From the NCBI GenBank assembly GCA_000818095.1, contig CP009416.1, forward strand, positions 3,394,501 to 3,458,500: DNA of 64,000 nt. The letters are read 5' to 3'. Position 1 is the first letter of the stretch; each line of letters opens with the position of its first letter. The stretch is from Jeotgalibacillus malaysiensis. GTDB lineage: Bacteria > Bacillota > Bacilli > Bacillales > Jeotgalibacillaceae. The position numbers and the translations under genes were made by a program. Shown here piece after piece: positions 1 to 64,000 of this stretch. The notes beneath the pieces are model-generated. The model was given only the letters and a program-made list of their open reading frames with translations, ran no database searches and was not told the DNA's origin.

Positions 1-537
1 GTAACATTTTCTTCCCGTCTAAAAACGCTTGGTTCTACTGATACAAAATTCACAGTAAAGGATGGGACTATCCAGGGGGCGATTTCTACTCAAATTGAAA
101 GTTTCATTAATGAATTTGGACAGAAATTTGATCTTCAAATAGAGGTAGGAAGTGAAGGGATTGCAATCCACAAGATTATTAATGATGGAGAGATCCAGGC
201 TACTATTGCTAATGATAGTAATAATAATCCCGTAATTAAAGTGATAACAAACATGCAAGATATTCCAGTTCAAGCGGGACTAACCACTTCATTAGCGATT
301 GAATTTGAATTGATCTTTGATCCCAATTTCCCTCCAATGTTAGAAGAGCTTGAAGTAGCAATCAAGAATAATTATGAAAATATTGTAAAAGGATCAGTTC
401 TGGGTGCTCTAGGAGCAGGATTTGCTGCCGCTTTATTAACAGTGGTTCTTCGAACTAAAGTTGACGCATTTCTTTTTACGGCTACCGAATTATATAAAGT
501 ACTTGAAGAACAAATGAGGGAACAACAACCAATTTAA
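1..537 (+). CDS. C-terminal part of an unknown protein (5' end outside window)
   Basis: The frame is open from base 1 to a TAA at 535-537, so at least 178 residues of a longer protein are present and the true start lies upstream of the window. The visible part has a mixed alpha/beta-looking section, then a Gly/Ala-rich hydrophobic stretch at visible residues ~130-150 (GSVLGALGAGFAAALLTVVL) and a short charged tail. I do not recognise the family. The hydrophobic stretch could be a single membrane or pore-forming helix, but that is inference. A GTG at 241 could be read as an internal start, but the uninterrupted upstream frame argues against using it. A strong hairpin directly follows the stop. 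Confidence 0.6.
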   Translation, partial: VTFSSRLKTLGSTDTKFTVKDGTIQGAISTQIESFINEFGQKFDLQIEVGSEGIAIHKIINDGEIQATIANDSNNNPVIKVITNMQDIPVQAGLTTSLAIEFELIFDPNFPPMLEELEVAIKNNYENIVKGSVLGALGAGFAAALLTVVLRTKVDAFLFTATELYKVLEEQMREQQPI

Positions 538-540
538 GTA

Positions 541-573
541 TTAAAAGCCGTCAAAAAATTTGACGGCTTTTAA
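541..573. terminator. Bidirectional Rho-independent terminator
   Basis: AAAAGCCGTCAAA pairs with TTTGACGGCTTTT to form a near-perfect A/T-flanked hairpin. It lies between the convergent gene ending at 537 and the one ending at 570 and can serve both strands. Confidence 0.85.
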
Positions 574-1154
574 TGGTTTTTAGAATGATATCTTATATTC
601 TTATTTTTAAGTATATAATTCATCACTTCCTGCAGATCCTGTTCAAAATCTTTATCACCATTTTTAGGAATAAAAAATTTATCAGGCTTTTTTTCTTTAG
701 TATAATAAAATAAATAATTTTGTTTTGTGGACACAATAGTTAAGTGATGATCTAGCGGTATTTGTTGTTGGACTTTACCTATTAAAAGCTCGTTGGATTT
801 TTTATCTAAAATAACTTGCTGCATTGAATTATTCCCATGAGAAAATTTATAAAATAATTTTTTACCACTATTTTTAAAATTAGCAATCATAGCAAAGTGG
901 GAAGCTGTCCCAATGATGATCAAAAACAAAACCGAAGCAAGGATCTCTATTACATGAAATGCAGTAAGTGCAGCGCTACTCTCTATACTTATTTCATTGG
1001 ATATTCTTAAATAAATATAATAAGCCACCGATATTAAGAAAACGACCCCGAGTTGTATCCAATATAACAGTCTGCTTATCGGCATATACTTTACTAATTC
1101 AATATAGTCTTTTTTAGTAGTTTGAAATTCTAATGTGGCGATATTATTATTCAT
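570..1154 (-). CDS. YcxB-like membrane protein
   Basis: This 194-residue protein has two membrane segments (about residues 30-50 and 68-92). They are followed by a soluble domain with the pattern NYLFYYTKEKKPDKFFIPK, typical of the YcxB C-terminal domain, in which a tyrosine/phenylalanine-rich strand is followed by an 'ipK' turn. Its function is unknown in the family. The start ATG at 1154 has a good ribosome binding site (GAAGGGG, 5-6 bases upstream). It stands alone and ends in a shared terminator with the upstream convergent gene. A second protein of the same architecture is encoded at 35124-35681. The family assignment rests on architecture and motif only. Confidence 0.65.
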   Translation of the reverse strand: MNNNIATLEFQTTKKDYIELVKYMPISRLLYWIQLGVVFLISVAYYIYLRISNEISIESSAALTAFHVIEILASVLFLIIIGTASHFAMIANFKNSGKKLFYKFSHGNNSMQQVILDKKSNELLIGKVQQQIPLDHHLTIVSTKQNYLFYYTKEKKPDKFFIPKNGDKDFEQDLQEVMNYILKNKNIRYHSKNH

Positions 1155-1616
1155 TACACCCCTTCTCTCTAATAAAGATATTACATAAGTGTAAGGTATA
1201 TAAGCATAAATTCAAAGAGCCTGTTGATTTAATTAATGCGATAGATCATTTTCACCTTGATTTAAATAGCCTCTAGTAATACGAAATAATTTCTCACACG
1301 AAAAGGTCGTTTTCTATCTACAGCAGACCTATCTCTGAATCTTTCACAAGGATATCTTATCTACTTGAAACGATCAACCTTGCTTAGCCTCCCCTTAACT
1401 ATCAAAAACGATGGTTCCTGAAAGGATTAAGAAGAAGATGAGAATCTTCTTCTTTTTTATGTCAAAACTCATTTCAAAAGCAATCTATCATAAAGGGTAG
1501 TTATAAATGATTTATGATAGAAAAAGTTAACTTCAAAAACACAACACAATATAAATTATGTTGTATTAGAATGAAGTGAGAATAAGAAAAGGTATCATAA
1601 TGCAACATAATTTATC
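1155..1616. other. Intergenic region with an isolated hairpin
   Basis: No gene could be supported on either strand here. The region is AT-rich. Its only clear structure is the perfect hairpin at 1429-1454. The right boundary is the end of the IS4-type element. Confidence 0.6.
1429..1458 (+). terminator. Orphan Rho-independent terminator
   Basis: An 11-bp perfect stem (AAGAAGAAGAT / ATCTTCTTCTT) with a GAGA tetraloop is followed by a T tract. No recognisable gene precedes it on the + strand, so it may end a lost gene or a small RNA. Confidence 0.7.
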
Positions 1617-2855
1617 ACGTCTGTTGATTAGCTAGTTTTTTCCAACTAAATATAGAAAGAAAACACCAATTCTGATACGATGTTAAGCGACCAAACCCAC
1701 ATCACAGAAAGGTGTTTTCTATGAACCAGTTTAGCACAATTTCCGCTTTATTTGATCATTTAATTTCAACAGATTCATTTCGCTCTTTACTCGAGAAGCA
1801 TAATTATACTGATGTTTCTCGTAAATTCAGTGTGAGAGATCTCATTGATTTTCTTATGGCCGCAGCGCTTGAAAAATGGGATGGTTATCGTGACGGTGCG
1901 GACAAGATGAGTTCTCTTCAATTGAACGCTGTTCATTATTCAACGATTAGTAAAAAGATCGCTGAAGTCCCTTATGAATTGGCGAAGGACCTATTTCATC
2001 TGCTTGTCAGCCAGTGTAATCGCGCTCAAAGCCGATCAAAAATGCGTTATTACTGATCGATTCCACTACGGTTACCGTTGGCAAATCAAGGCTGCCCTGG
2101 GCACCTTATCATGGCGAGCGATCAGGGATTAAGCTCCATGTCGCTTATACACCTGTCACAGAGATGCCTTTTCAAGTAAAGGAAACAACAGGGTTGGTCC
2201 ATGATGGACCTGCCGGTATTTCACTGGCGGATTCAGACTTTATTCTTGTGCAGGACCGAGCGTATGGCAAGCACAAACAACTCGATGTGCACGAAGCAAA
2301 TGGACAGCGCTTTGTGATTCGCTTAAAAGACAATATTGAGTTTCACAGACCTTATTCTCTTCAGCGTTTTTCACCGGCGGCATCTAATGTAACAGGTGAT
2401 ATTACCTGTCGTCTTGGAACTAAGCAATCCCGGACAGAGAACCGGTTCAGAGTCGTTTCATTTACTGACCGTGAAGGTCATCTGATGCATATTGCGACCA
2501 ACGTAACGGAACTTTCCGCTGAAGAAATTGCAGGGATGTATCAGACTCGATGGAAGATTGAATCTTTCTTTCAATGGATCAAAGGACAACTGAATGTCCC
2601 GACTTTATTTGGAAAATCACAAAACGCAGTCTTTTCTCAGCTGTTTGTCGCTCTGATCACTTATATTCTGATCAAATGGACCTTTGAAGAGATTAAAGTG
2701 AAAGCAACTAAAAGCTTGTCACAAAAGGGATTTAAGCGTTTATTTCTATGTGATGATTTACCGATTGACTGGCAGAACGCATTAGCTGAATGGCTTTATC
2801 GACTGAAAGATGAGGTCTATTTGGGAAACCTAAATTTTGGCTAATCAACAGACGT
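1617..2855 (+). mobile_element. IS4-family insertion sequence with frameshifted transposase
   Basis: Terminal inverted repeats CTGTTGATTAGC (1621-1632) and GCTAATCAACAG (2840-2851) bracket a transposase with the IS4 YREK signature. ACGT flanks both ends. Because it is its own reverse complement, it may belong to the inverted repeat or be a 4-bp target duplication. The next flanking bases do not match, so no longer target duplication is visible. Length is about 1.24 kb. Confidence 0.85.
1721..2844 (+). pseudogene. IS4-family transposase, interrupted by a frameshift
   Basis: The N-terminal part is read from ATG 1721 (ribosome binding site AAAGGTG) to a stop at 2056. The rest continues in the -1 frame from about 2018 to 2844. 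The DDE core lies in the second frame: LLLIDSTTV (first Asp), VQDRAYG (second Asp) and the YREK motif Y-x2-R-x3-E-x6-K in YQTRWKIESFFQWIK. The two frames overlap near 2018-2056, and a one-base indel there would restore a single ~370-residue protein. IS4 elements usually have one ORF, so mutation is likelier than programmed frameshifting. A run of five A at about 2039 could allow slippage but is not a classical heptamer. Confidence 0.85.
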
Positions 2856-2960
2856 GCGATTGAAAGACTCTTCGCATTACTCATTCGTCTCCTTTATTAC
2901 TTTAGATTTCAGATCAGCAGTTAATGACTCAAACCCAGCTAAATAACTGTATTTAGTCCT

Positions 2961-3305
2961 TTACCATTCACCCTGATCATTCTTTATTACTTCCATTTGT
3001 TCAGTAGCAACACTTTGATTATCAGGATGCTCATAGACAATTTCATAAAAATAACGTTCGTCGTTTGCTTTCCACTCAGTCAAAGTATAATTTTCAATAG
3101 CTAAGTCATTTACAGCTCCCTCTTTTGGATCTAGTGCATTAGTACTTTGATCAATCAGTTCCAACATAGTGGATTGATCTTTTTGTAATGATGCATTTAA
3201 CCACTCTACAGCTATATTAGAAGGGCTTTCTCTTTCACTGTTACTACAAGCTGCAGTAGTAGCAAAGACAAATATCCACCCAAGACTTATTATTGTTTTC
3301 TTCAT
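2961..3305 (-). CDS. Small predicted lipoprotein
   Basis: This 114-residue protein starts with a short signal peptide (MKK, hydrophobic core) and a lipobox ending TTAAC at residue 20. After processing, Cys20 would be lipidated and the protein anchored on the outer face of the membrane. The mature part is acidic, resembles small DUF4878/NTF2-like lipoproteins that measure 'growth' of stress or nutrition responses only in outline, and has no motif I can name. The start ATG at 3305 lies just after the nadA terminator, whose GGGGG stem strand also supplies the ribosome binding site. It appears to be monocistronic. Confidence 0.65.
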   Translation of the reverse strand: MKKTIISLGWIFVFATTAACSNSERESPSNIAVEWLNASLQKDQSTMLELIDQSTNALDPKEGAVNDLAIENYTLTEWKANDERYFYEIVYEHPDNQSVATEQMEVIKNDQGEW

Positions 3306-3310
3306 ACATA

Positions 3311-3334
3311 AACCCCCGATTTCAGTCGGGGGTC
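3311..3334 (-). terminator. nadA operon terminator
   Basis: CCCCCGA (3313-3319) pairs with TCGGGGG (3326-3332). It sits 20 bases beyond the nadA stop in the reading direction of the minus strand and is followed by a short T run. It overlaps the leader of the lipoprotein gene. Confidence 0.65.
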
Positions 3335-3352
3335 AACAATCTCTATTTTTAT

Positions 3353-4312
3353 CTAACCAATCGCAATCATCCGCTCGATCGCCAGCTTCGCCTGATCAGC
3401 TGTTTCTTTATCGACTGTGATGACATGCTGATTTTCCTTCAGTGCGTCCAGCACTTTCTCAAGGGTGATCATTTTCATAAACGGACAGATGGCCTGTTCG
3501 TTTGCTGCGATGAAGCGCTTATCCGGGTTCTGCTTTTGCATCTGATGGATGATGCCAACTTCTGTTGCGATGACGAATTCGGATGCATCAGCGTTTTTCG
3601 AGTGCTTCAGCATATTTCCTGTTGAAAGGATATGCGTTTTTTCTTTTGGAAGCATGCCTTCTGAAAGCTGGTACATGCTTGATGTGGAGCAGCCACATTC
3701 AGGATGTACCAGGAGATCGGCATCCGGGTGCTGTGCCATTACTTCATCGACGTGACCTGGCTGAATGCCTGCGTGGACATGGCATTCGCCCATCCAGATC
3801 TGCATGTTGTCACGACCGGTTTCTTTTTGTACAAAAGATCCGAGGAACATGTCCGGCAAAAAGAGGATTTCCTGGTCTGCCGGAATTGAGTTCACGATGT
3901 CCACTGCATTTGAAGAGGTGCAGCAATAGTCACTTAGCGCTTTGACTTCAGCTGTGGTGTTCACATAGGCCACGACAACCGCGCCCGGATGCTCAGCCTT
4001 CCACTGACGCAGCTGATCTGCTGTAATGGAATCAGCGAGTGAGCAGCCGGCTTCAAGGTCAGGGAGCAGCACGGTTTTTTCAGGATTCAGGATGGCCGCA
4101 GTTTCAGCCATGAAATGAACGCCGCAGAATACAATGACATCTGCCGTCGTTTCTGCTGCTGCACGTGCAAGCATCAGGGAATCTCCTAGCACATCCGCAA
4201 TATCCTGGACTTCAGGAATTTCATAGTTATGGGCAAGAATAATCGCATTGCGTTTTTCTTTCCACTGTTGAATCTCTTCTACCAGACGGCTTTTTGTTTC
4301 AGTCATTGTCAT
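3353..4312 (-). CDS. nadA: Quinolinate synthase NadA
   Basis: NadA condenses iminoaspartate with dihydroxyacetone phosphate to quinolinate, using a [4Fe-4S] cluster, in the cytoplasm. The 319-residue sequence has the family landmarks: LAHNYEIPEVQDIAD near the N-terminus and the likely cluster ligands Cys90 (LEAGCSLAD), Cys177 (WMGECHVH) and Cys276 (ICPFMKMITL). Other conserved patches are HPECGCS and TGNMLKH. It is shorter than the 368-residue B. subtilis protein, closer to the compact form. The start ATG overlaps the nadC stop (ATGA), indicating translational coupling within nadB-nadC-nadA. Confidence 0.97.
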   Translation of the reverse strand: MTMTETKSRLVEEIQQWKEKRNAIILAHNYEIPEVQDIADVLGDSLMLARAAAETTADVIVFCGVHFMAETAAILNPEKTVLLPDLEAGCSLADSITADQLRQWKAEHPGAVVVAYVNTTAEVKALSDYCCTSSNAVDIVNSIPADQEILFLPDMFLGSFVQKETGRDNMQIWMGECHVHAGIQPGHVDEVMAQHPDADLLVHPECGCSTSSMYQLSEGMLPKEKTHILSTGNMLKHSKNADASEFVIATEVGIIHQMQKQNPDKRFIAANEQAICPFMKMITLEKVLDALKENQHVITVDKETADQAKLAIERMIAIG

Positions 4313-5181
4313 ATCAGGGCACCTCTTTCAGATAATGGATGAGTGTCACCAGCTGTTACTTTTACACTGATATCAAGCGCTTTGTAGGAATGGGTCAGGA
4401 AGCCGAGCGAAATATAGTCCACGCCGCAGTCACTGTAATCACCAAGGTTTTCAAGCGTAATACCGCCTGACGCTTCTGTGATGATATGGTCTGGCACAAG
4501 CTCCTTCATTTGTACGATCTCTTCAGGTGTCCGGTTATCAAACATGATCACATCTGCCCCTGCTTCAACTGCTTCTATGACCTGATCTTTTGTTTCAGTC
4601 TCTACTTCAACCTTTACCATGTGACCGGTACGGGCCCGGACCATTTGGACCGCCTCAGTGATAGAGCCGGCAAAAGAAATGTGGTTATCCTTGATCATGA
4701 TGCCGTCATACAGACCGTATCTGTGGTTATATCCGCCTCCGCAGCGCACTGCATATTTTTCAAACATGCGTAGGCCGGGCGTTGTTTTTCTCGTGTCGCA
4801 GATTCTTGTATCACTTTCTCCAAGCGTTTGAACAGCCTTTTGAGTAAGTGTCGCGATCCCGCTCATCCGCTGCACGAGATTCAGGATGACCCGCTCTCCT
4901 TTTAATAACGCCGAGACTTTTCCGACTACCTTTCCCAGCTCCTGCCCCGCCTGAATAGCGTCACCGTCTTTTACAAAAATGCTCACCTCAACGTCCGCAT
5001 CTAAAAGAGGAAATCCTGTCAGTAAAATATCCTGACCGCAGAATATCCCATTCTCTTTTGCTAAAAAAACGATTTCACCCTGCGCGTCACCTGTAAAAAT
5101 TGTATCTGTCGTAAGATCCTGTTCCCAGATATCCTCAATCAGAAATTGCTCAATAGATAACCGAAGTTTTACCGTATTCAT
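4309..5181 (-). CDS. nadC: Nicotinate-nucleotide pyrophosphorylase (carboxylating) NadC
   Basis: NadC converts quinolinate and PRPP to nicotinate mononucleotide, the third step of de novo NAD synthesis. The protein (290 residues from ATG 5181) shows IEDIWEQDLTTD at the N-terminus, the PRPP/quinolinate-binding patch DTRKTTPGLR with YAVRCGGGYNHR, KDNH, and EVETET and MFDNRTPEEI in the barrel. A TTG at 5187 could add two residues, but the GGGG ribosome binding site is better spaced for ATG 5181. The start lies inside the 3' end of nadB (about 32-bp overlap), so the three nad genes form one tightly packed operon. Confidence 0.97.
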   Translation of the reverse strand: MNTVKLRLSIEQFLIEDIWEQDLTTDTIFTGDAQGEIVFLAKENGIFCGQDILLTGFPLLDADVEVSIFVKDGDAIQAGQELGKVVGKVSALLKGERVILNLVQRMSGIATLTQKAVQTLGESDTRICDTRKTTPGLRMFEKYAVRCGGGYNHRYGLYDGIMIKDNHISFAGSITEAVQMVRARTGHMVKVEVETETKDQVIEAVEAGADVIMFDNRTPEEIVQMKELVPDHIITEASGGITLENLGDYSDCGVDYISLGFLTHSYKALDISVKVTAGDTHPLSERGALI

Positions 5182-6721
5182 ACACAATCCCCTTTTCCGC
5201 TTTAATCTGATGAATCAATGTTCTCCCAGCCCATACGCTGTCATCCTCAAACGGACAATCACTTCTGATATGACCGCCGCGGCTTTCATTTCTCAGTAAA
5301 GCTGATTCCGTAATCAGGCTCGCTGTGACGCCCATAAAAATGCCTGTCAATTCGTTTGCCGAATATTGATCAAGGCTGCTGATTTTCTTTAAACAAAATT
5401 GATCCAGCCAGTGCTTTTGCTGTTCGAGTAATTCCTTTGACCTGACAATGCCCACGTATTTCATCATCCGGTTCCTCAGCACCCGAGGGTCCGGAAGCTC
5501 TACTGGTTGATATAATGCATGCTTAAACTTTTGCTGAAATGGTTGAAACAAAGATGTCTCAGGAGCATGATTGATCAACCCTGCAAGATTTCTTCCCAGA
5601 TAAAGCCCTTCAAGAAGTGAATTGCTCGCCAGGCGGTTGGCCCCGTGAAAACCCGTACAGGCAACTTCCCCGATTGCATACAATCCCTTAACAGATGTTC
5701 GACCAGTCAGATCCGTTTTAATCCCGCCCATCAAAAAGTGACTTCCCGGCGCTACCGGGATTCTGCCTGTCGAGAGATCAACATCATGTTTCTCACACAT
5801 CGCTGAAATAGAAGGAAACCGCTCTTTGAAATTGCCAATTCTGCTGATATCAAGGTAAACACTTTGACCATTTTCAATATGACTGAAAACTGTCTGCGCA
5901 ACGATATGACGCGGCGCCAGGTCTTTTAATGGATGAACACCCTCCATCACACGCCTGCCATCTTCAGTGACAAGTACCGCGCCTTCCCCTCTTACAGCCT
6001 CAGAGATCAGTCCCAATGCACTGCCATTCTTATGTAAAAGTGTCGGGTGAAACTGAATAAACTCCATATCCCCTATCTCAGCACCCGCAAGATACGCCAT
6101 CGCAATCCCATCGCCAGTCGCAGTTGAAGCGTTAGACGTATAAGCATACAATTGCCCGCACCCACCCGTAGCAAGTACAATATGCTGTCCATAAAAACAG
6201 TGAATACCGCCTTGTGAATCCTTTGCTTTGACCCCAATACACCTGCTTTGATCCTCGTCCATCATCAATTCATAGCTGAACATGTTTTCTTCTATACTGA
6301 CATTTGAATGCAGCCGACTGGACAGATAATCGACTAAATTCTTTCCCGTCGCATCCCCGCCACTATGTAAAATACGGTGCCTGCTGTGCGCTCCTTCCAA
6401 TCCCAGCTGCAAATCTCCCTGTGCGTTCCGGTCAAATATAGCGGATAAAGGACTGACTAATTCCGGCGCCTCCTGAACAATGTCACGTACGATGCGCTCA
6501 TCATTGTGGTATCTGCCAGCCTTCAGCGTATCTGTTGCGTGGGAGTCAACATCATCTGTTCCAACAGCAGCTGCAACGCCTCCCTGTGCCAAAGAAGAAT
6601 TGCTGTGTCTGACCAAAGATTTTGTGAGTATTTTCACATTAAAGTCCGCTCTGATGAAAGAAGCCAGCTGTAACGCCGCCACACCACTGCCAATAATTAA
6701 TACATCTTCAATCTTCATCAT
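5150..6721 (-). CDS. nadB: L-aspartate oxidase NadB
   Basis: This FAD enzyme oxidises L-aspartate to iminoaspartate, which NadA uses. The 523-residue protein starts with a dinucleotide-binding motif (IIGSGVAALQLA). It also has the HSNSSLAQGGVAAAVG stretch and the FHGANRLASNSLLEG patch, both typical of the succinate dehydrogenase/fumarate reductase flavoprotein family and of NadB. A longer frame upstream would add 13 residues, but GGAGGT lies five bases before ATG 6721, which fixes the start. It is first in nadB-nadC-nadA. A palindrome upstream at 6747-6765 may be the operator for the niacin-responsive repressor. Confidence 0.96.
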   Translation of the reverse strand: MMKIEDVLIIGSGVAALQLASFIRADFNVKILTKSLVRHSNSSLAQGGVAAAVGTDDVDSHATDTLKAGRYHNDERIVRDIVQEAPELVSPLSAIFDRNAQGDLQLGLEGAHSRHRILHSGGDATGKNLVDYLSSRLHSNVSIEENMFSYELMMDEDQSRCIGVKAKDSQGGIHCFYGQHIVLATGGCGQLYAYTSNASTATGDGIAMAYLAGAEIGDMEFIQFHPTLLHKNGSALGLISEAVRGEGAVLVTEDGRRVMEGVHPLKDLAPRHIVAQTVFSHIENGQSVYLDISRIGNFKERFPSISAMCEKHDVDLSTGRIPVAPGSHFLMGGIKTDLTGRTSVKGLYAIGEVACTGFHGANRLASNSLLEGLYLGRNLAGLINHAPETSLFQPFQQKFKHALYQPVELPDPRVLRNRMMKYVGIVRSKELLEQQKHWLDQFCLKKISSLDQYSANELTGIFMGVTASLITESALLRNESRGGHIRSDCPFEDDSVWAGRTLIHQIKAEKGIVYEYGKTSVIY

Positions 6722-6746
6722 GAAGACCTCCATTTTTACATATGTC

Positions 6747-6765
6747 TTTACACATGTCATGTAAA
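6747..6765. promoter_or_regulatory. Candidate NiaR-type operator upstream of nadB
   Basis: TTTACA (6747-6752) and TGTAAA (6760-6765) form an inverted repeat about 26 bases upstream of the nadB start, within a run of TTACAT/ATGTAA motifs. Niacin-repressed nad operons in Firmicutes are controlled by NiaR at short palindromes near the promoter. No NiaR gene is present here, so the assignment is inference. Confidence 0.4.
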
Positions 6766-6814
6766 TATACTTACATATCTATATAGGAATTACAAGATGT
6801 TTTTGATGCTGAGG

Positions 6815-6940
6815 GATGTTCGTAGAATGATCGGTGATGTTCAGAGAATAACCGGCGGTGTTCTGAGAATAACATCTCATCTTCAAAGAATAATTCAGGT
6901 GGTTCTCAACTAATCAGATGATGTTCATAGAAAAGTGTCA
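6815..6940 (+). repeat. Array A: six 21-bp units with TTCnnAGAA core
   Basis: Six contiguous degenerate units start at 6815, 6836, 6857, 6878, 6899 and 6920, exactly 21 bp apart. Most read (G/C)ATGTTCnnAGAAtaa. Unit 5 is degenerate (TTCTCAACTAA) and the last unit runs into AGAAAAGTGTCATTAGACT. Equivalent arrays lie at 10753-10885 and 19235-19367 in the same orientation. There are no unique spacers, so this is not a CRISPR. It lies between ohrA and nadB and is followed by a hairpin and a GACGGAGT palindrome. Confidence 0.85.
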
Positions 6941-6965
6941 TTAGACTTATGCTGTTAACCTGAAA

Positions 6966-6995
6966 AATCCCCTGACCAGATTACTTGTCAGGGGA
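6966..6995. repeat. Hairpin of composite repeat A (possible ohrA terminator)
   Basis: AATCCCCTGAC and GTCAGGGGATT pair around a short loop. It occupies the same position (between 21-bp array and palindrome) as the hairpins in copies B and C, although its sequence differs. It could terminate minus-strand transcription from ohrA. Confidence 0.6.
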
Positions 6996-6997
6996 TT

Positions 6998-7086
6998 GCG
7001 GGTGGCACACGCGGGACGGAGTTTACCGGTTCATTTTTAGAATGATTCTAAAAATGAATCACTCAACTCCGTCCCCGCTGCGCTGG
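6998..7086. repeat. GACGGAGT palindromic repeat, copy A
   Basis: Outer arms GACGGAGTT (7015-7023) and AACTCCGTC (7064-7072) enclose an inner palindrome TTTTTAGAATGATTCTAAAAA (7034-7054 region). It is one of five copies between 7 and 22 kb and lies just past the ohrA stop. Confidence 0.85.
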
Positions 7087-7099
7087 GTATATTCACCTA

Positions 7100-7516
7100 T
7101 TAAGCAGTACGCACATTAAAGCTAACGTCAATGTTCCCACGCGTTGCATTTGAGTAAGGGCATACCTGGTGGCCTTCTTCAACCAGCTGGCGCGCTGTTT
7201 CTTCGTCTACGCCTTTGATCAGGACGTCCATTTCGACTGATAGTGCGTAGCCTGCATCACCTTTATTCAGTGATACGTCTGCTTTGATTTCAGAACCGTC
7301 ATGTTTAATGCCTTTTTGCATCGCAACAATGTTCATTGCTGAGTCGAAGCATGCTGCATAACCTGCTGCGAACAGTTCTTCAGGGTTACTTTTGCCTGCC
7401 GTGTCTGCGCCTGGCATTGGCATTGCAAGTCCAAGATCGAATGAGCCGCTTTCTGCTGTTACGCGTCCTTCACGTCCGCCTACTGCTGTTGCTGTTGATG
7501 TAAATAGCTTTTTCAT
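7100..7516 (-). CDS. ohrA: Organic hydroperoxide resistance protein (Ohr/OsmC family)
   Basis: Ohr reduces organic hydroperoxides using two cysteines and a dithiol donor in the cytoplasm. This 138-residue protein has both redox cysteines in their conserved settings: Cys56 in AAGYAACFDSA and Cys119 in QVCPYSNATRGN. The N-terminal KKLFTSTATAVGGREGRV is also characteristic. It is transcribed divergently from a MarR-type gene with an OhrR N-terminus, with a paired palindrome between them, so peroxide-induced derepression by OhrR is the expected control. The start ATG has AGGAGG well placed. Confidence 0.96.
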   Translation of the reverse strand: MKKLFTSTATAVGGREGRVTAESGSFDLGLAMPMPGADTAGKSNPEELFAAGYAACFDSAMNIVAMQKGIKHDGSEIKADVSLNKGDAGYALSVEMDVLIKGVDEETARQLVEEGHQVCPYSNATRGNIDVSFNVRTA

Positions 7517-7544
7517 GAATGATTCCTCCTATTAAATGTGGTAT

Positions 7545-7583
7545 ATTTAAGTTGTGCACAATTTAATTTTATACAACTTAAAT
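7545..7583. promoter_or_regulatory. OhrR operator between ohrA and ohrR
   Basis: ATTTAAGTTGT (7545-7555) and ACAACTTAAAT (7573-7583) form an inverted repeat in the divergent intergenic region. AT-rich palindromes with TTGT/ACAA half sites are the known OhrR target type, so this is the likely operator covering both promoters. Confidence 0.7.
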
Positions 7584-7622
7584 AAATTTGCAAATCATAT
7601 GACTCCCGAAAGGAGAATTTTT

Positions 7623-8066
7623 ATGAATCCTTTACAACTATCCAATCAATTATGCTTTCCCTTTTATGCCATCTCTAAAGAAATTATTAAGCGCTACCGC
7701 CCTCTTTTAGCACCGTTGAAACTGACCTACCCGCAATACCTCGTCATGCTGGTTCTGTGGGAAAAAGATGTAGTCACCTTAAAATCAATCGGGGAACGTC
7801 TGCAGTTGGATTCAGGTACGCTCACTCCCCTGGTTAATAAACTGATAGAGACAGGCTATATTGAAAAAACGCGCAATCCTGAAGATGAACGCCAGCTGGT
7901 GATCAGACTGACTGACGCAGGCACAAAACTGGCGCTTCAGGCAGAAAATGTCCCGGGTAAAATTAATGAAGTGTTGGGTTTGAGCCCTGAAGAGTACAAC
8001 ATGTATAAAAAAATGCTTGATGAGCTGGCTTGTAAGCTTGATTTACAAGATGATGAGCGTTGTTAA
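7623..8066 (+). CDS. ohrR: Organic peroxide sensor and repressor OhrR (MarR family)
   Basis: OhrR represses ohrA until a single N-terminal cysteine is oxidised. The 147-residue protein begins MNPLQLSNQLCFPFYAIS, placing the sensing Cys at residue 11, equivalent to Cys15 of B. subtilis OhrR. It continues with the conserved TYPQYLVMLVLWE, a winged helix (LDSGTLTPLVNKL) and the DERQLVIRLT wing. The start is ATG 7623 behind AAAGGAGA, not the longer frame that opens at 7554 inside the operator. A GACGGAGT repeat begins two bases after the stop. Confidence 0.95.
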   Translation: MNPLQLSNQLCFPFYAISKEIIKRYRPLLAPLKLTYPQYLVMLVLWEKDVVTLKSIGERLQLDSGTLTPLVNKLIETGYIEKTRNPEDERQLVIRLTDAGTKLALQAENVPGKINEVLGLSPEEYNMYKKMLDELACKLDLQDDERC

Positions 8067-8067
8067 G

Positions 8068-8151
8068 GCGGTTCACCGGGGACGGAGTTATGTGTTCCAT
8101 TTTTAGAATCATTACAAAAACGAATCACTGAACTCCGTCCCCACTGTGTTG
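8068..8151. repeat. GACGGAGT palindromic repeat, copy D (no 21-bp array)
   Basis: GCGGTTCACCGGGGACGGAG on the left is matched by the inverted arm beginning AACTCCGTCCCC at 8130. The core has TTTTTAGAATC. It directly follows the ohrR stop and lacks both the 21-bp array and the GC-rich hairpin. Confidence 0.8.
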
Positions 8152-8219
8152 CTGATCCTGTGCTATGATAGACACATAGTACTATTTCAACCGATTATAT
8201 TCCTGACAGGGGTGGATAT

Positions 8220-8687
8220 ATGGTAGCGAACGAACGGGGTATGACGTTAGTTGAAGTGCTGGCGTCTGTAGTGATTATCGTGCTTTTGGCGATGGTGTTT
8301 ATGGATTTGTTTTTGACGTCTGCTAGGTCAAATGTGGCGTCTGAGGAAGTGGTGGATCATACTTTTGTTGCACAGCGTCAGATGGAGGATTTATATGAGG
8401 CTGGTCAGCAGTATGCCGCTGAGGATATTGAAACGGTGCTGACGAAATTTTATGGACTTTCACTCGATCAGTCCCTGCCTGAAGAAAAGATCTTTGCAAA
8501 AACTGAGGGTGATGCGCGAGTGGAAGTCACGCTGACACCGTATATGCCTGATGATGAGACATTTTCAGATTTAACGGATGTGCTGACAAAAGCGGTTGTG
8601 GAAGTGAGTTCAACCGCCGATCCGGACGATCCATTTACAAAAATAGAAGGTCTGATTGAATGGAGGAAGGCTGCTGATGCGGAATGA
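8220..8687 (+). CDS. Type II/IV prepilin-like protein
   Basis: This 155-residue protein starts NERG|MTLVEVLASVVIIVLLAMV, a class III (type IV prepilin) signal. Cleavage would occur after Gly7, with Glu at mature position 5 and a hydrophobic assembly helix following. The remainder is acidic and unassigned. The residue after the cleavage site is Met rather than the usual Phe. It is the first of three overlapping or adjacent pilin-like genes (8220-10745), which suggests a pseudopilus or minor pilin set. No prepilin peptidase, ATPase or platform protein is in the window, so assembly must depend on genes elsewhere. Confidence 0.85.
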   Translation: MVANERGMTLVEVLASVVIIVLLAMVFMDLFLTSARSNVASEEVVDHTFVAQRQMEDLYEAGQQYAAEDIETVLTKFYGLSLDQSLPEEKIFAKTEGDARVEVTLTPYMPDDETFSDLTDVLTKAVVEVSSTADPDDPFTKIEGLIEWRKAADAE

Positions 8688-9105
8688 ACGCGGATTTACG
8701 CTGACGGAATTACTTGCGGTGCTGGCGCTGATTTCATTGATTTCTGTTTTTGCAATCGGGATTGTCACGCAGGCTGACAGCAGTGCCGATCAGCAGCAGG
8801 AAGACAGCCTCAGCACACGAAAAGTGACATTTGCTCTTCAATCCATTACGACTGATATAAGAAAGCATCCAAAAGATATTGAAGTGCAGCCCGCGCTGCT
8901 GACCATTCCGACAGAAGACGTGCCCATTATTTATTCCTATGATGAAGATTCACAGGAGTTGCTGAGAAACGGCCGCTCAATTTTAAATAAGGTTGGCGAT
9001 TTCAGCGTGATGCTTGATGAGGATACGCTCAATATTTTAATCACTGACACTTCATCAAAAGTTTGGGAAACACAAATCGTCCTCAGGAAAGGAGCTGACC
9101 TATGA
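8677..9105 (+). CDS. Type II/IV prepilin-like protein
   Basis: This 142-residue protein begins MRNERG|FTLTELLAVLALISLI, a canonical prepilin N-terminus with Phe at mature position 1 and Glu5. Start ATG 8677 is chosen because GGAGGAAGG lies just upstream; the longer frame from 8656 would place extra residues before the leader. It overlaps the end of the previous gene by 11 bp and its own stop overlaps the next start (ATGATGA), so the three genes are translationally coupled. The soluble part is short and acidic and may be a minor pilin or pseudopilin. Confidence 0.85.
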   Translation: MRNERGFTLTELLAVLALISLISVFAIGIVTQADSSADQQQEDSLSTRKVTFALQSITTDIRKHPKDIEVQPALLTIPTEDVPIIYSYDEDSQELLRNGRSILNKVGDFSVMLDEDTLNILITDTSSKVWETQIVLRKGADL

Positions 9106-10745
9106 TGAAACGTTACATAGATAATCAACGCGGTTACTCCTTACTGCTGACGATTTTTGCAGTGATGTTCATTTCAATTGTCGGCGTCAGCATTCTCTCT
9201 TTCACACTGAACACAACCCGGGTCACTGTCAACGAGCAGGTCAATCAGTCTTCCTATTACATCGCTGAGGCCGGTCTGATTGAAAAGCGAGCCGAACTCA
9301 ATGCACTTGCAACCGCTGCATATGAAGACATACTGAATGGTTATAACGACATGCCTGCTGAAGATCAGGCTGAATTTGGTGTAGAAGGCGCCTTTTACAG
9401 CCGCGTCCAAAGCCTGATTGATGAAAAGCTGACCTTTGAAACGACAAGCACCTACGAAGAACAGCAATCCGTCACCCCTTTTTCAACGGCAAAAGTAACC
9501 CAGATCAGCAGCTCGCCGCTTGTCTATGAAATCTCGTCAGCCGGCACCATTCCGGCTGAAAAAACGCCTTCTCTCACAAAAGAACTGAAACAGCGCGTGC
9601 AGATTCAAATGAATGTGGATACAGAGACTGAGGTGGTGACGATTCCGGGAGATGGTGGGACGACGAAGTTTCAGGCTTGTTTTTCGGTTTATGCTGGTGG
9701 GGATTTTGAGCATAATGGCGGGCCTTTAAAGGGACCGATTTATTCCAATGGCAAAACAACATTGAGCGGGGGTAATGCCTCTATTTCGGGTAATATTTAT
9801 TCCAAAGGTGAAGTGCTCCTGCAGGGTGGTAGTGCACGGGTAAACGGCAATGTTTATACCGGTCAAAGCGTCACGGTTAAAGGCGGTGGCGCTTCAGTAA
9901 ATGGAGAAATTTTTGAGAACTTTAATTCAGAAGCCGCTCAAATAGAATGCGTCCAGAAGGCCCCTGAACTCCCACCGGCGGAGACTGCTTTTCCAGCGAC
10001 AAATGTCGCAACAATGCCTAATGAAACCATCCAATTGCATTCTAATAAACATGATGTGATTAAAAATGGAGAATTAAATATCGATAATTACCTGGTGCGT
10101 GATACCAATTATGTCCTTAAGCTGAACCGGGATGTTTATTTCAAAAAGATCAGTATTAAAAGTGACTATCAGTTGACTATAGATTTACAAGGTGAGCACA
10201 GACGAATATTTGTGGATGATTTTGATTTTCAACAGGGTCGGGTTGAATTTATTAATCCCGGAAAGCTAGAAATCATCGTACAGGATGATTTAAAGCTGAC
10301 TGGGGGGAGCTCTATTAACAGAAATAACGATACTGACCAGCTGATTATTCGCCATGCGGGTAACAAAAAACTTACATTTGCAGGCGCCACAGCTCTTAAT
10401 GGTTCCCTTCATGTAAAAGAGGCAGACATTACTTTAGCAGGCAGCAATAACATTGATGGAGATCTATTTGCATATGGCACCTCAGATATCAAAATCACCG
10501 GCGGATCCAATGCGGCTGATAAATTGATTATTGCACCAAATAGCAACCTCTCTATCAGCGGCGGCGGAAGCGCAAATGGAAATATTATTGTAAAAGATTT
10601 TTCCATTACAGGAGGCGGCTCCGTCAACCCGCCCGACAGCGACTACGGCGAATGGGACGGCCCCGGCGGTGAAGAAGACATTGAAGTCATCCGCTATTCT
10701 GAGGACGGAAGCTTTTTGAGGACCGATGTGCTGGTGGAGGAGTAG
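9102..10745 (+). CDS. PilX-like protein with bactofilin-like glycine repeats
   Basis: The 547-residue protein has a PilX-type N-terminus (NQRG|YSLLLTIFAVMFISIVGVSIL, then YYIAEAGL near residue 50). This is followed by an alpha/beta region and, from about residue 200, by short glycine-rich repeats such as GGNASISGNIYSKG, GGSARVNGNVYTGQ and GGGASVNGEI spaced ~18-20 residues apart. A second set (GGSN, GGGSANGNI, GGGSVN) lies near the C-terminus. Such repeats suggest a right-handed beta-helix as in bactofilins or an adhesive tip. PilX-like proteins with this kind of C-terminal region occur in Bacillales pilin clusters, but their function is unknown. Confidence 0.8.
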   Translation: MMKRYIDNQRGYSLLLTIFAVMFISIVGVSILSFTLNTTRVTVNEQVNQSSYYIAEAGLIEKRAELNALATAAYEDILNGYNDMPAEDQAEFGVEGAFYSRVQSLIDEKLTFETTSTYEEQQSVTPFSTAKVTQISSSPLVYEISSAGTIPAEKTPSLTKELKQRVQIQMNVDTETEVVTIPGDGGTTKFQACFSVYAGGDFEHNGGPLKGPIYSNGKTTLSGGNASISGNIYSKGEVLLQGGSARVNGNVYTGQSVTVKGGGASVNGEIFENFNSEAAQIECVQKAPELPPAETAFPATNVATMPNETIQLHSNKHDVIKNGELNIDNYLVRDTNYVLKLNRDVYFKKISIKSDYQLTIDLQGEHRRIFVDDFDFQQGRVEFINPGKLEIIVQDDLKLTGGSSINRNNDTDQLIIRHAGNKKLTFAGATALNGSLHVKEADITLAGSNNIDGDLFAYGTSDIKITGGSNAADKLIIAPNSNLSISGGGSANGNIIVKDFSITGGGSVNPPDSDYGEWDGPGGEEDIEVIRYSEDGSFLRTDVLVEE

Positions 10746-10752
10746 GTCTGCG

Positions 10753-10885
10753 TGTTGGTTCGTGGAATAAAGGGTGATGTTCGAAGAAAAATATGCCTTG
10801 TTCAGAGAATAGACGCGGGTGTTCAAAGAAAAACCCGGGTCATTCGCAACTAAATGCACCACCTTCGTAGAAAAGTGTAATTAGA
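10753..10885 (+). repeat. Array B: six 21-bp units with TTCnnAGAA core
   Basis: TTC cores occur at 10759, 10780, 10801, 10822, 10843 and 10864, all exactly 21 bp apart. Most are followed by GAA(t/a)A. The last unit continues into AGAAAAGTGTAATTAGACCT, shared nearly exactly with array C. It lies just past the pilin operon. Confidence 0.88.
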
Positions 10886-10901
10886 CCTATATCCCAAAGC
10901 A

Positions 10902-10939
10902 CAAATACCCCCGGCTGACCGCTCAGCCGGGGGTATTTG
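10902..10939. terminator. Perfect 17-bp hairpin of composite repeat B
   Basis: CAAATACCCCCGGCTGA and TCAGCCGGGGGTATTTG pair perfectly around CCGC. It lies between the convergent pilin operon and the TrpR-like gene and could terminate both strands. Copy C has the same GC core with different flanks. Confidence 0.8.
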
Positions 10940-10945
10940 TTGATT

Positions 10946-11030
10946 GCGGCTCACCCGGGACGGAGTCAGCTGATCCACTTTTAGAATCATTCTAAAAATG
11001 AATCACTCAACTCCGTCCCCGCTGTGCCGC
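10946..11030. repeat. GACGGAGT palindromic repeat, copy B
   Basis: Left arm GCGGCTCACCCGGGACGGAG (from 10946) and the inverted right arm ending GCTGTGCCGC (11030) enclose CACTTTTAGAATCATTCTAA. The right arm overlaps the 3' end of the convergent TrpR-like gene and supplies its last codons and stop. Confidence 0.88.
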
Positions 11031-11336
11031 CTGCTCTGTTACCGCACCACTACTCATCTCCCTCACCAAAACAGCCCGCAACCCACTGCCTTCCCGATTC
11101 ATACAGCGCTTGATCCGCGACACCATACTCGATCGTGCATTGGTTTCATGCTCAATCGTTTCATAGGTATCTCCATTCATCAGTCTTCTTGCGACCTGGT
11201 AGCGCTGGATGAATGCTTCAAGCTCTTTTCCGGTAGCAATGTCTTCAAAAAAGTCATAGCACTCATCAATCGATTGAAGTGAAATGAGCGCTTCAAAAAA
11301 CTGATCTCGGTTTGCCCTTTCTTTATCTGTTTTCAT
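11007..11336 (-). CDS. YerC/YecD family TrpR-related regulator
   Basis: This 109-residue protein (from ATG 11336, GGGG ribosome binding site) has the compact helical TrpR-like fold signature: FFEALISLQSIDECYDFFEDI, then ELEAFIQRYQVARRL and the helix-turn-helix GDTYETIEHETNARSSMVSRIKR. YerC-like proteins are about 100 residues, and their regulatory role is not established. The last seven residues (AAQRGRS) and the TGA stop are encoded by the right arm of GACGGAGT repeat copy B, so the original C-terminus was probably altered by repeat insertion. Downstream of nhaC in the same direction. Confidence 0.8.
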   Translation of the reverse strand: MKTDKERANRDQFFEALISLQSIDECYDFFEDIATGKELEAFIQRYQVARRLMNGDTYETIEHETNARSSMVSRIKRCMNREGSGLRAVLVREMSSGAVTEQAAQRGRS

Positions 11337-11363
11337 GTTGTCTATCCCCATTCAGTGTGTTGA

Positions 11364-12794
11364 TCAGAGTACCATTTTCTTCTCTTCCATTTCTTCTTCC
11401 GCATACACTTCTCCTGCTCCTTCAGGCGGTAATACAGCCAGAAAGCGCGTGTAGCCCAGGATGATGGCAATGATCGGTGTGATGATACAGAAGAAGCTGA
11501 ATAAGACGTAACCCATTCCTACACTTAATGTCGACATAATGAATGCGCCGGACACGCCCCACGGAACGAGTGGATGAACGACTGTGCCTGCATCCTCAAG
11601 CGTTCTTGAAAGGTTTTTCGGATGCAGTCCTGCTTTTTGATAAGAGTTCTCAAGCATCTGCCCTGGTAAAATGATCGATAGATACGCTTCCCCGATCACA
11701 ACATTTACCCCAATACATGATAGAACCGTTGTTAGAATGACGTTTCCTTTTCGATTTAAAAAGCCGGCAATGCCTTCAATAATGACCTGGTGAAATCCGA
11801 TCAGCTGAATCAGTCCGCCGAATGCCAGCGCGACTAAGATGATGGATACACCAAACATCATACTTGCGAGTCCGCCAAGCGATAACAGACTATCAACTGC
11901 CTCCACACCGGTTTCAGCTGTGTAGCCAAAGTGTGCAGCGGCCATGATGTCACCAATCGAAGCACCAGGCGCTGTATAAAATGCAGTCAGTACCGCGATA
12001 AATAATCCGCAGATTAATGTTGGAATCGGTGGAACCTTCCTAAGCGCTAACGCAATAATGGCGAGCGGTGACAGCAATGTGACTGCACTTAATGGAAACT
12101 GTTGCTGTAAAATCGTGATCATTTCTTCGATTTGAGTCAGATTTGGATTCACAAATCTTGAGTCAAGACCGATTACTGTAAAAATGCCCATCGTGATCAG
12201 TAGTGCCGGTATCGTTGTCCATAACATGTAGCGGATATGTTCGAAAATATCCACTTTACCGATCGCTGAAGCAAGGTTTGTTGTATCAGATAGCGGCGAC
12301 ATTTTATCACCAAAGATCGCACCACTGACGATCGCACCCGCTGTCATCACAGGTGAAATATCCATACCGTAAGCAACGCCCATCAGCGCCACACCCATTG
12401 TACTGATTGCACTCCAGGAGCTTCCTGTCATGACTGAGACGATCACACACAGCACAACCGCTGATAAAAGGAAGAACTGTGGTGATAGAATCAGCAGTCC
12501 GTAATAAGACATTGTTGGGACTGTGCCGTTAAGCGCCCATACTCCAATGACAACACCAATCAGACAGAGGATCAGGATGGATGAAAGCCCTGCTGATATG
12601 CCTTTCACCATTGCGCCTTCGATCTCTTTCCATTTAAAACCGATGAAATAGCCATAAATTGCAACAGCTGAGGCGACAATCAGGATCGGAATCTGCGGCG
12701 CGACCTGATAATGCAGAATGCTGACGCCTAATACAAACGTGAGAAAGACAATTAACAGAACAGACATTAGGAATGACGGTTTACGTGTTTTCAT
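11364..12794 (-). CDS. nhaC: Na+/H+ antiporter NhaC family
   Basis: This is a 476-residue integral membrane protein with about 12 hydrophobic segments. It carries the NhaC-type signatures TGSSWSAISTMGVALMG and GAIFGDKMSPLSDTTNLA, and a second inverted-repeat half with EAGTV-like DAGTVVHPLVPWG. Members exchange Na+ (or dicarboxylates in related proteins) for H+ across the cytoplasmic membrane. The start is ATG 12794 behind GGGGG, not the upstream frame. It lies 108 bp after hmgA on the same strand, so it may be read through from the tyrosine operon; a link between the two is inference. Confidence 0.88.
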   Translation of the reverse strand: MKTRKPSFLMSVLLIVFLTFVLGVSILHYQVAPQIPILIVASAVAIYGYFIGFKWKEIEGAMVKGISAGLSSILILCLIGVVIGVWALNGTVPTMSYYGLLILSPQFFLLSAVVLCVIVSVMTGSSWSAISTMGVALMGVAYGMDISPVMTAGAIVSGAIFGDKMSPLSDTTNLASAIGKVDIFEHIRYMLWTTIPALLITMGIFTVIGLDSRFVNPNLTQIEEMITILQQQFPLSAVTLLSPLAIIALALRKVPPIPTLICGLFIAVLTAFYTAPGASIGDIMAAAHFGYTAETGVEAVDSLLSLGGLASMMFGVSIILVALAFGGLIQLIGFHQVIIEGIAGFLNRKGNVILTTVLSCIGVNVVIGEAYLSIILPGQMLENSYQKAGLHPKNLSRTLEDAGTVVHPLVPWGVSGAFIMSTLSVGMGYVLFSFFCIITPIIAIILGYTRFLAVLPPEGAGEVYAEEEMEEKKMVL

Positions 12795-12902
12795 TCTGTT
12801 TCCCCCTGAGTTCATTATGTACAACATGTAAAAACAATCATTTTTTTACAGCGAAGCGCAATAGAATACCGGGAGAAAGTGGTCACCTTCCCCCTGTTAT
12901 CT

Positions 12903-14054
12903 CTATTTCCAGCTATATTTGTAATCCTTATCCTCAAACTGATGTGCCTGTTTCACCACTTTTAACGGTCGGAACGTATCGATCATGACAGCAAGCTCTG
13001 TCGTCTCCTTTTTGCCAATACTCGCTTCGATTTTACCCGGGTGTGGGCCGTGCGGGATGCCTGAAGGATGAAGTGTGAATGAGCCTTCTTTAACCCCTTT
13101 TCTGCTCATGAAATTCCCTTTTACATAGTAAAGCACTTCATCACTGTCGACGTTGCTGTGATAATACGGCGCCGGGATCGCCTCCGGATGGTAATCATAC
13201 ATCCGCGGCACAAATGAACAGATCACAAAATTATTCGCTTCAAACGTCTGGTGAATCGGCGGCGGCATATGTACGCGTCCTGTAATCGGTTCAAAGTCGC
13301 TGACGTTAAATGTGTATGGGAATAGATAGCCGTCCCAGCCGATAACATCAAGCGGGTGATGGGCAAATGTGTGCAGGTGCATGAACCCTCTGGACTTTGT
13401 TTTCACATGATATTCATTTCTGTCATCATGGGTTTCAAGCTTCTCAGGTCCGTGAAAATCCCTTTCACAAAAAGGACTGTGTTCTAGCAGCTGACCGTGA
13501 ACGTTACGGTAACGCTTTGGCGTTGTAATCCAGCTGTTAGTCTCAATGACGAGAAACTTTGTATCCCCTTCATCAGGTACGACGCGGTAAATCGTGCCAA
13601 TCGGAAGCACGATATAATCACCCGGTTTATAAGGCAGCGTGCCAAACGTTGTCTCAACTTTGCCTGAGCCGTAATGGACAAATAACACTTCATCCCCGTC
13701 ACCGTTGCGGTAAAAGTAGTCCATTGCTTTCGTCGGTCGTGCAATGCCGATTAATACGTCATCATTGCCGAGAACGTAATGTCTGCCTGATACAGCATCC
13801 GTGTCTGCCTTCTGATCAGGCGAATCAATCAGGCGCGGTGCAAGCCCCTTCTGCTCCTCATATTCAACCGCGCAGCTCCCAAGCAGCTCAGATTCCACCA
13901 TACTTGTTGGCGGATAATGGTGATAAAGAATGGACTGGATCCCTGAAAATCCCTTTGTGCCCATGACCTGCTCGCGAAACAGCGATCCGTCTTCCTTTTT
14001 AAACATCGTGTGTCTCTTTTTTGGTATTTGTCCCATCTGCTTATAAAATGGCAT
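12903..14054 (-). CDS. hmgA: Homogentisate 1,2-dioxygenase
   Basis: This enzyme opens the ring of homogentisate to maleylacetoacetate with a non-haem Fe(II). The 383-residue protein carries the C-terminal cupin with the likely iron ligands in YYHSNVDSDEVLYY (His and Glu) and HPSGIPHGPHPG (His). It also has upstream landmarks such as the FMHLHTFAHHPLDVIGWDG patch. Start ATG 14054 follows GGAGGTCAAGAGGAG 14 bases after fahA. The sequence is of the bacterial short form. It is the last catabolic gene of hpd - unknown - fahA - hmgA. Confidence 0.93.
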   Translation of the reverse strand: MPFYKQMGQIPKKRHTMFKKEDGSLFREQVMGTKGFSGIQSILYHHYPPTSMVESELLGSCAVEYEEQKGLAPRLIDSPDQKADTDAVSGRHYVLGNDDVLIGIARPTKAMDYFYRNGDGDEVLFVHYGSGKVETTFGTLPYKPGDYIVLPIGTIYRVVPDEGDTKFLVIETNSWITTPKRYRNVHGQLLEHSPFCERDFHGPEKLETHDDRNEYHVKTKSRGFMHLHTFAHHPLDVIGWDGYLFPYTFNVSDFEPITGRVHMPPPIHQTFEANNFVICSFVPRMYDYHPEAIPAPYYHSNVDSDEVLYYVKGNFMSRKGVKEGSFTLHPSGIPHGPHPGKIEASIGKKETTELAVMIDTFRPLKVVKQAHQFEDKDYKYSWK

Positions 14055-14068
14055 CTCCTCTTGACCTC

Positions 14069-15343
14069 CTACTTCATCGTATCCGCAGCTACTAAAGCTG
14101 GTAAAATCCGTCCCGTTACTTCTCCAAAGCCGATTCTGTAACCGGCTCCCTGGCACCAGCCCGTGATGGTGATTTCATCTTCATCCTCCACCCAGATCCG
14201 CTCTTCACCATTTGCAAGACGAATCGGATCGGTTCCGCGCCAGGTCAGCTCTAAAAAGCTGCCCCGCTGCTCCCTTTCAGGTCCGCTGATTGTACCTGAC
14301 GCAAGCAGATCACCCGGCCTCAGATTACAGCCTGATACTGTATGGTGGCTGATCTGCTGCGCCATGCTCCAGTAGAGATGACGAAAGTTTGTCGAGATAA
14401 TCCGCTGTGGCTGTTCCATTTTGCTGCCCTTAAGATAAACCTCAAGATGAATATCAAATGACCCTGCACCAGACTGTTTCAAGTAATCAAGCGGCTCAGG
14501 ATCCTGCTCAGGTCCGCTTACTCTAAATGGCTCAAGTGCTTCTAACGGAATCACCCACGGCGAAACCGATGTCGCAAAGCTTTTCGCTAAAAAGGGACCA
14601 AGCGGCTGATACTCCCACGCCTGAATATCCCTGGCACTCCAGTCGTTGACAAGCACAAGTCCAAAGATCTGATCCTCAGCGTCAGCCATCGCAACCGGCT
14701 TCCCCTGTTCATTGCCGGGCCCGATAAACCAGCCCATCTCAAGTTCAATATCAAGCTGCTGACTTGGTCCGTAGACCGGAAATTCCTGATCAGGCTTTTT
14801 CATCTGACCGTTTGGACGGCGTACATCCGTCCCGCTCACCACAACTGAACTCGCACGCCCGTGGTAACCAACCGGCAGATGCGTCCAGTTCGGCATTAGG
14901 GCATTTTCTTTACCTCTGAACATCGTCCCAACATTCGTTGCATGCTCCTTTGACGCATAAAAGTCCGTATAATCACCAATCTGAGCAGGCAGTAAAAGCC
15001 TCACTTCCTTGATCGGCACAAGCGCTTTTTCACGCAGGGCTGCATTGTCACGCAGTTCAGGCTCATTCTCATCTAAAAGTCGCTGAACTTCTTCTCTCAC
15101 AAGCTTCCACGTTGATTTCCCAAGCTTCATAAATGCGTTCAGTGAAAACTGATTGAAGATAGATTCCTCATTTAGCCCGGCACGCTTGAAAAAGCCTTCC
15201 TGCTCAATGACTGATAAATCCAACACATATTCCCCAATCGCAACCCCAATCCTCGGCTCACCATCTGAAGGCTTGAACACCCCATACGGCAGATTCTGAA
15301 TTGGAAAATGCGACAGTGAATCTGTTTCAATAAACGACCTCAT
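14069..15343 (-). CDS. fahA: Fumarylacetoacetase
   Basis: This enzyme hydrolyses fumarylacetoacetate to fumarate and acetoacetate, the last step of tyrosine catabolism. The 424-residue protein is the full-length eukaryote-like type. It has an N-terminal SH3-like section and then DYTDFYASKEHATNVGTMFRG (metal Asp and catalytic His), PVGYHGRASS, LDIELEMGWFIG (metal-binding E-x-E) and VLVNDWSARDIQAWEYQPLG (metal Asp). The AAAGGATGG ribosome binding site suits ATG 15343 rather than the GTG one codon upstream. The gene sits 25 bp after the unknown third gene and 14 bp before hmgA. Confidence 0.94.
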   Translation of the reverse strand: MRSFIETDSLSHFPIQNLPYGVFKPSDGEPRIGVAIGEYVLDLSVIEQEGFFKRAGLNEESIFNQFSLNAFMKLGKSTWKLVREEVQRLLDENEPELRDNAALREKALVPIKEVRLLLPAQIGDYTDFYASKEHATNVGTMFRGKENALMPNWTHLPVGYHGRASSVVVSGTDVRRPNGQMKKPDQEFPVYGPSQQLDIELEMGWFIGPGNEQGKPVAMADAEDQIFGLVLVNDWSARDIQAWEYQPLGPFLAKSFATSVSPWVIPLEALEPFRVSGPEQDPEPLDYLKQSGAGSFDIHLEVYLKGSKMEQPQRIISTNFRHLYWSMAQQISHHTVSGCNLRPGDLLASGTISGPEREQRGSFLELTWRGTDPIRLANGEERIWVEDEDEITITGWCQGAGYRIGFGEVTGRILPALVAADTMK

Positions 15344-15367
15344 CACTTCTGACCATCCTTTCCTGTT

Positions 15368-16315
15368 TTACAATAAACGAAGCGCCTGCAAATCCTCCCG
15401 CGGCTCTTCAAAGCTGCAGCTGCCAAACGAATAAAGCGCAGCACGCAGCTGTCTGATCTCTTCTGTATGAACCTTCAGCTCCTTCCACATAAACCCATCC
15501 TTTTGAAATGAGAAGTGGTCTGCATGTTGATCAGTTAGTATGTAAGCGATTTCATTTTGTTCTAAATGACATACCCGCCCAAGCATTGCAGCGGTAAATA
15601 CATTTAAAAAGCCATGCATGTCAGTCTGAACTTCCTCTCGATACATGCGTACCGGATGATGAAGCCCTGCTGTAAATTTCTGCGGAATGTTCCTGTCACT
15701 ACAGGCTTTCAATACAAATGCAGCCTGCTCCGCGGTTGGAAAAGCATCCGCTGTGACGCCGCCCATCCGCAGCTTGAAGCCGATCTTTTGTTTAGCAGAA
15801 TCGTTGTAGTAGTTGATCTGATCTAACGTTCCAATAATGTGCTGTTCCCATTCCCTGCTGTGCAGCGGCGTTGTGACTTCAAAAAAAACTTGAGCGTCAC
15901 CAGTTTCAGCGGCTGCTTTTTTAAAAAGGCTCTGATCCAGAACGCCTGATGGCAGCGGGAGTTCAAGCATCGATACGGTCACAAGATTGCTATGCTCAGC
16001 CTTGAAGTCAGCCAGCGTTTTCATATCTGAACGAAACTGCTTCAACCAAGTTTCAGTATCAGCAGGCCTTCCTGTCACAGATAGATCCAGCTTCCTGTCT
16101 GCTGAAAACAAATGAAGATAAGCCTCGAGCTCAGTGATTCTTCCCACCGGCATCACAAACCTACCGAGCATCCAGGCATCCGCATGCTGCTGATATTCAG
16201 CGTAGTTTCGGATCGCTTCATCCAAAGAAAGCAGCGCCGGCGGAAATAAACCGGCGTAGTCAATGATGTGTGATAAATACGTCTGCGTACTGGACTGCAA
16301 TTTTTTCACAGACAT
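15368..16315 (-). CDS. Uncharacterised protein of the tyrosine degradation operon
   Basis: The 315-residue protein is not one I can assign to a characterised family. It is cytosolic in appearance, with no signal or membrane segment. Alternating beta strands and helices (DLSVTG, VTVSMLELP, VFFEVT, IGFKLRMGG, KFTAGLHHPVRMY) suggest a TIM-barrel-like fold. The GFKLRMGGVTADAFPT and KFTAGLHHPVR patches look like active-site loops. The gene lies six bases after hpd and before fahA. The operon contains no GST-like maleylacetoacetate isomerase, and since this is the only unassigned gene in it, an isomerase role is a testable possibility. That role is inference. Confidence 0.75.
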   Translation of the reverse strand: MSVKKLQSSTQTYLSHIIDYAGLFPPALLSLDEAIRNYAEYQQHADAWMLGRFVMPVGRITELEAYLHLFSADRKLDLSVTGRPADTETWLKQFRSDMKTLADFKAEHSNLVTVSMLELPLPSGVLDQSLFKKAAAETGDAQVFFEVTTPLHSREWEQHIIGTLDQINYYNDSAKQKIGFKLRMGGVTADAFPTAEQAAFVLKACSDRNIPQKFTAGLHHPVRMYREEVQTDMHGFLNVFTAAMLGRVCHLEQNEIAYILTDQHADHFSFQKDGFMWKELKVHTEEIRQLRAALYSFGSCSFEEPREDLQALRLL

Positions 16316-16321
16316 ACGCGC

Positions 16322-17443
16322 TTAAATGTTTCCTCTGCGTTCCTGTTCGCGCTCAATTGACTCGAATAATGCTTTAAAGTTTCCTTCTCCAAAGCCTCTT
16401 GCACCTTTACGCTGAATGATTTCAATGAACAGCGTCGGACGGTCTACAACAGGCTTTGTGAAAATCTGTAGCAGGTACCCCTCATCATCGCGGTCTACTA
16501 GAATATTGAGCTCCTGGAGTCTTTGCACGTCCTCATCAATATCCCCTACACGCGCAGCAAGATCTTCATAATAAGTAGCCGGTGTCTGCAGAAATTCAAC
16601 GCCGTTTTCATGCAGTGCATGGACCGTTGAAATAATATCATTTGTCAGTACAGCTAAATGCTGAACGCCGGGGCCGTTATGGAAGTCGAGATATTCCTGA
16701 ATCTGCGACTTACGCTTCCCTTCAGCCGGCTCGTTAATTGGAAACTTGATGCGACCCGACCCGTTTGTCATAACCTTAGACATTAAAGCAGAGTAGTCTG
16801 TTGAAATATTTTCATCGTCAAAATGCTTTAACACATTAAATCCGAATACTTTTTCATAATAAGACGTCCATTCGTCCATTCTTTCAACGTTTCCGACAAC
16901 GTGATCAATACCGACAAGGCCGATGGATTTTGATTTGCTTGGTCCATCGTACGGCTCATAGCCAGGAAGGAAAGCCCCTTCGTAATCAACATTCTCAACG
17001 AGTGTATGAATCACATCTCCATATGTACCGATGATTGCTTTTTTCACCGTACCGTTTTCATCCTTTTCAGTCCAGGGCTCACGAATACCCGTTCCACCGC
17101 GCTCCACTGCACCGTAATAGGCTTTATCAATATCAGACACCTCAAGGCCGATATCCTTCGTCCCTTCACCGTGGAGTTTCACAAACTCAGCAATATCCGT
17201 CTCGTTTGTAAGAGAACCGGTAATCACCAGTCTGATCACGCCCTGCTCGAGCACATAAGACACTCTCTCGCGGCTACCAGTCTCAAGTCCGCGGTAAGCT
17301 TTGATTTCAAAGCCAAACGCATGACAGAAATAGTACGCCGATTGCTTCGCATTCCCCACATATAACTCCAAATGGTGAAAGCTTTCTACCGGGAAAATAT
17401 CCTCTACCATTTCCTGCGTCACTTCAGTTACATCCTTTGCCAT
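16322..17443 (-). CDS. hpd: 4-Hydroxyphenylpyruvate dioxygenase
   Basis: This enzyme converts 4-hydroxyphenylpyruvate to homogentisate. The 373-residue protein has two vicinal-oxygen-chelate domains and the Fe(II) triad: His181 (GLVGIDHVVGNV), His262 (NGPGVQHLAVLT) and Glu341 (LFIEIIQRKG). The C-terminal RKGARGFGEGNFKALFESIE helix that gates the active site is intact. It is the first gene of the tyrosine operon, with ribosome binding site GGGGGA and a promoter-like sequence overlapping a cre-like site at 17482-17519, so carbon catabolite control is likely. Confidence 0.97.
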   Translation of the reverse strand: MAKDVTEVTQEMVEDIFPVESFHHLELYVGNAKQSAYYFCHAFGFEIKAYRGLETGSRERVSYVLEQGVIRLVITGSLTNETDIAEFVKLHGEGTKDIGLEVSDIDKAYYGAVERGGTGIREPWTEKDENGTVKKAIIGTYGDVIHTLVENVDYEGAFLPGYEPYDGPSKSKSIGLVGIDHVVGNVERMDEWTSYYEKVFGFNVLKHFDDENISTDYSALMSKVMTNGSGRIKFPINEPAEGKRKSQIQEYLDFHNGPGVQHLAVLTNDIISTVHALHENGVEFLQTPATYYEDLAARVGDIDEDVQRLQELNILVDRDDEGYLLQIFTKPVVDRPTLFIEIIQRKGARGFGEGNFKALFESIEREQERRGNI

Positions 17444-17481
17444 TTTTAGGTCCCCCTTGAAAAAATTTAGAATCTTTCAAA

Positions 17482-17510
17482 ATCTTAATCTTTAAATTTA
17501 TACTTTGCAA
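17482..17510 (-). promoter_or_regulatory. Candidate promoter of the hpd operon
   Basis: On the minus strand TTGCAA (-35, 17505-17510) and TAAGAT (-10, 17482-17487) are separated by 17 bp, upstream of the hpd start at 17443. The -35 overlaps the cre-like site. Confidence 0.5.
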
Positions 17511-17519
17511 ACGCTTACT
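17506..17519 (-). promoter_or_regulatory. cre-like CcpA site upstream of hpd
   Basis: The minus strand reads AGTAAGCGTTTGCA, matching 12 of 14 positions of the cre consensus TGWAANCGNTNWCA. Its overlap with the -35 element suggests repression by CcpA when preferred sugars are present. Confidence 0.5.
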
Positions 17520-17769
17520 TTAACGCATGAAATTGGTAGAAGAGTAAAGGTAGAAGGGCATGGTTGCTGGATGTTCAAGAGTTCAACCGGCAGTTCTGTT
17601 TATGGAAGTCAACAACGTGACTTCTGCAGCATAAAATTTTGTTATAAAGCAACAAATGTCTTTATCACGATCATGCGGTAATGCTTTCACACCGATCCTT
17701 GCGCCGGAGAAAATCTCATTCCTATAATCACCTCATGAAGCTTAATTCTATCTGGGGAGGTTTGATCTC
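17520..17769. other. Divergent intergenic region hpd / DUF1450 gene
   Basis: Apart from the hpd promoter and cre-like site, the remaining ~250 bp contains no ORF or strong hairpin. A promoter for the DUF1450 gene is expected here but not assigned. Confidence 0.4.
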
Positions 17770-18012
17770 ATGGTACACCTTATAAAGTTTTGCCCAAATA
17801 ACTTTAAAAAGAAGCTCAATGAAACAAAAGCAGCCGTTAAGCAATTGCCTGATGTGCAGGTAATAGAAAACAAATGCCTCAATTATTGCGGACAGTGCAT
17901 TGTAGAACCTTTTGCTATCGTGGATGGGAAGGCTGTTTTTTGTAACCGACCGGAAGAATTGTATCCGGCGATCAGAGAGAAACTTTCCAGCTCACCAGCC
18001 CTAACTAAATAG
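17770..18012 (+). CDS. DUF1450 family small cysteine-rich protein
   Basis: This 80-residue protein has the pattern IKFCPNN near the N-terminus, then KCLNYCGQC and a final VFCNRPEEL. This matches the YuzB/DUF1450 layout with a thioredoxin-like ferredoxin fold. The C-x3-C-x2-C cluster could bind metal or act in redox chemistry, but the family has no established function. Start ATG 17770 has GGGGAGG upstream. It lies 63 bp before phenylalanine dehydrogenase on the same strand. A cre-like site separates the two, so they may be separately transcribed. Confidence 0.85.
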   Translation: MVHLIKFCPNNFKKKLNETKAAVKQLPDVQVIENKCLNYCGQCIVEPFAIVDGKAVFCNRPEELYPAIREKLSSSPALTK

Positions 18013-18017
18013 AAAAA

Positions 18018-18031
18018 TGTAAGCGCTTTAA
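18018..18031 (+). promoter_or_regulatory. cre-like CcpA site upstream of pdh
   Basis: TGTAAGCGCTTTAA matches 13 of 14 positions of TGWAANCGNTNWCA. It lies 45 bp before the pdh start, just after the DUF1450 stop. Confidence 0.6.
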
Positions 18032-18075
18032 TTTAATGTTATTTCACAAAAACACAAATTCAGGAGGCTATTCTA

Positions 18076-19218
18076 TTGAAAACCATGACACAAACAACAC
18101 CTGCACTATCTGCAGATTTATTTGAAAAAATGCAGGAGCATGAACAAATTGTTTTTTGCAATGACCCTGCAACAGGACTGAAAGCCATCATTGCAATACA
18201 TAACACAACGCTTGGTCCTGCAATCGGTGGTACAAGAATGAGGAATTATGATTCGACTGAAGAAGCGCTCGAAGACGTCCTGCGCCTGTCAAAAGGGATG
18301 ACATACAAATGCGCGGCAGCTGACCTGGACTTTGGCGGGGGAAAAGGTGTGATTATTGGTGACCCTGCAACGGATAAATCGCCTGAATTGTTCCGTGCAT
18401 ACGGCCAGTTTGTGGAATCATTGAACGGCCGCTTTTATACCGGAACGGATATGGGCACGGTGCTTGAAGACTTTGTTCACTCACACCGTGAAACAAATTG
18501 TATTGCCGGACTTCCTGAAGAATACGGCGGCGGAGGGGAAACGTCCATTCCGACTGCACTTGGCGTTCTTTACAGCATTAAAGCAGTAGCTAAAACGCTC
18601 TACGGTACTGAAAACCTGCTTGAAAAAACGTTTTCGATTCAGGGACTCGGCAAAGTCGGCTTTAAGCTGGCAGAGCATCTGCTTGAAGAAGGCGCGAACC
18701 TTTATGTAACAGATATCAACCCTGACACCATCGATGCACTTGTTCAAAAAGGTTCATTTATGGGAAGAAGCGTCATTCCTGTTGATGGAGATGCGATCTA
18801 TCAGGCTCCTGCAGATATGTTTGTACCATGTGCGATTGGCGGCATTATTAATGAACAGACTATTCAGCAACTGACAGTAAAAGCAATTGTAGGCGCTGCT
18901 AATAATCAGCTTTTAACCGAAGATCTGGCACTTGTGTTAAAAGAAAAAGGGATTCTGTATGCTCCGGATTATATCGTAAACAGCGGCGGGATTATCCAGG
19001 TAACAGATGAGTTGTATTCACCTAACAAGGAACGCGTGCTGAAGAAGACAAAAGCGATTTATCACTCATTATTAGAAGTGTTTGAGCAGGCGGCTCAGCA
19101 GAATATTACAACGGTTGAAGCGGCTAATGAGATCTGTGAGCGCAGAATTGAAGGGAGAAAGAACCGGAATAGCTTTTTCTCACCGAGGAAGCGCGCGAAG
19201 TGGGATGTGAGGCACTGA
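18076..19218 (+). CDS. pdh: Phenylalanine dehydrogenase (Glu/Leu/Phe/Val dehydrogenase family)
   Basis: This NAD-dependent enzyme oxidatively deaminates phenylalanine (and often tyrosine) to the 2-oxo acid. The 380-residue sequence has the catalytic lysines at 78 and 90 ([19 protein letters not shown]), the nucleotide motif QGLGKVG at 189-195 and NNQL in the active site. ETN (residue 141 region) with YGGGGETS, and the C-terminal [14 protein letters not shown], closely resemble phenylalanine dehydrogenases of Sporosarcina/Lysinibacillus rather than leucine dehydrogenase. The start is TTG 18076, eight bases behind AGGAGG. Its divergent position from hpd makes a joint role in aromatic amino acid catabolism likely. 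Confidence 0.9.
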
Positions 19219-19234
19219 GGTGTTGGTTGATTCA

Positions 19235-19367
19235 TTAGGATTCGTGGAATCATGGGTGATGTTCGGAGAAAAACATGCCTGGTTCGAAGAATAGACGCGT
19301 ATGTTCAAAGAAAAACCCGGGTGGTTCGCAACTAAGTGCAACACCTTCGTAGAAAAGTGTAAATAGA
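19235..19367 (+). repeat. Array C: six 21-bp units with TTCnnAGAA core
   Basis: TTC cores lie at 19241, 19262, 19283, 19304, 19325 and 19346, exactly 21 bp apart. The sequence is closely related to array B. It ends with the conserved AGAAAAGTGTAAATAGACCT tail and lies just past the pdh stop. Confidence 0.88.
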
Positions 19368-19387
19368 CCTAGACCCAAAACCACACA

Positions 19388-19419
19388 AATCCCCCGGCTG
19401 ACCGCTCAGCCGGGGGATT
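19388..19419. terminator. Perfect 14-bp hairpin of composite repeat C
   Basis: AATCCCCCGGCTGA and TCAGCCGGGGGATT pair around CCGC. It is located between the convergent pdh and ykkD genes and probably ends both. Confidence 0.8.
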
Positions 19420-19426
19420 ATTGATT

Positions 19427-19511
19427 GCGGCTCACCCGGGGACGGAGTTAGCTGATCCACTTTTAGAATCATTCTAAAAATGAACCACTCAACTCCGTCT
19501 CCGCTGCGCCG
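19427..19511. repeat. GACGGAGT palindromic repeat, copy C
   Basis: Left arm GCGGCTCACCCGGGGACGGA and the inverted right arm AACTCCGTCTCCGCTGCGCC enclose CACTTTTAGAATCATTCTAA. It ends six bases before the ykkD stop. Confidence 0.88.
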
Positions 19512-19517
19512 TTTCAA

Positions 19518-19835
19518 TTAACTCGTCACAACCCGCAGCCCGACAACCGCCACTACAATCAGTATCAAAAAGAAAATCCGTTTCTTGTCTGCAGGATCTC
19601 CGTAAAAGATCATTCCTACAACAACTCCGCCAATCGTACCCATACCCGTCCAGACGGCGTAAGCCACACCAAGTGGAATGGTTGTCATAGCGAATGAAAG
19701 AAGGTTCAGGCTCGCTACAAAGCCGCCGATCAGAAAGATAAACCCACTGATCTTTTTACCTGTTGCGATCCGCTGCATGCCGTTCACACCTAGCACCTCG
19801 CAGAATCCTGCAATAATTAATGCAATCCAGCTCAT
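19518..19835 (-). CDS. ykkD: Guanidinium exporter subunit, SMR family (YkkD-like)
   Basis: This 105-residue small multidrug resistance protein has four membrane helices. The conserved Glu lies in helix 1 (AGFCEVLGVNGMQ), and the SMR patch GVAYAVWTGMGTIGG is in helix 3. Its start overlaps the partner gene stop by 4 bp and has AAGGAGG upstream. SMR pairs of this type work as heterodimers. The guanidine-I riboswitch in front of the operon indicates export of guanidinium rather than drugs. Nearest characterised match by layout is B. subtilis YkkD (renamed GdnD). Confidence 0.9.
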   Translation of the reverse strand: MSWIALIIAGFCEVLGVNGMQRIATGKKISGFIFLIGGFVASLNLLSFAMTTIPLGVAYAVWTGMGTIGGVVVGMIFYGDPADKKRIFFLILIVVAVVGLRVVTS

Positions 19836-20167
19836 GATTCCTGTGCCTCCTTTTCATTTTCATCTGTGACAAACTTCAGACCGATCACGCCGACAAGCAG
19901 CATGATGACAAATAAAACGACGCCAGCATTCATGCCCGCTTCAAAGAAAATCATATCTACGATGACTGTACCCAGCGTGCCAAGTCCTACAAAGACGGCA
20001 TAGACCGTTGCTGTCGGAAGACGCGTTGAAGCCATCAGCAGTCCGGTAAAGCTGACAACGATCGCTGCAATTGTCAGTGTCCATGTGAGCCCATCATTTG
20101 CATATTTCAGGCCAGTTGCCCAGCCGATTTCAAACAGTGCCGCAACTGCTACAACAAACCACCACAT
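19832..20167 (-). CDS. ykkC: Guanidinium exporter subunit, SMR family (YkkC-like)
   Basis: This 111-residue SMR protein has four transmembrane helices, Glu13 in FEIGWATGLK, the GTVYAVF-like TATVYAVFVGLGTLGTV stretch and a charged C-terminal tail (DENEKEAQES) as in B. subtilis YkkC (GdnC). It is the first gene of the pair and lies 20 bp after the riboswitch terminator. Ribosome binding site AAGGAG is well placed. The heterodimer with the next gene product should exchange guanidinium for protons. Confidence 0.92.
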   Translation of the reverse strand: MWWFVVAVAALFEIGWATGLKYANDGLTWTLTIAAIVVSFTGLLMASTRLPTATVYAVFVGLGTLGTVIVDMIFFEAGMNAGVVLFVIMLLVGVIGLKFVTDENEKEAQES

Positions 20168-20189
20168 AAAAATCGCTCCTTTTCTGAAA

Positions 20190-20239
20190 AAAAATAAAAA
20201 ACCCGGGACATATCACTGTAAAAGTGGTATCTCCCGGGC
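20190..20239 (-). terminator. Riboswitch expression-platform terminator
   Basis: On the minus strand GCCCGGGAGATACCACTTTT pairs with the sequence ending ATATGTCCCGGG and is followed by a long T-rich tract (TTTTTTATTTTTTTT). It should be disrupted when guanidine is bound. Confidence 0.88.
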
Positions 20240-20243
20240 TTTT

Positions 20244-20335
20244 CTCCCTCCGTGTACAAAAATTGCTCTTTGCGCTTTCTCTCGGACCAGACCCGTGATG
20301 GCGGAACCCTAGAAAGACTTTAAATGTCTATGGAG
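20244..20335 (-). ncRNA. Guanidine-I (ykkC) riboswitch
   Basis: The minus strand contains the three conserved blocks of the ykkC class in order: TCTAGGGTTCCG (20302-20313), CTGGTCCGAGAGAAAG (20275-20290) and ACACGGAGGGA (near 20245-20255). A terminator and an SMR exporter pair follow directly, the standard arrangement. Guanidine binding is expected to turn the exporter operon on. Boundaries of the aptamer are approximate. Confidence 0.95.
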
Positions 20336-20395
20336 TTTTCGCTACCCATATTAGTATGGCTGGCGCAGGAAGTCAAGTGAGGCGGGTTGTGCAGA

Positions 20396-20419
20396 GCGGC
20401 ACAGCGGGGACGGAGTTGA
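20396..20419. repeat. GACGGAGT palindromic repeat, copy E, left part
   Basis: GCGGCACAGCGGGGACGGAG followed by TTGA is the left arm of a fifth repeat copy. It is cut by the IS3 element; the right part resumes at 21896. Confidence 0.85.
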
Positions 20420-20446
20420 TGTGACCCCCAAAAGTTAGAGTTTTTA

Positions 20447-21262
20447 TTAAGCAGCCATTTGGCTGGTATGCAGACGATATTGAACCGGACTCATGCCAGC
20501 CAACTTTTGTTTGATTCGATCATGGTTGTAATAATGGATATACGTTTCAATATCTTTTTTAAGTTCTTCGTATGTGCGTAACTTCTCTCCATAATACATT
20601 TCCTGCTTTAGTAAACCAAAAAAGTTCTCCATAAGGGCATTGTCGATACAATTTCCTTTTCGGGACATACTTTGAAATACCTTTTGCCCTTTCAGGGCCT
20701 TGATCCATGTATAGTGCTGATAATGCCATCCTTGATCAGAGTGAATAGTTGTACGGTATTTTGCATACTTTACAAGGTTCAGAGCTTCTTCTAATGGTTT
20801 CATAACGAAATCCAATGTCGGATGTTGACTGACGCCAAATGAAATCACTTCACTATTATGCATATCCAGGATCGGGCTCAGGTACAACTTTCCGCCACCT
20901 AAGCATTTGAATTCAGTAATATCGGTTGCCAGCTTTTGAAGAGGATGAGCTGTTTGAAAACGGCGATTCAACCTGTTCTTGGCCACGTTACCTACGGTAC
21001 CTTTGTAAGAGCTATAGCTTCTAGATTTCCTTCTGAACTTTAAGCCTTTTAAGCCAAGCTTTTTCATAATCCGTTGAACCTTTTTATGATTGATGATCAG
21101 CCCGTCACTCTTAAGTGCCGCCTGGATTCGACGGTACCCATAGTTGCCATTGTGGGCATCGAAGATGAATCGAATCTGATCTTCAAGCTCCTGATCCGGA
21201 TTAACATTATGCATCCGTTTAATATGATAATGATAGGAAGCTTCAGGAATGCCTACAACCAT
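20447..21262 (-). CDS. IS3-family transposase OrfB
   Basis: This is the catalytic part of the transposase, with a rve/DDE domain: TDITEFKCL (first Asp), HSDQGWHYQH (second Asp) and DNALMENFFGLLKQE (Glu). An upstream HTH-like section (YGYRRIQAALK) is typical of OrfB. In IS3 elements OrfB is made as an OrfAB fusion by -1 frameshifting near the OrfA end; the frame is open upstream of 21262 and the overlap contains CAAAGAAAC. It appears intact, so the element may be active. Confidence 0.93.
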   Translation of the reverse strand: MVVGIPEASYHYHIKRMHNVNPDQELEDQIRFIFDAHNGNYGYRRIQAALKSDGLIINHKKVQRIMKKLGLKGLKFRRKSRSYSSYKGTVGNVAKNRLNRRFQTAHPLQKLATDITEFKCLGGGKLYLSPILDMHNSEVISFGVSQHPTLDFVMKPLEEALNLVKYAKYRTTIHSDQGWHYQHYTWIKALKGQKVFQSMSRKGNCIDNALMENFFGLLKQEMYYGEKLRTYEELKKDIETYIHYYNHDRIKQKLAGMSPVQYRLHTSQMAA

Positions 21263-21273
21263 TAATACATCCT

Positions 21274-21840
21274 TTAGTCTGAATGTTTCTTTGAGTTCGA
21301 ACGATAGCGCTGCTTGTGCTTTTCGAGATAGTTGTTCGGATCCTTCTGAAAAGCTTTTAACTTTTTTAAATAAGCAACCTCAAGACGTAATAACTCGTTT
21401 TCTCTCTCTAATTCTTTTTCTCTGTTAGACGCTTCATTTTGATTAGAGGCTGTCTCGTTTTGACCATTCTTCTTTTTATCTGACATGGTTGATTGTCCTC
21501 TCGGGTTCTCTAGTGCTTCATAACCCCCTTCAAGGAACTTTTTCTTCCATTCGCCAATTAACGATGGGTTCGTTAGTCTAAATTGAAGGGCTGTTTCAGT
21601 TTGGGAAGCACCTGTTCTGTCCATAAAGCTTATTACATCCAGTTTAAATTGAACAGAATAAAATGCCTTTTTCTTTTTCTTCAACCCTTCTTCACCAAAG
21701 TGCCGATAGATATTCACCCAATTAAAGATCTGCGTTTTAGATTGAATACCATGCTTACGTGCTAAAATTCTAATACCATGAGGACCGTTCAAATATTCTT
21801 TCACAATCATCAATTTAAACTTCTCATTGTATTTAACCAT
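21274..21840 (-). CDS. IS3-family transposase OrfA
   Basis: The 188-residue protein has two helix-turn-helix modules (YNEKFKLMIVKEYL...IQSKTQIFNWV and FKLDVISFMDRTGASQTETA...NPSLIGEWKKKF). A leucine-zipper-like coiled coil follows (REKELERENELLRLEVAYLKKLKAF), the standard OrfA layout of the IS150 group. It binds the element ends. The frame ends at 21274, close to the OrfB frame. Confidence 0.92.
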   Translation of the reverse strand: MVKYNEKFKLMIVKEYLNGPHGIRILARKHGIQSKTQIFNWVNIYRHFGEEGLKKKKKAFYSVQFKLDVISFMDRTGASQTETALQFRLTNPSLIGEWKKKFLEGGYEALENPRGQSTMSDKKKNGQNETASNQNEASNREKELERENELLRLEVAYLKKLKAFQKDPNNYLEKHKQRYRSNSKKHSD

Positions 21841-21895
21841 AATAAATGCACCCCTAAAGTTAGTTTTTGAACTCTAACTTTAGGGGTGCACCACA

Positions 21896-21962
21896 AGTTG
21901 ACTGTTCCACTTTTAGAATCATTCTAAAAACGAACCACTCAACTCCGTCCCCGGCGTGCCGA
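21896..21962. repeat. GACGGAGT palindromic repeat, copy E, right part
   Basis: AGTTGACTGTTCCACTTTTA and the right arm AACTCCGTCCCCGGCGTGCC complete the copy interrupted by the IS3 element. Confidence 0.85.
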
Positions 21963-22086
21963 TCAGCACATCCCCAAAAAAGATTCATATAAACAATGTT
22001 TAATTTCTCCCCCCGCGTGAACTATAAAGGTTAAGAAGGTTTGCAGGAGTACCTGACACCTTTAAAAGATAATGGAGGTTTTATAG

Positions 22087-23127
22087 ATGGTAACTGCTAA
22101 AGCAAGAGCTGTTGATGGTCCGGATCAGTCATTTCGCAAGGCTGAAATAACCAGACGTGAGCTGGATAAAAAAGATATTCTGATAGAAATTAAGTTTGCA
22201 GGAATTTGTCACTCTGATCTTCATACTGCACACGGTGACTGGGGCGAAGTCGATTATCCACTGGTTCCTGGTCATGAGATTGCCGGTGTCGTCACGGATG
22301 TTGGTGAAGATGTGACGAAATATAAAGTCGGTGACCGCGTAGGTGTTGGCTGTATGGTTGATTCATGCGGTGAGTGTGAGAACTGTGAGGCGGGCGAGGA
22401 GCAGTACTGCCTGAAAGGGAACGTGCCTACTTATGCCGGCGTCGATAAATACGGTGAGCCGACGCAGGGTGGTTATTCTACACATATCGTTGTAGTTGAG
22501 GATTTCGTACTCGGTATTCCGGACAGTATTCCGCTCGATAAAGCTGCGCCACTTTTATGCGCAGGGATTACAACATTTTCACCGCTAAATCACTGGGATG
22601 CAGGCCCAGGTAAAAAGGTAGCGGTTGTCGGTATGGGCGGCCTTGGACATATGGCGGTTAAAATTGCACATGCGATGGGTGCTGACGTGACGGTTCTTTC
22701 GCAGACGCTAAATAAAAAAGAGGACGGACTGGCATTTGGTGCAAGCAGCTATTATGCGACAAGTGATGAGGAAACGTTTGAAAAGCTTGCAGGCACATTC
22801 GACTTGATTATTAACACAGTGAGTGCAAAGCTTGATATGAATGCATACTTATCGTTGCTGACATTGAATGGGACGCTTGTAAATGTCGGAGCGCCTGCTG
22901 AACCGCTTGATATCAATGTGTTCTCACTCATTCCACATAGACGTTCATTCGCAGGATCCATGATTGGCGGTATCCGTGAGACGCAGGAGATGCTTGATTT
23001 CTGCGCTGAACACGATATTGCGCCAAGCATTGAAGTGATCTCAGCTGATGAGATTGATGAGGCGTATAAACGTGTAATGGATTCTGACGTGAAGTATCGT
23101 TTTGTGATTGATATCAGTACAATGTAA
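22087..23127 (+). CDS. adhA: Zinc-dependent NAD(P) alcohol dehydrogenase
   Basis: This 346-residue medium-chain dehydrogenase has the catalytic zinc site ([10 protein letters not shown] and PGHEIAG), the four-cysteine structural zinc loop ([15 protein letters not shown]) and the nucleotide motif [10 protein letters not shown]. The sequence is of the cinnamyl alcohol dehydrogenase/YahK-like branch, which includes B. subtilis AdhA, an aldehyde-responsive enzyme. The symbol is by similarity of type; no adhR-like regulator is adjacent. Start ATG 22087 has GGAGG nine bases upstream. Ends at a strong terminator shared with the convergent methyltransferase. Confidence 0.85.
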
Positions 23128-23165
23128 AAAAACGGCTCCCGGATTGATTCCGGGAGCCGTTTTTT
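23127..23165. terminator. Bidirectional terminator
   Basis: AAACGGCTCCCGG and CCGGGAGCCGTTTTTT form a long GC-rich stem between two convergent genes, with A/T tracts on both sides. Confidence 0.92.
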
Positions 23166-23904
23166 ATTTGATTACGGCAAGATAAGACATCGCTTTATGT
23201 AAAGGCGCCTTCTCTATGTACTGCCCTGCGTCATAATCCATTGCTCCACCAGACTCAAAATGTATAGATTCAAGGTTTGTTCCGCTCAATAATAGCTTCA
23301 GATCCGCAGGCGAATAACATCTGAGAGACTGTGTTACGTGATCTTGATCTTTTTCCCACCACGAATCAAGCATACGGCAGTTTTCAGCATCAAAATCATA
23401 CGCGCGCTGAACACCATTTCCGAATGTCATGCTTTGCCCCGCTGCGCCTGCCCAGAACCACGGCGTATATATGTCGATAAAGGCTGCCCCACCAGACTTG
23501 AGCCATTGACGAATTCTTTTTAATAAGCGCTGCTGATCAGTATCCGTGCCAATGCCAAAGCTATCCCAGTAGCAGACTATGTCAAACTGATCAGGCAAAT
23601 CTGCTTGATAAAAGTCACCCTGGATGACGGTGATTTTTTCTGCTACATGACACTGTTTTGCCAACTTGTGAATATGAGCGACTCCATTTCCTGTAAGCTC
23701 AATGACGGTTACTTCATATCCTTTTAAAGCCGCAGCAACTGCAAAATACCCTTTTCCGCCGCCAAGCTCGAGAATCGACTGTACCGCCTTATCAGAAAAA
23801 CTTTCCAAGTGATGAAGCCTTTCATTCTCAGCTCTCAGCATCTCTTCATCATTTAAATCCATCCAATCGTATTGCTTCGTGTAAAAATCTTTAACCCATT
23901 TCAT
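23164..23904 (-). CDS. Class I SAM-dependent methyltransferase
   Basis: The 246-residue protein has a Rossmann-type methyltransferase core: motif I ILELGGGKGYFAVAA (residues ~43-57), motif II acid in VTVIELTG, then VIQGDFYQ and DIVCYWDSFGIG. The substrate is unknown. Start ATG 23904 is behind AAAAGGAG. It is followed at a short distance upstream by an acetyltransferase and an unknown gene on the same strand, forming a loose three-gene unit (24921 down to 23164). Confidence 0.85.
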   Translation of the reverse strand: MKWVKDFYTKQYDWMDLNDEEMLRAENERLHHLESFSDKAVQSILELGGGKGYFAVAAALKGYEVTVIELTGNGVAHIHKLAKQCHVAEKITVIQGDFYQADLPDQFDIVCYWDSFGIGTDTDQQRLLKRIRQWLKSGGAAFIDIYTPWFWAGAAGQSMTFGNGVQRAYDFDAENCRMLDSWWEKDQDHVTQSLRCYSPADLKLLLSGTNLESIHFESGGAMDYDAGQYIEKAPLHKAMSYLAVIK

Positions 23905-23922
23905 TAAAAAACTCCTTTTCCA

Positions 23923-24414
23923 CTACTCTTTCAAAAGCTCATATTGAATTAACCGGCTATTCTTACCTTTATATTCTTCGTATCCCACTCTGCTGACTTC
24001 CTGAAAGCCAAGTTTTTCAAGCATTTTAATGGATCGGATATTGGCTTTGTGCGTTTCAGCAAAAAACTCGGTAAGCTGATACGCTTTAGTCCCATGCTCC
24101 ATTACAAGTATCGCTGCTTGAGCGCCAATCCCCTTTCCCCACATTTCACTCTTTCCAATTGCGATGCCGATCTCGACTGCATGTTCATTAACAAATGCTA
24201 GGTCTGCATAGCCGATCAGTTCCTTACCCAGAACAATTCCCATACGGACAAGGTTTTCCGGGGAATGATTCACACACTTTATCCACCAGTTCCTAACCTC
24301 CTGTGGATTCCTATCTATAGACCAGCTGTTTGCCTGGCAAAATTTTTGATCCTGACTCCATTCCAGAACGGTATCAATATCACTTTCATAAATTTCTCGT
24401 AATGTTATATTCAA
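23923..24414 (-). CDS. GNAT family N-acetyltransferase
   Basis: This 163-residue protein has the GNAT layout. ITLREIYESDIDTVLEWS is at the N-terminus, the acetyl-CoA binding motif lies in IAIGKSEMWGKGIGAQAA, and NIRSIKMLEKLGFQEVSR comes near the end, as in RimJ/RimL-like enzymes. The target is not predictable. The start is TTG 24414, six bases after the stop of the preceding gene. Confidence 0.85.
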   Translation of the reverse strand: MNITLREIYESDIDTVLEWSQDQKFCQANSWSIDRNPQEVRNWWIKCVNHSPENLVRMGIVLGKELIGYADLAFVNEHAVEIGIAIGKSEMWGKGIGAQAAILVMEHGTKAYQLTEFFAETHKANIRSIKMLEKLGFQEVSRVGYEEYKGKNSRLIQYELLKE

Positions 24415-24420
24415 CGTCTA

Positions 24421-24921
24421 TCACTCTTTCTCTGTTGTAACGAGGAGTTCATCAAAAGGATGAATTTCAGGAAACTTGTCCAACACTTTATATTCCATTG
24501 CAGGAGATGCCTGAATGTGAACAAACGAATCTTCAAGCTCAAGAATAATTACCCGTATCCAGACCACCTCTTCTTCTGTAAAACCATAACCCCACACATT
24601 GCTTATTTTATTTTTAAAAGTTGAGAAACTTGCGGAATGGATCAGGTACTTCTGTGACCCCATCTCTGTTTCTTCAAACTTTAGTGGTGCGGGAGTATCC
24701 TGTTCTGTAATGATTAATGCGTCATTCCCTGAACGAAGCTCCTGCCACTTAATATGCCAGAACTTCTCATTGCGGTCACCATTGATCTGCCAGAAACAAA
24801 GAATTGCCGGGTCTACAATAACGGTAATCTTATGATCATTTTTATAGGTATGAAGCAGTTCACCATAGATCCCGGAGAACTCCATTCCTTTTACCTTTTT
24901 CAGAAAGTCGAATTGATTCAT
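24421..24921 (-). CDS. Uncharacterised protein
   Basis: This 166-residue soluble protein is not in a family I recognise. It is rich in aromatic residues and beta-strand-like segments (ITVIVDPAILCFWQIN, EEVVWIRVIILELEDSFVHIQ), with no signal peptide or membrane segment. The start is chosen at the third of three consecutive ATGs, 8 bases behind GGAGG. It is the first gene of a unit with an acetyltransferase and a methyltransferase. Confidence 0.65.
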   Translation of the reverse strand: MNQFDFLKKVKGMEFSGIYGELLHTYKNDHKITVIVDPAILCFWQINGDRNEKFWHIKWQELRSGNDALIITEQDTPAPLKFEETEMGSQKYLIHSASFSTFKNKISNVWGYGFTEEEVVWIRVIILELEDSFVHIQASPAMEYKVLDKFPEIHPFDELLVTTEKE

Positions 24922-25029
24922 CATCATCACCTCCCCCTTCATACTTCTTTAGAACATATGCAACCTCCTTTATTTTCCTGTAAAATAGAGTAAGTATCTA
25001 CACAATTTTCATTACAGGAGGAGTACTTT

Positions 25030-25395
25030 ATGGTCGTTGGATTACACCATGCTCAAATTACGATCCCAAAAGGTTTGGAGGATCAGGGTAAAAGATTTTA
25101 TTGTGATATCTTAGGCTTTACTGAAAAAGAAAAACCGGAGTCCTTACAAGGTCGCGGGGGATTCTGGCTGGCTGCAGGCGATGCAGAGGTGCATGTGGGA
25201 ACAGAGGAAGGCTTCGACCGCACCACTACAAAAGCACACCTTGCTTATGAAGTAACCGATCTTGGCAAATGGAAACAGAAGCTTGAAAAAGAGGGCATTG
25301 AGATTCTTGAAGGCATTCCAATACCAGGCTTTGATCGTTTTGAGTTCAGGGATCCTTTTGGAAACAGGATTGAAATGATTCAGAGAATCACATAA
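25030..25395 (+). CDS. VOC-family (glyoxalase/fosfomycin resistance-like) protein
   Basis: This 121-residue vicinal-oxygen-chelate protein starts LHHAQITIPKGLEDQGKRFYCDILGF. AHLAYEVTDL lies in the middle and the sequence ends RFEFRDPFGNRIEMIQ. The two metal-binding faces (His near residue 7, His69 region, Glu115) look intact. Members include glyoxalases, dioxygenases and thiol transferases; the exact reaction cannot be told. The AGGAGG site is seven bases before ATG. Downstream are two small membrane protein genes on the same strand. Confidence 0.8.
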   Translation: MVVGLHHAQITIPKGLEDQGKRFYCDILGFTEKEKPESLQGRGGFWLAAGDAEVHVGTEEGFDRTTTKAHLAYEVTDLGKWKQKLEKEGIEILEGIPIPGFDRFEFRDPFGNRIEMIQRIT

Positions 25396-25432
25396 TGCAG
25401 TCTGAAAACAACTGCACAGGAGGCTGATGCTG

Positions 25433-25552
25433 ATGAACGAGAAAAGAACAGATGAAAAATCACTACTCAAAAAGCTAAATGAGAGCGGTTTTTGGAAGTC
25501 TATTGTTGTTCTAGTGATTTGTATTTTAGCTGGCTTATTTCTATTTTTATAA
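25433..25552 (+). CDS. Small single-pass membrane protein (39 residues)
   Basis: ATG 25433 has AGGAGG nine bases upstream. The 39-residue product has a charged N-terminal half (NEKRTDEKSLLKKLNES) and a C-terminal membrane helix (IVVLVICILAGLFLFL). Function is unknown. It is spaced 37 bp after the VOC gene and 44 bp before the next membrane protein gene, so it probably belongs to the same transcript. Confidence 0.6.
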   Translation: MNEKRTDEKSLLKKLNESGFWKSIVVLVICILAGLFLFL

Positions 25553-25596
25553 GGCGTACAATCACAACTTTTTAATACATACTTGGAGGTCAGAAT

Positions 25597-25878
25597 ATGT
25601 GGGTTATCTTAGGAGTCATCGCAATCGCAGTAACTTTTTTGAATTTATATTTGTTTACAAAAGGTAAAGATTATAAGCTTGCGATGGCGCTTGGTTTGTC
25701 ATTTACCGCTTTAACACTTTGTGCAGAATACAGCATGGTATCAGATTGGGTAGCCGCTGAAGACTGGGGAGCGTTGATGGACGTCGTGCCTACGATGGAG
25801 TGGGCTTTATGGTTGTTAACAATCGTATCAATACTGCTTAATATCACACCTGTCATTTTAGAAAAAAGACGTAAGTAA
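25597..25878 (+). CDS. Small membrane protein (93 residues)
   Basis: It has three predicted membrane segments (residues 1-20, 28-50 and 68-86) and a basic end (EKRRK). I do not recognise the family. TTGGAGG lies eight bases before ATG 25597. It follows the 39-residue membrane protein. Confidence 0.75.
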   Translation: MWVILGVIAIAVTFLNLYLFTKGKDYKLAMALGLSFTALTLCAEYSMVSDWVAAEDWGALMDVVPTMEWALWLLTIVSILLNITPVILEKRRK

Positions 25879-25882
25879 GAAA

Positions 25883-25925
25883 TAGTAAAGGATAGAATGA
25901 GCGCAACGCTTATTCTATCCTTCTT
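25883..25925 (+). terminator. Probable terminator
   Basis: AAAGGATAGAATGAGCG and CGCTTATTCTATCCTT form a long stem followed by CTTT. It lies past the small membrane protein gene. Confidence 0.7.
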
Positions 25926-25955
25926 TGCTATGATTTAATCAGCTGCTTTCCAGTT

Positions 25956-26714
25956 TCAACGAATCTTTCTGCACACATAGACCATTTCATAACTTTCATT
26001 CTTCACCGGTGTCTCTTTCCAGTCCTCATAGACGTTTAGAATTTCAAATCCATGCAAATCCAACAACCTTTCCATTTCTTTCGGGTACACATATCTCAGG
26101 CTGATATTGGTTCGCTTCTCATTCACAATCTCATCATGACGATCTTTGTATTTCCTAATCGTCGTATAATGCTGGACCTGCTCAAGTTCATCGTAATGAC
26201 TGATCGTGGAGACGTCTACTGTGAATTCTCCGTCTTGGTAAGATCTCCAGTATTCTTCCTCAGGCGGCTGCAGCAACTCTTCTGCACCCGGGAACCTTGT
26301 GCTGAAAATCAACATGCCTTCATCTTCTAAATGCCGGTTCACTGAACGCAGTAACCCGTCCTGCGCTTCATTCGTTAAAAAGTGCTGAAACGAATTTCCA
26401 ACTGTATAAATGAGCGAAACTTTTATCCCAATGTTCAGATCTGTACAATCCTCAGCAAGCCACTCGATTTCAATGCCTGCAGAAGATGATTTCTTTTGCG
26501 CTGCTTCAAGCATCCCTTTATGTACATCTATTCCCATCACCTGAAAGCCTTCTTTAGCCAGCGGAATCGTCACTCTTCCTGTTCCACAGGCCAGATCAAT
26601 GATAATCCCGGGATTTTTTGACGCCCACTTGATCAGCAAAGGCAGTTCAGGAAGGTAGCTTTCGTATTCTTTATCGTAAAGCTCCGGATCGTCGTATTCT
26701 TCAGAATTGTTCAC
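25956..26714 (-). CDS. Class I SAM-dependent methyltransferase
   Basis: This 252-residue protein has motif I IIDLACGTGRVTIPLA (residues ~37-52), VMGIDVHKGML and a NSFQHFL motif-IV region, as in the methyltransferase-25/YodH-like group. The substrate is unknown. The start is GTG 26714, behind AGGGGAATTA. The parS site lies 24 bp upstream of the start. Confidence 0.82.
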   Translation of the reverse strand: MNNSEEYDDPELYDKEYESYLPELPLLIKWASKNPGIIIDLACGTGRVTIPLAKEGFQVMGIDVHKGMLEAAQKKSSSAGIEIEWLAEDCTDLNIGIKVSLIYTVGNSFQHFLTNEAQDGLLRSVNRHLEDEGMLIFSTRFPGAEELLQPPEEEYWRSYQDGEFTVDVSTISHYDELEQVQHYTTIRKYKDRHDEIVNEKRTNISLRYVYPKEMERLLDLHGFEILNVYEDWKETPVKNESYEMVYVCRKIR

Positions 26715-26737
26715 TACCTAATTCCCCTTTTCATGAT

Positions 26738-26753
26738 TGTTCCACGTGAAACA
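26738..26753. promoter_or_regulatory. parS site (ParB/Spo0J binding sequence)
   Basis: TGTTCCACGTGAAACA matches the B. subtilis parS consensus TGTTNCACGTGAAACA at all 16 positions. It lies in the short gap between a methyltransferase and a diguanylate cyclase gene. parS sites nucleate ParB and SMC loading and cluster around the replication origin in Bacillales. Confidence 0.93.
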
Positions 26754-26768
26754 AGTATATGCTCAAAG

Positions 26769-28343
26769 TCAATTTGATTTGTTAACCAGTTCTGCAAAGA
26801 CACTCACCCTGTTACGCCCATCCTCTTTCGCCACATACAAAGCATGATCCGCCTGATTCAAAAGCTGGAATAAGGTTTCTTCAGGCTCATGGTTTGCAGA
26901 CGCGACACCAAGACTCAATGTAACAGGGAGCACTCCCTCTTTCATGTAAAAAGGATGGTCTTCAACATGCTGACGCAGCTGCTCCGCTACCTTTTCACCT
27001 GCAGGTAGATCCGTATTTCGTAGCGCCAGCACGAATTCTTCACCGCCATAACGGCCGAATAGCTGATCAGCGTTCAACTGTTCCTGACACAATTTCACGA
27101 CATGCTTCAGCACCTGATCACCGACTGCATGTCCATATGTATCATTCACTTTTTTGAAATGGTCAATATCCATCAGGATGACAGTCAGCGAACGCTTCTC
27201 TTCTGTCGCTTCTGCAAAATACTGATCACACATTTGAAAAAAGGCGCGCCTGTTATAAATTTGCGTAAGGTCATCGTAAAAAGCCTGTTGTTCGAGCTGC
27301 AGCTGCAGTCTTTTCACTTCAGTGATGTCAGTAAAAATGAGCAGCTGACCTTTGTGGTAAAGTCCATGGAGAAGCGGCGTTGTACGAATTTGATAAGTGT
27401 ACGGCTGATGGTCTTCACCGGTAAATTGAAGATCTTTCTGAATAGCTTTCTTTTCAATTTCAAAAGGGAAATTTTCACCTGAGAAGTCTTTCCACATTTC
27501 ATCAAAATGTCTGCCGAACATTGTTTTGCTTAAGCCGGGAAACATTTTTTCAGCTGCAGCATTGTGTTCAACCAGGCGTCCATACTCATCGAGCACCAGT
27601 ACGCCGTCATTAATATTGTTAAAAATCGTCATTTTGGCAATTGGCATGATCCTGAAAAGACGTGAGGATCCAATTGCCCAGAGATACAGCATTGACGAGA
27701 TCCACAGCACCATTGGGACCGGATCGATCCCGGGCGGCGTAAAGCCGATCAGGTAGACAAATGCCGTTACCATTGGCAGCAGCTGTCCGAATAATAATGC
27801 GACGAGCTGCGGCTTATATTCTCTGGACGTTTCTCTCCATTGTGAAAGCAATAAATAAAAAGCGACAAACATACTCGCAAATGTCACGATGCCATGAATG
27901 ATGTACCACGTTCCTATTTCCTGACGCGCATATGGTGCACCGAGTTCAGAATCCAGTTCAAATACGCGGTAATGTAAGTGGTGCAGGTCATTCGTTGCAA
28001 CCATGAAAAGACTAATCACAGGCACCACCAGAATCAGCAGATACCGTTTGCGGAAAATATTAAACCCGAGATATTGCATGATAAATAATAACCCCAGTGG
28101 AGCTGATATCGGCATGCCTATATAAAGGATGGTGTTCCAGAATTTCAGTTCCTCAAGAGAAGTAGACAACAGACTGAACGCCGTCCCGAAGCAATAAATG
28201 CTGATTAAAAAGGTATATAATATAAAGACGTAAGAAATATTCGTATAGTTGTGGCGCTTGAAAAAAACATACAGACTCAAAAACAGGTTCAGTACCCCTG
28301 ATGTACAGGCAAGGGTAATATAAGCAGACAATTCCATCGTCAC
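26769..28343 (-). CDS. Membrane-bound diguanylate cyclase with PAS and GGDEF domains
   Basis: The 524-residue protein begins with seven to eight transmembrane segments (residues 1-225) resembling the N-terminal 7TM histidine-kinase sensor region. It is followed by a PAS domain (~230-340: VLVLDEYGRLVEHNAAAEKMF) and a GGDEF domain (~355-515). The catalytic motif is GGEEF (FGRYGGEEFVLAL), with the preceding DIDHFKKVNDTYGH metal site intact, so cyclic di-GMP synthesis is expected. No EAL domain is present. Start GTG 28343 suits AAGGTG. Likely monocistronic. Confidence 0.92.
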   Translation of the reverse strand: MTMELSAYITLACTSGVLNLFLSLYVFFKRHNYTNISYVFILYTFLISIYCFGTAFSLLSTSLEELKFWNTILYIGMPISAPLGLLFIMQYLGFNIFRKRYLLILVVPVISLFMVATNDLHHLHYRVFELDSELGAPYARQEIGTWYIIHGIVTFASMFVAFYLLLSQWRETSREYKPQLVALLFGQLLPMVTAFVYLIGFTPPGIDPVPMVLWISSMLYLWAIGSSRLFRIMPIAKMTIFNNINDGVLVLDEYGRLVEHNAAAEKMFPGLSKTMFGRHFDEMWKDFSGENFPFEIEKKAIQKDLQFTGEDHQPYTYQIRTTPLLHGLYHKGQLLIFTDITEVKRLQLQLEQQAFYDDLTQIYNRRAFFQMCDQYFAEATEEKRSLTVILMDIDHFKKVNDTYGHAVGDQVLKHVVKLCQEQLNADQLFGRYGGEEFVLALRNTDLPAGEKVAEQLRQHVEDHPFYMKEGVLPVTLSLGVASANHEPEETLFQLLNQADHALYVAKEDGRNRVSVFAELVNKSN

Positions 28344-28417
28344 AGTCTGGCACCTTCTTTACAGGAGACTTTTAAATTTACTTTAGCATATGAGATGTGA
28401 GATCGGGGATTTTTGAA

Positions 28418-28942
28418 CTATTTTTGTTCATCTGATAAATGTAAGATGTATGATTGCAGCTGATAGGTCTGTCCATTTAGCTGAACATCTTCAACTTGAT
28501 GCTCAACGATCCTGAATCCGTTCTTCAGCAGGACCTTCTGTGAAGCGGTATGATGATTGGTCGTTTGGGCAGTGAGCTTTTTCAGACCAAGCTTTCGAAC
28601 GTGGTCAATCAGCAGTTCTAATGAGCGACTGGCCAGCCCTCTTCCGGCGTAATTCTGACCGATTCTATAGCCAATACTCCCTGATCTCTCTTCATAATTG
28701 AGGTCTGTCACATTGATTCTGCCGACAATCTGACCTGTTTCATTCTTAATCAGAAAGAAAAGACCGTCACCTGCTGCCTGTTCATCAAGCAATGCCTGAT
28801 GATGCTGTGCGTAGATTTCCGGCGCATAATAATGATCTCCCCGATCCGATAACATTCTGCTGAAATAGATGCGGTTTACCGTTTCAAACTGAAGAAGACT
28901 TAATGTATCTGATTCCTGCAGCGGTTCTATTTTAATCTTCAT
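28418..28942 (-). CDS. GNAT family N-acetyltransferase (RimJ/RimL-like)
   Basis: The 174-residue protein has IKIEPLQESDTLSLLQFE at the N-terminus, the CoA-binding patch GYRIGQNYAGRGLASRSLELL and HHTASQKVLLKNGFRIVEH near the end, typical of ribosomal-protein-type acetyltransferases. The start overlaps the stop of the phosphatase gene upstream by four bases, so the two are coupled. AGGAG lies seven bases before ATG. Confidence 0.85.
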   Translation of the reverse strand: MKIKIEPLQESDTLSLLQFETVNRIYFSRMLSDRGDHYYAPEIYAQHHQALLDEQAAGDGLFFLIKNETGQIVGRINVTDLNYEERSGSIGYRIGQNYAGRGLASRSLELLIDHVRKLGLKKLTAQTTNHHTASQKVLLKNGFRIVEHQVEDVQLNGQTYQLQSYILHLSDEQK

Positions 28943-29496
28943 ATAGATGCTCCTAATCTCTTGACCTGTTTTAATGAATCTCCTTCAAAATCGAGCTTGA
29001 AAATATCAGGCATTGCAAGCTGATTCCAGAAGGTAAAGTCATACTGAGAATCAAAATCGTTCATGATCAGCACCATGATGTTACCGTGCGTCCCAATCAC
29101 AACGTTCTGCCCTCTATACTTCTTCAGCACTTCTTTTATCGCTTTTACACCTCTTTTCTGTGCAATATCATTCGATTCTCCGCCTTCCCATGAAAAAGAC
29201 GGATCCTTCCATAATTTTGTGATTGCTTTCTGGAAATTTTCAGCAGGGTTAACCGTTAACGTCCGCTCCTTAAAATCTTCAATTAGTTCAATCTCTTTTT
29301 CTATGTAAGCGGCAATTCCCTCAACTGTCTGCACTGCACGTTTGTAAGGACTTGAACAGACTGCATGGATATTTTCGTGTTTTAAGCAGTCTGTCACCGC
29401 ATCAGCATCCATCAACCCTTTTTCAGAGAGCGGACGGTTTATTTCATCCGGGGTGTAGTAAGAGTGGGCGTGTCTGACCAAATAGATAGTTGTCAA
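28939..29496 (-). CDS. Histidine phosphatase (phosphoglycerate mutase-like)
   Basis: This 185-residue protein begins TTIYLVRHAHSYYTPDE, the RHG-type motif with RHA in place of RHG. It has the second arginine in SSPYKRAVQT and the catalytic His in VVIGTHGNIM. This places it in histidine phosphatase superfamily branch 1; the substrate is unknown. The start is TTG 29496 behind GGAGC. It is coupled to the acetyltransferase that follows and has a small membrane protein gene 23 bp upstream. Confidence 0.85.
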   Translation of the reverse strand: MTTIYLVRHAHSYYTPDEINRPLSEKGLMDADAVTDCLKHENIHAVCSSPYKRAVQTVEGIAAYIEKEIELIEDFKERTLTVNPAENFQKAITKLWKDPSFSWEGGESNDIAQKRGVKAIKEVLKKYRGQNVVIGTHGNIMVLIMNDFDSQYDFTFWNQLAMPDIFKLDFEGDSLKQVKRLGASI

Positions 29497-29519
29497 TGTC
29501 GTTCAGCTCCAATGTAAAA

Positions 29520-29750
29520 TTAGATAAAAGATAAAAAGAAAAGTAAAAGACCGAGGGAAACAACCACTTTCCCTGCATTTTTCTTCCCTTCGTTGAGAAA
29601 CCTGGACCCTGATACAGTGATCCAGCCGGCGAAGGAAATCTTGGATAGTAATGAAAGCAGCGTCATGTCTCTAAAGATCAGACTTAATATAGTTGTTACG
29701 ATAAAAAGGGCAAGAAATATATTTTCTGTTATTCGAATGATCCGGATCAT
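29520..29750 (-). CDS. Small membrane protein (76 residues)
   Basis: It has three short hydrophobic segments (residues 9-24, 28-46 and 58-76) connected by charged turns. No family is recognised. ATG 29750 follows GGAGGCGCG. It is the first gene of the unit with the phosphatase and acetyltransferase. Confidence 0.65.
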   Translation of the reverse strand: MIRIIRITENIFLALFIVTTILSLIFRDMTLLSLLSKISFAGWITVSGSRFLNEGKKNAGKVVVSLGLLLFFLSFI

Positions 29751-29905
29751 AACGCGCCTCCATCCAAAGTCAGTTCAACTGTGTTTTCTTATTGTTATTT
29801 TGACATGAGGGTTAAAAAAAGTATATCGATTTTCCTGTTTATAGGGGTTTATAAAAGCGGAATTAACCGAAATCATTAAAGACAGTCATTTTACTTATAA
29901 ATACG

Positions 29906-29944
29906 AAAAAACCTCCGCTATCACTGAGATAACAGAGGTTTTAT
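29906..29944 (-). terminator. maeN terminator
   Basis: AAAACCTC...GAGGTTTT form a stem with inner TTATC/GATAA-type pairing, located immediately past the maeN stop on the minus strand and flanked by T/A tracts. Confidence 0.8.
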
Positions 29945-29949
29945 TGTCT

Positions 29950-31275
29950 TTACATTAGAAGTGGAACAATAATCCCCGCAAGCAGCAGAATCAATGCCCC
30001 ACCGAGTCTTGAAGAAATCTGTGCGAATGGCATCAGTTCCATACGCTTTGAAGCGGACAGTACGGCAACATCTCCCGTTCCACCCATGTTTGCCATACAA
30101 AGTCCGGCTGTGATGGCTGATTCGATTGGATAGAAGCCAACAAGCTTTCCGAGCAACCCTGCTCCAAGTACCGCCCCAACGACTACGCCAAGAACAGTGA
30201 AGATGTACTGGAATGTCAGTGCCGCAAGCACCGTCTCAAGGTCTGTGTAAGCAATTCCGATTCCAAAAAGCAGTGCGAATGTCCAGTTTTTTGCTACGAA
30301 TTTGTACCACTGATTCGCTCCTTCTAATACACTGTCTGGCAGTACCCCTGCAATTTTTGCTACGGCGACTGCGATAATCATAAGCGCATAAGCATGGAGT
30401 GGGATAAAGCCTGCCAGCAGCGTGCCTGCTGCGAAAAACAGAATCGCTGCAACAAGACCAATCCCCATTTTCTGCACATCAAATGTCGTACTTTTTTCTT
30501 TAAACTCAAAGCCTTTTAATAACTGACCATTCCCTGTGAGAGAGGGTCTTTTATTTCCTATAATGTTTAACACACTTGCAAGAATAATCGCAAAGACATT
30601 CCCGAGTGCAAGGGCAGGTACAAGCATTGAGATATAGTAGCTTGGATCATTACCCATCAGCTCGCTGTAGATCTGGCTCATCGGTACAGCGCCGGCACCC
30701 ATGCCTCCGCCCATAATCGGCATCGCGATGACAAGCACTGCTTCAGTCAGGGTAAAGCCTGCAATGACGCCAAAAATTCCGGCAATAATCAATGCGCCAA
30801 TGACTGCACCGAAGATTGGAAGGAAGTATTTCAGCCCGACTTTAATCAGAATCTGCTTATCCATTCCAAGGATACTGCCTGTAATCAGCGCGGCGATATA
30901 AAAGTTAAGGAAACCGCCTGTTGTCATAAAGTCTGTGACCATTGTGACCGTTGTTTCAGGAAGCAGGCCGGCATATACCATGTATGCAGCGCCAAAGATC
31001 GCTACAATGGCACCACCGCCAAGATAGGTTCTGACGAATGGCGTCCGGTCACCAGCCCATCCGAGCAGCTCGCCAAGTACCATCATGACAATCAGACTTC
31101 CAATCATTCCCTCCGGCAGATTCCCGGTATACATACTGACGAGCGCGATCACGGCAAAGAGCACAAACCATACTACCGGAAGACCATATATTGTAAACGC
31201 TTTCTTTTCTTTTTGTACAAAAGGCTTGATTTGCGGTTCCTGTGTGGGCTTCATTTCTCTTGCTGAGTTTGACAT
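29950..31275 (-). CDS. maeN: Na+/malate symporter, 2-hydroxycarboxylate transporter family
   Basis: This 441-residue membrane protein has about 11 helices and the two 2HCT re-entrant loop signatures, MPIMGGGMGAGAVPMSQ and GLCMANMGGTGDVAVLSASKRM. Such proteins take up malate or citrate with Na+. The adjacent malic enzyme gene and the malK/malR pair upstream match the malate module of B. subtilis (MaeN under MalKR), so malate is the likely substrate. It lies 30 bp after the malic enzyme gene with GGAGG before ATG 31275. Confidence 0.93.
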   Translation of the reverse strand: MSNSAREMKPTQEPQIKPFVQKEKKAFTIYGLPVVWFVLFAVIALVSMYTGNLPEGMIGSLIVMMVLGELLGWAGDRTPFVRTYLGGGAIVAIFGAAYMVYAGLLPETTVTMVTDFMTTGGFLNFYIAALITGSILGMDKQILIKVGLKYFLPIFGAVIGALIIAGIFGVIAGFTLTEAVLVIAMPIMGGGMGAGAVPMSQIYSELMGNDPSYYISMLVPALALGNVFAIILASVLNIIGNKRPSLTGNGQLLKGFEFKEKSTTFDVQKMGIGLVAAILFFAAGTLLAGFIPLHAYALMIIAVAVAKIAGVLPDSVLEGANQWYKFVAKNWTFALLFGIGIAYTDLETVLAALTFQYIFTVLGVVVGAVLGAGLLGKLVGFYPIESAITAGLCMANMGGTGDVAVLSASKRMELMPFAQISSRLGGALILLLAGIIVPLLM

Positions 31276-31305
31276 ACTGATTCCTCCCCTTTAATTGCGG
31301 AGCTC

Positions 31306-32493
31306 CTAGCATTGCGCCAGGGGCTCCTTATTTTCAATCACTGAGTCTTCTACAGCCTTCGCTACTGCATCTGTGACCGTCTGATCAAGCGCACCAGGGA
31401 TGACATAGTCCGGTGACAGCTGATCATCCGTAATGACGCGTGCAATGCCTTCAGCTGCTGCAACCTTCATATCCTGGGTGATGTTTCTGACCCGCTTATT
31501 TAATGCACCTTTGAAAATGCCCGGAAATGCCAGGACATTGTTAATCTGATTTGGAAAGTCTGATCGTCCTGTGCCGACAACTGCCGCTCCAGCCGCCTTG
31601 GCGACATCCGGATAGATTTCCGGAACAGGGTTTGCCATCGCAAAGATAATCGGATCTTCATTCATCCGCTTGACCTGTGGAGCTTTCAGCAGATCCGGTG
31701 CAGATACACCGATAAAAATATCTGCATGATCAATCACATCATCAAGTCCGCCCTGAACCTTCCGGTGATTAGTCTTCAGGGAAAGTTCCCTCTGCTTGTC
31801 ATTCAGCCAGTCGGCTCCTTCAGCAATCACACCTTCTATACTGACAAGCGTCAGATCGCGGAATCCTGCATAAAGCAATAGGTCGGCAATCGCAATCCCC
31901 GCTGCCCCTGCTCCGTTAATGACAACCTTCGTGGATTCCTTTGATTTACCCGTCAGCTTCAATGCATTGATCAGGCCGGCAAGTACAACAATGGCCGTCC
32001 CATGCTGGTCATCGTGAAAAACCGGAATGTCGAGATCCTTTTTCAGCTGTTCTTCAATCTCGAAGCAGCGCGGCGCTGAAATATCCTCAAGGTTAATCCC
32101 TGAGAATGTTGGTGCTAGTGCTTTAACAATTGAGATGATTTCCTTTGGATCCTTTGTATCCAGACAGATCGGGAATGCATCTACACCTGCGAACTTTTTG
32201 AAAAGCAGGCTTTTTCCTTCCATGACAGGCAGTGCCGCCTTCGGACCGATATCACCAAGACCAAGTACCGCAGTTCCATCCGTGACGACTGCTACCATGT
32301 TACCTTTTGATGTTAGGTTATCAGCCTCCTCAGGGTGTGCTGCAATTTCCCGGCAGATCTCCGCAACTCCCGGTGTATATACGAGGCTCAGTTCTTCTGC
32401 TGTATCCACAGGAAGCTTGCTTGTCACTTCAATCTTGCCTCTATGCATCCGGTGAAGTGCTAACGTATCTGCTTTCAGATTTTGATTTACCAT
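31306..32493 (-). CDS. NAD(P)-dependent malic enzyme
   Basis: Oxidative decarboxylation of malate to pyruvate. The 395-residue protein is of the short bacterial type, like B. subtilis YtsJ: SLVYTPGVAEICREIA (catalytic Tyr), NMVAVVTDGTAVLGLGDIGP, NLEDISAPRCFEIE, VFHDDQHGTAIV and the nucleotide motif INGAGAAGIAIADLL, with GTGRSDFPNQINNVLAFPG. The AGGAGGAG site is at good spacing. A cre-like site and a likely promoter lie directly upstream, and maeN is co-transcribed downstream. Cofactor preference cannot be read with confidence. Confidence 0.95.
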   Translation of the reverse strand: MVNQNLKADTLALHRMHRGKIEVTSKLPVDTAEELSLVYTPGVAEICREIAAHPEEADNLTSKGNMVAVVTDGTAVLGLGDIGPKAALPVMEGKSLLFKKFAGVDAFPICLDTKDPKEIISIVKALAPTFSGINLEDISAPRCFEIEEQLKKDLDIPVFHDDQHGTAIVVLAGLINALKLTGKSKESTKVVINGAGAAGIAIADLLLYAGFRDLTLVSIEGVIAEGADWLNDKQRELSLKTNHRKVQGGLDDVIDHADIFIGVSAPDLLKAPQVKRMNEDPIIFAMANPVPEIYPDVAKAAGAAVVGTGRSDFPNQINNVLAFPGIFKGALNKRVRNITQDMKVAAAEGIARVITDDQLSPDYVIPGALDQTVTDAVAKAVEDSVIENKEPLAQC

Positions 32494-32518
32494 GTAAACT
32501 CCTCCTTCTCGCCATTTA

Positions 32519-32532
32519 AGTAATCGCTTTCA
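32519..32532 (-). promoter_or_regulatory. cre-like CcpA site of the malic enzyme-maeN operon
   Basis: The minus strand reads TGAAAGCGATTACT, 13 of 14 positions of TGWAANCGNTNWCA. It lies just after the -10 element, a position typical for repression. Confidence 0.65.
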
Positions 32533-32559
32533 TAATTGTGTCCTTATGATAAATGTCAA
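32530..32559 (-). promoter_or_regulatory. Candidate promoter of the malic enzyme-maeN operon
   Basis: On the minus strand TTGACA (32554-32559) and TTATGA (32530-32535) are 18 bp apart, about 40 bp before the malic enzyme start. Confidence 0.6.
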
Positions 32560-32604
32560 TGTTTTAAATGCACATCATATGAAAATAAAAATCTTATTGT
32601 AATT

Positions 32605-32640
32605 AAAAAAAGCAGCGCTCATTAAGTGAGTCGCTGCTTT
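32605..32640 (-). terminator. malR terminator
   Basis: AAAGCAGCG and CGCTGCTTT with additional CTCA/TGAG pairing form a hairpin just past the malR stop, followed on the minus strand by a T run. It separates malKR from the downstream malic enzyme operon. Confidence 0.85.
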
Positions 32641-32646
32641 GGAGAT

Positions 32647-33351
32647 TTACAGATCAAAGTCTGCTGCTGACATATTTTTATTCTTTATCTGGTACTGATA
32701 AACCGGTCTGCCTACTCCGTAAATAAGCGTTTCCTCCAGATAATGAACTGCAGTCAGGAACTTTAGATACTTTCTGATTGAAACGCGGGATATATCAGCT
32801 TCCCCTGCAATTTCATCTGTCGCAAAAGCTTTTTCTCCTTTACTTTTAATGATGTCAATTACTAATTCAAGAGTATTTCTAGTCAGACCCTTTGGAATCT
32901 GAATCTGTTGATCCGGCTGATTACTTTGACTGAATAGCAGGTCAATCTCTTGCTGGTTAACCTGCTGCTTTTGGTTAAAAACTGCAAAATGCTGCTGATA
33001 TCTGATCAGTGCTCCTTTCAGCCTGTCAAATTCAAATGGCTTAATTAGATAGTCAATCGCACCAAACCTCAGCGCTTGCTGAATTTGATCATTTTCTGAA
33101 GCAGCAGTGATTAATATGACATCAAGCTTCTTCTCTGCACCACGTATTTCCTTCAACAGTTCAAGTCCGCTTTCACCAGGCATATACACATCAAGCAGGA
33201 CGAGTTCCGCCTCTTTCTGTTCAATCAACATGCGGGCTTCAACAACATTTGAAGCAGTTCCTGCACATTCAAAGCCCGGCACCTGATTGATATACATCTG
33301 ATTCAATGAAGCAACCATTGGATCATCTTCTACAACGAACACCCGAATCAT
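32647..33351 (-). CDS. malR: Response regulator of the CitB/DcuR family (MalR)
   Basis: This 234-residue protein has an N-terminal receiver domain (phosphoacceptor Asp in LVLLDVYMPGESG, Lys in DYLIKPFEF). A linker is followed by a winged-helix output region (TDEIAGEADISRVSIRKYLKFL), the architecture of CitB/DcuR/MalR regulators. The longer frame would overlap malK; ATG 33351 with a GGGTG site is the start, four bases after the malK stop. Located next to maeN and malic enzyme, it most likely activates malate uptake. Confidence 0.9.
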   Translation of the reverse strand: MIRVFVVEDDPMVASLNQMYINQVPGFECAGTASNVVEARMLIEQKEAELVLLDVYMPGESGLELLKEIRGAEKKLDVILITAASENDQIQQALRFGAIDYLIKPFEFDRLKGALIRYQQHFAVFNQKQQVNQQEIDLLFSQSNQPDQQIQIPKGLTRNTLELVIDIIKSKGEKAFATDEIAGEADISRVSIRKYLKFLTAVHYLEETLIYGVGRPVYQYQIKNKNMSAADFDL

Positions 33352-33355
33352 CTTT

Positions 33356-34963
33356 TCACCCCATTTCAAGAGGAAGTATGACATGCACCACTGTACCCCG
33401 ATCCGGCTCAGAATCTATTTCAATTGAACCATCGAGCGCCTTCACGCTTGCATGGACCAGGTGCAGACCATATCCTCTGTTATACCCTTTTGTAGAAATG
33501 CCTTTTGTAAAGATCATAGACTTAAGCGCTTCATCCATTCCTTTTCCGGTATCTTTAACACATATACTCAATAACTCATCAATATATGAAAAAGCAATAT
33601 CAACCTTGCGCTTAGGCCGGTCCTGCAGACTCTCAATTGCATTATCAAGCAGGTTGCCAATAATCGTTACGAGTTCATGGGTCACCATTGCAGAACGGAA
33701 AGGTGGAATTTCTGTTTCACACTGAAGTGTCAGCTCAACCTGCTGTTCTCTTGCATAGCTTAATTTACCAATCATAAACCCTGCAAGTACAGGGTCTTTA
33801 ATTTTATTTGTGACTGATTCTGTTTCGTGAACCTGGTGGGCTGAGAGCTGCTTCAAATACTGCTTCACTTCTTCATATGAACCCATCTCGACCATACCAA
33901 GCAGCACATGGAGCTTGTTTTTAAATTCATGGGACTGCGCACGCAGTGAATCGGCGTACAGTCTGACACCAGTCAGCTGCTCAGCAAGGCGATTAACTTC
34001 TGTTTTATCACGGAACGTTGATATTGCACCCGCAACCTGACCACCTACAACAAGCGGAACTCTATTCACAATGATCGTTGTGCCATTCAATTCCTGTTCT
34101 TCATCTACTTCAGACTCTCCGGTTTCAAGTACCCGTTTAAGCCTTGAATCCGGCAGATAATCTGTCACATGTTTTCCAATCGGGTCATCATCATCGATTC
34201 CTGCCTTCATAAAAATATCTTTTGCAGATTTATTTACCAGCGTCAGTCTGCCATCTGCATCTACAGCTACAATGCCTTCTTTTACTGACTGGAACATCCG
34301 GTTACGCTCTTCATATATACGGGCAATTTCAGCTGGCTCAAGTCCGAATAAACTTCTTTTAATATACCTTGCGAGTAGAATTGCACCCAAAATACCCACC
34401 AGACTACCGATTAAAGATCCCAGAAGGATGTTGCGGTGATTTTGCGAGAGAGTAGCTTCAACTGCCGAGAGTGAGATACCGGTTGATACAGCACCGATCT
34501 GTGAACCGTTGTCATCGTAGATCGGTGTAAATGCCCGGACTGAAAAACCAAGCGTCCCCTCTGAAACGGATACGTACTCTTCTCCATTAAGCACTCGTTC
34601 TTCATCACCGCCAACAAATTGCTCACCGATGATGTCAGCATTAGGGTGTGATTGTCTTATTCCATCCGTGTCCATTACTACAATAAATAACATGTCACTC
34701 GCTTCGAGAATGCTATTCGCATAATCCTGTATAGTTCCCTCAATTTCATCTGTTAGAAGCTCTGACTTAACAACCTGTGATTCCGCCACTGTCCTGGAAA
34801 CGATTAAAGCCTTCTCTTCCAGCTGCTCCTGAATCTCATTACTGGTATTTCTTGTAATCAATAGATCTGTGATTAGAAGGGATAAAAATACAACAAGTAA
34901 AACAAAGAAAATGATTGTGGTACTAAGACTTAATTTTGGTTTTTTCATATTGTACTCACTCAT
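33356..34963 (-). CDS. malK: Sensor histidine kinase of the CitA/DcuS family (MalK)
   Basis: The 535-residue protein has a membrane helix (~15-33), an extracytoplasmic PDC-type sensor domain (~40-175, with VVMDTDGIRQSHPN), a second membrane helix (~180-200) and a PAS domain (~215-320). The dimerisation/phosphoacceptor helix is QSHEFKNKLHVLLGM and is followed by a HATPase domain (NLLDNAIES, DTGKGM, GYGLHLV). This is the fumarate/malate/citrate sensor layout. The PDC residues that bind dicarboxylates cannot be verified without alignment. It is coupled to malR; the ribosome binding site is close to ATG 34963. Confidence 0.9.
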   Translation of the reverse strand: MSEYNMKKPKLSLSTTIIFFVLLVVFLSLLITDLLITRNTSNEIQEQLEEKALIVSRTVAESQVVKSELLTDEIEGTIQDYANSILEASDMLFIVVMDTDGIRQSHPNADIIGEQFVGGDEERVLNGEEYVSVSEGTLGFSVRAFTPIYDDNGSQIGAVSTGISLSAVEATLSQNHRNILLGSLIGSLVGILGAILLARYIKRSLFGLEPAEIARIYEERNRMFQSVKEGIVAVDADGRLTLVNKSAKDIFMKAGIDDDDPIGKHVTDYLPDSRLKRVLETGESEVDEEQELNGTTIIVNRVPLVVGGQVAGAISTFRDKTEVNRLAEQLTGVRLYADSLRAQSHEFKNKLHVLLGMVEMGSYEEVKQYLKQLSAHQVHETESVTNKIKDPVLAGFMIGKLSYAREQQVELTLQCETEIPPFRSAMVTHELVTIIGNLLDNAIESLQDRPKRKVDIAFSYIDELLSICVKDTGKGMDEALKSMIFTKGISTKGYNRGYGLHLVHASVKALDGSIEIDSEPDRGTVVHVILPLEMG

Positions 34964-35123
34964 TTCTCCTATAAAGGTTGATTGGAGATTAAGATTTTTT
35001 ATGTTTTTATTCTGCCACGGGTATTGTAGAAAGTATATGTATTTTCAAAGTGACCTTTGAAGTGATGAAGATAACATGGTCAAAACGCCTGGATACAGTG
35101 TTCCAGACGCTTGATCATATATG

Positions 35124-35681
35124 TTATTTAGCCGCTTCTCTACTAGCCCTGTACTCTTCTCTAATCCGCTTTCTCACCCGGCCAATCAGATCTTCCAATC
35201 TCATCTGATCAGTTTCTGATAATCCGTCAGGGTGCTTAGGTAGGAATAAGATTTGTGCTTTTGATAGGAAAAGATAGTAGTTTCTCTGATCCTCACCGAT
35301 ACGGATGACACCATCCCAGTCAAACGCAATCGTTGAATATTGCATTTTGCGAATGATTCCTGCCTCATCCAATTCAAATTCAACAGAACCAATGGAATTC
35401 TCCATATTTCTCCCGCCTTGCTGTTTCTGAATACTTTTTATTGTTGTTTTTTCAAGCGCTGGCGGCACGAAAATCCCTGTAAGGATAATCAGTAAAATCC
35501 CTATGATTGCACCGATAAATGAACTGAATAAATCAAGAGTAAAGGAAAGGATAATAACAATCAGCAGGATTGAAAGAGTGGCTCTCTTCTTCATACTGTT
35601 CAATTCGCCGTTAAGTATCAGCCGCTTAAGCTGCATGTCTACATAATCCTGAGTCGTGTAAAATGCCTGAAATTTAATCAT
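35124..35681 (-). CDS. YcxB-like membrane protein
   Basis: The 185-residue protein has two adjacent membrane helices (residues ~36-52 and 53-73). A C-terminal soluble domain follows with FDWDGVIRIGEDQRNYYLFLSKAQILFLPK, the YcxB pattern in which a Tyr/Phe-rich strand precedes a hydrophobic 'lP K' turn. It has the same architecture as the protein at 570-1154, but the sequences are clearly different. Function is unknown. A hairpin follows the stop (35093-35110, CTGGATACAGTGTTCCAG). Confidence 0.7.
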   Translation of the reverse strand: MIKFQAFYTTQDYVDMQLKRLILNGELNSMKKRATLSILLIVIILSFTLDLFSSFIGAIIGILLIILTGIFVPPALEKTTIKSIQKQQGGRNMENSIGSVEFELDEAGIIRKMQYSTIAFDWDGVIRIGEDQRNYYLFLSKAQILFLPKHPDGLSETDQMRLEDLIGRVRKRIREEYRASREAAK

Positions 35682-35756
35682 TACTATTTTGAATCACCTT
35701 TCTTTTTATGTCTGTGTCAACTTAACATAGATTGAGAGGATTATGACAGGGATATT

Positions 35757-35786
35757 TTGTGAAACTAATAGGTTTTTAAATATGAT
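35757..35786 (+). promoter_or_regulatory. Candidate sigma-A promoter
   Basis: TTGTGA (35757-35762) and TATGAT (35781-35786) are separated by 18 bp, upstream of a short leader ORF and a methyltransferase gene. Confidence 0.6.
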
Positions 35787-35821
35787 ACAATCAATACAAA
35801 TAATTGGAAGGTGTGGTTCAG

Positions 35822-35857
35822 ATGAAAAACGTTAAAACAGAGGTTATCGGAATTTAA
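35822..35857 (+). CDS. Possible 11-residue leader peptide
   Basis: ATG 35822 with GGAAGGTG upstream encodes MKNVKTEVIGI then TAA, between the promoter at 35757 and the methyltransferase start at 35914. It may be a leader peptide or chance. Confidence 0.3.
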   Translation: MKNVKTEVIGI

Positions 35858-35913
35858 CACGGGTAATTCACAGAGAATGCCCGTCATTTTGAAACATTTT
35901 AGGAGGAGCATTC

Positions 35914-36540
35914 TTGTTAAATAACACTGGATTTAATTTATGGGCAGACAACTATGATCAGACGGTAAAGGTGAGTGAAGAAAGTAATGTGTACCCTTTT
36001 GCCGGCTACAAAGAAATATTGAATACGATTTTTAATACTGTGATGAATAAGAAGAAAGCTGATGTGCTGGATATCGGCTTTGGTACGGGTGTTTTGACGA
36101 CTAAGCTTTATGAAAATGGTCACCAGATTGATGGGATTGATTTTTCATCTCAAATGATTTCAATTGCGCAGGTGAAAATGCCTGCGGCGAACCTGATGGA
36201 GTGGGATATTGTGAATGGTCTTCCCGCTGCCCTTCAGGAGAAAAAATACGATTTTATCGTCAGCACGTACACCCTGCACCACCTGAATGATGAAGAAAAG
36301 GTCACGTTTATCCGTGAGCTGTTATCTCATTTAAAAACAGGCGGTCAGCTGCTGATTGGTGATATTGCTTTTGGTAAAAGAGATCAGCTTGAGAATTGTC
36401 GTGAGGCGCATCTTAAGCATTGGGATGAAGAGGAGTTTTACTTTGTCGCTGATGAATTAAAGGCTGCATTGGACGGCGTTTGCAAATGTGATTTTCACGA
36501 ACTTTCGCATTGTGGCGGCGTGATGGTGATCACTGCCTAA
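35914..36540 (+). CDS. Class I SAM-dependent methyltransferase
   Basis: The 208-residue protein begins FNLWADNYDQTV and has motif I VLDIGFGTGVLTTKL, GIDFSSQMI, then IVSTYTLHHL, as in YrrT-like small-molecule methyltransferases. The start is TTG 35914, eight bases behind AGGAGGAG; there is no ATG in frame nearby. It is followed immediately by an S-box riboswitch for the next gene, but it lies before the riboswitch and is not controlled by it. Confidence 0.82.
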   Translation: MLNNTGFNLWADNYDQTVKVSEESNVYPFAGYKEILNTIFNTVMNKKKADVLDIGFGTGVLTTKLYENGHQIDGIDFSSQMISIAQVKMPAANLMEWDIVNGLPAALQEKKYDFIVSTYTLHHLNDEEKVTFIRELLSHLKTGGQLLIGDIAFGKRDQLENCREAHLKHWDEEEFYFVADELKAALDGVCKCDFHELSHCGGVMVITA

Positions 36541-36568
36541 AGACATTTCACCCTGAAAATGGTATAAT
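36540..36568 (+). promoter_or_regulatory. Candidate promoter for the S-box transcript
   Basis: AAGACA (36540-36545), 17 bp, TATAAT (36563-36568). The -35 overlaps the methyltransferase stop codon. The aptamer begins ~18 bp downstream. Confidence 0.65.
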
Positions 36569-36585
36569 ACAATCAATTAAATAAG

Positions 36586-36687
36586 GTTATCAAGAGTGAA
36601 CGAGAGTACTGGCTCAGCGACTTCACAGCAACCTGCCTAAAAAGGTAAGGTGCTCCAACCAGCAAAGCACAGGCTTTGGATGATAAC
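36586..36687 (+). ncRNA. S-box (SAM-I) riboswitch
   Basis: GTTATCA (36586-36592) pairs with TGATAAC (36681-36687) as P1. Inside are the class signatures in order: AAGAG, ACTGGCTC, GCAACC, AGGTGCTCCAACCAGCAAAG and GGATGATAA. A terminator follows at 36701-36732. SAM binding should stop transcription of the unknown gene at 36778. Assignment is by motif order and pairing; some P2/P3 bases differ from the commonest consensus. Confidence 0.85.
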
Positions 36688-36700
36688 GAACGGACCGCGG

Positions 36701-36732
36701 TCTCTGTTGCATTCATTGCAGCAGGGATTTTT
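36701..36732 (+). terminator. S-box expression-platform terminator
   Basis: TCTCTGTTGC and GCAGCAGGGA pair (with G-U pairs) around ATTCATT and are followed by TTTTT. It lies between the aptamer and the unknown gene. Confidence 0.8.
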
Positions 36733-36777
36733 CGTTTCTCTTGATTCTTATTTAAAAAATTTGAAGGAGAGATGGAA

Positions 36778-37119
36778 ATGAATGCTTCAGGAATGTTGAG
36801 AGGATATGCTTCAAAGGCTATGCCGAATGATGCGTACTTCGCGCACGTCACAAAGACCATGGAGAAGCAATTGAAGCAGTGGGATTCGGATTATGAGCTA
36901 TTTGTAAATACCACAGATGGTTACCGAATCGCAGTTTTACTTGGGGAAAAGCGTTACGCATCAGCATTGAGTGTTGAAGAATGGGATACCCTTCAGCAAA
37001 ACGCTCCCTTTTCAGTAGACCGGGCAATCTGGCAGCAGCTGCAGGAACAGGGGCTTGAGGTGAAGACTGGGTTTGGGGACTATATTGAGAAGGTGTTCGG
37101 GGGTTTTATGAGTAACTAA
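36778..37119 (+). CDS. Uncharacterised protein under S-box control
   Basis: This 113-residue soluble protein starts at ATG 36778, eight bases behind AAGGAG (the ATG at 36772 is too close to the site). It has no signal, membrane segment or recognisable motif. Predicted elements are a helix (NDAYFAHVTKTMEKQLKQW), strands (YELFVNTTDGYRIAVLLG) and an amphipathic C-terminal helix. Because SAM-I riboswitches normally control methionine, cysteine or SAM-related genes, a role in that metabolism is likely but not specified by the sequence. Confidence 0.75.
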   Translation: MNASGMLRGYASKAMPNDAYFAHVTKTMEKQLKQWDSDYELFVNTTDGYRIAVLLGEKRYASALSVEEWDTLQQNAPFSVDRAIWQQLQEQGLEVKTGFGDYIEKVFGGFMSN

Positions 37120-37128
37120 GTTAGCGTC

Positions 37129-37173
37129 TGCACTTTGGGGCGGAGGTTAACGGGCCACCCGTCTCCAAAGTGT
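37129..37173. terminator. Bidirectional terminator
   Basis: CACTTTGG at 37130 pairs with CCAAAGTG near 37163, with inner GGAG/CTCC-type pairing, and is followed by TTTTATTTTTTA. It lies between convergent genes. Confidence 0.8.
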
Positions 37174-37174
37174 T

Positions 37175-37702
37175 TTATTTTTTACCCCAGTTCCTCATCC
37201 CGCTCTCACTCCCATTTAGCATCATCTGATAATAACCCAACACATATTTCTCATAAACTTCTGCCAGCCGTGCCTCAAGCATTGAGCCCTTATCTAAAGA
37301 CTCCCACGCCACATCCGGTTCTTCATCTAAAGCTGATTTCATTGCAGACAGCACTTCTTTTTCAAATGTTTTGTGAGTAATAGTCGGATGAGAGAGCGCA
37401 TTGATAATAAAATTGTAAACTTCTGAATGTCTCTGCGCCTCATCCAGCAGGTTCACCACGTTACACCCTAAAGCAACGAGCGCACCCTGCCTTAATACTT
37501 CCGCTTCCTTTTCATGCAAAAACATCGTCTCAGCATCCACTTCAGTAAAAAGAAAACGTTCATAATCAACCGGTTCATAGTCAATGTTATGAGCGAACCC
37601 ACCATAGCTTCTGGTCATGTCATGGTACATCCAGAGAATGTGGCCGATCATCTCACGGCACTCGTTAAAATGCTCCGGGGTGAGTGTGAAATGATTCTTC
37701 AT
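37175..37702 (-). CDS. Uncharacterised, mainly helical protein
   Basis: This 175-residue protein (ATG 37702; AGGAAAAACCC upstream) looks entirely alpha-helical, with HILWMYHDMTRSYGG, EAEVLRQGALVALGCNVVNLLDEAQRH and a C-terminal helix YEKYVLGYYQMML. No enzyme motif is seen. The residue pattern is vaguely like four-helix DinB-type proteins, but a metal-binding triad is not evident. The longer upstream frame lacks a ribosome binding site. Confidence 0.6.
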   Translation of the reverse strand: MKNHFTLTPEHFNECREMIGHILWMYHDMTRSYGGFAHNIDYEPVDYERFLFTEVDAETMFLHEKEAEVLRQGALVALGCNVVNLLDEAQRHSEVYNFIINALSHPTITHKTFEKEVLSAMKSALDEEPDVAWESLDKGSMLEARLAEVYEKYVLGYYQMMLNGSESGMRNWGKK

Positions 37703-37996
37703 GGGTTTTTCCTGCTTTCGTTTTATTTTTTGTTGATGTGCCCATAATGCTATTTCGATACATTTTTTACCATTATATCTTATAAGAACACTCAACTCAA
37801 CTTAACAACAATATTCAGATTTTCCCCACTACAAAATCAACATCTGTGTTTTACTGGAGAATAGTCCCCTCCCCTTGCACTTTCACCCAAATCCTATTAA
37901 AGTATATAAAGACCAAAGTCAAGCGAAACTAGTCATTGATGATTTTATATAATATGTTGGGAACGTGTTTCCTCTATAGAAAGGGTTCAGATAGAT

Positions 37997-38998
37997 ATGA
38001 AAGATAATTTCTGGCATGAGTTGCCGCGTCCATTTTTTGTGCTTGCACCGATGGAAGCAGTGACAGATGTCGTGTTTCGTCATGTTGTCAGTGAAGCAGC
38101 GAGACCTGATGTATTTTTTACGGAGTTTACGAATTCGGAGAGCTACTGTCACCCGCGCGGAAAAGACAGCGTGAAGGGCCGTCTTACTTTTACAGAGGAT
38201 GAGCAGCCGATTGTTGCGCATATCTGGGGTGACAAGCCTGAGTATTTCCGTCAGATGAGTATCGGGATGGCCGAGATGGGCTATCGCGGTGTGGATATTA
38301 ATATGGGCTGTCCTGTACAAAACGTTGCGGCAAACGGAAAAGGATCAGGATTGATTCGTCATCCTGAGACTGCGGCAGCGATTATTCAGGCAGCAAAAGC
38401 GGGAGGTCTTCCAGTCAGCGTGAAGACGCGTCTTGGCTATACGAACGTAGATGAGTGGCACGACTGGCTGAAGCATGTGCTTGAACAGGATATTGCAAAC
38501 CTGTCGATCCACCTGCGTACGAAAAAAGAGATGAGTAACGTGCCTGCCCACTGGGAGTTGATCCCTGAGATCAAAAAGCTGCGCGATGAAGTTGCACCGC
38601 ATACGCTTCTTACCATTAACGGTGATATCGAGGACCGTCAGATGGGCCTTGAGCTTGCTGAGAAATACGGCATTGATGGCGTGATGATCGGGCGAGGGAT
38701 TTTCCATAATCCATTTGCATTTGAAAAAGAGAAAAAAGAGCACACGAGTGAGGAGTTACTTGATCTGCTTCGCCTGCAGCTTGATCTGCATGATAAATAC
38801 TCAAGAGAGCTTGAGCCTCGTGCGTTCAAACCGCTACGCCGCTTCTTTAAAATCTATGTACGTGGTTTCCGTGGTGCGAGTGAGCTTAGAAATCGTCTGA
38901 TGGAAACGGAGACGACGGATGAGGTGCGTGATCTGCTGAACGAATTCACGGAGAAAAATGGTGTGAATGAAGAGCAGGGATTTTCGGTTATTAAATAA
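37997..38998 (+). CDS. dus: tRNA-dihydrouridine synthase
   Basis: This FMN enzyme reduces uridine to dihydrouridine in tRNA. The 333-residue protein has an FMN-binding TIM barrel starting [17 protein letters not shown], the catalytic Cys105 in [27 protein letters not shown] and TINGDIEDR then [13 protein letters not shown] helical C-terminal domain follows from about residue 250. The catalytic cysteine and phosphate-binding GRG are intact. It is related to B. subtilis YfjN/DusB-type enzymes. The AAAGGG site precedes ATG 37997. A hairpin terminator follows. Confidence 0.92.
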
Positions 38999-39002
38999 AG
39001 AA

Positions 39003-39042
39003 TGGAGAGAAAAGCTGATTTTGGGCTTTTCTCTTTTTTAGT
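39003..39042 (+). terminator. dus terminator
   Basis: GAGAGAAAAGC and GCTTTTCTC form a stem followed by TTTTTT, a few bases past the stop. Confidence 0.85.
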
Positions 39043-39062
39043 TCTATTTAAGGTTGAGCTTT

Positions 39063-39186
39063 TTAATCGTTTCGCTGCGCTTCAGGCGGATGCTTTCCGG
39101 ACGGTTGTTGCTGAGCCTCCTCAGCGCAAGCGCCTGCGGGGTCTCAGCTTCCAACTAATCGTCCCGGAGTCACCGCCTCCTCCAGA
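39063..39186 (+). repeat. CGCTTTCCGC-type dispersed repeat, copy F1
   Basis: It shares TTAATCGTTTCGCTGCGCTT and the blocks GAGCCTCCTCAGC, GCGGGGTCTCA and GGAGTC-CCGCC with the copy at 45152. The element is GC-rich with inverted GGCGG/CCGCC ends. A 63-codon frame inside is not considered a gene. Confidence 0.75.
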
Positions 39187-39277
39187 AAAATAGTTGAATA
39201 ATTGCAACCAAATGAAATAAAAGCCAGTATAAATAATATATAAGCTAAAAATTACAGCAACTTACGGAGGAAACCAT

Positions 39278-40009
39278 ATGTCAGAACTTCACCAGCCCAT
39301 TTCAAAAGAAGAATTCGAACGGATCAGAAAGGAAATCACCCGTTTCCGCGCGACTTATAAGTTTGCTTTAGATGAGATCAGTACCAAGGTAAACATTCTG
39401 AAAGAGGAGTTCCAGCTGATTCACACGTATAACCCGATTGAGCATGTGAATACGCGCGTGAAATCCGGGGATAGTATTGTGAAGAAAATGCAGAAGAAGG
39501 GTCTGCCGCTGTCGCTCGACGTAATTGAAAAAGAGATTAAAGATCTCGCCGGAATCCGGGTCATCTGCTCATTCGTTTCAGATATCTACAGAATCAGTGA
39601 CATGATTCAGAATCAGGCGGATATCCAGGTGATGGAAGTGAAGGATTATATCCAAAACCCAAAGCCAAACGGCTATCAGAGCCTTCACCTGCTTCTGCAG
39701 ATTCCGGTTTTTATGTCAGACCGCACTGTGAATGTGAATGTTGAGATGCAGATCAGAACGATTGCGATGGATTTCTGGGCGAGTCTCGAGCACAAAATCT
39801 ATTATAAATATAATGGCAACGTTCCTGAAAAGCTGATGCTCGAGCTGAAGGAAGCTGCTGATACGGCGAGTGCGCTGGATAGGAAAATGGAGCGGATTAA
39901 TCAGGAGGTCAATATTTTAAAGGAAACGAACCCTGAAGAAGATGTGATGATCAACCCGGCAGAGATGATGGCTGATCTGTTAAAGCGTATGGATAAAGGA
40001 CGGAAGTAG
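39278..40009 (+). CDS. Small alarmone synthetase (RelP/RelQ-type (p)ppGpp synthetase)
   Basis: The 243-residue protein contains only the RelA/SpoT synthetase domain. It has RVKSGDSIVKKMQKKG (ATP side), KDLAGIRVICSFVSDI, PKPNGYQSLHL and VEMQIRTIAMDFWASLEHKIYYK with the catalytic Glu. A helical C-terminal extension follows. No HD hydrolase, TGS or ACT domain is present, so it makes but does not degrade ppGpp/pppGpp. It could be YwaC- or YjbM-like; the two cannot be separated here by eye. GGAGG precedes ATG 39278. Confidence 0.92.
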   Translation: MSELHQPISKEEFERIRKEITRFRATYKFALDEISTKVNILKEEFQLIHTYNPIEHVNTRVKSGDSIVKKMQKKGLPLSLDVIEKEIKDLAGIRVICSFVSDIYRISDMIQNQADIQVMEVKDYIQNPKPNGYQSLHLLLQIPVFMSDRTVNVNVEMQIRTIAMDFWASLEHKIYYKYNGNVPEKLMLELKEAADTASALDRKMERINQEVNILKETNPEEDVMINPAEMMADLLKRMDKGRK

Positions 40010-40010
40010 C

Positions 40011-40047
40011 GCAAAAAGCCGGGTAGCAGATCTGCTATCCGGCTTTT
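40011..40047. terminator. Bidirectional terminator
   Basis: AAAAGCCGGGTAGCAGA and TCTGCTATCCGGCTTTT form a long stem. It overlaps the stop of the convergent membrane protein gene at 40046. Confidence 0.9.
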
Positions 40048-40273
40048 ACGCACTCCCTGAAAACCAAGTCACAACAAGCGCCATACTCACAACGCCCCAT
40101 GCAACTGCTGCCCAGATAAACCAGATGACCGGCTTTGCCTGTTTTTCACCATCTTCAACGTCCGGGTTACTTTTCAGAAACCTGACTCTGTTCCTCATTT
40201 TTTTACTAACGACCAACAGTATAATCAATCCAATCACGAAAAAAGCGATGGTAAACCAAAGCAGTAAGTCCAT
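40046..40273 (-). CDS. Small membrane protein (75 residues)
   Basis: Two membrane helices (residues 3-22 and 49-70) flank a charged loop (KKMRNRVRFLKSNPDVEDGEKQ). No family is recognised. AGGGGG lies nine bases before ATG 40273. It follows the zinc-ribbon gene on the same strand. Confidence 0.7.
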   Translation of the reverse strand: MDLLLWFTIAFFVIGLIILLVVSKKMRNRVRFLKSNPDVEDGEKQAKPVIWFIWAAVAWGVVSMALVVTWFSGSA

Positions 40274-40299
40274 TTCGCCACACCCCCTGTTTAAATGGT

Positions 40300-40494
40300 T
40301 TAAAGCCTTTCCGGACTTTCAATCTTCATTTCAAATACATCCCCGCATTTCGCACAGCAGAAGATATACATCGATGTGCCAAATGATATAAACGAATCTG
40401 GTTTCCTAATTTTATCATAGCCGTTGTTGCCGATTTTTCCGGTCTTACTCTCTGTATGGCCGCACTTTTCACACTTAAAGTTTTCCCTTGTCAT
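40300..40494 (-). CDS. Small zinc-ribbon protein
   Basis: The 64-residue protein has two zinc knuckles, FKCEKCGH near the start and FCCAKCGDVFE near the end, connected by a strand-rich linker. This is typical of small DNA/RNA-binding or partner-binding zinc ribbons (DUF-type 'nucleic-acid-binding Zn ribbon'). ATG 40494 is chosen for GAGGAG upstream; a longer frame to 40578 lacks a site. Confidence 0.75.
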   Translation of the reverse strand: MTRENFKCEKCGHTESKTGKIGNNGYDKIRKPDSFISFGTSMYIFCCAKCGDVFEMKIESPERL

Positions 40495-40601
40495 GCGCTC
40501 ACTCCTCAAAGATGACTTAACAAAGATACGAACGAGATGGAAAAACGTTCCCTTAAAATCAAAAAGCCCCCACTCCATTTCCGGAAAGGGGGCTGCACTG
40601 C

Positions 40602-41018
40602 TTATTTTTTCACTGTTACCTTTGCTGCTTTACTTGTTTTGCCTTCTGCATCTGTTGCAGTGATACTGAGAATAGTAGACTTTTCCTGCTTCTCAATCTC
40701 AACTTCAAAGTGACCCTTATCATCTGCCTTCGCAGCACCGATCACGTTGTCGCCGGCTTTTACTGTGACTTCTGCGTTAGCTTCCGTTTTACCAGAGACA
40801 GTTTCAGAAGAGCTCTTGACGTTACCTTGTACATTCGGTGCTGATGGTGCTTCACCGTCATTCACGCTGACTGTTTTCGTGTCAATCAGCTCACCATCTG
40901 CATTTTCTGCTGTAATCGTCAGGATTGCCCCTGCTTCTGTCTTGCCTGTTACTTCTGTTGACTGATCAGATACTTCGTTTGCAGTTGGAGCTGCTGGTGA
41001 TGCTTCCCAGAATTTCAT
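40602..41018 (-). pseudogene. Truncated bacterial Ig-like domain protein
   Basis: The 138-residue frame consists of two tandem Ig-like (Big-type) domains of ~65 residues. They share the repeats SxxVxGKTEAxAxxTV and the sheet pattern ending ITATDAEGKTSKAAKVTV. Such domains occur in secreted, wall-bound proteins, but here there is no signal peptide, and the gene abuts, head to head, the broken 5' end of a ferritin-like gene remnant. AGGAG before ATG 41018 could still allow translation. I read it as the 3' piece of a larger surface protein gene. Confidence 0.6.
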
Positions 41019-41206
41019 TACAACTCCTGAAAGTCCAAAAGCTGCATTCGCATCAGGGGTTCAGTGGGAAATAGAGAATATTGCGATGTACGACAGATTC
41101 CTGACAATGAACATCCCAAATGACGTAAGATTCGTATTTTCACAGCTGCGCAATGCTTCTTTCAATCATTTAGCAGCATTTGAGAGAGGAGCGGCAAGAG
41201 AATAAG
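41017..41206 (+). pseudogene. 3' remnant of a DUF2202/ferritin-like gene
   Basis: The + frame ending at TAA 41206 reads VQWEIENIAMYDRFL, DVRFVFSQLRNAS and FNHLAAFERGAA. This matches the C-terminal helix-loop-helix of DUF2202 ferritin-like proteins (two-helix pattern with conserved NHL-AF-R). No start or upstream half exists; the sequence is replaced at ~41017 by the oppositely oriented Ig-like gene piece. Confidence 0.6.
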
Positions 41207-41361
41207 TTTATTAAATGAACATATAACCTTATTTTAACAACTAATTAAAATATATAATTTTACTTAAAACCCCACCTCCTTCCTGCTCATAAAAAAACCC
41301 GGCATATACACCATGAATCTGAACATAATAACTTTATCTAATTTATTCTGGGAGGATTCAA

Positions 41362-42588
41362 ATGAAACGTCAAACCGGTACCTACTTTTGGCCAACCACT
41401 TTCCCTGATGCACCGTCTTATCCATCTTTAGAAACAAATCTGTCCTGTGATGTGTTGATTATTGGAGCAGGGAGTTCCGGTGCGCAGTGTGCTCATTATC
41501 TGTCAGGTCATGATCTGGACGTTGTGGTGATCGAAAAATCAACAGTCGCAAGCGGAAGCACTGTGACAAATACAGCGATTCTGCAGTATTCAGGTGAAAA
41601 GATGTTCACCAGTTTAGTAAATACATTTGAAGAGGATTATATTGCAAGGCACTTGGGACTGCTGAAAGAAGCGATTGATGAGATTGAAGCAGCCTCTAAA
41701 AACAGTTCAATCGACTGCGAATTTACCAGAAGAGATACATTATATTCTGCCAGCTGTCCTGAAGACGTGGATCAGCTGAAGAAAGAATGTGAGTATCTAA
41801 AGCAGCACGATTGTGAAGTCGACTTTTTAAAAAGAGATGAGATTGAAGCGAAGTATCCATTTAGCAGGGAGGCAGCGATTTATTCCTATAACGATGGTGA
41901 AATAAACCCATTCAGGTATACACATGCGCTATTTGAAGAGGCCGTCGCACAAGGTGTGCGTGTATACGAAGGGACTGAAATGAATGGTCAGCACTTTGAT
42001 CGGGCGCGCAGGACAACGATTGTGACAACAAAGAACGGCTACGCGATAGAAGCACGTCACGTGATTTTTGCGACAGGATATGAGGGCATGGATATTAAAA
42101 AAGAAAAGAAAGCTTCTTTTGCAAGTACATTTACTGTGACGACCAATCCGGTTGAGGATCTGTCTGCATGGTACAACCGGACCATTCTCTGGGAAACCGC
42201 CCGGCCTTATTTATATGTAAGGACAACAAAAGATAATCGGGTCATTATTGGGGGACTTGACGAGAACACAGATGAAGAAAGAGACAGAAATAGTAAATTA
42301 ACTCATAAAAAATTTCAGCTGATTGAAGAATTTAATCAGCTGTTTCCAACTATAAAAGTTGAACCTGCGTTTTTTTTGGCTTCCTCCTACGGCGGGATTG
42401 TAGACGGTGTGCCGGTTGTCGGGAAATATGAGGAATTCCCGGGCTGCTATTATGTGTTTGCGTTTGGTGATAATGGGATGGTGTATGGGCAGGCACTGGC
42501 AAAGCTCGTTGCAGAAGAGATTGTCAATGGAATCAGTGCGGATCTCGCGATGTACTTACAGGAGCGTCCTTTGTTGAAGAAGGTATAA
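41362..42588 (+). CDS. FAD-dependent oxidoreductase (DAO/glycine oxidase-like)
   Basis: The 408-residue protein has an N-terminal dinucleotide-binding motif (DVLIIGAGSSGAQCAHYLSG, residues ~30-49). It is followed by IEKSTVASGSTVTNTAILQY and a C-terminal FAD-binding patch (GIVDGVPVVGK, FAFGDNGMVYGQALAKLV). It belongs to the D-amino acid oxidase-type family, which includes gamma-glutamylputrescine and sarcosine oxidases. The substrate cannot be predicted. GGGAGG precedes ATG 41362 and a strong terminator follows. It is not related in sequence pattern to thiO at 48023 beyond the common fold. Confidence 0.85.
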   Translation: MKRQTGTYFWPTTFPDAPSYPSLETNLSCDVLIIGAGSSGAQCAHYLSGHDLDVVVIEKSTVASGSTVTNTAILQYSGEKMFTSLVNTFEEDYIARHLGLLKEAIDEIEAASKNSSIDCEFTRRDTLYSASCPEDVDQLKKECEYLKQHDCEVDFLKRDEIEAKYPFSREAAIYSYNDGEINPFRYTHALFEEAVAQGVRVYEGTEMNGQHFDRARRTTIVTTKNGYAIEARHVIFATGYEGMDIKKEKKASFASTFTVTTNPVEDLSAWYNRTILWETARPYLYVRTTKDNRVIIGGLDENTDEERDRNSKLTHKKFQLIEEFNQLFPTIKVEPAFFLASSYGGIVDGVPVVGKYEEFPGCYYVFAFGDNGMVYGQALAKLVAEEIVNGISADLAMYLQERPLLKKV

Positions 42589-42622
42589 AAAGAAGGCTGG
42601 AATACACCCAGCCTTCTTTTTT
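42587..42622. terminator. Bidirectional terminator
   Basis: AAGAAGGCTGG and CCAGCCTTCTT form a stem followed by TTTTTT. It separates the convergent oxidoreductase gene and the oxidase operon. Confidence 0.9.
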
Positions 42623-42704
42623 AATCTTCATCTGTTGTTAATTCTACATACATACCCGTCGTTAAAATGATGACCAGAAAAAAGAAGATTAATGATAATA
42701 CCAT
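42621..42704 (-). CDS. Possible 27-residue membrane peptide of the oxidase operon
   Basis: ATG 42704 with TAGGAG nine bases upstream encodes MVLSLIFFFLVIILTTGMYVELTTDED. This is a single hydrophobic helix with an acidic tail, starting 13 bp after the subunit I stop. Small single-helix subunits are common in terminal oxidases, so it may be an accessory subunit. It is too short for a family match. Confidence 0.5.
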   Translation of the reverse strand: MVLSLIFFFLVIILTTGMYVELTTDED

Positions 42705-42716
42705 TTCACTCAACTC

Positions 42717-44369
42717 CTACCATGTGATAAATCCACGTGAGCCTGGTGGTGCGTGCTGGATCATTTGGGCGATCGGGATCGCATAGGCAATGATGATGAG
42801 TAAGAATGCGATACCAATCCATAGCCACCAGTTCTCCAGTATTTTCGGTGTTGCCCGCTTGTCACTTTCAGCGAGCGGAAACTCAACAAATTCGTGTGGC
42901 TCAACAGCTTTTGGTGAAACAAATGCGCTCATGATCACGATATAGAGCAGCAGCATAGCAGACAGGAACAGAATGCTTCCGCCGACCGCCATTGTGACGT
43001 GGTTTGTCAGGATGCCATCAAACCATTCCAGCGCGGATTCGTGGCCGTTGTAACCTGAATACGCTGTACGGCGAGGCGCGCCGAGCAGTCCGAGAATATG
43101 CTGTGCCGTACTCATTAACAGCATGCCGACTGACCATAAGCCGATCTGGATAAAGCCTAACTTCTTCATCGTGTTCGAGAATTTTCTGCCTGTCAGATAA
43201 GGAATTAACCAGTATGTCAGCCCCATAAATGTCATCGCAACAGGCGTTCCGACAGTAATATGAAAGTGTCCGACGATCCAGAGCGTATTGTGCACGATTT
43301 CATTCAGCTGGAAGCTTGCGTTAATAATTCCGCCGGCGCCTCCAGGAATGAAGAAGGCCATGGCGATGAAAATGGATGTGAACCGCAGATCTTTCCACGG
43401 CAGCTTTGTGAACCATCCGAATAATCCTTTCCCGCCATTCTTCCGTCCTGCCCGCTCAAAGTTGGCAAACATCGAGAATGCAGTCATGAGAGATGGAAGT
43501 ATAACCATGAACGTTAACACAACCTGCAGGAACTTCCAGAAGTCTGAGATGCCGGGCTCCATTAACTGATGGTGGAAGCCGACAGGAATGGAGAACAGGA
43601 TAAACAGGATAAATGCAAGACGCGCAAGTGAATCACTGAATACCGGTACGCCGAGAATTTTCGGCACGACTGTATACCATGCCATATAAGCCGGCAACAG
43701 CCAGAAATACACAAGTGGATGACCGAAATACCAAAACAGCGTACGACTTAATTCGACATTAATCGTGTCCACCCAGCCGAATGCCCACGGAATGTACTGG
43801 AATAAGACCGTTGCAACGACACCGAGGCAGGCAATCACCCATAATACAATCGTCGTCACTGTCATAAATGCAAACAGCGGACTGAGCTCACCACGGTTTA
43901 CTTTTCTCCATTTCATATAGTGGCCAACAAGGGCAAATCCCATGATCCAGGACCCTATGACAAATAACGCAAGACCCACGTAATACCACGGATTAGCCAT
44001 CAATGGCGCATAAAATGTGTAAAGAACAGATGCTTCCCCAATCACAATCATCACTGTCGCAAGAATCGTACCTGCGAGCATAACCAGGAATCCGATCCAG
44101 TTCCAGAGCAATACTTTTGGACCGAATGCGCCAATGCTTTTACTCATGCCTGAAATAAAAAATGCAAAAATAAAGAATGTCGTAAAAATAAGTGCAAGTA
44201 ATACGCCGTGTGCCGTTAAAATCTGATAGTAATCCAGCCATGCCGGGAGCTCCAGTGCGTCGTTACGGATAAATACCTGCAGCAGTCCGGCAAGCGTTCC
44301 AATTAAAAATGCGGTATACGCGACACCCATATTCCAAAGCGCTAATTTACGTTCTCCAGCTGGTAACAT
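42717..44369 (-). CDS. cbaA: Cytochrome ba3-type oxidase subunit I
   Basis: The 550-residue, ~13-helix haem-copper oxidase reduces O2 to water and pumps protons in the cytoplasmic membrane. Seen are ILTAHGVLLALIFTTFF (low-spin haem His), the CuB/Tyr region FWYFGHPLVYFWLLPAYM, GFHHQLMEP (two CuB histidines) and HNTLWIVGHFHITVGT (haem ligands). The absence of the D-channel Glu motif and the sequence style place it in the B (ba3/bo3) family. The start overlaps the subunit II stop (TAATG). Subunits II and IIa precede it in the same operon. Confidence 0.94.
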   Translation of the reverse strand: MLPAGERKLALWNMGVAYTAFLIGTLAGLLQVFIRNDALELPAWLDYYQILTAHGVLLALIFTTFFIFAFFISGMSKSIGAFGPKVLLWNWIGFLVMLAGTILATVMIVIGEASVLYTFYAPLMANPWYYVGLALFVIGSWIMGFALVGHYMKWRKVNRGELSPLFAFMTVTTIVLWVIACLGVVATVLFQYIPWAFGWVDTINVELSRTLFWYFGHPLVYFWLLPAYMAWYTVVPKILGVPVFSDSLARLAFILFILFSIPVGFHHQLMEPGISDFWKFLQVVLTFMVILPSLMTAFSMFANFERAGRKNGGKGLFGWFTKLPWKDLRFTSIFIAMAFFIPGGAGGIINASFQLNEIVHNTLWIVGHFHITVGTPVAMTFMGLTYWLIPYLTGRKFSNTMKKLGFIQIGLWSVGMLLMSTAQHILGLLGAPRRTAYSGYNGHESALEWFDGILTNHVTMAVGGSILFLSAMLLLYIVIMSAFVSPKAVEPHEFVEFPLAESDKRATPKILENWWLWIGIAFLLIIIAYAIPIAQMIQHAPPGSRGFITW

Positions 44370-44842
44370 TATTCAGTCACCTCAATTTCTGTGTACATAA
44401 AATGATGACCTGTTCCGCAGTATTCATTACAGATGATCAGATATGTCCCCGGTTCTTTGAATGTATATGCTTTTGTCGTCACCTGACCGGGCACGACCAT
44501 CATATTGACGTTCGTATTATCAATCGTGAAACTGTGAACCACGTCTGTACTTGTTATTTTAAAAATGATTTCTTTGCCAACCGGCACTTCCAGCGTCTCT
44601 CCGCCATCATAGGCAAACGCACTTGCGACAATCGCTGCCTGATATGTATCATCATCCAGCTGTTTGACACCCGGTTCGTTAAAAGGAGCGGTCTCCCGTA
44701 CCTTTTCCGGATCAATCGTGTGTATGCCTCCGGCTGGCGTATGGTCATGCGCGAATGCATTGACTCCAACGATACTGAGGAAGGCAATCAGGCAGACCGT
44801 GCCGAACACGAGCCATATTTTTTCGTACTTATGAAGATGCAT
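44369..44842 (-). CDS. cbaB: Cytochrome ba3-type oxidase subunit II
   Basis: This 157-residue protein has one N-terminal membrane helix (residues 9-30) and a periplasm-side cupredoxin domain with the CuA site: His in TDVVHSFTI and CNEYCGTGHHFM (two Cys, His, Met). It receives electrons from cytochrome c. The compact, one-helix form is typical of ba3 oxidases. AGGAG lies seven bases before ATG 44842. It lies between subunit IIa (44861) and subunit I. Confidence 0.94.
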   Translation of the reverse strand: MHLHKYEKIWLVFGTVCLIAFLSIVGVNAFAHDHTPAGGIHTIDPEKVRETAPFNEPGVKQLDDDTYQAAIVASAFAYDGGETLEVPVGKEIIFKITSTDVVHSFTIDNTNVNMMVVPGQVTTKAYTFKEPGTYLIICNEYCGTGHHFMYTEIEVTE

Positions 44843-44860
44843 GGTCATTCTCCTTTACGG

Positions 44861-44983
44861 TTATTGGGATAAATACATAAGGTAAACAGCTACCCACATT
44901 GCGACGATGACAAATCCAACAAAGAATACGCTGATCAATGTCCCTTTCAGATTTTCTTCGTTCGCCTGTTTTTTCTTAGCCAT
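44861..44983 (-). CDS. Cytochrome ba3-type oxidase subunit IIa
   Basis: The 40-residue product MAKKKQANEENLKGTL followed by one membrane helix (ISVFFVGFVIVAMWVAVYLMYL) matches the small subunit 2A of ba3 oxidases in length, basic N-terminus and ENLKGTL motif. GAGGTG precedes ATG. It is the first gene of the operon and lies 62 bp downstream of the Fnr box. Confidence 0.85.
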   Translation of the reverse strand: MAKKKQANEENLKGTLISVFFVGFVIVAMWVAVYLMYLSQ

Positions 44984-45044
44984 TTCAGTTCACCTCTCCA
45001 ACGTTCATATTGGGTTAAGCGTAAAGGAATCACGGGCTGACTAC

Positions 45045-45060
45045 TGTGATAAAAGTCACA
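45045..45060. promoter_or_regulatory. Fnr (Crp/Fnr) box upstream of the ba3 oxidase operon
   Basis: TGTGATAAAAGTCACA fits TGTGA-N6-TCACA exactly. It lies ~62 bp before the first start codon. A second, offset site-like motif (TGTGACAAAAATTTAC) begins at 45063. The Fnr gene is 0.5 kb away. Confidence 0.85.
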
Positions 45061-45151
45061 TCTGTGACAAAAATTTACTTGAAACTGAGATTCTTTCATT
45101 TTTTCGTCAAATTTCTTTAAAAGATTGAGATCAGATTTGGTGTTGTTTGCT

Positions 45152-45290
45152 TAATCGTTTCGCTGCGCTTCGGGCGGACGCTTTCCGCGGGGACGGCGGT
45201 GAGCCTCCTCAGCTTCGCTTGCGGGGTCTCACCTGTCCGTCAAATCCCGCAGGAGTCGCCGCCCTTCGCTTCGCTGCGCTAAGGTTTTGT
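45152..45290 (+). repeat. CGCTTTCCGC-type dispersed repeat, copy F2
   Basis: It contains TTAATCGTTTCGCTGCGCTT shared with F1, GGACGCTTTCCGCGGGGACG, GGTGAGCCTCCTCAGCTTCG and GCGGGGTCTCACC, then CCCGCAGGAGTCGCCGCC. GC content is far above the surrounding sequence. Confidence 0.8.
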
Positions 45291-45299
45291 TTAGTATAT

Positions 45300-45383
45300 T
45301 GTTCCACTTTGTGAATTAGATGTTTTGTTGTACTTTTTAATTTATTCATTAGCTTATTTAAAGATCATGGTTGTTTCTGCACA
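45300..45383. other. Gene-free spacer between repeat copies F2 and F3
   Basis: AT-rich sequence with no ORF or hairpin; the whole block 44984-45585 holds only the Fnr box, two repeat copies and the fnr terminator. Confidence 0.5.
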
Positions 45384-45510
45384 GCTGATGATTGCAGCGG
45401 AAGGGGGCGACTCCTGCGGCAGGAAGGGACAGGTGAGACAAAGCATGGCGAAGCCTGCTGGCTCACCGCCCGGCCGCGGAAAGCATCCCCCTTCCGCTGC
45501 AATCATCAGC
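45384..45510 (-). repeat. CGCTTTCCGC-type dispersed repeat, copy F3 (inverted)
   Basis: A perfect 24-bp inverted repeat bounds it: GCTGATGATTGCAGCGGAAG at 45384 continuing into GGGG, mirrored at 45487-45510. The core carries the same blocks as F2 on the opposite strand (GGCGACTCCTGCGG, GGTGAGAC, GGCTCACCGCC, GCGGAAAGC). Confidence 0.82.
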
Positions 45511-45550
45511 CAACTTTAATGAAGACTATTCATGAAAAAAGACAATAAAA

Positions 45551-45584
45551 AAACTACTATTCTCTGGTGTGAGAGTAGTAGTTG
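45551..45584 (-). terminator. fnr terminator
   Basis: AACTACTATTCTC and GAGAGTAGTAGTT pair with a short loop. On the minus strand it is followed by TTTTTTTA, right past the fnr stop. Confidence 0.9.
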
Positions 45585-45585
45585 G

Positions 45586-46281
45586 TTAATCAATACGACA
45601 AAGGGTGAGTGGACAGTTCTCGCATTGGATTTCGTCTTTTAGATAGGCCAGGTCGCGGATGAGGATTTTGCCGTCACAGACTGAGATGATTTCCTGTTTT
45701 TTCAGTTCGGATAGCATCCGGTTCGCTACTTCGCGAGCCATTCCGCAGAAGTTTGCTAGGTCCTGGTTGGTGAGGGAAACGTCGATTAAGAGTCCTTCTG
45801 ATTTTTGAATGCCGTAGCTATTCGATAAACGAATCAGCGTAGAGTAAAGGGCACCTTTTTTGCCGTGAAGCAGCAGGTCACGAAAACGGGTCTGTGTTTT
45901 TCGCTGGTTCAGGCACATCCACTTCATAAATGCAGCAGCGAGTTTTGGGTTTTGATTAAACTCACCCTCCAGCTCATGAATCGGATATAAATAGCACTCC
46001 ACATCCTCTTTCACCTTCGCATCGAGCATGTAAGTCGCGTCATCAGCGTACAGATACACTTCCCCAAGCAGCTGATTTTGCCCGCAGATCCGAAGCGTCA
46101 GCTCACGCCCATCAGAATTCATTTTGCTCAGCTGGACTTTGCCTTTTGTGATAAAAAACAGATGCTCAATCTTATCACTTTCACGGAACAAATAACGATC
46201 TTTAGCGAAGGTCTTTACATGATGTGGCAGTGACAGTAATTCTTTCAGGTCTTCTGGAATTGTTTCCGTTTCTGCATACAT
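45586..46281 (-). CDS. fnr: Fnr-type oxygen-responsive transcription factor
   Basis: The 231-residue Crp/Fnr protein has a cyclic-nucleotide-like sensor fold (residues ~10-120), a dimer helix and a winged helix with recognition segment QDLANFCGMAREVANRMLSELK. Its C-terminal cluster C-x2-C-x4-C (Cys220, Cys223, Cys228 in CENCPLTLC) is the Bacillus Fnr hallmark. There the [4Fe-4S] cluster binds three C-terminal Cys and an Asp. Such Fnr activates at TGTGA-N6-TCACA under oxygen limitation, and exactly such a site lies upstream of the neighbouring ba3 oxidase operon. AGGAGG precedes ATG 46281. Confidence 0.95.
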   Translation of the reverse strand: MYAETETIPEDLKELLSLPHHVKTFAKDRYLFRESDKIEHLFFITKGKVQLSKMNSDGRELTLRICGQNQLLGEVYLYADDATYMLDAKVKEDVECYLYPIHELEGEFNQNPKLAAAFMKWMCLNQRKTQTRFRDLLLHGKKGALYSTLIRLSNSYGIQKSEGLLIDVSLTNQDLANFCGMAREVANRMLSELKKQEIISVCDGKILIRDLAYLKDEIQCENCPLTLCRID

Positions 46282-46398
46282 GTGGCTCGGCCTCCTAAAG
46301 ATGTGTTATTGATACTTGTTTAAGTATAGCATAGGTGTGGTGTTTAAAGAGACAGCTTCTAGTGATTATTTCTATACAATATTTCAATCAGTTAATAT

Positions 46399-46839
46399 CT
46401 ATTCCAATACGTTCAGCGGTTTAATTAACTCGAATCCATGCTCATTAAAAAATCGGACTCTGACGTTGCCGGGTAATAAAGATTCATCGATTCCACTGGG
46501 GTGAAACATATTTCTGCCGACTACAAACTCATTATTAGGCAAGATCGTCATTTCCCCATCTGTTTCTCCATAAAATTTTGGATTTTTAGGCTCACAAGAT
46601 ATCAAATACCCTTCATAAGGAAATGCATCCCATAACTCCTCATCATCAAAAAGAATCTCTACGCAAAAATCCACAGGGCGATTGGAATGATTGAGGTATC
46701 TGACAAATACCTCAACCTCTTCTTCATGAGGCACATATTTAATATAGCTGGTCTCCTGGTCCATCTCAATTGATGGCTCACTACTGCAGGCTGTTAGAAA
46801 AATTGCGAAGAAAGTAAGGATGGTAAGGTGCTTTTTCAA
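46399..46839 (-). CDS. Predicted lipoprotein
   Basis: This 146-residue protein with a signal peptide MKKHLTILTFFAIFLTAC has a lipobox LTAC with Cys18 as the modified residue. The mature domain is beta-rich (EEVEVFVRYLNHSNRPVDFCVEI, VRVRFFNEHG) and may be immunoglobulin-like; it is not a family I recognise. The start is TTG 46839 behind AAGGAG. It is monocistronic, upstream of fnr. Confidence 0.7.
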   Translation of the reverse strand: MKKHLTILTFFAIFLTACSSEPSIEMDQETSYIKYVPHEEEVEVFVRYLNHSNRPVDFCVEILFDDEELWDAFPYEGYLISCEPKNPKFYGETDGEMTILPNNEFVVGRNMFHPSGIDESLLPGNVRVRFFNEHGFELIKPLNVLE

Positions 46840-47172
46840 ATAGACAGCTCCTTTATGTAAATGAATATTAAACCTTATTATACCATTTTATTAATATGCA
46901 AGATATGAATTACAGAGATCCCGGCTCACACTGCTGATAGCAATTATAATTTTAAGTGTATGACCCTACTTTTATTTAGACATATTATCTTATTTTTAAA
47001 AACTGGATCCAGGAAGAATAACCCCGCGTTATCATTGCAACCTTCAACTATCTTTGTCATACAAAAGTCTTGTTCCGGGAGTTTACTTTAGATAGCTGCC
47101 AATCAAATGAACTGGATAAATCCTACAGAAGATGTTACACTTTCTCTAGTGATTTAGAAAAAACTGAATATA
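46840..47172. other. AT-rich intergenic region upstream of the thiamine operon
   Basis: I see no ORF, repeat or hairpin of note. The thiamine operon promoter must lie in its last ~50 bp, before the THI-box. Confidence 0.5.
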
Positions 47173-47265
47173 AAAACACTAGGGGAGTCTTTCGGGACTG
47201 AGACGGAGAAATCCGGACCCTTCGAACCTGATCTAGTTGAAACTAGCGTAGGGAAGTGGTTGATG
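47173..47265 (+). ncRNA. TPP (THI-box) riboswitch
   Basis: The conserved THI elements are in order: CACTAGGGGAGTC, GGGACTGAGACGG, GGACCCTTCGAACCTGATCT, then AACTAGCGTAGGGAAGTGG. A terminator at 47295-47325 and the thiazole synthesis operon follow. Thiamine pyrophosphate should turn the operon off. Confidence 0.97.
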
Positions 47266-47294
47266 TATGTTATATACGTTCGAAAATATAACCA

Positions 47295-47325
47295 AAACCA
47301 CTCCATCGCTGGAGTGGTTTTTTTG
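47295..47325 (+). terminator. TPP riboswitch terminator
   Basis: AAACCACTCCA and TGGAGTGGTTT pair around TCGC (perfect 11-bp stem), followed by TTTTT. This is the expression platform for the THI-box. Confidence 0.95.
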
Positions 47326-47383
47326 TTGTCACAGGAGATTTTTTCAGGAAAAGTCTTACGTGTAAGGGAAGGGAGGCGGCATA

Positions 47384-48001
47384 TTGAAACCCGGAAAGTT
47401 GCATTTGATCTCGACAGGAACACAAACACCTGAACAATTGGCAGATACAATTGAGCGCATTCATCCCGAAATCGATTTTATCCACCTTCGTGAAAAAGCC
47501 AAAACAGCAAAAGAAGTATATGAAATAGTTGAGCTATTAATCAATAAGGGAGTCCCTTCCTCAAAAATAATCATTAATGACCGGGCGGATGTTGCCTGCA
47601 CTACAAATGTGCGAGGCGTTCACTTAGCTTTTCATTCGCTGCCTGTTGAGATCGTAAAACAAACATTTAAAAACCTGACAGTTGGCTGTTCAGTTCATTC
47701 CCTTGAGGAAGCTCAAATTGCTGAGCAGCAAGGGGCTGATTATGTCATCTTTGGGCATATTTATTCAACTCAATCCAAACCGGGATTAATTCCGAAAGGG
47801 TTAGAGCAGCTAAACTTCATATCTCAATCAATTTCTATTCCAGTCATAGCAGTTGGTGGAATTAAACCGACAAACAGTTCAGATGTAATCAGAGCTGGAG
47901 CGCAGGGAATCGCTGTCATGTCAGGGATACTGGAAGCAAAAAACCCTTTGAAAGCGGTACAGCAATATCGATCCTATTTATCTGAATCATATGATGCTTG
48001 A
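47384..48001 (+). CDS. tenI: Thiazole tautomerase TenI (ThiE-like fold)
   Basis: TenI isomerises the thiazole carboxylate phosphate made by ThiG. The 205-residue TIM barrel has IINDRADVA, GVHL and IFGHIYSTQSKPGL with the catalytic-type His125, then AVGGI and the phosphate-binding GAQGIAVMSGI. ThiE has the same fold; the GHIYST motif and position next to thiO-thiS-thiG favour TenI. The start is TTG 47384 behind GGAGG. It is the first gene behind the THI-box. Confidence 0.85.
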   Translation: MKPGKLHLISTGTQTPEQLADTIERIHPEIDFIHLREKAKTAKEVYEIVELLINKGVPSSKIIINDRADVACTTNVRGVHLAFHSLPVEIVKQTFKNLTVGCSVHSLEEAQIAEQQGADYVIFGHIYSTQSKPGLIPKGLEQLNFISQSISIPVIAVGGIKPTNSSDVIRAGAQGIAVMSGILEAKNPLKAVQQYRSYLSESYDA

Positions 48002-48022
48002 AATCATGAAGGGGAGAGTTAC

Positions 48023-49159
48023 ATGAATAAAACGTATGATGCCATAGTCGTTGGCGGAGGAGTCATCGGTGGCGCAATAGCGTTTAACCTGTCGAAAAGA
48101 GGAATGAAGGTTTTGCTGCTGGAAAAAGATCGGCTTGCAGGCAAAGCTTCCGGAGCGGCAGCCGGAATGCTTGGCGCTCAGGCCGAGTTAGATGGAGAGA
48201 GTCCGCTTTTTCAATTAGCGAGAACGAGCAGAGCGTTATTTGGCGACCTGGCAGATGAGCTGATGGTGGCCAGCGGCGTTGATATTGAGCTTGTAGAAAA
48301 AGGCATGCTGAGAGTTGCCTTAACTGAGCGGGATCAGCAGGAACATCAGACGATCATTGAAGCTCATACACAGAACGGAGAAACAGCAGAGCTGCTTACT
48401 GGTGAAGAAGCGAGAAAAAGAGAGCCGACGTTGTCAGATGAGGTCACTGGCGCCATGTACCTTGAAAAAGACGGCCAGGTATCAGCACCTCAACTGGCAT
48501 TAGGTTTCCTAAAGTCTGCTTCAGCACTCGGGTGTGTGATAAAGGAAGATTTGGAGGTTCACTCCCTGCGTTTCTCTAACGGAAAAGTGACAGGGGTTAC
48601 TACAAATGAGGGTGATTTTATGAGCAGTCATGTTGTCGTAACAGGAGGCGTGTGGAGTGAGAAACTGATATCTGAGACAGGCTTACAGCTCAATATGTAT
48701 CCAGTGAAAGGTGAATGTTTTTCCGTGCGGACAGAGGCTCCTTTATTAACAAGCACCATTTTCACGCCGGGCTGCTATCTTGTCCCTAAAAAAGACGGAA
48801 GAATCATTGTAGGGGCAACAGTTGTACCAAATACGTTTAACCAGCAAGTCACCCTGGAAGGAATTTTTTCATTAATGGCACATGCACAAAAGCTGGTGCC
48901 TTCCATCCTGCAGGGTGAGTGGGAAAAAGCCTGGACTGGCATCCGCCCGCAAACTGCTGACGGTCTGCCTTATTTAGATGAACATCCCGATTACAAAGGA
49001 TTGTTCATTGCGACAGGTCATTTTAGAAATGGCATATTACTGTCGCCGATTACCGGAGAAATCATGGCGGACCTTATTGAGGGAAAATCGCCTGCAGTCG
49101 ATCTATCCTCTTTTCGTCTGAACCGGCTGAACCGGAAAACCAATCCAATTGCGAGGTGA
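48023..49159 (+). CDS. thiO: Glycine oxidase ThiO
   Basis: ThiO oxidises glycine to the imine (iminoacetate) used for thiazole formation. The 378-residue FAD enzyme begins YDAIVVGGGVIGGAIAFNLSKRG. It contains SGAAAGMLGAQAELDGESP and a C-terminal patch EKAWTGIRPQTADGLPYLDE...ATGHFRNGILLSP, with the glycine-oxidase signature GHFRNG. It is 22 bp after tenI and its stop overlaps the thiS start region. AAGGGGAG precedes ATG. Confidence 0.95.
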   Translation: MNKTYDAIVVGGGVIGGAIAFNLSKRGMKVLLLEKDRLAGKASGAAAGMLGAQAELDGESPLFQLARTSRALFGDLADELMVASGVDIELVEKGMLRVALTERDQQEHQTIIEAHTQNGETAELLTGEEARKREPTLSDEVTGAMYLEKDGQVSAPQLALGFLKSASALGCVIKEDLEVHSLRFSNGKVTGVTTNEGDFMSSHVVVTGGVWSEKLISETGLQLNMYPVKGECFSVRTEAPLLTSTIFTPGCYLVPKKDGRIIVGATVVPNTFNQQVTLEGIFSLMAHAQKLVPSILQGEWEKAWTGIRPQTADGLPYLDEHPDYKGLFIATGHFRNGILLSPITGEIMADLIEGKSPAVDLSSFRLNRLNRKTNPIAR

Positions 49160-49164
49160 AGAAA

Positions 49165-49368
49165 ATGAGATTGACGATCAACGGAGATCAGGTAGAGGTA
49201 CCTGATACAGTGAAAACGATCGCTGAACTGCTTCAGCATTTTGACTTGCAGCATAAAGTAGTCATTGTCGAAAAAAATGCAGAAATCATGGATAAAGCGG
49301 AACATACAGAAGCGCTCATTTTCGATCAGGACAAAATTGAGTTAGTACATTTTGTAGGAGGCGGATAA
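49165..49368 (+). CDS. thiS: Sulfur carrier protein ThiS
   Basis: This 67-residue ubiquitin-like protein starts [16 protein letters not shown] and ends in VGGG. The terminal Gly-Gly is adenylated by ThiF and thiocarboxylated, and ThiG uses the sulfur. ATG 49165 fits the AGGTGAA site; a GTG three codons upstream is less likely. It ends two bases before thiG. Confidence 0.95.
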
Positions 49369-49370
49369 GC

Positions 49371-50138
49371 ATGTTGAAGATAGGAAATCACGAATTCTCA
49401 TCAAGATTGTTATTAGGCACTGGTAAGTATCCTGATTTTGATATACAAAAAGAAGCGGTAGATGTGTCAGGGACAGAGATTCTGACGTTCTCTGTCCGCA
49501 GAATGAATATATTTGAGGCGGGTCAGCCTAATTTTCTCGAAAACCTTGATGTGTCAAAATATACCTTACTTCCAAATACAGCCGGTGCCAAGACTGCCAA
49601 AGAAGCAGTACGGACTGCAAAGCTGGCTAAGGCATCTGGTCTTTGCGACATGATTAAAGTGGAAGTCATCGGCTGTGAGAAAACGCTGCTGCCGGATCCA
49701 ATTGAAACATTAAAAGCATCAGTGGAGCTTCTTAAAGAAGGATTTACCGTCTTACCGTATACGTCAGATGATGTGCTGTTAGCAAGACGGCTTGAGAAAG
49801 CAGGGTGCCATGCGATCATGCCCGGCGCCTCTCCAATCGGCTCTGGTCAGGGGATCATTAATCCCTTAAATCTTTCTTTTATTATCGAACAGACAAGTGT
49901 TCCTGTGATTGTCGATGCAGGAATTGGATCTCCTTCTGACGCTGCGATTGCAATGGAAATGGGTGCTGATGGTGTCCTGTTGAACACTGCAGTATCCGGC
50001 GCAAAGGACCCTGTGAAAATGGCACAGGCGATGAGACTTTCAATTGAAGCAGGAAGGCTCGGGTTCGAAGCAGGGCGAATTCCGAAAAAACGGTATGCCA
50101 CTGCCAGCAGCCCGATGGAAGGAATGAGTATCAGTTGA
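49371..50138 (+). CDS. thiG: Thiazole synthase ThiG
   Basis: ThiG joins 1-deoxyxylulose 5-phosphate, the glycine imine and ThiS thiocarboxylate to make the thiazole phosphate. The 255-residue TIM barrel has [10 protein letters not shown] at the start, the imine-forming Lys96 ([10 protein letters not shown]) and the phosphate loop [27 protein letters not shown]. The final AGR[16 protein letters not shown] is typical. GGAGGCGG precedes ATG, and the gene overlaps thiF by four bases (TTGA). Confidence 0.97.
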
Positions 50139-51154
50139 ATGGACGATACTCACGCCAGGAGATGTTTGCGCCGATTGGGGCAGAGGGACAGGCTAAATTA
50201 AGAAATAAACACGTTTTAATAGTAGGTGCCGGCGCATTAGGAACCGGGAGTGCTGAAATGTTAGTACGGGCAGGGGTAGGTAAGATCACAATTGCTGACC
50301 GGGATTATGTAGAGTGGAGCAACCTTCAGCGCCAGCAGCTGTATACGGAAGAAGATGCAAGACGGCGGAATCCAAAAGCAGTGGCTGCTAAAAAAAGACT
50401 AACGGCTATTAATTCTGAGGCAGACATTCACTGTCACGTCATGGATGTCTCAGTCGAAGAAATGGAGCAATTAGCTGAAGGCGTTGATGTAATTCTTGAT
50501 GCAAGCGATAATTTTGATATCCGTATGATTATCAATGATATTTCCCAGAAATACCAGATCCCCTGGATTTACAGTGCATGTGTTGGAAGTTATGGGATCA
50601 GCTATACAATTCTTCCGGGTGAAACCCCGTGTCTGAATTGCTTACTGGATCAAATACCGATGGGAGGCATCACATGCGATACGGTGGGCATTATCAGCCC
50701 TGCTGTCCAGATGGTCCTGTCTTATCAGGTTTCAGAGGCCTTAAAAATTCTGGTCGAAGATCGACATCATTTAAGAAAGAAGCTGGTCTCGTTCGATCTC
50801 TGGAAAAACCAGCATTCTTCTATTAATGTCGACAAAATAAAAAAAGAAGATTGCCCTTCTTGCGGGACGAATCGTCTTTATCCTTACCTTTCACTCTCAA
50901 ACCAGACAAAAACCGCTGTTTTATGCGGCAGGGATACCGTGCAGATTCGTCCCTCCCAGCCGATAGACAGAGACCTGGAGAGCCTGGATAAAACCTTGTC
51001 AAAACAGACAGGAAAGGTTTCACGTAATCCATATCTGCTCTCGTTCTCAACCACAGAACATCGCCTTGTTATTTTTAAGGATGGCCGCGTTTTCATTCAT
51101 GGAACGAAAAGCATTCCGGAAGCGAAAAGCTTATACCATCGTTATTTAGGTTAA
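50135..51154 (+). CDS. thiF: ThiS adenylyltransferase ThiF (MoeB/HesA family)
   Basis: This protein adenylates the ThiS C-terminus. The 339-residue protein has [21 protein letters not shown], the ATP-binding [13 protein letters not shown], the conserved [10 protein letters not shown] and two zinc-binding pairs (CLNCL and CPSCG). A C-terminal ~80-residue extension follows the last Cys pair, as in the Bacillus-type ThiF. The start is TTG 50135, overlapping the thiG stop. It is the last gene of the operon; no thiD or thiE follows here. Confidence 0.93.
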
Positions 51155-51668
51155 TGTGCTTTTATCGTAATAACTGACCCTGTGTTATGCACCATTCCAC
51201 CGCAACTTTATTTAGAATTAATTGTGTGGAATTTCTTGACACAGGGTCAATGCATGAAATGTATAAAATATTAAGTGTGAGTCTGAGTAACTGACAGGAT
51301 CCCCTGACTCTTAGACAGCTGTATAACTTCTCTCAATATAACTTTTTAACTAAGAGAACGATGAAATCTTAATTCAGATATTAACTGTTGGTCGTGCACA
51401 ACAACTTGATTTCTATTTCTTAATTTAGGTATACATAGGCAAAAATACGGTCGACACCAGATATAATCTTTTACATTAGAAAAAGCAATTGAAATTTCAT
51501 CCGAAAAACAATTCACCCCTGACGTCCTGAAATGAACTTCTGATTATATCTTCCACGCTATTAATATCTGATTTACATCCATATTTAAATTTAACTGATG
51601 TTTAAACAGTAGGATAATCGTAAATATTTTTACCTGTTATTAATAACAGGTATACTAACAAGAAAAGG
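51155..51668. other. Intergenic region with palindromic repeat G1
   Basis: Only the palindromic repeat at 51175-51249 is notable. The rest is AT-rich sequence without ORFs. A TATTAATAACAGGTATACT-like stretch at ~51640-51657 may hold the promoter of the following gene. Confidence 0.5.
51175..51249. repeat. Palindromic repeat G1 (TGACCCTGTGT arms)
   Basis: TGACCCTGTGT (51175-51185) and ACACAGGGTCA (51239-51249) form perfect 11-bp outer arms. ATTCCAC and GTGGAAT are inner arms. A related element is at 52745-52835, past the next gene. Confidence 0.8.
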
Positions 51669-51680
51669 ATGTGGTTCATC

Positions 51681-52709
51681 ATGAATTCAATGAAAGCGGT
51701 AGGATTAACGCATTACCTTCCAATTGACAATCCTCAAAGTTTGTTGGATGTAGTTGTAGAAAAACCAAAAGCAACAGGTCGTGACATTTTGGTCAAAGTT
51801 GAGGCCATATCGGTCAATCCTGTAGATACAAAGGTACGATCTCCTAAGGAAAAAGTGGAGGAAGTTCCTAAAATTCTGGGTTGGGATGTAGCAGGAGTCG
51901 TCGAGGAGACAGGCCCGGACTGTTCATTGTTTCAGCCGGGAGATGAGGTTTTTTATGCTGGCAGTATTGCACGCCAAGGTGGAAACAGTGAATACCATCT
52001 GGTCGATGAACGAATCGTTGGGCGCAAGCCTGCTTCATTAAGCTTTGTGGAAGCGGCAGCTCTTCCCCTAACCTCTATTACAGCCTGGGAAGCGTTATTT
52101 ACCCGAATGTCTATTTCCCAAGATCCTGATCATAACAAAGGAAAGGCTCTGCTGATCATCGGTGCAGCCGGGGGTGTAGGGTCCATTGCCACTCAGCTTG
52201 CAAAACAAGCAGGGCTTACTGTAATCGGGACTGCTTCGCGACCGGAAACTGTCAGCTGGGTTAAATCAATGGGCGCGGACTATACCATTAATCACCACGA
52301 CCCGCTCCTCCCGCAACTTCAGGCAATCGGATTCTCAAGCGTTCCGTACATTTTTTGCCTGAATGCGTTGGAAAAACACTGGGAAGGTATTAGCGAAGCG
52401 ATTTCTCCACAAGGGGTTGTATGCGCAATTGATGATCCAACCTCTCCGCTGGATCTTAAATTACTTAAGCAAAAAAGCGTCACATTTGTGTGGGAGTTTA
52501 TGTTTACCCGCGCTCTTTTCGAAACAGATGATATGATCGAGCAGCATCAATTGCTTAATCACATCGCTGATGCCGTGGACCAGCAAAAATTAAAGACAAC
52601 ACTGGCCGAGGTTATTGGACCGATTTCAGCAGAAAACCTCCGTCAAGCTCACAAATTATTGGAGAGCAACAGTGCGATCGGTAAAATTGTACTGGAAGGT
52701 TTTGTTTAA
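51681..52709 (+). CDS. Quinone oxidoreductase-like (zinc-independent MDR) protein
   Basis: This 342-residue medium-chain reductase has a GroES-like N-terminal half (ILVKVEAISVNPVDTKVR, ILGWDVAGVVEETG) and a Rossmann half with the NADPH motif LLIIGAAGGVGSIATQLAKQ. It lacks zinc-ligand cysteines and resembles the zinc-binding-type alcohol dehydrogenase-like/quinone oxidoreductase branch (ZTA1-like). ATG 51681 is behind AAAAGGATG. It lies alone between two copies of a palindromic repeat. Confidence 0.85.
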   Translation: MNSMKAVGLTHYLPIDNPQSLLDVVVEKPKATGRDILVKVEAISVNPVDTKVRSPKEKVEEVPKILGWDVAGVVEETGPDCSLFQPGDEVFYAGSIARQGGNSEYHLVDERIVGRKPASLSFVEAAALPLTSITAWEALFTRMSISQDPDHNKGKALLIIGAAGGVGSIATQLAKQAGLTVIGTASRPETVSWVKSMGADYTINHHDPLLPQLQAIGFSSVPYIFCLNALEKHWEGISEAISPQGVVCAIDDPTSPLDLKLLKQKSVTFVWEFMFTRALFETDDMIEQHQLLNHIADAVDQQKLKTTLAEVIGPISAENLRQAHKLLESNSAIGKIVLEGFV

Positions 52710-52744
52710 AATCTGTTTGCAGAAAATATAAAACAACATTTTAG

Positions 52745-52835
52745 TGTCCCTGTGTTGAACACAATTCCCATACAATTTTATTTGGGTATATAAATTCAAA
52801 TGAATTGTGTGAGATTTGTTTCTAACACAGGGTCA
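52745..52835. repeat. Palindromic repeat G2 (CCCTGTGTT arms)
   Basis: GTCCCTGTGTT and AACACAGGGTCA are the outer arms and ACACAATTC/GAATTGTGT the inner arms. It is related to G1 in arm sequence and in the central TTTTATTT stretch. Confidence 0.78.
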
Positions 52836-52848
52836 TAACATCACCCAG

Positions 52849-53556
52849 TTATCGTACACTTTTTCTCCTCATCCACTGCGTTGCAACCCACTTTTCTCCT
52901 TTTATAACAGGTGCGCCACCATGAAGCGTTTGTTTGTTCAATTCTTCATCGTTGTAAAAGTATTCGAAGTAGACGGCTGATCCCTTTTTGGGCGTGATAG
53001 AGATATTTAATTCAGGAAAGTAAGTTTCTCCACCATCTTCCACCTCATTTAAATAAACGACCATTGTGCTGATACGATTATTCGAAGCCGCTTTACTGGT
53101 TGGCAAAAAGTAATCATGGTGCGCTTTATACTCCTGCCCTGGCGTATATTTCAGGATTTGCAATCCCTCAGCGTGTTCAACCGGAACATTCATGATCTGA
53201 GCAAGACGCTTTTCAATGGTATTGATCAGATCATTTTCTGACTCCTCAAAGAACATGCCGCTACTAGTTCTCATTTGATTGACAACACGATCACTACTAA
53301 TCTTCGAGCGCTTCATTCTATCGCTCGATAATTGAATCAGCTGATCACATTCCACACTGCTCAGTACATCCTCAAACACCACAACAAGCGGCCACGTATG
53401 TCGCTGCGTAAACGGGATCACTCTATCCCCGACGATCATGACAGGCCCAACAGCATCAAAAAGGTGCTGTTCTGCCGCTCTTTCAGGCGCTGTCATATAC
53501 CCTTCCATCAACGGTTCTTTCACATTAGTTAAATCATGGTCAGGCGTCATATTCAT
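52849..53556 (-). CDS. Fe(II)/2-oxoglutarate-dependent prolyl 4-hydroxylase-like protein
   Basis: The 235-residue protein has a P4H-alpha-type double-stranded beta helix: RTSSGMFFEESEN, YKAHHDYFLP (HxD iron ligands, His and Asp), FFPELNISITP-like LNISITPKKGSAVYFE and LHGGAPVIKGEKWVATQW (distal His and the 2-oxoglutarate Lys). Similar enzymes in Bacillus hydroxylate proline residues on protein targets that are mostly unknown. The start ATG 53556 has AGGAT upstream. It is monocistronic. Confidence 0.87.
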   Translation of the reverse strand: MNMTPDHDLTNVKEPLMEGYMTAPERAAEQHLFDAVGPVMIVGDRVIPFTQRHTWPLVVVFEDVLSSVECDQLIQLSSDRMKRSKISSDRVVNQMRTSSGMFFEESENDLINTIEKRLAQIMNVPVEHAEGLQILKYTPGQEYKAHHDYFLPTSKAASNNRISTMVVYLNEVEDGGETYFPELNISITPKKGSAVYFEYFYNDEELNKQTLHGGAPVIKGEKWVATQWMRRKSVR

Positions 53557-53922
53557 TCGTCATCCTACCTCTTCTGAAATTTACAATATTAACTTTATAA
53601 TACCTTTAATTTCAAAAAAAGTGATATAAGAAAATATTTTATTATGAAGAAAAATGACTCGCCGTTACAGGTTTGGACACATTTAGTACTTCCTTTTGAC
53701 AAATAAGAAGCCCGGGACCACTCCGCCTATTGCGGAACCGGATCCCTGAGCTTCAAATAAAACTTTAATATCTTCATACTCACCGTATTATAACTAGTAT
53801 TATAACTAAATGAGATCTTTCCAAACTGGAAGTACCACCCTTCCAGCTCTTTAAATTGCAACGAATCTTCTACCATCGGTTAAAGATTAGCAGTAATACT
53901 CCTAATGATTATACAAATATCT
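53557..53922. other. Intergenic region with one hairpin
   Basis: No ORF of note. A hairpin at 53707-53754 (GAAGCCCGGGA with TCCCTGAGCTTC, inner CCGC/GCGG) may terminate the gene that ends at 53923 on the minus strand. The region marks the change to a more AT-rich island. Confidence 0.5.
53707..53754 (-). terminator. Imperfect hairpin, possible terminator
   Basis: GAAGCCCGGGA pairs with TCCCTGAGCTTC with one mismatch, with a nested CCGC/GCGG stem. The minus strand then reads TTATTT. Confidence 0.4.
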
Positions 53923-54243
53923 CTATTCCCCTAAATTTAGTTTTTCTAATCGATTGAGTAAAAGCAATAGAGCCTTTTTTCTCCAGAATTCCATACTAAC
54001 CTGTCCACTTGACATGCCCCCTCGTGCGTATTTTTCCACAAAAATAGATTCACCTTCAGTATTGAACGGGTAATTTGTTAGTTTTTCAAAATACTTTTCA
54101 AAATAGTCGATAAAGCACGCTTTTGAGCAAGGAGCTGGTATATCGGCAAAAACCTTTTCTAATTCACACCATAAATAGGGATCGCCTCTAAGCCCCCATG
54201 ATTCAGGCTTTGATTTGAAAATGATTGATAATGACTTTTCCAT
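53923..54243 (-). CDS. Uncharacterised protein beside mcrC
   Basis: The 106-residue soluble protein is of unknown family. It has SWGLRGDPYLWCELEKVFADIP near the N-terminus and a central helix. GGMSSGQVSMEFWRKKALLLLLNRLEKL lies at the C-terminus, a pattern that resembles small immunity-like proteins but without a nameable motif. GGGGG precedes ATG 54243. It lies 226 bp past mcrC on the same strand, so it may be part of the defence cluster or a neighbour by chance. Confidence 0.65.
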   Translation of the reverse strand: MEKSLSIIFKSKPESWGLRGDPYLWCELEKVFADIPAPCSKACFIDYFEKYFEKLTNYPFNTEGESIFVEKYARGGMSSGQVSMEFWRKKALLLLLNRLEKLNLGE

Positions 54244-54469
54244 GGATTTACCCCCAAACCGTTCTTGAGCTAAATCTTTTTGATCGCAGAGGAGTCTTAA
54301 GGTCCGTTATGTATGTAATTGTAATAATTGATTCTTCAAGATAAAATTCAACGCCACCTCAAACCATACATCAATTCATTAAGCTCACGTAAATAACTAA
54401 CGTAATAATGAAAAGTCACTCGAATGATTAATCGAAGAATTTCGTTTTTAGTTAAGCAAATTTATAAAA

Positions 54470-55516
54470 CTACATAAAAAATTGATCTGCATAAGACAAT
54501 AGGCTTTTCTTTATATCGTTAAAATCCTGTTGCAAATCAAGAGATACCACAAAAATTTGTTTACATTTAACCTGGTAAACATGGTCAGGTTGATTTAATG
54601 CTGTTGTTTTCGCATAAATTAACATACCTGCAACCTTTTCATCCGGGCCCTTTTTCCAATTGTTTATATACGAAAAGATTTGATAAAGATTGCTGGACTT
54701 CTGTTTTGCAACTCCGCCTTCAAATCTTGCCACCATATTCTCCGAATAAAATTTCGCATCCGCAATCAATGTTTTATGATCTTTTTGAAGTATAAGGTCT
54801 GTTTGCATAATCGGTAATGCTTCTTTGAAGCCATCATCAACATCCCACTGAATTTGGGGGCGGGATACTTTATAATCTGATTCACGTTTGAAAAATGCAT
54901 AAATGAACTTTTCATATAATGATGATAATCTTTGTTCATCCTTAAGCTCTTTCATGATCTGAGATGTAGAGCTTTCATCAAATAATAATTCCTCATAAAG
55001 ATATCTGCATACATCCACAATGAATTGATAGCGAATGTTTTGCCGGTTATATTTAACATTCTTCCATAGTCGCAAGTCCAGCTCTACAGCTGTTACATCT
55101 GTGAAGTAAGGTAATAGCCCATAAAACGATTTACGCATTTTATGATTTATTTTATTTGAGTGGGCCAGGTAAAGGAGCGTCCCTTTAATAATTTGATTTA
55201 ACAATATATCTTCAGAGAACTCATCGTAAACGACTGCAACTTTTTTATTGACCAATGTATTTTTCTTGATCGTCGTATTGATATCAATTTTCCCTTTAAT
55301 TACATTGGGAGTCTCTTCAACGCTCATATAGTCTTTACTTAATCCTCCACGAATCAAAACGGTGATACCAATCGATAAAATTTCTGCGTATAGTTCTTTT
55401 ACGTTCTTAAAATCTTCTGTTCCGATTTGTTTGTACTCAGAAAGATTTAGCGTTTGATAGGCATAAGAAAGCATGTAGTAAATATTACGAATCGGAATAT
55501 TACTATTTCTCTCCAT
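54470..55516 (-). CDS. mcrC: McrC, nuclease subunit of a McrBC restriction system
   Basis: The 348-residue protein has the McrC layout. NIPIRNIYYMLSYAYQTLNL is at the N-terminus, a central helical region follows, and there is a PD-(D/E)XK nuclease core at the C-terminus (IMQTDLILQKDHKTLIADAKFY: Asp, then D-x-K). McrC associates with McrB hexamers and cuts DNA carrying modified bases. The gene overlaps mcrB by 14 bp. The start ATG 55516 is inside the mcrB 3' end. Confidence 0.93.
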   Translation of the reverse strand: MERNSNIPIRNIYYMLSYAYQTLNLSEYKQIGTEDFKNVKELYAEILSIGITVLIRGGLSKDYMSVEETPNVIKGKIDINTTIKKNTLVNKKVAVVYDEFSEDILLNQIIKGTLLYLAHSNKINHKMRKSFYGLLPYFTDVTAVELDLRLWKNVKYNRQNIRYQFIVDVCRYLYEELLFDESSTSQIMKELKDEQRLSSLYEKFIYAFFKRESDYKVSRPQIQWDVDDGFKEALPIMQTDLILQKDHKTLIADAKFYSENMVARFEGGVAKQKSSNLYQIFSYINNWKKGPDEKVAGMLIYAKTTALNQPDHVYQVKCKQIFVVSLDLQQDFNDIKKSLLSYADQFFM

Positions 55517-57602
55517 CGTAACAGCCTCTTAGTCGTTCAGCCCAATCGTTTGCTTTTTGTTCATTATCAAACCAATACTCAAATAGCTGTGGAATAATTT
55601 CATACTCGATTACTTCCTCTAAGCGATTCGCAGTATCTACTTTATAAGCATCACCAACAAAGTAGCTGTGACCAATCTGAAAGCCTGTCCCCAGCTCTTC
55701 CGTAATTTGATTGTTTAAGCTTTTAATTTCATCAACGACACGAGTCAAAGCCTCTGGATTATCCATTTCGTTTACGTATGAATGAAATGTATCATTTTGA
55801 AAAGCTGGTTTAATTTCAAAAAATGAAAACCTTCTTCTAAGTGCATAATCTAATAAAGCAAGGCTTCTATCTGCCGTATTCATCATGCCAATGATGTATA
55901 GATTCGGAGGTACAGAAAATTTATCATTTGAGTAAAGAAGATTGATTTGATCGTCTCTCTTATCAGCCTCAATCAGCATCATTAACTCTCCAAATATCTT
56001 ACTCATATTCCCGCGATTAATTTCATCAATAATAAAGAAGTACGATCGTTCCGGATCTCGTGCAGCTTTTCTGGCAAACTTCACAAACGGACCTTGTTTC
56101 AGTTCAAATCCTTCTCCCTCAGCTTTTGGACGGAAGCCCTCAATGAAATCCTCATAACTATAGCTTTGGTGGAACTGAACCATTTGGACACGCGTGTCAT
56201 CTATTTCTTCCATCATTGCATATGCCAAACGCTTAGCAATATATGTTTTACCTACTCCAGGTGCGCCTTTCAGAATAAGATTCTTTTTATTTTCAAGCAA
56301 AGATATCAGACGAACAAGCTCCTTCTTTTCGATAAAAACTTCTGAAAGAAAATCCTCAACTGTAAAAGGTGGGTTTGTCTGAACAGTAGGCTTAGATTCC
56401 GCATAACGAATATAGTAGTCAATTGAACTGCCCGCAACGCCTTTATATTTATGATATGCTTCATCAGATACAACGACATCTTTTAATTGTTTTAATTCCT
56501 CAATATCTGTTTCACCAAAAATTGAAGCCTCAAAATGATGCTCTATGTCCTTTAACGCACTTATTTTTTGTTTAATTGTCTTTTCAGTCAAGTTAGCTCC
56601 TGTGTCAGTAACCTGATTAGATAACCAATTTCGGAATTCATTTACTTCAGCAGTTTTGTGGTCAATAAAATCCTCATTGATTACTTGATCGATCTCCTGA
56701 ATAACATTCGGATAAGGGTTTAGGCATGTTAACGTTTTTTGAGGTAAACTTTGATGGAGCTCCCACTTTCCAATTTGAAGCCAGTCCACTTTTCTTCTAT
56801 GTTTAAACTCTGACGCTTCATCATCAAAATAGTAATCTCCCGTAACAATTCCACGTGCTAGTACTTTCTTGATTCCTTCTTTTACATAGACAACATCACC
56901 AATTCCGATTTCACGGTAGAAATCCCATACAGCCTTTGTATCATTAACAGGGCGTATCCCATCCACTCTTTGTTCAGTTATTTTACGTGCAACATCTTCC
57001 TTTGAATCATAGTCTTTTAAATCCCCCAAATAGTCCCAACCAAGTGCGATCATATTTTCGTCGTGGAATAGAGACCATAACCTCGAATACTCGGCTGGTG
57101 AAATCACCCAATAATTGATACTGCTATCAATTTCAACTTCATCGCTGACAATTTTTTTCTTAGGATAAATTAACGTAGGGTTCTCCTGGTAATATAAAAA
57201 GATTAAATAAGATCGCATCAAGACTCCCCAGTCAGGTATCCCGCCTATATTATCAGGCTTACTTCTTACACCTCGCTCATATTCATCCTTCGCATACTTA
57301 TATCTAAATTGAATTCTTGTCGTACCAAACTGTTGGGGGTATCGTGGTGTACCTCCTCCAGTTACCAACTTCTCAATATCCTCATCACTTTGTTCAGTTA
57401 TTTCTTGATAAACGTTTTTAAACTCTGCATATGATTGATAATTGAAAAAATTTTCTTTATAACCGCTCTCTAATCCAAATTTCTCTAAAAAATGTCCAAG
57501 CTTTTCAAGATATGGTGTATACCACATGCCTGTCTTTTCACCTAAATTTTGTGTAACCCACGCTTTATACGTTTCTTTTTGAGTGTTCAAAATATCCTGC
57601 AT
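55503..57602 (-). CDS. mcrB: McrB, AAA+ GTPase of a McrBC system with an EVE-like N-terminal domain
   Basis: The 699-residue protein has the AAA+ core at its C-terminal half: Walker A NLILKGAPGVGKTYIAKRL, Walker B-type FFIIDEINRGNMSKIFGELMML (with the McrB NRGN motif) and a sensor IIGMMNTADRSLALLDYALRRRF. At residues ~160-300 is a segment WVISPAEYSRLWSLF...GDVVYVKEGIKKVLARGIV, which looks like a PUA/EVE-type modified-base reader. It would direct the McrC nuclease to modified DNA. The start is ATG 57602 behind GGAGGTG; eight codons of frame upstream are excluded. Confidence 0.92.
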   Translation of the reverse strand: MQDILNTQKETYKAWVTQNLGEKTGMWYTPYLEKLGHFLEKFGLESGYKENFFNYQSYAEFKNVYQEITEQSDEDIEKLVTGGGTPRYPQQFGTTRIQFRYKYAKDEYERGVRSKPDNIGGIPDWGVLMRSYLIFLYYQENPTLIYPKKKIVSDEVEIDSSINYWVISPAEYSRLWSLFHDENMIALGWDYLGDLKDYDSKEDVARKITEQRVDGIRPVNDTKAVWDFYREIGIGDVVYVKEGIKKVLARGIVTGDYYFDDEASEFKHRRKVDWLQIGKWELHQSLPQKTLTCLNPYPNVIQEIDQVINEDFIDHKTAEVNEFRNWLSNQVTDTGANLTEKTIKQKISALKDIEHHFEASIFGETDIEELKQLKDVVVSDEAYHKYKGVAGSSIDYYIRYAESKPTVQTNPPFTVEDFLSEVFIEKKELVRLISLLENKKNLILKGAPGVGKTYIAKRLAYAMMEEIDDTRVQMVQFHQSYSYEDFIEGFRPKAEGEGFELKQGPFVKFARKAARDPERSYFFIIDEINRGNMSKIFGELMMLIEADKRDDQINLLYSNDKFSVPPNLYIIGMMNTADRSLALLDYALRRRFSFFEIKPAFQNDTFHSYVNEMDNPEALTRVVDEIKSLNNQITEELGTGFQIGHSYFVGDAYKVDTANRLEEVIEYEIIPQLFEYWFDNEQKANDWAERLRGCYDGEK

Positions 57603-58566
57603 CGTGCACCTCCAAAAGTAATTCATTGGTATAAATTATAGCACTGTACTATATTCAAAATGTATTTATCGCCATTTTAGTTATCTGCATATATTTTGCT
57701 TAAAATGGTTTGTTAGCTTTTTTTAGTGTTTAAATCGATAAAAATTATGATTAAAAAAATAGAAAAACTGCCGACTTTTTCATCGAAAGTCTGAAAATCT
57801 TATTTACTTATGGTAAGGTTCACCGTAACAGTTTAAGGATAGCTAAAATTTAAAACTTCTATATCTTATAGGTTAAAGGTTGAAAGGTTGATTAACATCC
57901 CATGCCTTATTCTTTGTTTCTGTTTCATGCTAAATGCTTACTTCAAAAGTGTAAGCATTTCGATTTCGAACCTAAGCAACTTAAATGTCTAGTGACAAGA
58001 AAGTTTATAAAAATTCCATGGTGTAAAATTTTTAAAAGCCATGGGGTTACACAGGAGTTGAGTTGAAAGTACCTTACAAAATAGTCAAGATAATAATAGG
58101 AATAACCTAGGTTTGGTTAGATTATTAAATTAAATGAAACGAGTTTTTTTGAACTGCATGGGATTAACGTTTACGGAATTTTAAAGTATTTTGTTTCTTT
58201 ATACCTTTTTATGACTTTTCAGGACAAAGGAGTTGGAGGTTTGTATCTAATTTGAAGGAGTAAAATCAAAGTATTATCAAAAATGAAAAACACCCTAGCT
58301 ATAACGGGCCAATAGGGTGTTTTTCTTTTGATATATTTACCTTTAAACGCCGACCGCTCTTCAAGGTCATTTTGTTACGAACACAGGGTTACCAGCACCT
58401 ATGCTCACAGTTATATTACAATATATGGATTGTTATTTCAAATGGATTTATCAATTACTTTGAAAGTAAAATTTTAGTCTAGCTTGTGCTATAGAACTAA
58501 TTTTTCAAAATTCTATCTCCAGATAAACCTTTACCTTCTCAGTCAGGATATAAAATGTTTTTTTGT
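57603..58566. other. Gene-free AT-rich gap in the defence island
   Basis: About 960 bp without an ORF I can support. It must contain the mcrB promoter (minus). A bidirectional terminator sits at 58286-58325 and a partial G-type repeat arm (AACACAGGGTT) at 58380-58390. Length and base composition suggest a decayed gene. Confidence 0.5.
58286..58325. terminator. Bidirectional terminator in a gene-free gap
   Basis: AAAAACACCCTA and TAGGGTGTTTTT pair around a 15-nt loop, flanked by A and T runs. No gene directly precedes it on either strand. Confidence 0.8.
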
Positions 58567-59634
58567 TCACCGATTTTTTAAATGATTTAATTTATCAAAC
58601 CCAATATACCCATCGTGTTGTAACCTTGCTACAACTATTCCGGGAAGCACACTTTGAGTTTTAGCAAAAGCATGGATACTACGTTCATCAAACTTCCCAA
58701 GACTAACAAATTCTTTGTACTCAAATTTATTAATGAAAAAATCTCTAGCAAATTCGTTAGCTTCTTCTTCTTTGGCGTCAGTATTATCTAACTCTAACTC
58801 ATCCTCAAGAGTTACAATGGGTTCATTAGGTATATAATGTTTGATAAGATGTCCTATCTCATGTATCAATGCAAACCATACATGATCGTGTGATTTAAAT
58901 CTTCCAGTAAGATAAATGGCTGGATTATTCTTATATGTTGTAAGTGCTCCCCTAACTTTACTATTCTCGATTGCATTATAAAACACTAAATATATTCCCA
59001 AACGATTTAATAATTTCCTTGCGCTTTTTAATGAACTTTCATAATCATTATTTAAGGCAAGTAGTTTAAATTTATCCAATGATTCAATTAGGTTCTCTTT
59101 CGTATACTTTTTATTTGACAAGTCTTTATTTTGAATTTCAACTTCTTCTCCCGCTAAATTTAGCCAAATAGCTATTGCCTCAGTTTCTCCGCCATCTTCC
59201 ATAAAATCAATATTAAAGTTGGAATAAACTTTATCAAACTGTTCGAAATTACTAATCCTTAAAAGTTTTAACATTTCGTTTGCTTGTTTAGCTAAATCCC
59301 AGTCTAAACCATTAAATATAGTACTGAATTTAAATCTTCTCGAGAGGTTATTCAGTTGCTCCATGCTATAAGTTTGAGAATCCATCTCTTCTCTTTTTAG
59401 GTGTTCACGGTACTTACTTTCGTAGTTCAACCAATATGAAGCTGGAACATCATGAATTATTTTTTCTAACTTTATGGCTATTTCTTCAGTTAGTCTGCTT
59501 TTTCCGTTTAACAAATTAGAAAAGTGTTTTTCACTAACTCCTAATCGCTTAGCACATTCTTTTTGACTCATTCCAAATTCTTCTAAATATTCTTTTATAA
59601 TAGAACCTGTATGCACAATAAATTCATTACCCAT
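58567..59634 (-). CDS. higA: HigA-like antitoxin fused to an ImmA/IrrE metallopeptidase domain
   Basis: The 355-residue protein has an N-terminal XRE helix-turn-helix (IIKEYLEEFGMSQKECAKRLGVSEKHFSNLLNGK, residues ~12-46) typical of HigA. At ~255-270 it has a zinc-peptidase motif ALIHEIGHLIKH (HExxH) followed by a downstream Glu-rich EEEANEFARDFF. The layout is that of HigA antitoxins with an M78 domain. It follows the HigB gene by 15 bp in the same direction. Both are expected to repress their own promoter. GGGAGG precedes ATG 59634. Confidence 0.88.
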   Translation of the reverse strand: MGNEFIVHTGSIIKEYLEEFGMSQKECAKRLGVSEKHFSNLLNGKSRLTEEIAIKLEKIIHDVPASYWLNYESKYREHLKREEMDSQTYSMEQLNNLSRRFKFSTIFNGLDWDLAKQANEMLKLLRISNFEQFDKVYSNFNIDFMEDGGETEAIAIWLNLAGEEVEIQNKDLSNKKYTKENLIESLDKFKLLALNNDYESSLKSARKLLNRLGIYLVFYNAIENSKVRGALTTYKNNPAIYLTGRFKSHDHVWFALIHEIGHLIKHYIPNEPIVTLEDELELDNTDAKEEEANEFARDFFINKFEYKEFVSLGKFDERSIHAFAKTQSVLPGIVVARLQHDGYIGFDKLNHLKNR

Positions 59635-59649
59635 AGAAATACCTCCCTT

Positions 59650-59964
59650 CTAGTGATAATCCTCAATTGATAAAATTTCTATTTCATTAATTGTTTTTAA
59701 GTCAGATTCGTCCCAATCTCCAATTGGTCTTAGTACAATACGAAAGTTCCTAGAGACATCAATTCCCCAACAATCATTATAATCTCCATCTAGTTTATGC
59801 CGACGAGGTGGGGGAATGTGAGGAATTTCATCCAAATTGTTTGCAACCCTTATCTCAGACATTCTATTTATAATTTTTTTATAAAACCCTGTATAATGCT
59901 TTTTTATCATGCGTTCATTTGTTAATATCTTTTCCATTTTCTTTGTGGTATAAGAAATTTTCAT
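59650..59964 (-). CDS. higB: HigB-type toxin (RelE superfamily)
   Basis: The 104-residue protein resembles HigB killer proteins: KKHYTGFYKKIINRMSEIRVANNLDEIP, HKLDGDYNDCWGIDVSRNFRIVL with the basic/aromatic RelE fold residues, and a C-terminal strand. It would cleave mRNA at the ribosome. The toxin gene precedes the antitoxin gene, the usual higBA order. GGGGG precedes ATG 59964. Confidence 0.88.
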   Translation of the reverse strand: MKISYTTKKMEKILTNERMIKKHYTGFYKKIINRMSEIRVANNLDEIPHIPPPRRHKLDGDYNDCWGIDVSRNFRIVLRPIGDWDESDLKTINEIEILSIEDYH

Positions 59965-60006
59965 TTGTATCCCCCTTATACATTAAAATAAACTTAACAC
60001 AAATTA

Positions 60007-60017
60007 ACCTGTCAGGT
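60007..60017. promoter_or_regulatory. Palindrome in the higBA promoter region
   Basis: ACCTGTCAGGT is an 11-nt palindrome 43 bp upstream of higB, between it and the divergent sce7726-like gene. It overlaps the -35-like TTGACC on the minus strand. A HigA operator is a plausible role. Confidence 0.45.
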
Positions 60018-60085
60018 CAATTTCCTGATTGTGGACTACCGTCAACTTTATGTATTATAATTTGTTTAGGATAGGAGTGCAGAAT

Positions 60086-60895
60086 ATGCAAAAGAAAAAT
60101 GATTATTTTGAATATGCTAAAATATTATCGAACCAATATTCTACATTTCTTAGTAACGATACTGTCGAACAGAAAATCCTTAAAACATTTCATGGACGAA
60201 TACCTACTGATAAATTCAATAGTGATTTAACACCAAGAGAATTCATAAATGAGTTTCTCTTACTTCATTATCCTAATGAAACCTCTATAAAATCGACGTT
60301 TATAAATAATGTTCTCTTTAAAACAATTAACCACGTGTCTATTTTTGAGCTAAATGTAGGAAATAGCAGACTTGATTTATGCAAAATAAACGGTAGTAGT
60401 ACAGCTTTTGAAATCAAAACTGATTTGGACACACCAAAAAGGTTAAGGCAACAAATGAAAGATTATTTCCAAGTATTTGAAAAGGTATACCTAATATGTT
60501 CAGTCAATAATCTTAACAGTATGTTGCACTTTGTTCCGAAGGAATGTGGAATTTACACCTATCACATTACAAAAACTGGTAAGTATGTTTTTAAAAAACA
60601 CCGTCCTGCAACTAAGTCAAATATTCTTTCTCCAATTGCTCAATTGTCAGTCTTAACAAAAAAAGATTTGAATGCATTCTTTGAATGTCCAAATCTTGAA
60701 ACAAAAGACGCTATGATTGATTTAATCATTACTAACAAAACAGAAAAAGAAATTAACAAAATCTTTAAGCTTTGCTTAAAAAACAAGTTTTATTACAAGT
60801 GGAATTTTTTAGTAGAGAATAGCTCTGATATTCTTGAAATAGACTATCAATGGTTTTTTAAAAATTCGTTATCTCCTGAAATAGTATATCTTTAA
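60086..60895 (+). CDS. sce7726-family nuclease-like protein
   Basis: This 269-residue protein (ATG 60086 behind GGAG; the frame from 60029 has no site) belongs to the sce7726 group by its middle region. SRLDLCKINGSSTAFEIKTDLDTPKRL contains D...(x)n...E-I-K, a PD-(D/E)XK-type core, and is followed by QMKDYFQVFEKVYLIC. Proteins of this group are found with sce7725 partners. The molecular function is not established. The convergent gene at 60903-62003 looks like such a partner, ending seven bases away. Confidence 0.75.
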   Translation: MQKKNDYFEYAKILSNQYSTFLSNDTVEQKILKTFHGRIPTDKFNSDLTPREFINEFLLLHYPNETSIKSTFINNVLFKTINHVSIFELNVGNSRLDLCKINGSSTAFEIKTDLDTPKRLRQQMKDYFQVFEKVYLICSVNNLNSMLHFVPKECGIYTYHITKTGKYVFKKHRPATKSNILSPIAQLSVLTKKDLNAFFECPNLETKDAMIDLIITNKTEKEINKIFKLCLKNKFYYKWNFLVENSSDILEIDYQWFFKNSLSPEIVYL

Positions 60896-60902
60896 AGGTA
60901 TA

Positions 60903-62003
60903 CTATTTTTTGGCTTGCTGTTGAATATACCTAGTTAATGTAAGATTACTCCATGTAGCCCAATTACCAAATTTCCCCTCCATATTTTTAATTCTTGAAA
61001 TGGCTATACAGTCATCTTCGCTATCTAGAAGAGGTAATCTATTGAGTACTTCACTTCTAACATACTCAAACCCTCGCATTCCAATATTTGTATCATAGTT
61101 TACAATTGAAAAAAAAGCATTTTCTTCTTTTGAATATATCAGCCCTAATGCTGCTCCCAGTCCATTACCACCACCATCTACTGGTAAATTGTCTTTCAAC
61201 CCTCCAAAGTCTCCAAAGCCATCTAATTCATAATCTGTATATATTTTTGCTACTTTATTATCTATTTTTTCCGTGAATACTAAATTTTCATAATCGCCGT
61301 TTTTAAAGTCTCGAGATCTTGGAGAATTGAGGAGTATTTTTTTTGCATTCGTCTCCAAATCCTCAAACTCTTCTAATTCTATAAACTTAGAATCAACATG
61401 TTGGTCTCTAATGTCTAACATGAGATAATCCCTTTGAGTCAAATGCTCCTCTAATAATTCTATATAATCTTCTAAATAATTGTCAGTTATTCTAATTGCA
61501 ATAGAAGGATTTTCTCTTCTCAGTTCATTTATTAGTTTAGTTAAATCATGTTCACTTATTATTAAATCTTTTTTAATAGATATAACTGGAATTAAATCAT
61601 TAAAACTTCCTATTTGTAACATTCTTTGTTTATAGTAATTATAGTCCCTACTCAACCTGAATGATAATTCAATTCCTTTAAAAGCTTTATTGGCATATTC
61701 ATTTTCACTAAATCTAAAGAAGTCAACAAATGCTTTTTTACCCTTAAGACGTTCTTGAATGTTATTTAATGTAATAATATCATTTTCCGTTGGAGGTAAT
61801 TTAGCTCTAGTTTTATTTTTATTACCTAATTTTAATTCATACACATACCCACCAGTCACATCATCAACTTTGTATTGGGGGGTATGCTCATCTCTTATGA
61901 TTTCTATCAAAGGGATTATTGATTCATTAAAATATCCGTTCATGTCTCTAATAACTCTTAATTCTTCATCACGATTTTTCATAATTGGTATATACATACT
62001 CAT
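60903..62003 (-). CDS. sce7725/beta-protein-family protein
   Basis: The 366-residue protein starts MYIPIMKNRDEELRVIRDM and FNESIIPLIEII, the pattern seen in sce7725 and 'beta family' proteins, which read like a TIM-barrel-type fold with repeated strands (VPVISIKK, YLMLDI, LLNSPR, VFTEKI, FSIVNYDTN). The C-terminal region holds GFGDFGGL and WATWSNLTL. It lies convergent to the sce7726-like gene. The group is found in defence and conflict contexts but has no assigned activity. GGAGGATGAGT precedes ATG 62003. Confidence 0.7.
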   Translation of the reverse strand: MSMYIPIMKNRDEELRVIRDMNGYFNESIIPLIEIIRDEHTPQYKVDDVTGGYVYELKLGNKNKTRAKLPPTENDIITLNNIQERLKGKKAFVDFFRFSENEYANKAFKGIELSFRLSRDYNYYKQRMLQIGSFNDLIPVISIKKDLIISEHDLTKLINELRRENPSIAIRITDNYLEDYIELLEEHLTQRDYLMLDIRDQHVDSKFIELEEFEDLETNAKKILLNSPRSRDFKNGDYENLVFTEKIDNKVAKIYTDYELDGFGDFGGLKDNLPVDGGGNGLGAALGLIYSKEENAFFSIVNYDTNIGMRGFEYVRSEVLNRLPLLDSEDDCIAISRIKNMEGKFGNWATWSNLTLTRYIQQQAKK

Positions 62004-62050
62004 CCTCCTTTTTATAAGGTGTTTTTAAAATTCTAAACAATAGCAATATT

Positions 62051-64000
62051 TTAAGCGTTTTGTGGCCAATCTTTATACTGCTCTTTCGCTTCTTCCATAA
62101 TAGCTTTTGTAATAAATATTAGTTGCTGTCCTTTAATTCCCTCGTTTATTAAAACTTTCTTAACTGCCATGTTTACCTTGGCATAGATATTCTTCCGGTG
62201 TTCGCTAGTCCAGTCCTGACTTAAGTTCTTTTTCAATTCTTTCACTACTTTATGAATGAGGTCCGCTAAAAACTTATTATCAAAGGCTTCCATTTTTAGT
62301 GATGTAATGGCTTTATAGAATTCAACTTCTTCATCAGATAGTCCAAGATCCTTACGAAAGTCTGCTTCGTCATCGACTTGGTTTTTCATGTCAGCCATCA
62401 TTCGTACAACATCTGCTGCTTGTATAATGCGGTTATGGTAATCTTTTAGGGTTTTCTCAAGTAGTTCACGCATTTGCTTTTCTTTAGGGCTATTCCGTTT
62501 GAAATTGACTTGAATATGGTCTTCTAGTAGTTTTTTTAGTAGTTTAAGACGAAGATCTTCATGGTCTTTTTTCTCTTGCATATCTTTTAGAAAATCTTCA
62601 TCAAGAATACTGATGTCGGGCTTCTCAATACCTGCGACCTTATATATATCAACCGGTTCTTTCGATTCTAAGTGTTGGTCAATCAACATATTTAGTCGTT
62701 CTTCAACAGTCCGGTTTGATTTAAAATCAGTATTTTGCGCTGAGAGATATTTTCTCACTTGAATACGAACCATTTGATATAGAGTAACTTCATCCGAATA
62801 AGGAATTACTCTATCGATATGTTTGACCAACTTATATGCCTTCTCTAGTTTTACGCAATCCTCAACAAAGGCTTCCGGATCTCCGTTTAATTGATCATTA
62901 ACAAGATCCGCAATTAAATCATCACGACTGACTTTTGATAGAGAACGCCAATCATCCCGATGTTTAATATCACCAAAATACTTACGCACTTCTTCTAATT
63001 TGCTATTAAAGACGCTAATTGCTTGGTCGACATCTATGTCCATGTTATTTGTTGCATTATCGCCCGTATAGAGGTTGGTTGCTTCTTTGAGTGATGTTGC
63101 AATACCAATAAAGTCAACAATCAGTCCACCTTCTTTACCAGGGAAAACTCGGTTAACACGTGCAATTGCTTGTATAAGGTTATGGCCTTTCATAGGTTTA
63201 TCAACATACAAGAATGATAGATTTGGTGCATCAAACCCAGTAAGCCACATTGAAACGACAATAACTAATTTGAGAGAATCATCAGTTTTCTTTAAACGTC
63301 CTTTAACTTCCTCTTGTTCTTCTTTCGTTTTAATGTGGGAGTACTTACTACCAGGATTTATCTTTCGCCATGAGTCAGGGTCTTTTGATACATCTCCAGT
63401 CATGATAATCTCTACTTCTGGACAGTCATCATGTTTCTTTAATTCATCGTACAAGCGAACGGCAACCTGACGACTCATACAAACGATCATGCCCTTTTGA
63501 TATGGATCTGCGGCTTTATTAAAATGATCTAGAATACTTTTAGAAAGTCTTTGGAGGCGTTTCGGTGTTCCAACAACTTTCTCTAAAGCTGCCCATTTCA
63601 ATTTGTAGGATCGTGACTCCTCATCACCAAGCCCAACCTCGTTGACCAGATCAGTAAATTCTTCATCTATATCTGCACCATCATAGTCTAATGGGATCAT
63701 ACGACTTTCATAATATAGTGGTAATACTGCTTTATCTTGTACGGCCTGTGCCATATCATAACGGTGAATGACATGGCCAAATATTTCTTCTGTATTATTA
63801 CCAAGTAACTTGACTGGCGTTCCAGTAAAGCCAACAAATGAAGCATTCGGTAAAGCAAAACGTAATTGAGCTGCATATCCTCCATCAAATCCACTTTGTG
63901 TGCGGTGTGCCTCATCTGAAATTACGATAATGTTCCTTCGTTCCGATAACACGGGGTGTTTAGCTTCGCCTTCTTTCAAACGGAATTTTTCAATCGTTGA
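62051..64000 (-). CDS. hsdR: Type I restriction endonuclease subunit R (HsdR), C-terminal part
   Basis: The reading frame runs off the window at 64000, so about 650 C-terminal residues are present. The SF2 motor is visible: IVISDEAHRTQSG (motif II, DEAH), FTGTPV (motif III), VVSMWLTGFDAPNLSFLYVDKP (motif V) and LIQAIARVNRVF (motif VI). The C-terminal helical region binds the methyltransferase core. The N-terminal nuclease domain and the hsdS/hsdM genes are outside. HsdR translocates DNA and cuts unmethylated sites. Confidence 0.95.
   Translation of the reverse strand, partial: STIEKFRLKEGEAKHPVLSERRNIIVISDEAHRTQSGFDGGYAAQLRFALPNASFVGFTGTPVKLLGNNTEEIFGHVIHRYDMAQAVQDKAVLPLYYESRMIPLDYDGADIDEEFTDLVNEVGLGDEESRSYKLKWAALEKVVGTPKRLQRLSKSILDHFNKAADPYQKGMIVCMSRQVAVRLYDELKKHDDCPEVEIIMTGDVSKDPDSWRKINPGSKYSHIKTKEEQEEVKGRLKKTDDSLKLVIVVSMWLTGFDAPNLSFLYVDKPMKGHNLIQAIARVNRVFPGKEGGLIVDFIGIATSLKEATNLYTGDNATNNMDIDVDQAISVFNSKLEEVRKYFGDIKHRDDWRSLSKVSRDDLIADLVNDQLNGDPEAFVEDCVKLEKAYKLVKHIDRVIPYSDEVTLYQMVRIQVRKYLSAQNTDFKSNRTVEERLNMLIDQHLESKEPVDIYKVAGIEKPDISILDEDFLKDMQEKKDHEDLRLKLLKKLLEDHIQVNFKRNSPKEKQMRELLEKTLKDYHNRIIQAADVVRMMADMKNQVDDEADFRKDLGLSDEEVEFYKAITSLKMEAFDNKFLADLIHKVVKELKKNLSQDWTSEHRKNIYAKVNMAVKKVLINEGIKGQQLIFITKAIMEEAKEQYKDWPQNA

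Follow-up and report, generated by a model that had tools for sequence, protein, structure and literature searches.

The window, the whole 64-kb stretch of Jeotgalibacillus malaysiensis DNA analyzed here, contains three arrays of six 21-bp units, all of class A (core TTCnnAGAA) and all on the plus strand. Array 1 (6816-6941, +) ends in the tail TAGACTTA (6942-6949, +) and is followed by a terminator-like hairpin (6966-6997) adjoining the 3' end of an OsmC-like gene (7100-7516, minus strand). Array 2 (10756-10881, +), with the tail end TAGACCTA (10882-10889, +), precedes a strong terminator-like hairpin (10902-10939) that adjoins the 3' end of a TrpR-like gene (11007-11351, minus strand). A near copy of that hairpin (19388-19419) lies beside a small multidrug-resistance gene (19518-19835, minus strand), after array 3 (19238-19363, +) and its tail end, again TAGACCTA (19364-19371, +). 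TTC is found in six of six units of each array, in exact 21-bp steps starting at window positions 6819, 10759 and 19241; the initial annotation had the loci right, with starts (6815, 10753 and 19235) placed 4 to 6 bp early. Its six TTC units 21 bp apart are present at all three loci, but the full core is found in only 5, 4 and 4 of the 6 units of arrays 1, 2 and 3, because unit 5 has diverged in all three (reading TTCTCAACT or TTCGCAACT) and unit 1 has diverged in arrays 2 and 3 (both TTCGTGGAA). Scanning the window at lags of 8 to 60 gives lag-21 peaks confined to the array loci (6751 and 6813, 10752, 19236) and lag-42 peaks at two of these three loci; the remainder of the window has single peaks at lags 12, 33 and 57. 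The tail pattern gives 3 matches against 0.01 expected; the tail is kept, as had been proposed, but for a single mismatch in array 1 and another in array 3. Over a 266-bp stretch that takes in hairpin and palindrome (GACGGAGT), array 2 and array 3 are 89% alike, and the edges of this similarity lie near the edges of the repeats.

The main contig of the genome (G000) carries about 58 such arrays (in a list compiled by hand, with classes assigned by eye), usually of six units, and no array is found on the second contig at two or fewer mismatches. Their cores fall into class A, class B (TTCGRCGTWWA) and class C (TTCAGGAGATTA), with a tail common to the classes of about GTGTAATTTGACCTA. A search of the genome for six TTC at 21-bp steps yields 38 forward and 36 reverse matches, against 0 and 0 for the reversed pattern. 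About 35 arrays have one common core, which points to a trans-acting factor. Arrays occur on both strands, and the common orientation of the three in the window does not hold genome-wide. The hairpin and GACGGAGT palindrome do follow each array in the window, but the palindrome occurs in none of 36 other own-genome stretches assigned to the array family; the composite of about 270 bp is therefore local to the window and not a trait of the family, and the palindrome is an element separate from the arrays.

Most arrays were found by ungapped patterns, which partly builds in a gap-free alignment, and spacing was therefore rechecked with a search tolerating steps of 15-27 bp. Across 32 class A chains from this genome (at least one of them, L310, read on the strand opposite to its array), 154 of 158 steps are exactly 21 bp. 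The other four are two of 20 bp (two own-genome arrays each contain one 20-bp step) and one each of 26 and 27 bp, where a surplus core stands at the end of a chain. Random spacing in other copies, which the initial annotation had named as the sign of simple decay, was looked for and not seen. The selection on spacing that it proposed is borne out, and extends to the core: in six pairs of orthologous class A arrays, 12 of 252 core positions differ versus 116 of 360 in the spacers (p = 2e-18), although part of this excess is built in by choice, because the compared pairs are of the same class in both species. (L069/L298 was scored in the better of two registers, and L308/L288, of uncertain register, was omitted.) Adding a seventh pair, window 10758 and L293, with a flank match on one side only, gives 12/294 core versus 132/420 spacer. 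In other genera some arrays consist of almost homogeneous tandem repeats, as neutral decay of a tandem repeat might leave behind, but a core kept far better than its spacer and steps so regular despite the tolerance make that explanation scarcely credible.

Arrays adjoin the 3' ends of genes: among 88 for which both neighbours were called, a single one separates divergent genes, in a set from which weak tails (fewer than 4 of 6 bases), near-overlapping matches and one G008 duplicate (L046/L051) were dropped, and in which different species' arrays at a shared place are not independent. The class D arrays of G009 break the rule for the 3' neighbour (8/16), but in 14/16 a plus-strand gene ends on their 5' side. 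By eye, several arrays have terminator-like hairpins on both sides. Such placement would also suit a supercoiling sink, the arrays being wrapping sites for a topoisomerase or histone-like protein, like the gyrase-binding BIME-2 of E. coli. The array length of 126 bp is close to that of the E. coli gyrase motif, reported to be about 130 bp, with flanks of 10.75-bp periodic GC content (PMC6379681). Predicted curvature is somewhat above that of shuffled sequences (mean end-to-end ratio 0.90-0.92 versus 0.95-0.96, in four genomes and with assumed wedge values); on average, however, 19-31% of shuffles are equally curved, and a repetitive sequence would score higher in any case. The effect being only modest, intrinsic curvature was rejected as the whole function. 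Invariant, base-specific cores that change between species are unexpected for a conserved, weakly specific enzyme, and we regard the supercoiling sink as unlikely.

Counted by thirds from presumed origin to terminus, the arrays of G000 number 41, 16 and 1 (chi-square p = 7e-10, n = 58), or 24, 13 and 1 (p = 3e-5) if neighbours up to 12 kb apart are merged. This distribution, with none on the second contig, invites an explanation at chromosome scale, an origin-near mark read by a segregation, condensation or nucleoid-occlusion protein. The origin, however, is taken to be at the start of contig 1 solely from an scRNA-like gene near 33 kb, recognized by eye. Bias may simply follow conserved gene order, three genomes of the genus seem to have no arrays, and two genomes of another genus show no crowding near the contig start among the matches listed (a comparison that includes many control matches and assumes the origin). 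A chromosome-scale signal thus seems rather improbable. Replication-strand bias of the arrays is not significant (36/58, p = 0.09).

A consensus fold of 24 aligned class A sequences contains 0 pairs, and an RNA element was rejected; Rfam, at gathering score, finds only three riboswitches in the window, all away from the arrays. The absence of a conserved RNA fold is, like the architecture, a direct observation. As 21 bp is seven codons, the arrays might instead encode heptad-repeat microproteins. Of 24 class A arrays, 18 can be read through units 1-5 in frame +2 without a stop, but column composition alone predicts 15.3 (P = 0.14), and the other 6 are interrupted by stops. In G011 this frame is open in 12 of 19 versus 7.6 expected (P = 0.02), weakly above expectation and one of three nominally low values among 24 frame tests (the others being G011 frame -2, P = 0.04, and G008 frame -2, P < 0.01). 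Neither G008 (whose set counts one array, L046 and L051, twice) nor G009 has a significant frame +2 excess, and no consistent start codon was seen by eye. Coding heptads were rejected for lack of excess open frames or a characteristic ORF through the array in class A, and translation of the arrays is very improbable. Two further candidates were set aside by eye: Rho loading (the flank is C-rich and G-poor in the sense of convergent genes, but several other-genus arrays differ) and likeness of the last unit to Xer/dif sites, which classes B to D do not fit.

Relatives have arrays at a number of the own-genome places, with orientation kept and the core often different. At one site, followed through six species, the place and a related tail are kept while the core belongs to class A, B or C or to a fourth type; mixed A/B arrays occur at one orthologous site. 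A kept place and orientation with a changed core, and a mixed array, are what would be expected if the sites follow a changing protein. (There are departures in unit number and spacing: overlapping matches reveal 7-unit and 10-unit arrays in G009 and a 7-unit array in G008, and a final step of 20 bp occurs at site 2 of G011 and G006 and at site 1 of G009 and G004.) Orthologous class A pairs share 0.58-0.83 of their spacer positions, against an unrelated mean of 0.45 and maximum of 0.85 (171 pairs), so that these pairs descend in place. Between orthologous arrays of different class, spacer identity averages 0.38 versus 0.37 for non-orthologous ones (17 pairs, B-B pairs excluded, one of them, L060/L247, matched on one flank only).

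This last result is what replacement would give, as by a small non-autonomous mobile element that carries recombinase or transposase sites as its repeats and inserts near terminators or into older arrays. G008 has two arrays of different class in tandem where G000 has one (L285, L288), arrays 2 and 3 of the window lose their likeness near the repeat edges, and none of 20 G009 loci matches another species' array on both flanks. Among the fetched loci, however, 13 of 23 in G011 and 10 of 22 in G008 do have such two-flank matches; the class A spacers speak for descent in place, and terminal inverted repeats and target duplication were not noticed by eye in the aligned loci. On balance a mobile element is improbable. 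Fast core change would also fit a conflict in which iteron-like decoy arrays titrate a plasmid or phage initiator or repressor and so confer immunity, the arms race driving core turnover. Helically phased direct repeats do resemble plasmid iterons, but none of 18 phage stretches matched by the class A pattern has a six-unit array with the Jeotgalibacillus-type tail, and proximity to gene ends and shared places would be left unexplained; we give decoys little credence. (The six-unit repeats on one contig from the phage search are homogeneous and of a different type.)

The array system looks dispensable, because several genomes of the genus are without arrays in the DNA scanned: 80 kb scanned in each of G001, G003 and G010 yields no array at lag 21, G002 has a single array-like stretch, at the test locus, with nothing similar in another 80 kb, and G005 has two lag-21 peaks in 40 kb, both coding-looking. 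Similar 21-bp arrays occur in other genera at 20 loci in 11 genomes, hand-picked for their array-like look rather than at random, several of them overlapped by ORFs of at least 90 codons. An order-wide pattern search has matches in 197 of 397 genomes, a figure that is not a prevalence, because many matches look like coiled-coil coding repeats and a control pattern matches too. A contig scan finds many unrelated genomes among the matches listed, including Allobacillus and Texcoconibacillus with six-unit repeats.

The phased protein-binding array first proposed for the window stays the best reading, given the kept spacing and core, with the protein itself supplied by inference. The arrays look like docking sites for a fast-changing DNA-binding protein, and the account that we tentatively favor is a phased array to which such a protein binds, the whole forming a boundary where genes end. 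Core conservation and shared places are directly observed, whereas the protein, its cooperativity and the boundary role are inferred. Each array would span about 126 bp and serve as a platform for protein binding, usually with six sites, one per two helical turns, so that the six protein units (or three dimers) line up along the same side of the helix; the shared tail would close it. A sequence-specific protein would occupy the sites together and wrap or stiffen the DNA. Beyond gene 3' ends, often by terminators, the complex would most likely form a boundary that stops read-through transcription and separates the supercoiled domains of adjacent transcription units. The protein's specificity would change fast, the arrays following through site changes in place, with gene conversion or replacement perhaps adding to the turnover that yields classes A, B, C and others. 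It is possible, but doubtful, that this is an order-wide family of boundary elements whose rapidly evolving protein switches specificity between species while places and architecture stay, which would make the family a bacterial analogue of satellite or PRDM9-type recognition, likewise fast to evolve.

The DNA between bacterial terminators is commonly regarded as empty, yet dozens of precise arrays occupy it here, and they may point to a level of chromosome organisation in bacteria that has so far gone unrecognized. A recognition sequence that varies by species at shared places offers a concrete test of co-change between protein and site. No description of such arrays turned up among the matches listed in full-text searches of open-access papers. 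Among known systems, REP/BIME elements are likewise dispersed, intergenic, near gene ends, species-specific in sequence and present in many copies; the arrays share their extragenic position near gene 3' ends, but have no palindromic hairpin unit (0 consensus pairs in the 24 aligned class A arrays), usually have six units, are phased at 21 bp, and keep their places while the core changes. Plasmid iterons are direct repeats in helical phase, as the arrays are, but the arrays are chromosomal and dispersed by the dozen, change core at fixed places, and in the window have no replication initiator among the nine genes around them (Pfam). The TAACTGA repeats of Beggiatoaceae form abundant dispersed intergenic sets of two to six direct repeats, but of 7 bp and mostly upstream of start codons, in contrast to 21-bp units beside gene ends (PMC4679880). 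MITEs too are short, dispersed and non-coding, whereas the arrays partly share their places between species, with inverted ends and target duplication not noticed by eye. Unlike CRISPR, with its identical repeats of 24-40 bp, the arrays have a 9-bp core with variable bases at a period of 21.

The three class A arrays of the window (core TTCnnAGAA; first TTC at 6819, 10759 and 19241) each carry six TTC at exact 21-bp steps, and peaks at lag 21 in a self-match scan of the whole window are confined to these loci. The initial annotation described the three arrays correctly, but the phenomenon is larger than it stated: a list compiled by hand from pattern-search listings of the Jeotgalibacillus malaysiensis genome (4.12 Mb, two contigs; the window is C1:3394501-3458500 of the main contig) holds 58 arrays, 35 of class A, 19 of class B and 4 of class C, all of them on contig 1. 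A two-unit pattern with at most one mismatch matches 122 and 131 times on the two strands vs 4 and 3 for the reversed control, and six TTC at 21-bp steps match 38 and 36 times vs 0 and 0. When steps of 15-27 bp were permitted, across the window and 30 own-genome stretches, 154 of 158 steps in 32 class A chains were still 21 bp (the other four: 20 bp twice, 26 and 27 bp once each), a regularity that bears out the proposed selection on spacing and not random spacing elsewhere. By thirds from presumed origin to terminus (origin placement inferred) the 58 arrays divide 41/16/1; two genomes of another genus have no origin-ward crowding among the matches listed. At L054 (G000:C1:33773-34058) one array of class A and one of class B follow each other head to tail, near a stretch that we take, by eye, to be the scRNA (SRP RNA) gene.

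The proposed composite of array, hairpin and palindrome did not hold up. A 59-bp near-perfect palindrome (GACGGAGTT...AACTCCGTC) occurs at 7015-7073, 8081-8139, 10959-11017 and 19441-19499, and its pattern GACGGAGT...ACTCCGTC has 31 matches in the genome; since GACGGAGT is found in 0 of 36 other own-genome stretches, the palindrome is a separate element, found after the three window arrays, and could be a MITE whose inverted ends are longer. A comparable palindrome (GGGGACGGAGG) lies close to a class C array in another species (L281, G008). The array, hairpin and palindrome copies at 10756-11035 and 19238-19515 are 89% identical at a distance of 8.5 kb, a likeness suggestive of gene conversion between repeats or of duplication between them.

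Neighbours of the window arrays encode an OsmC-like protein, a TrpR-like repressor and a small multidrug-resistance protein, so no common regulon is evident. (The window also contains guanidine-I, SAM and TPP riboswitches at 20229-20323 (-), 36584-36689 (+) and 47171-47271 (+), the first adjoined by two small multidrug-resistance genes at 19518-20167.) By simple ORF calls, with same-place arrays in several species not independent, the 3' neighbour of arrays with a good tail is convergent in 29/35 cases in the own genome, 15/18 in G011, 19/21 in G008 and 8/16 in G009 (all Jeotgalibacillus), and of the 88 arrays for which a gene was called on each side, one lies between divergent genes.

Across the genus, the strict three-unit class A pattern matches in 6 of 12 genomes and, among 397 genomes of the order, in one other with one match. 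Among named genomes, the matches listed for the three-unit pattern include J. alimentarius, J. salarius, J. terrae and strain R-1-5s-1; since many unrelated genomes are listed too, this pattern by itself is no proof. Six TTC at 21-bp steps match in 11 of 12 genus genomes; the control also matches in G001, G003, G004, G005, G006, G007, G009 and G010, and in G001, G003 and G010 (less so G005) its count on one strand roughly equals or comes close to that of the true pattern. The 33 runs drawn from a search for runs of at least six units have six units each and a related tail, and add classes B (TTCGRCGTWWA), C (TTCAGGAGATTA) and D (TTCGCARGATTTTG). Overlapping matches reveal exceptions: G009 has arrays with 7 and 10 units, and G008 one with 7. 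Forms without the TTC rule comprise an ATCGAAG core in about eight units with a register break (G002), six units alternating ATCGAAG and ATCCGCG (G005), and six with a TTnnACAAC core (G004). In 80 kb from each of three Jeotgalibacillus genomes no lag-21 array was found. C/T-rich 21-bp arrays (ATTCTACACACTTTGCTCTTC) close to contig ends in G009 (L277, L278) are perhaps tied to a high-copy repeat.

Place can be kept while the core changes. Comparison of the loci fetched from four species yields 32 rows, some 25 different locus pairs, in which both flanks match and the orientation agrees, with classes equal or different; such matches involve 13/23 loci of G011, 10/22 of G008 and 0/20 of G009. One three-site locus keeps order and orientation in four genomes, its classes (assigned by eye) being A, A, A in J. 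malaysiensis, C, C, C in G007, B, B, B in G011 and B, B, A in G006; at its first site the six units in G009 and G004 have a fourth core and are followed by the tail GACCTATG, and the stretches of G001, G003 and G010 have no array beside the same gene. The orthologous mixed A/B arrays L067 and L254 display unit-by-unit change. Arrays that are otherwise orthologous but differ in class have barely more spacer in common than non-orthologous ones (0.38 vs 0.37, sd 0.09; 17 pairs), which argues that most class switches are old or are replacements, two cases that spacer sharing does not tell apart.

Six orthologous class A pairs, backed by both flanks or synteny, differ at 12/252 core (TTC and AGAA) vs 116/360 spacer positions (p = 2e-18), an excess that is in part our own choice, the pairs having been picked as class A in both species. 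Adding a seventh pair with one flank matched gives 12/294 and 132/420 in all; the four positions per unit outside both counts differ at 54/168 in the seven pairs. Spacer identity is 0.58-0.83 in orthologous class A pairs, above the mean of 0.45 for 171 unrelated own-genome pairs (highest 0.85), and so the arrays descend in place.

With no base pair in the class A consensus RNA fold, no clear coding signal in the arrays and modest predicted curvature, DNA recognised by a protein is the simplest reading. A phased binding array under selection, the part of the initial interpretation that stands, is our best reading, and we consider it probable for a putative protein; the spacing-tolerant search upheld the main point, so the exceptions to six units and 21 bp leave that assessment unchanged. 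The full statement, which adds a role as a boundary between neighbouring transcription units, is put forward tentatively, at somewhat under even chances. One core at dozens of loci, and another in the next species, points to a putative trans-acting factor of moving specificity.

Comparable tandem arrays of TTC at 21-bp steps, with 7 to 31 units, occur at 20 hand-picked loci in 11 genomes of other genera. They look intergenic, and several are overlapped by open frames because 21 bp is seven codons. Pattern counts over the genomes of the order are therefore no measure of how widespread such arrays are. L345-L362 (G261, G047, G144, G086) combine two alternating units in a 42-bp super-period, with several cores per genome. 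The arrays at the 20 loci have their own cores, and some of them two alternating units.
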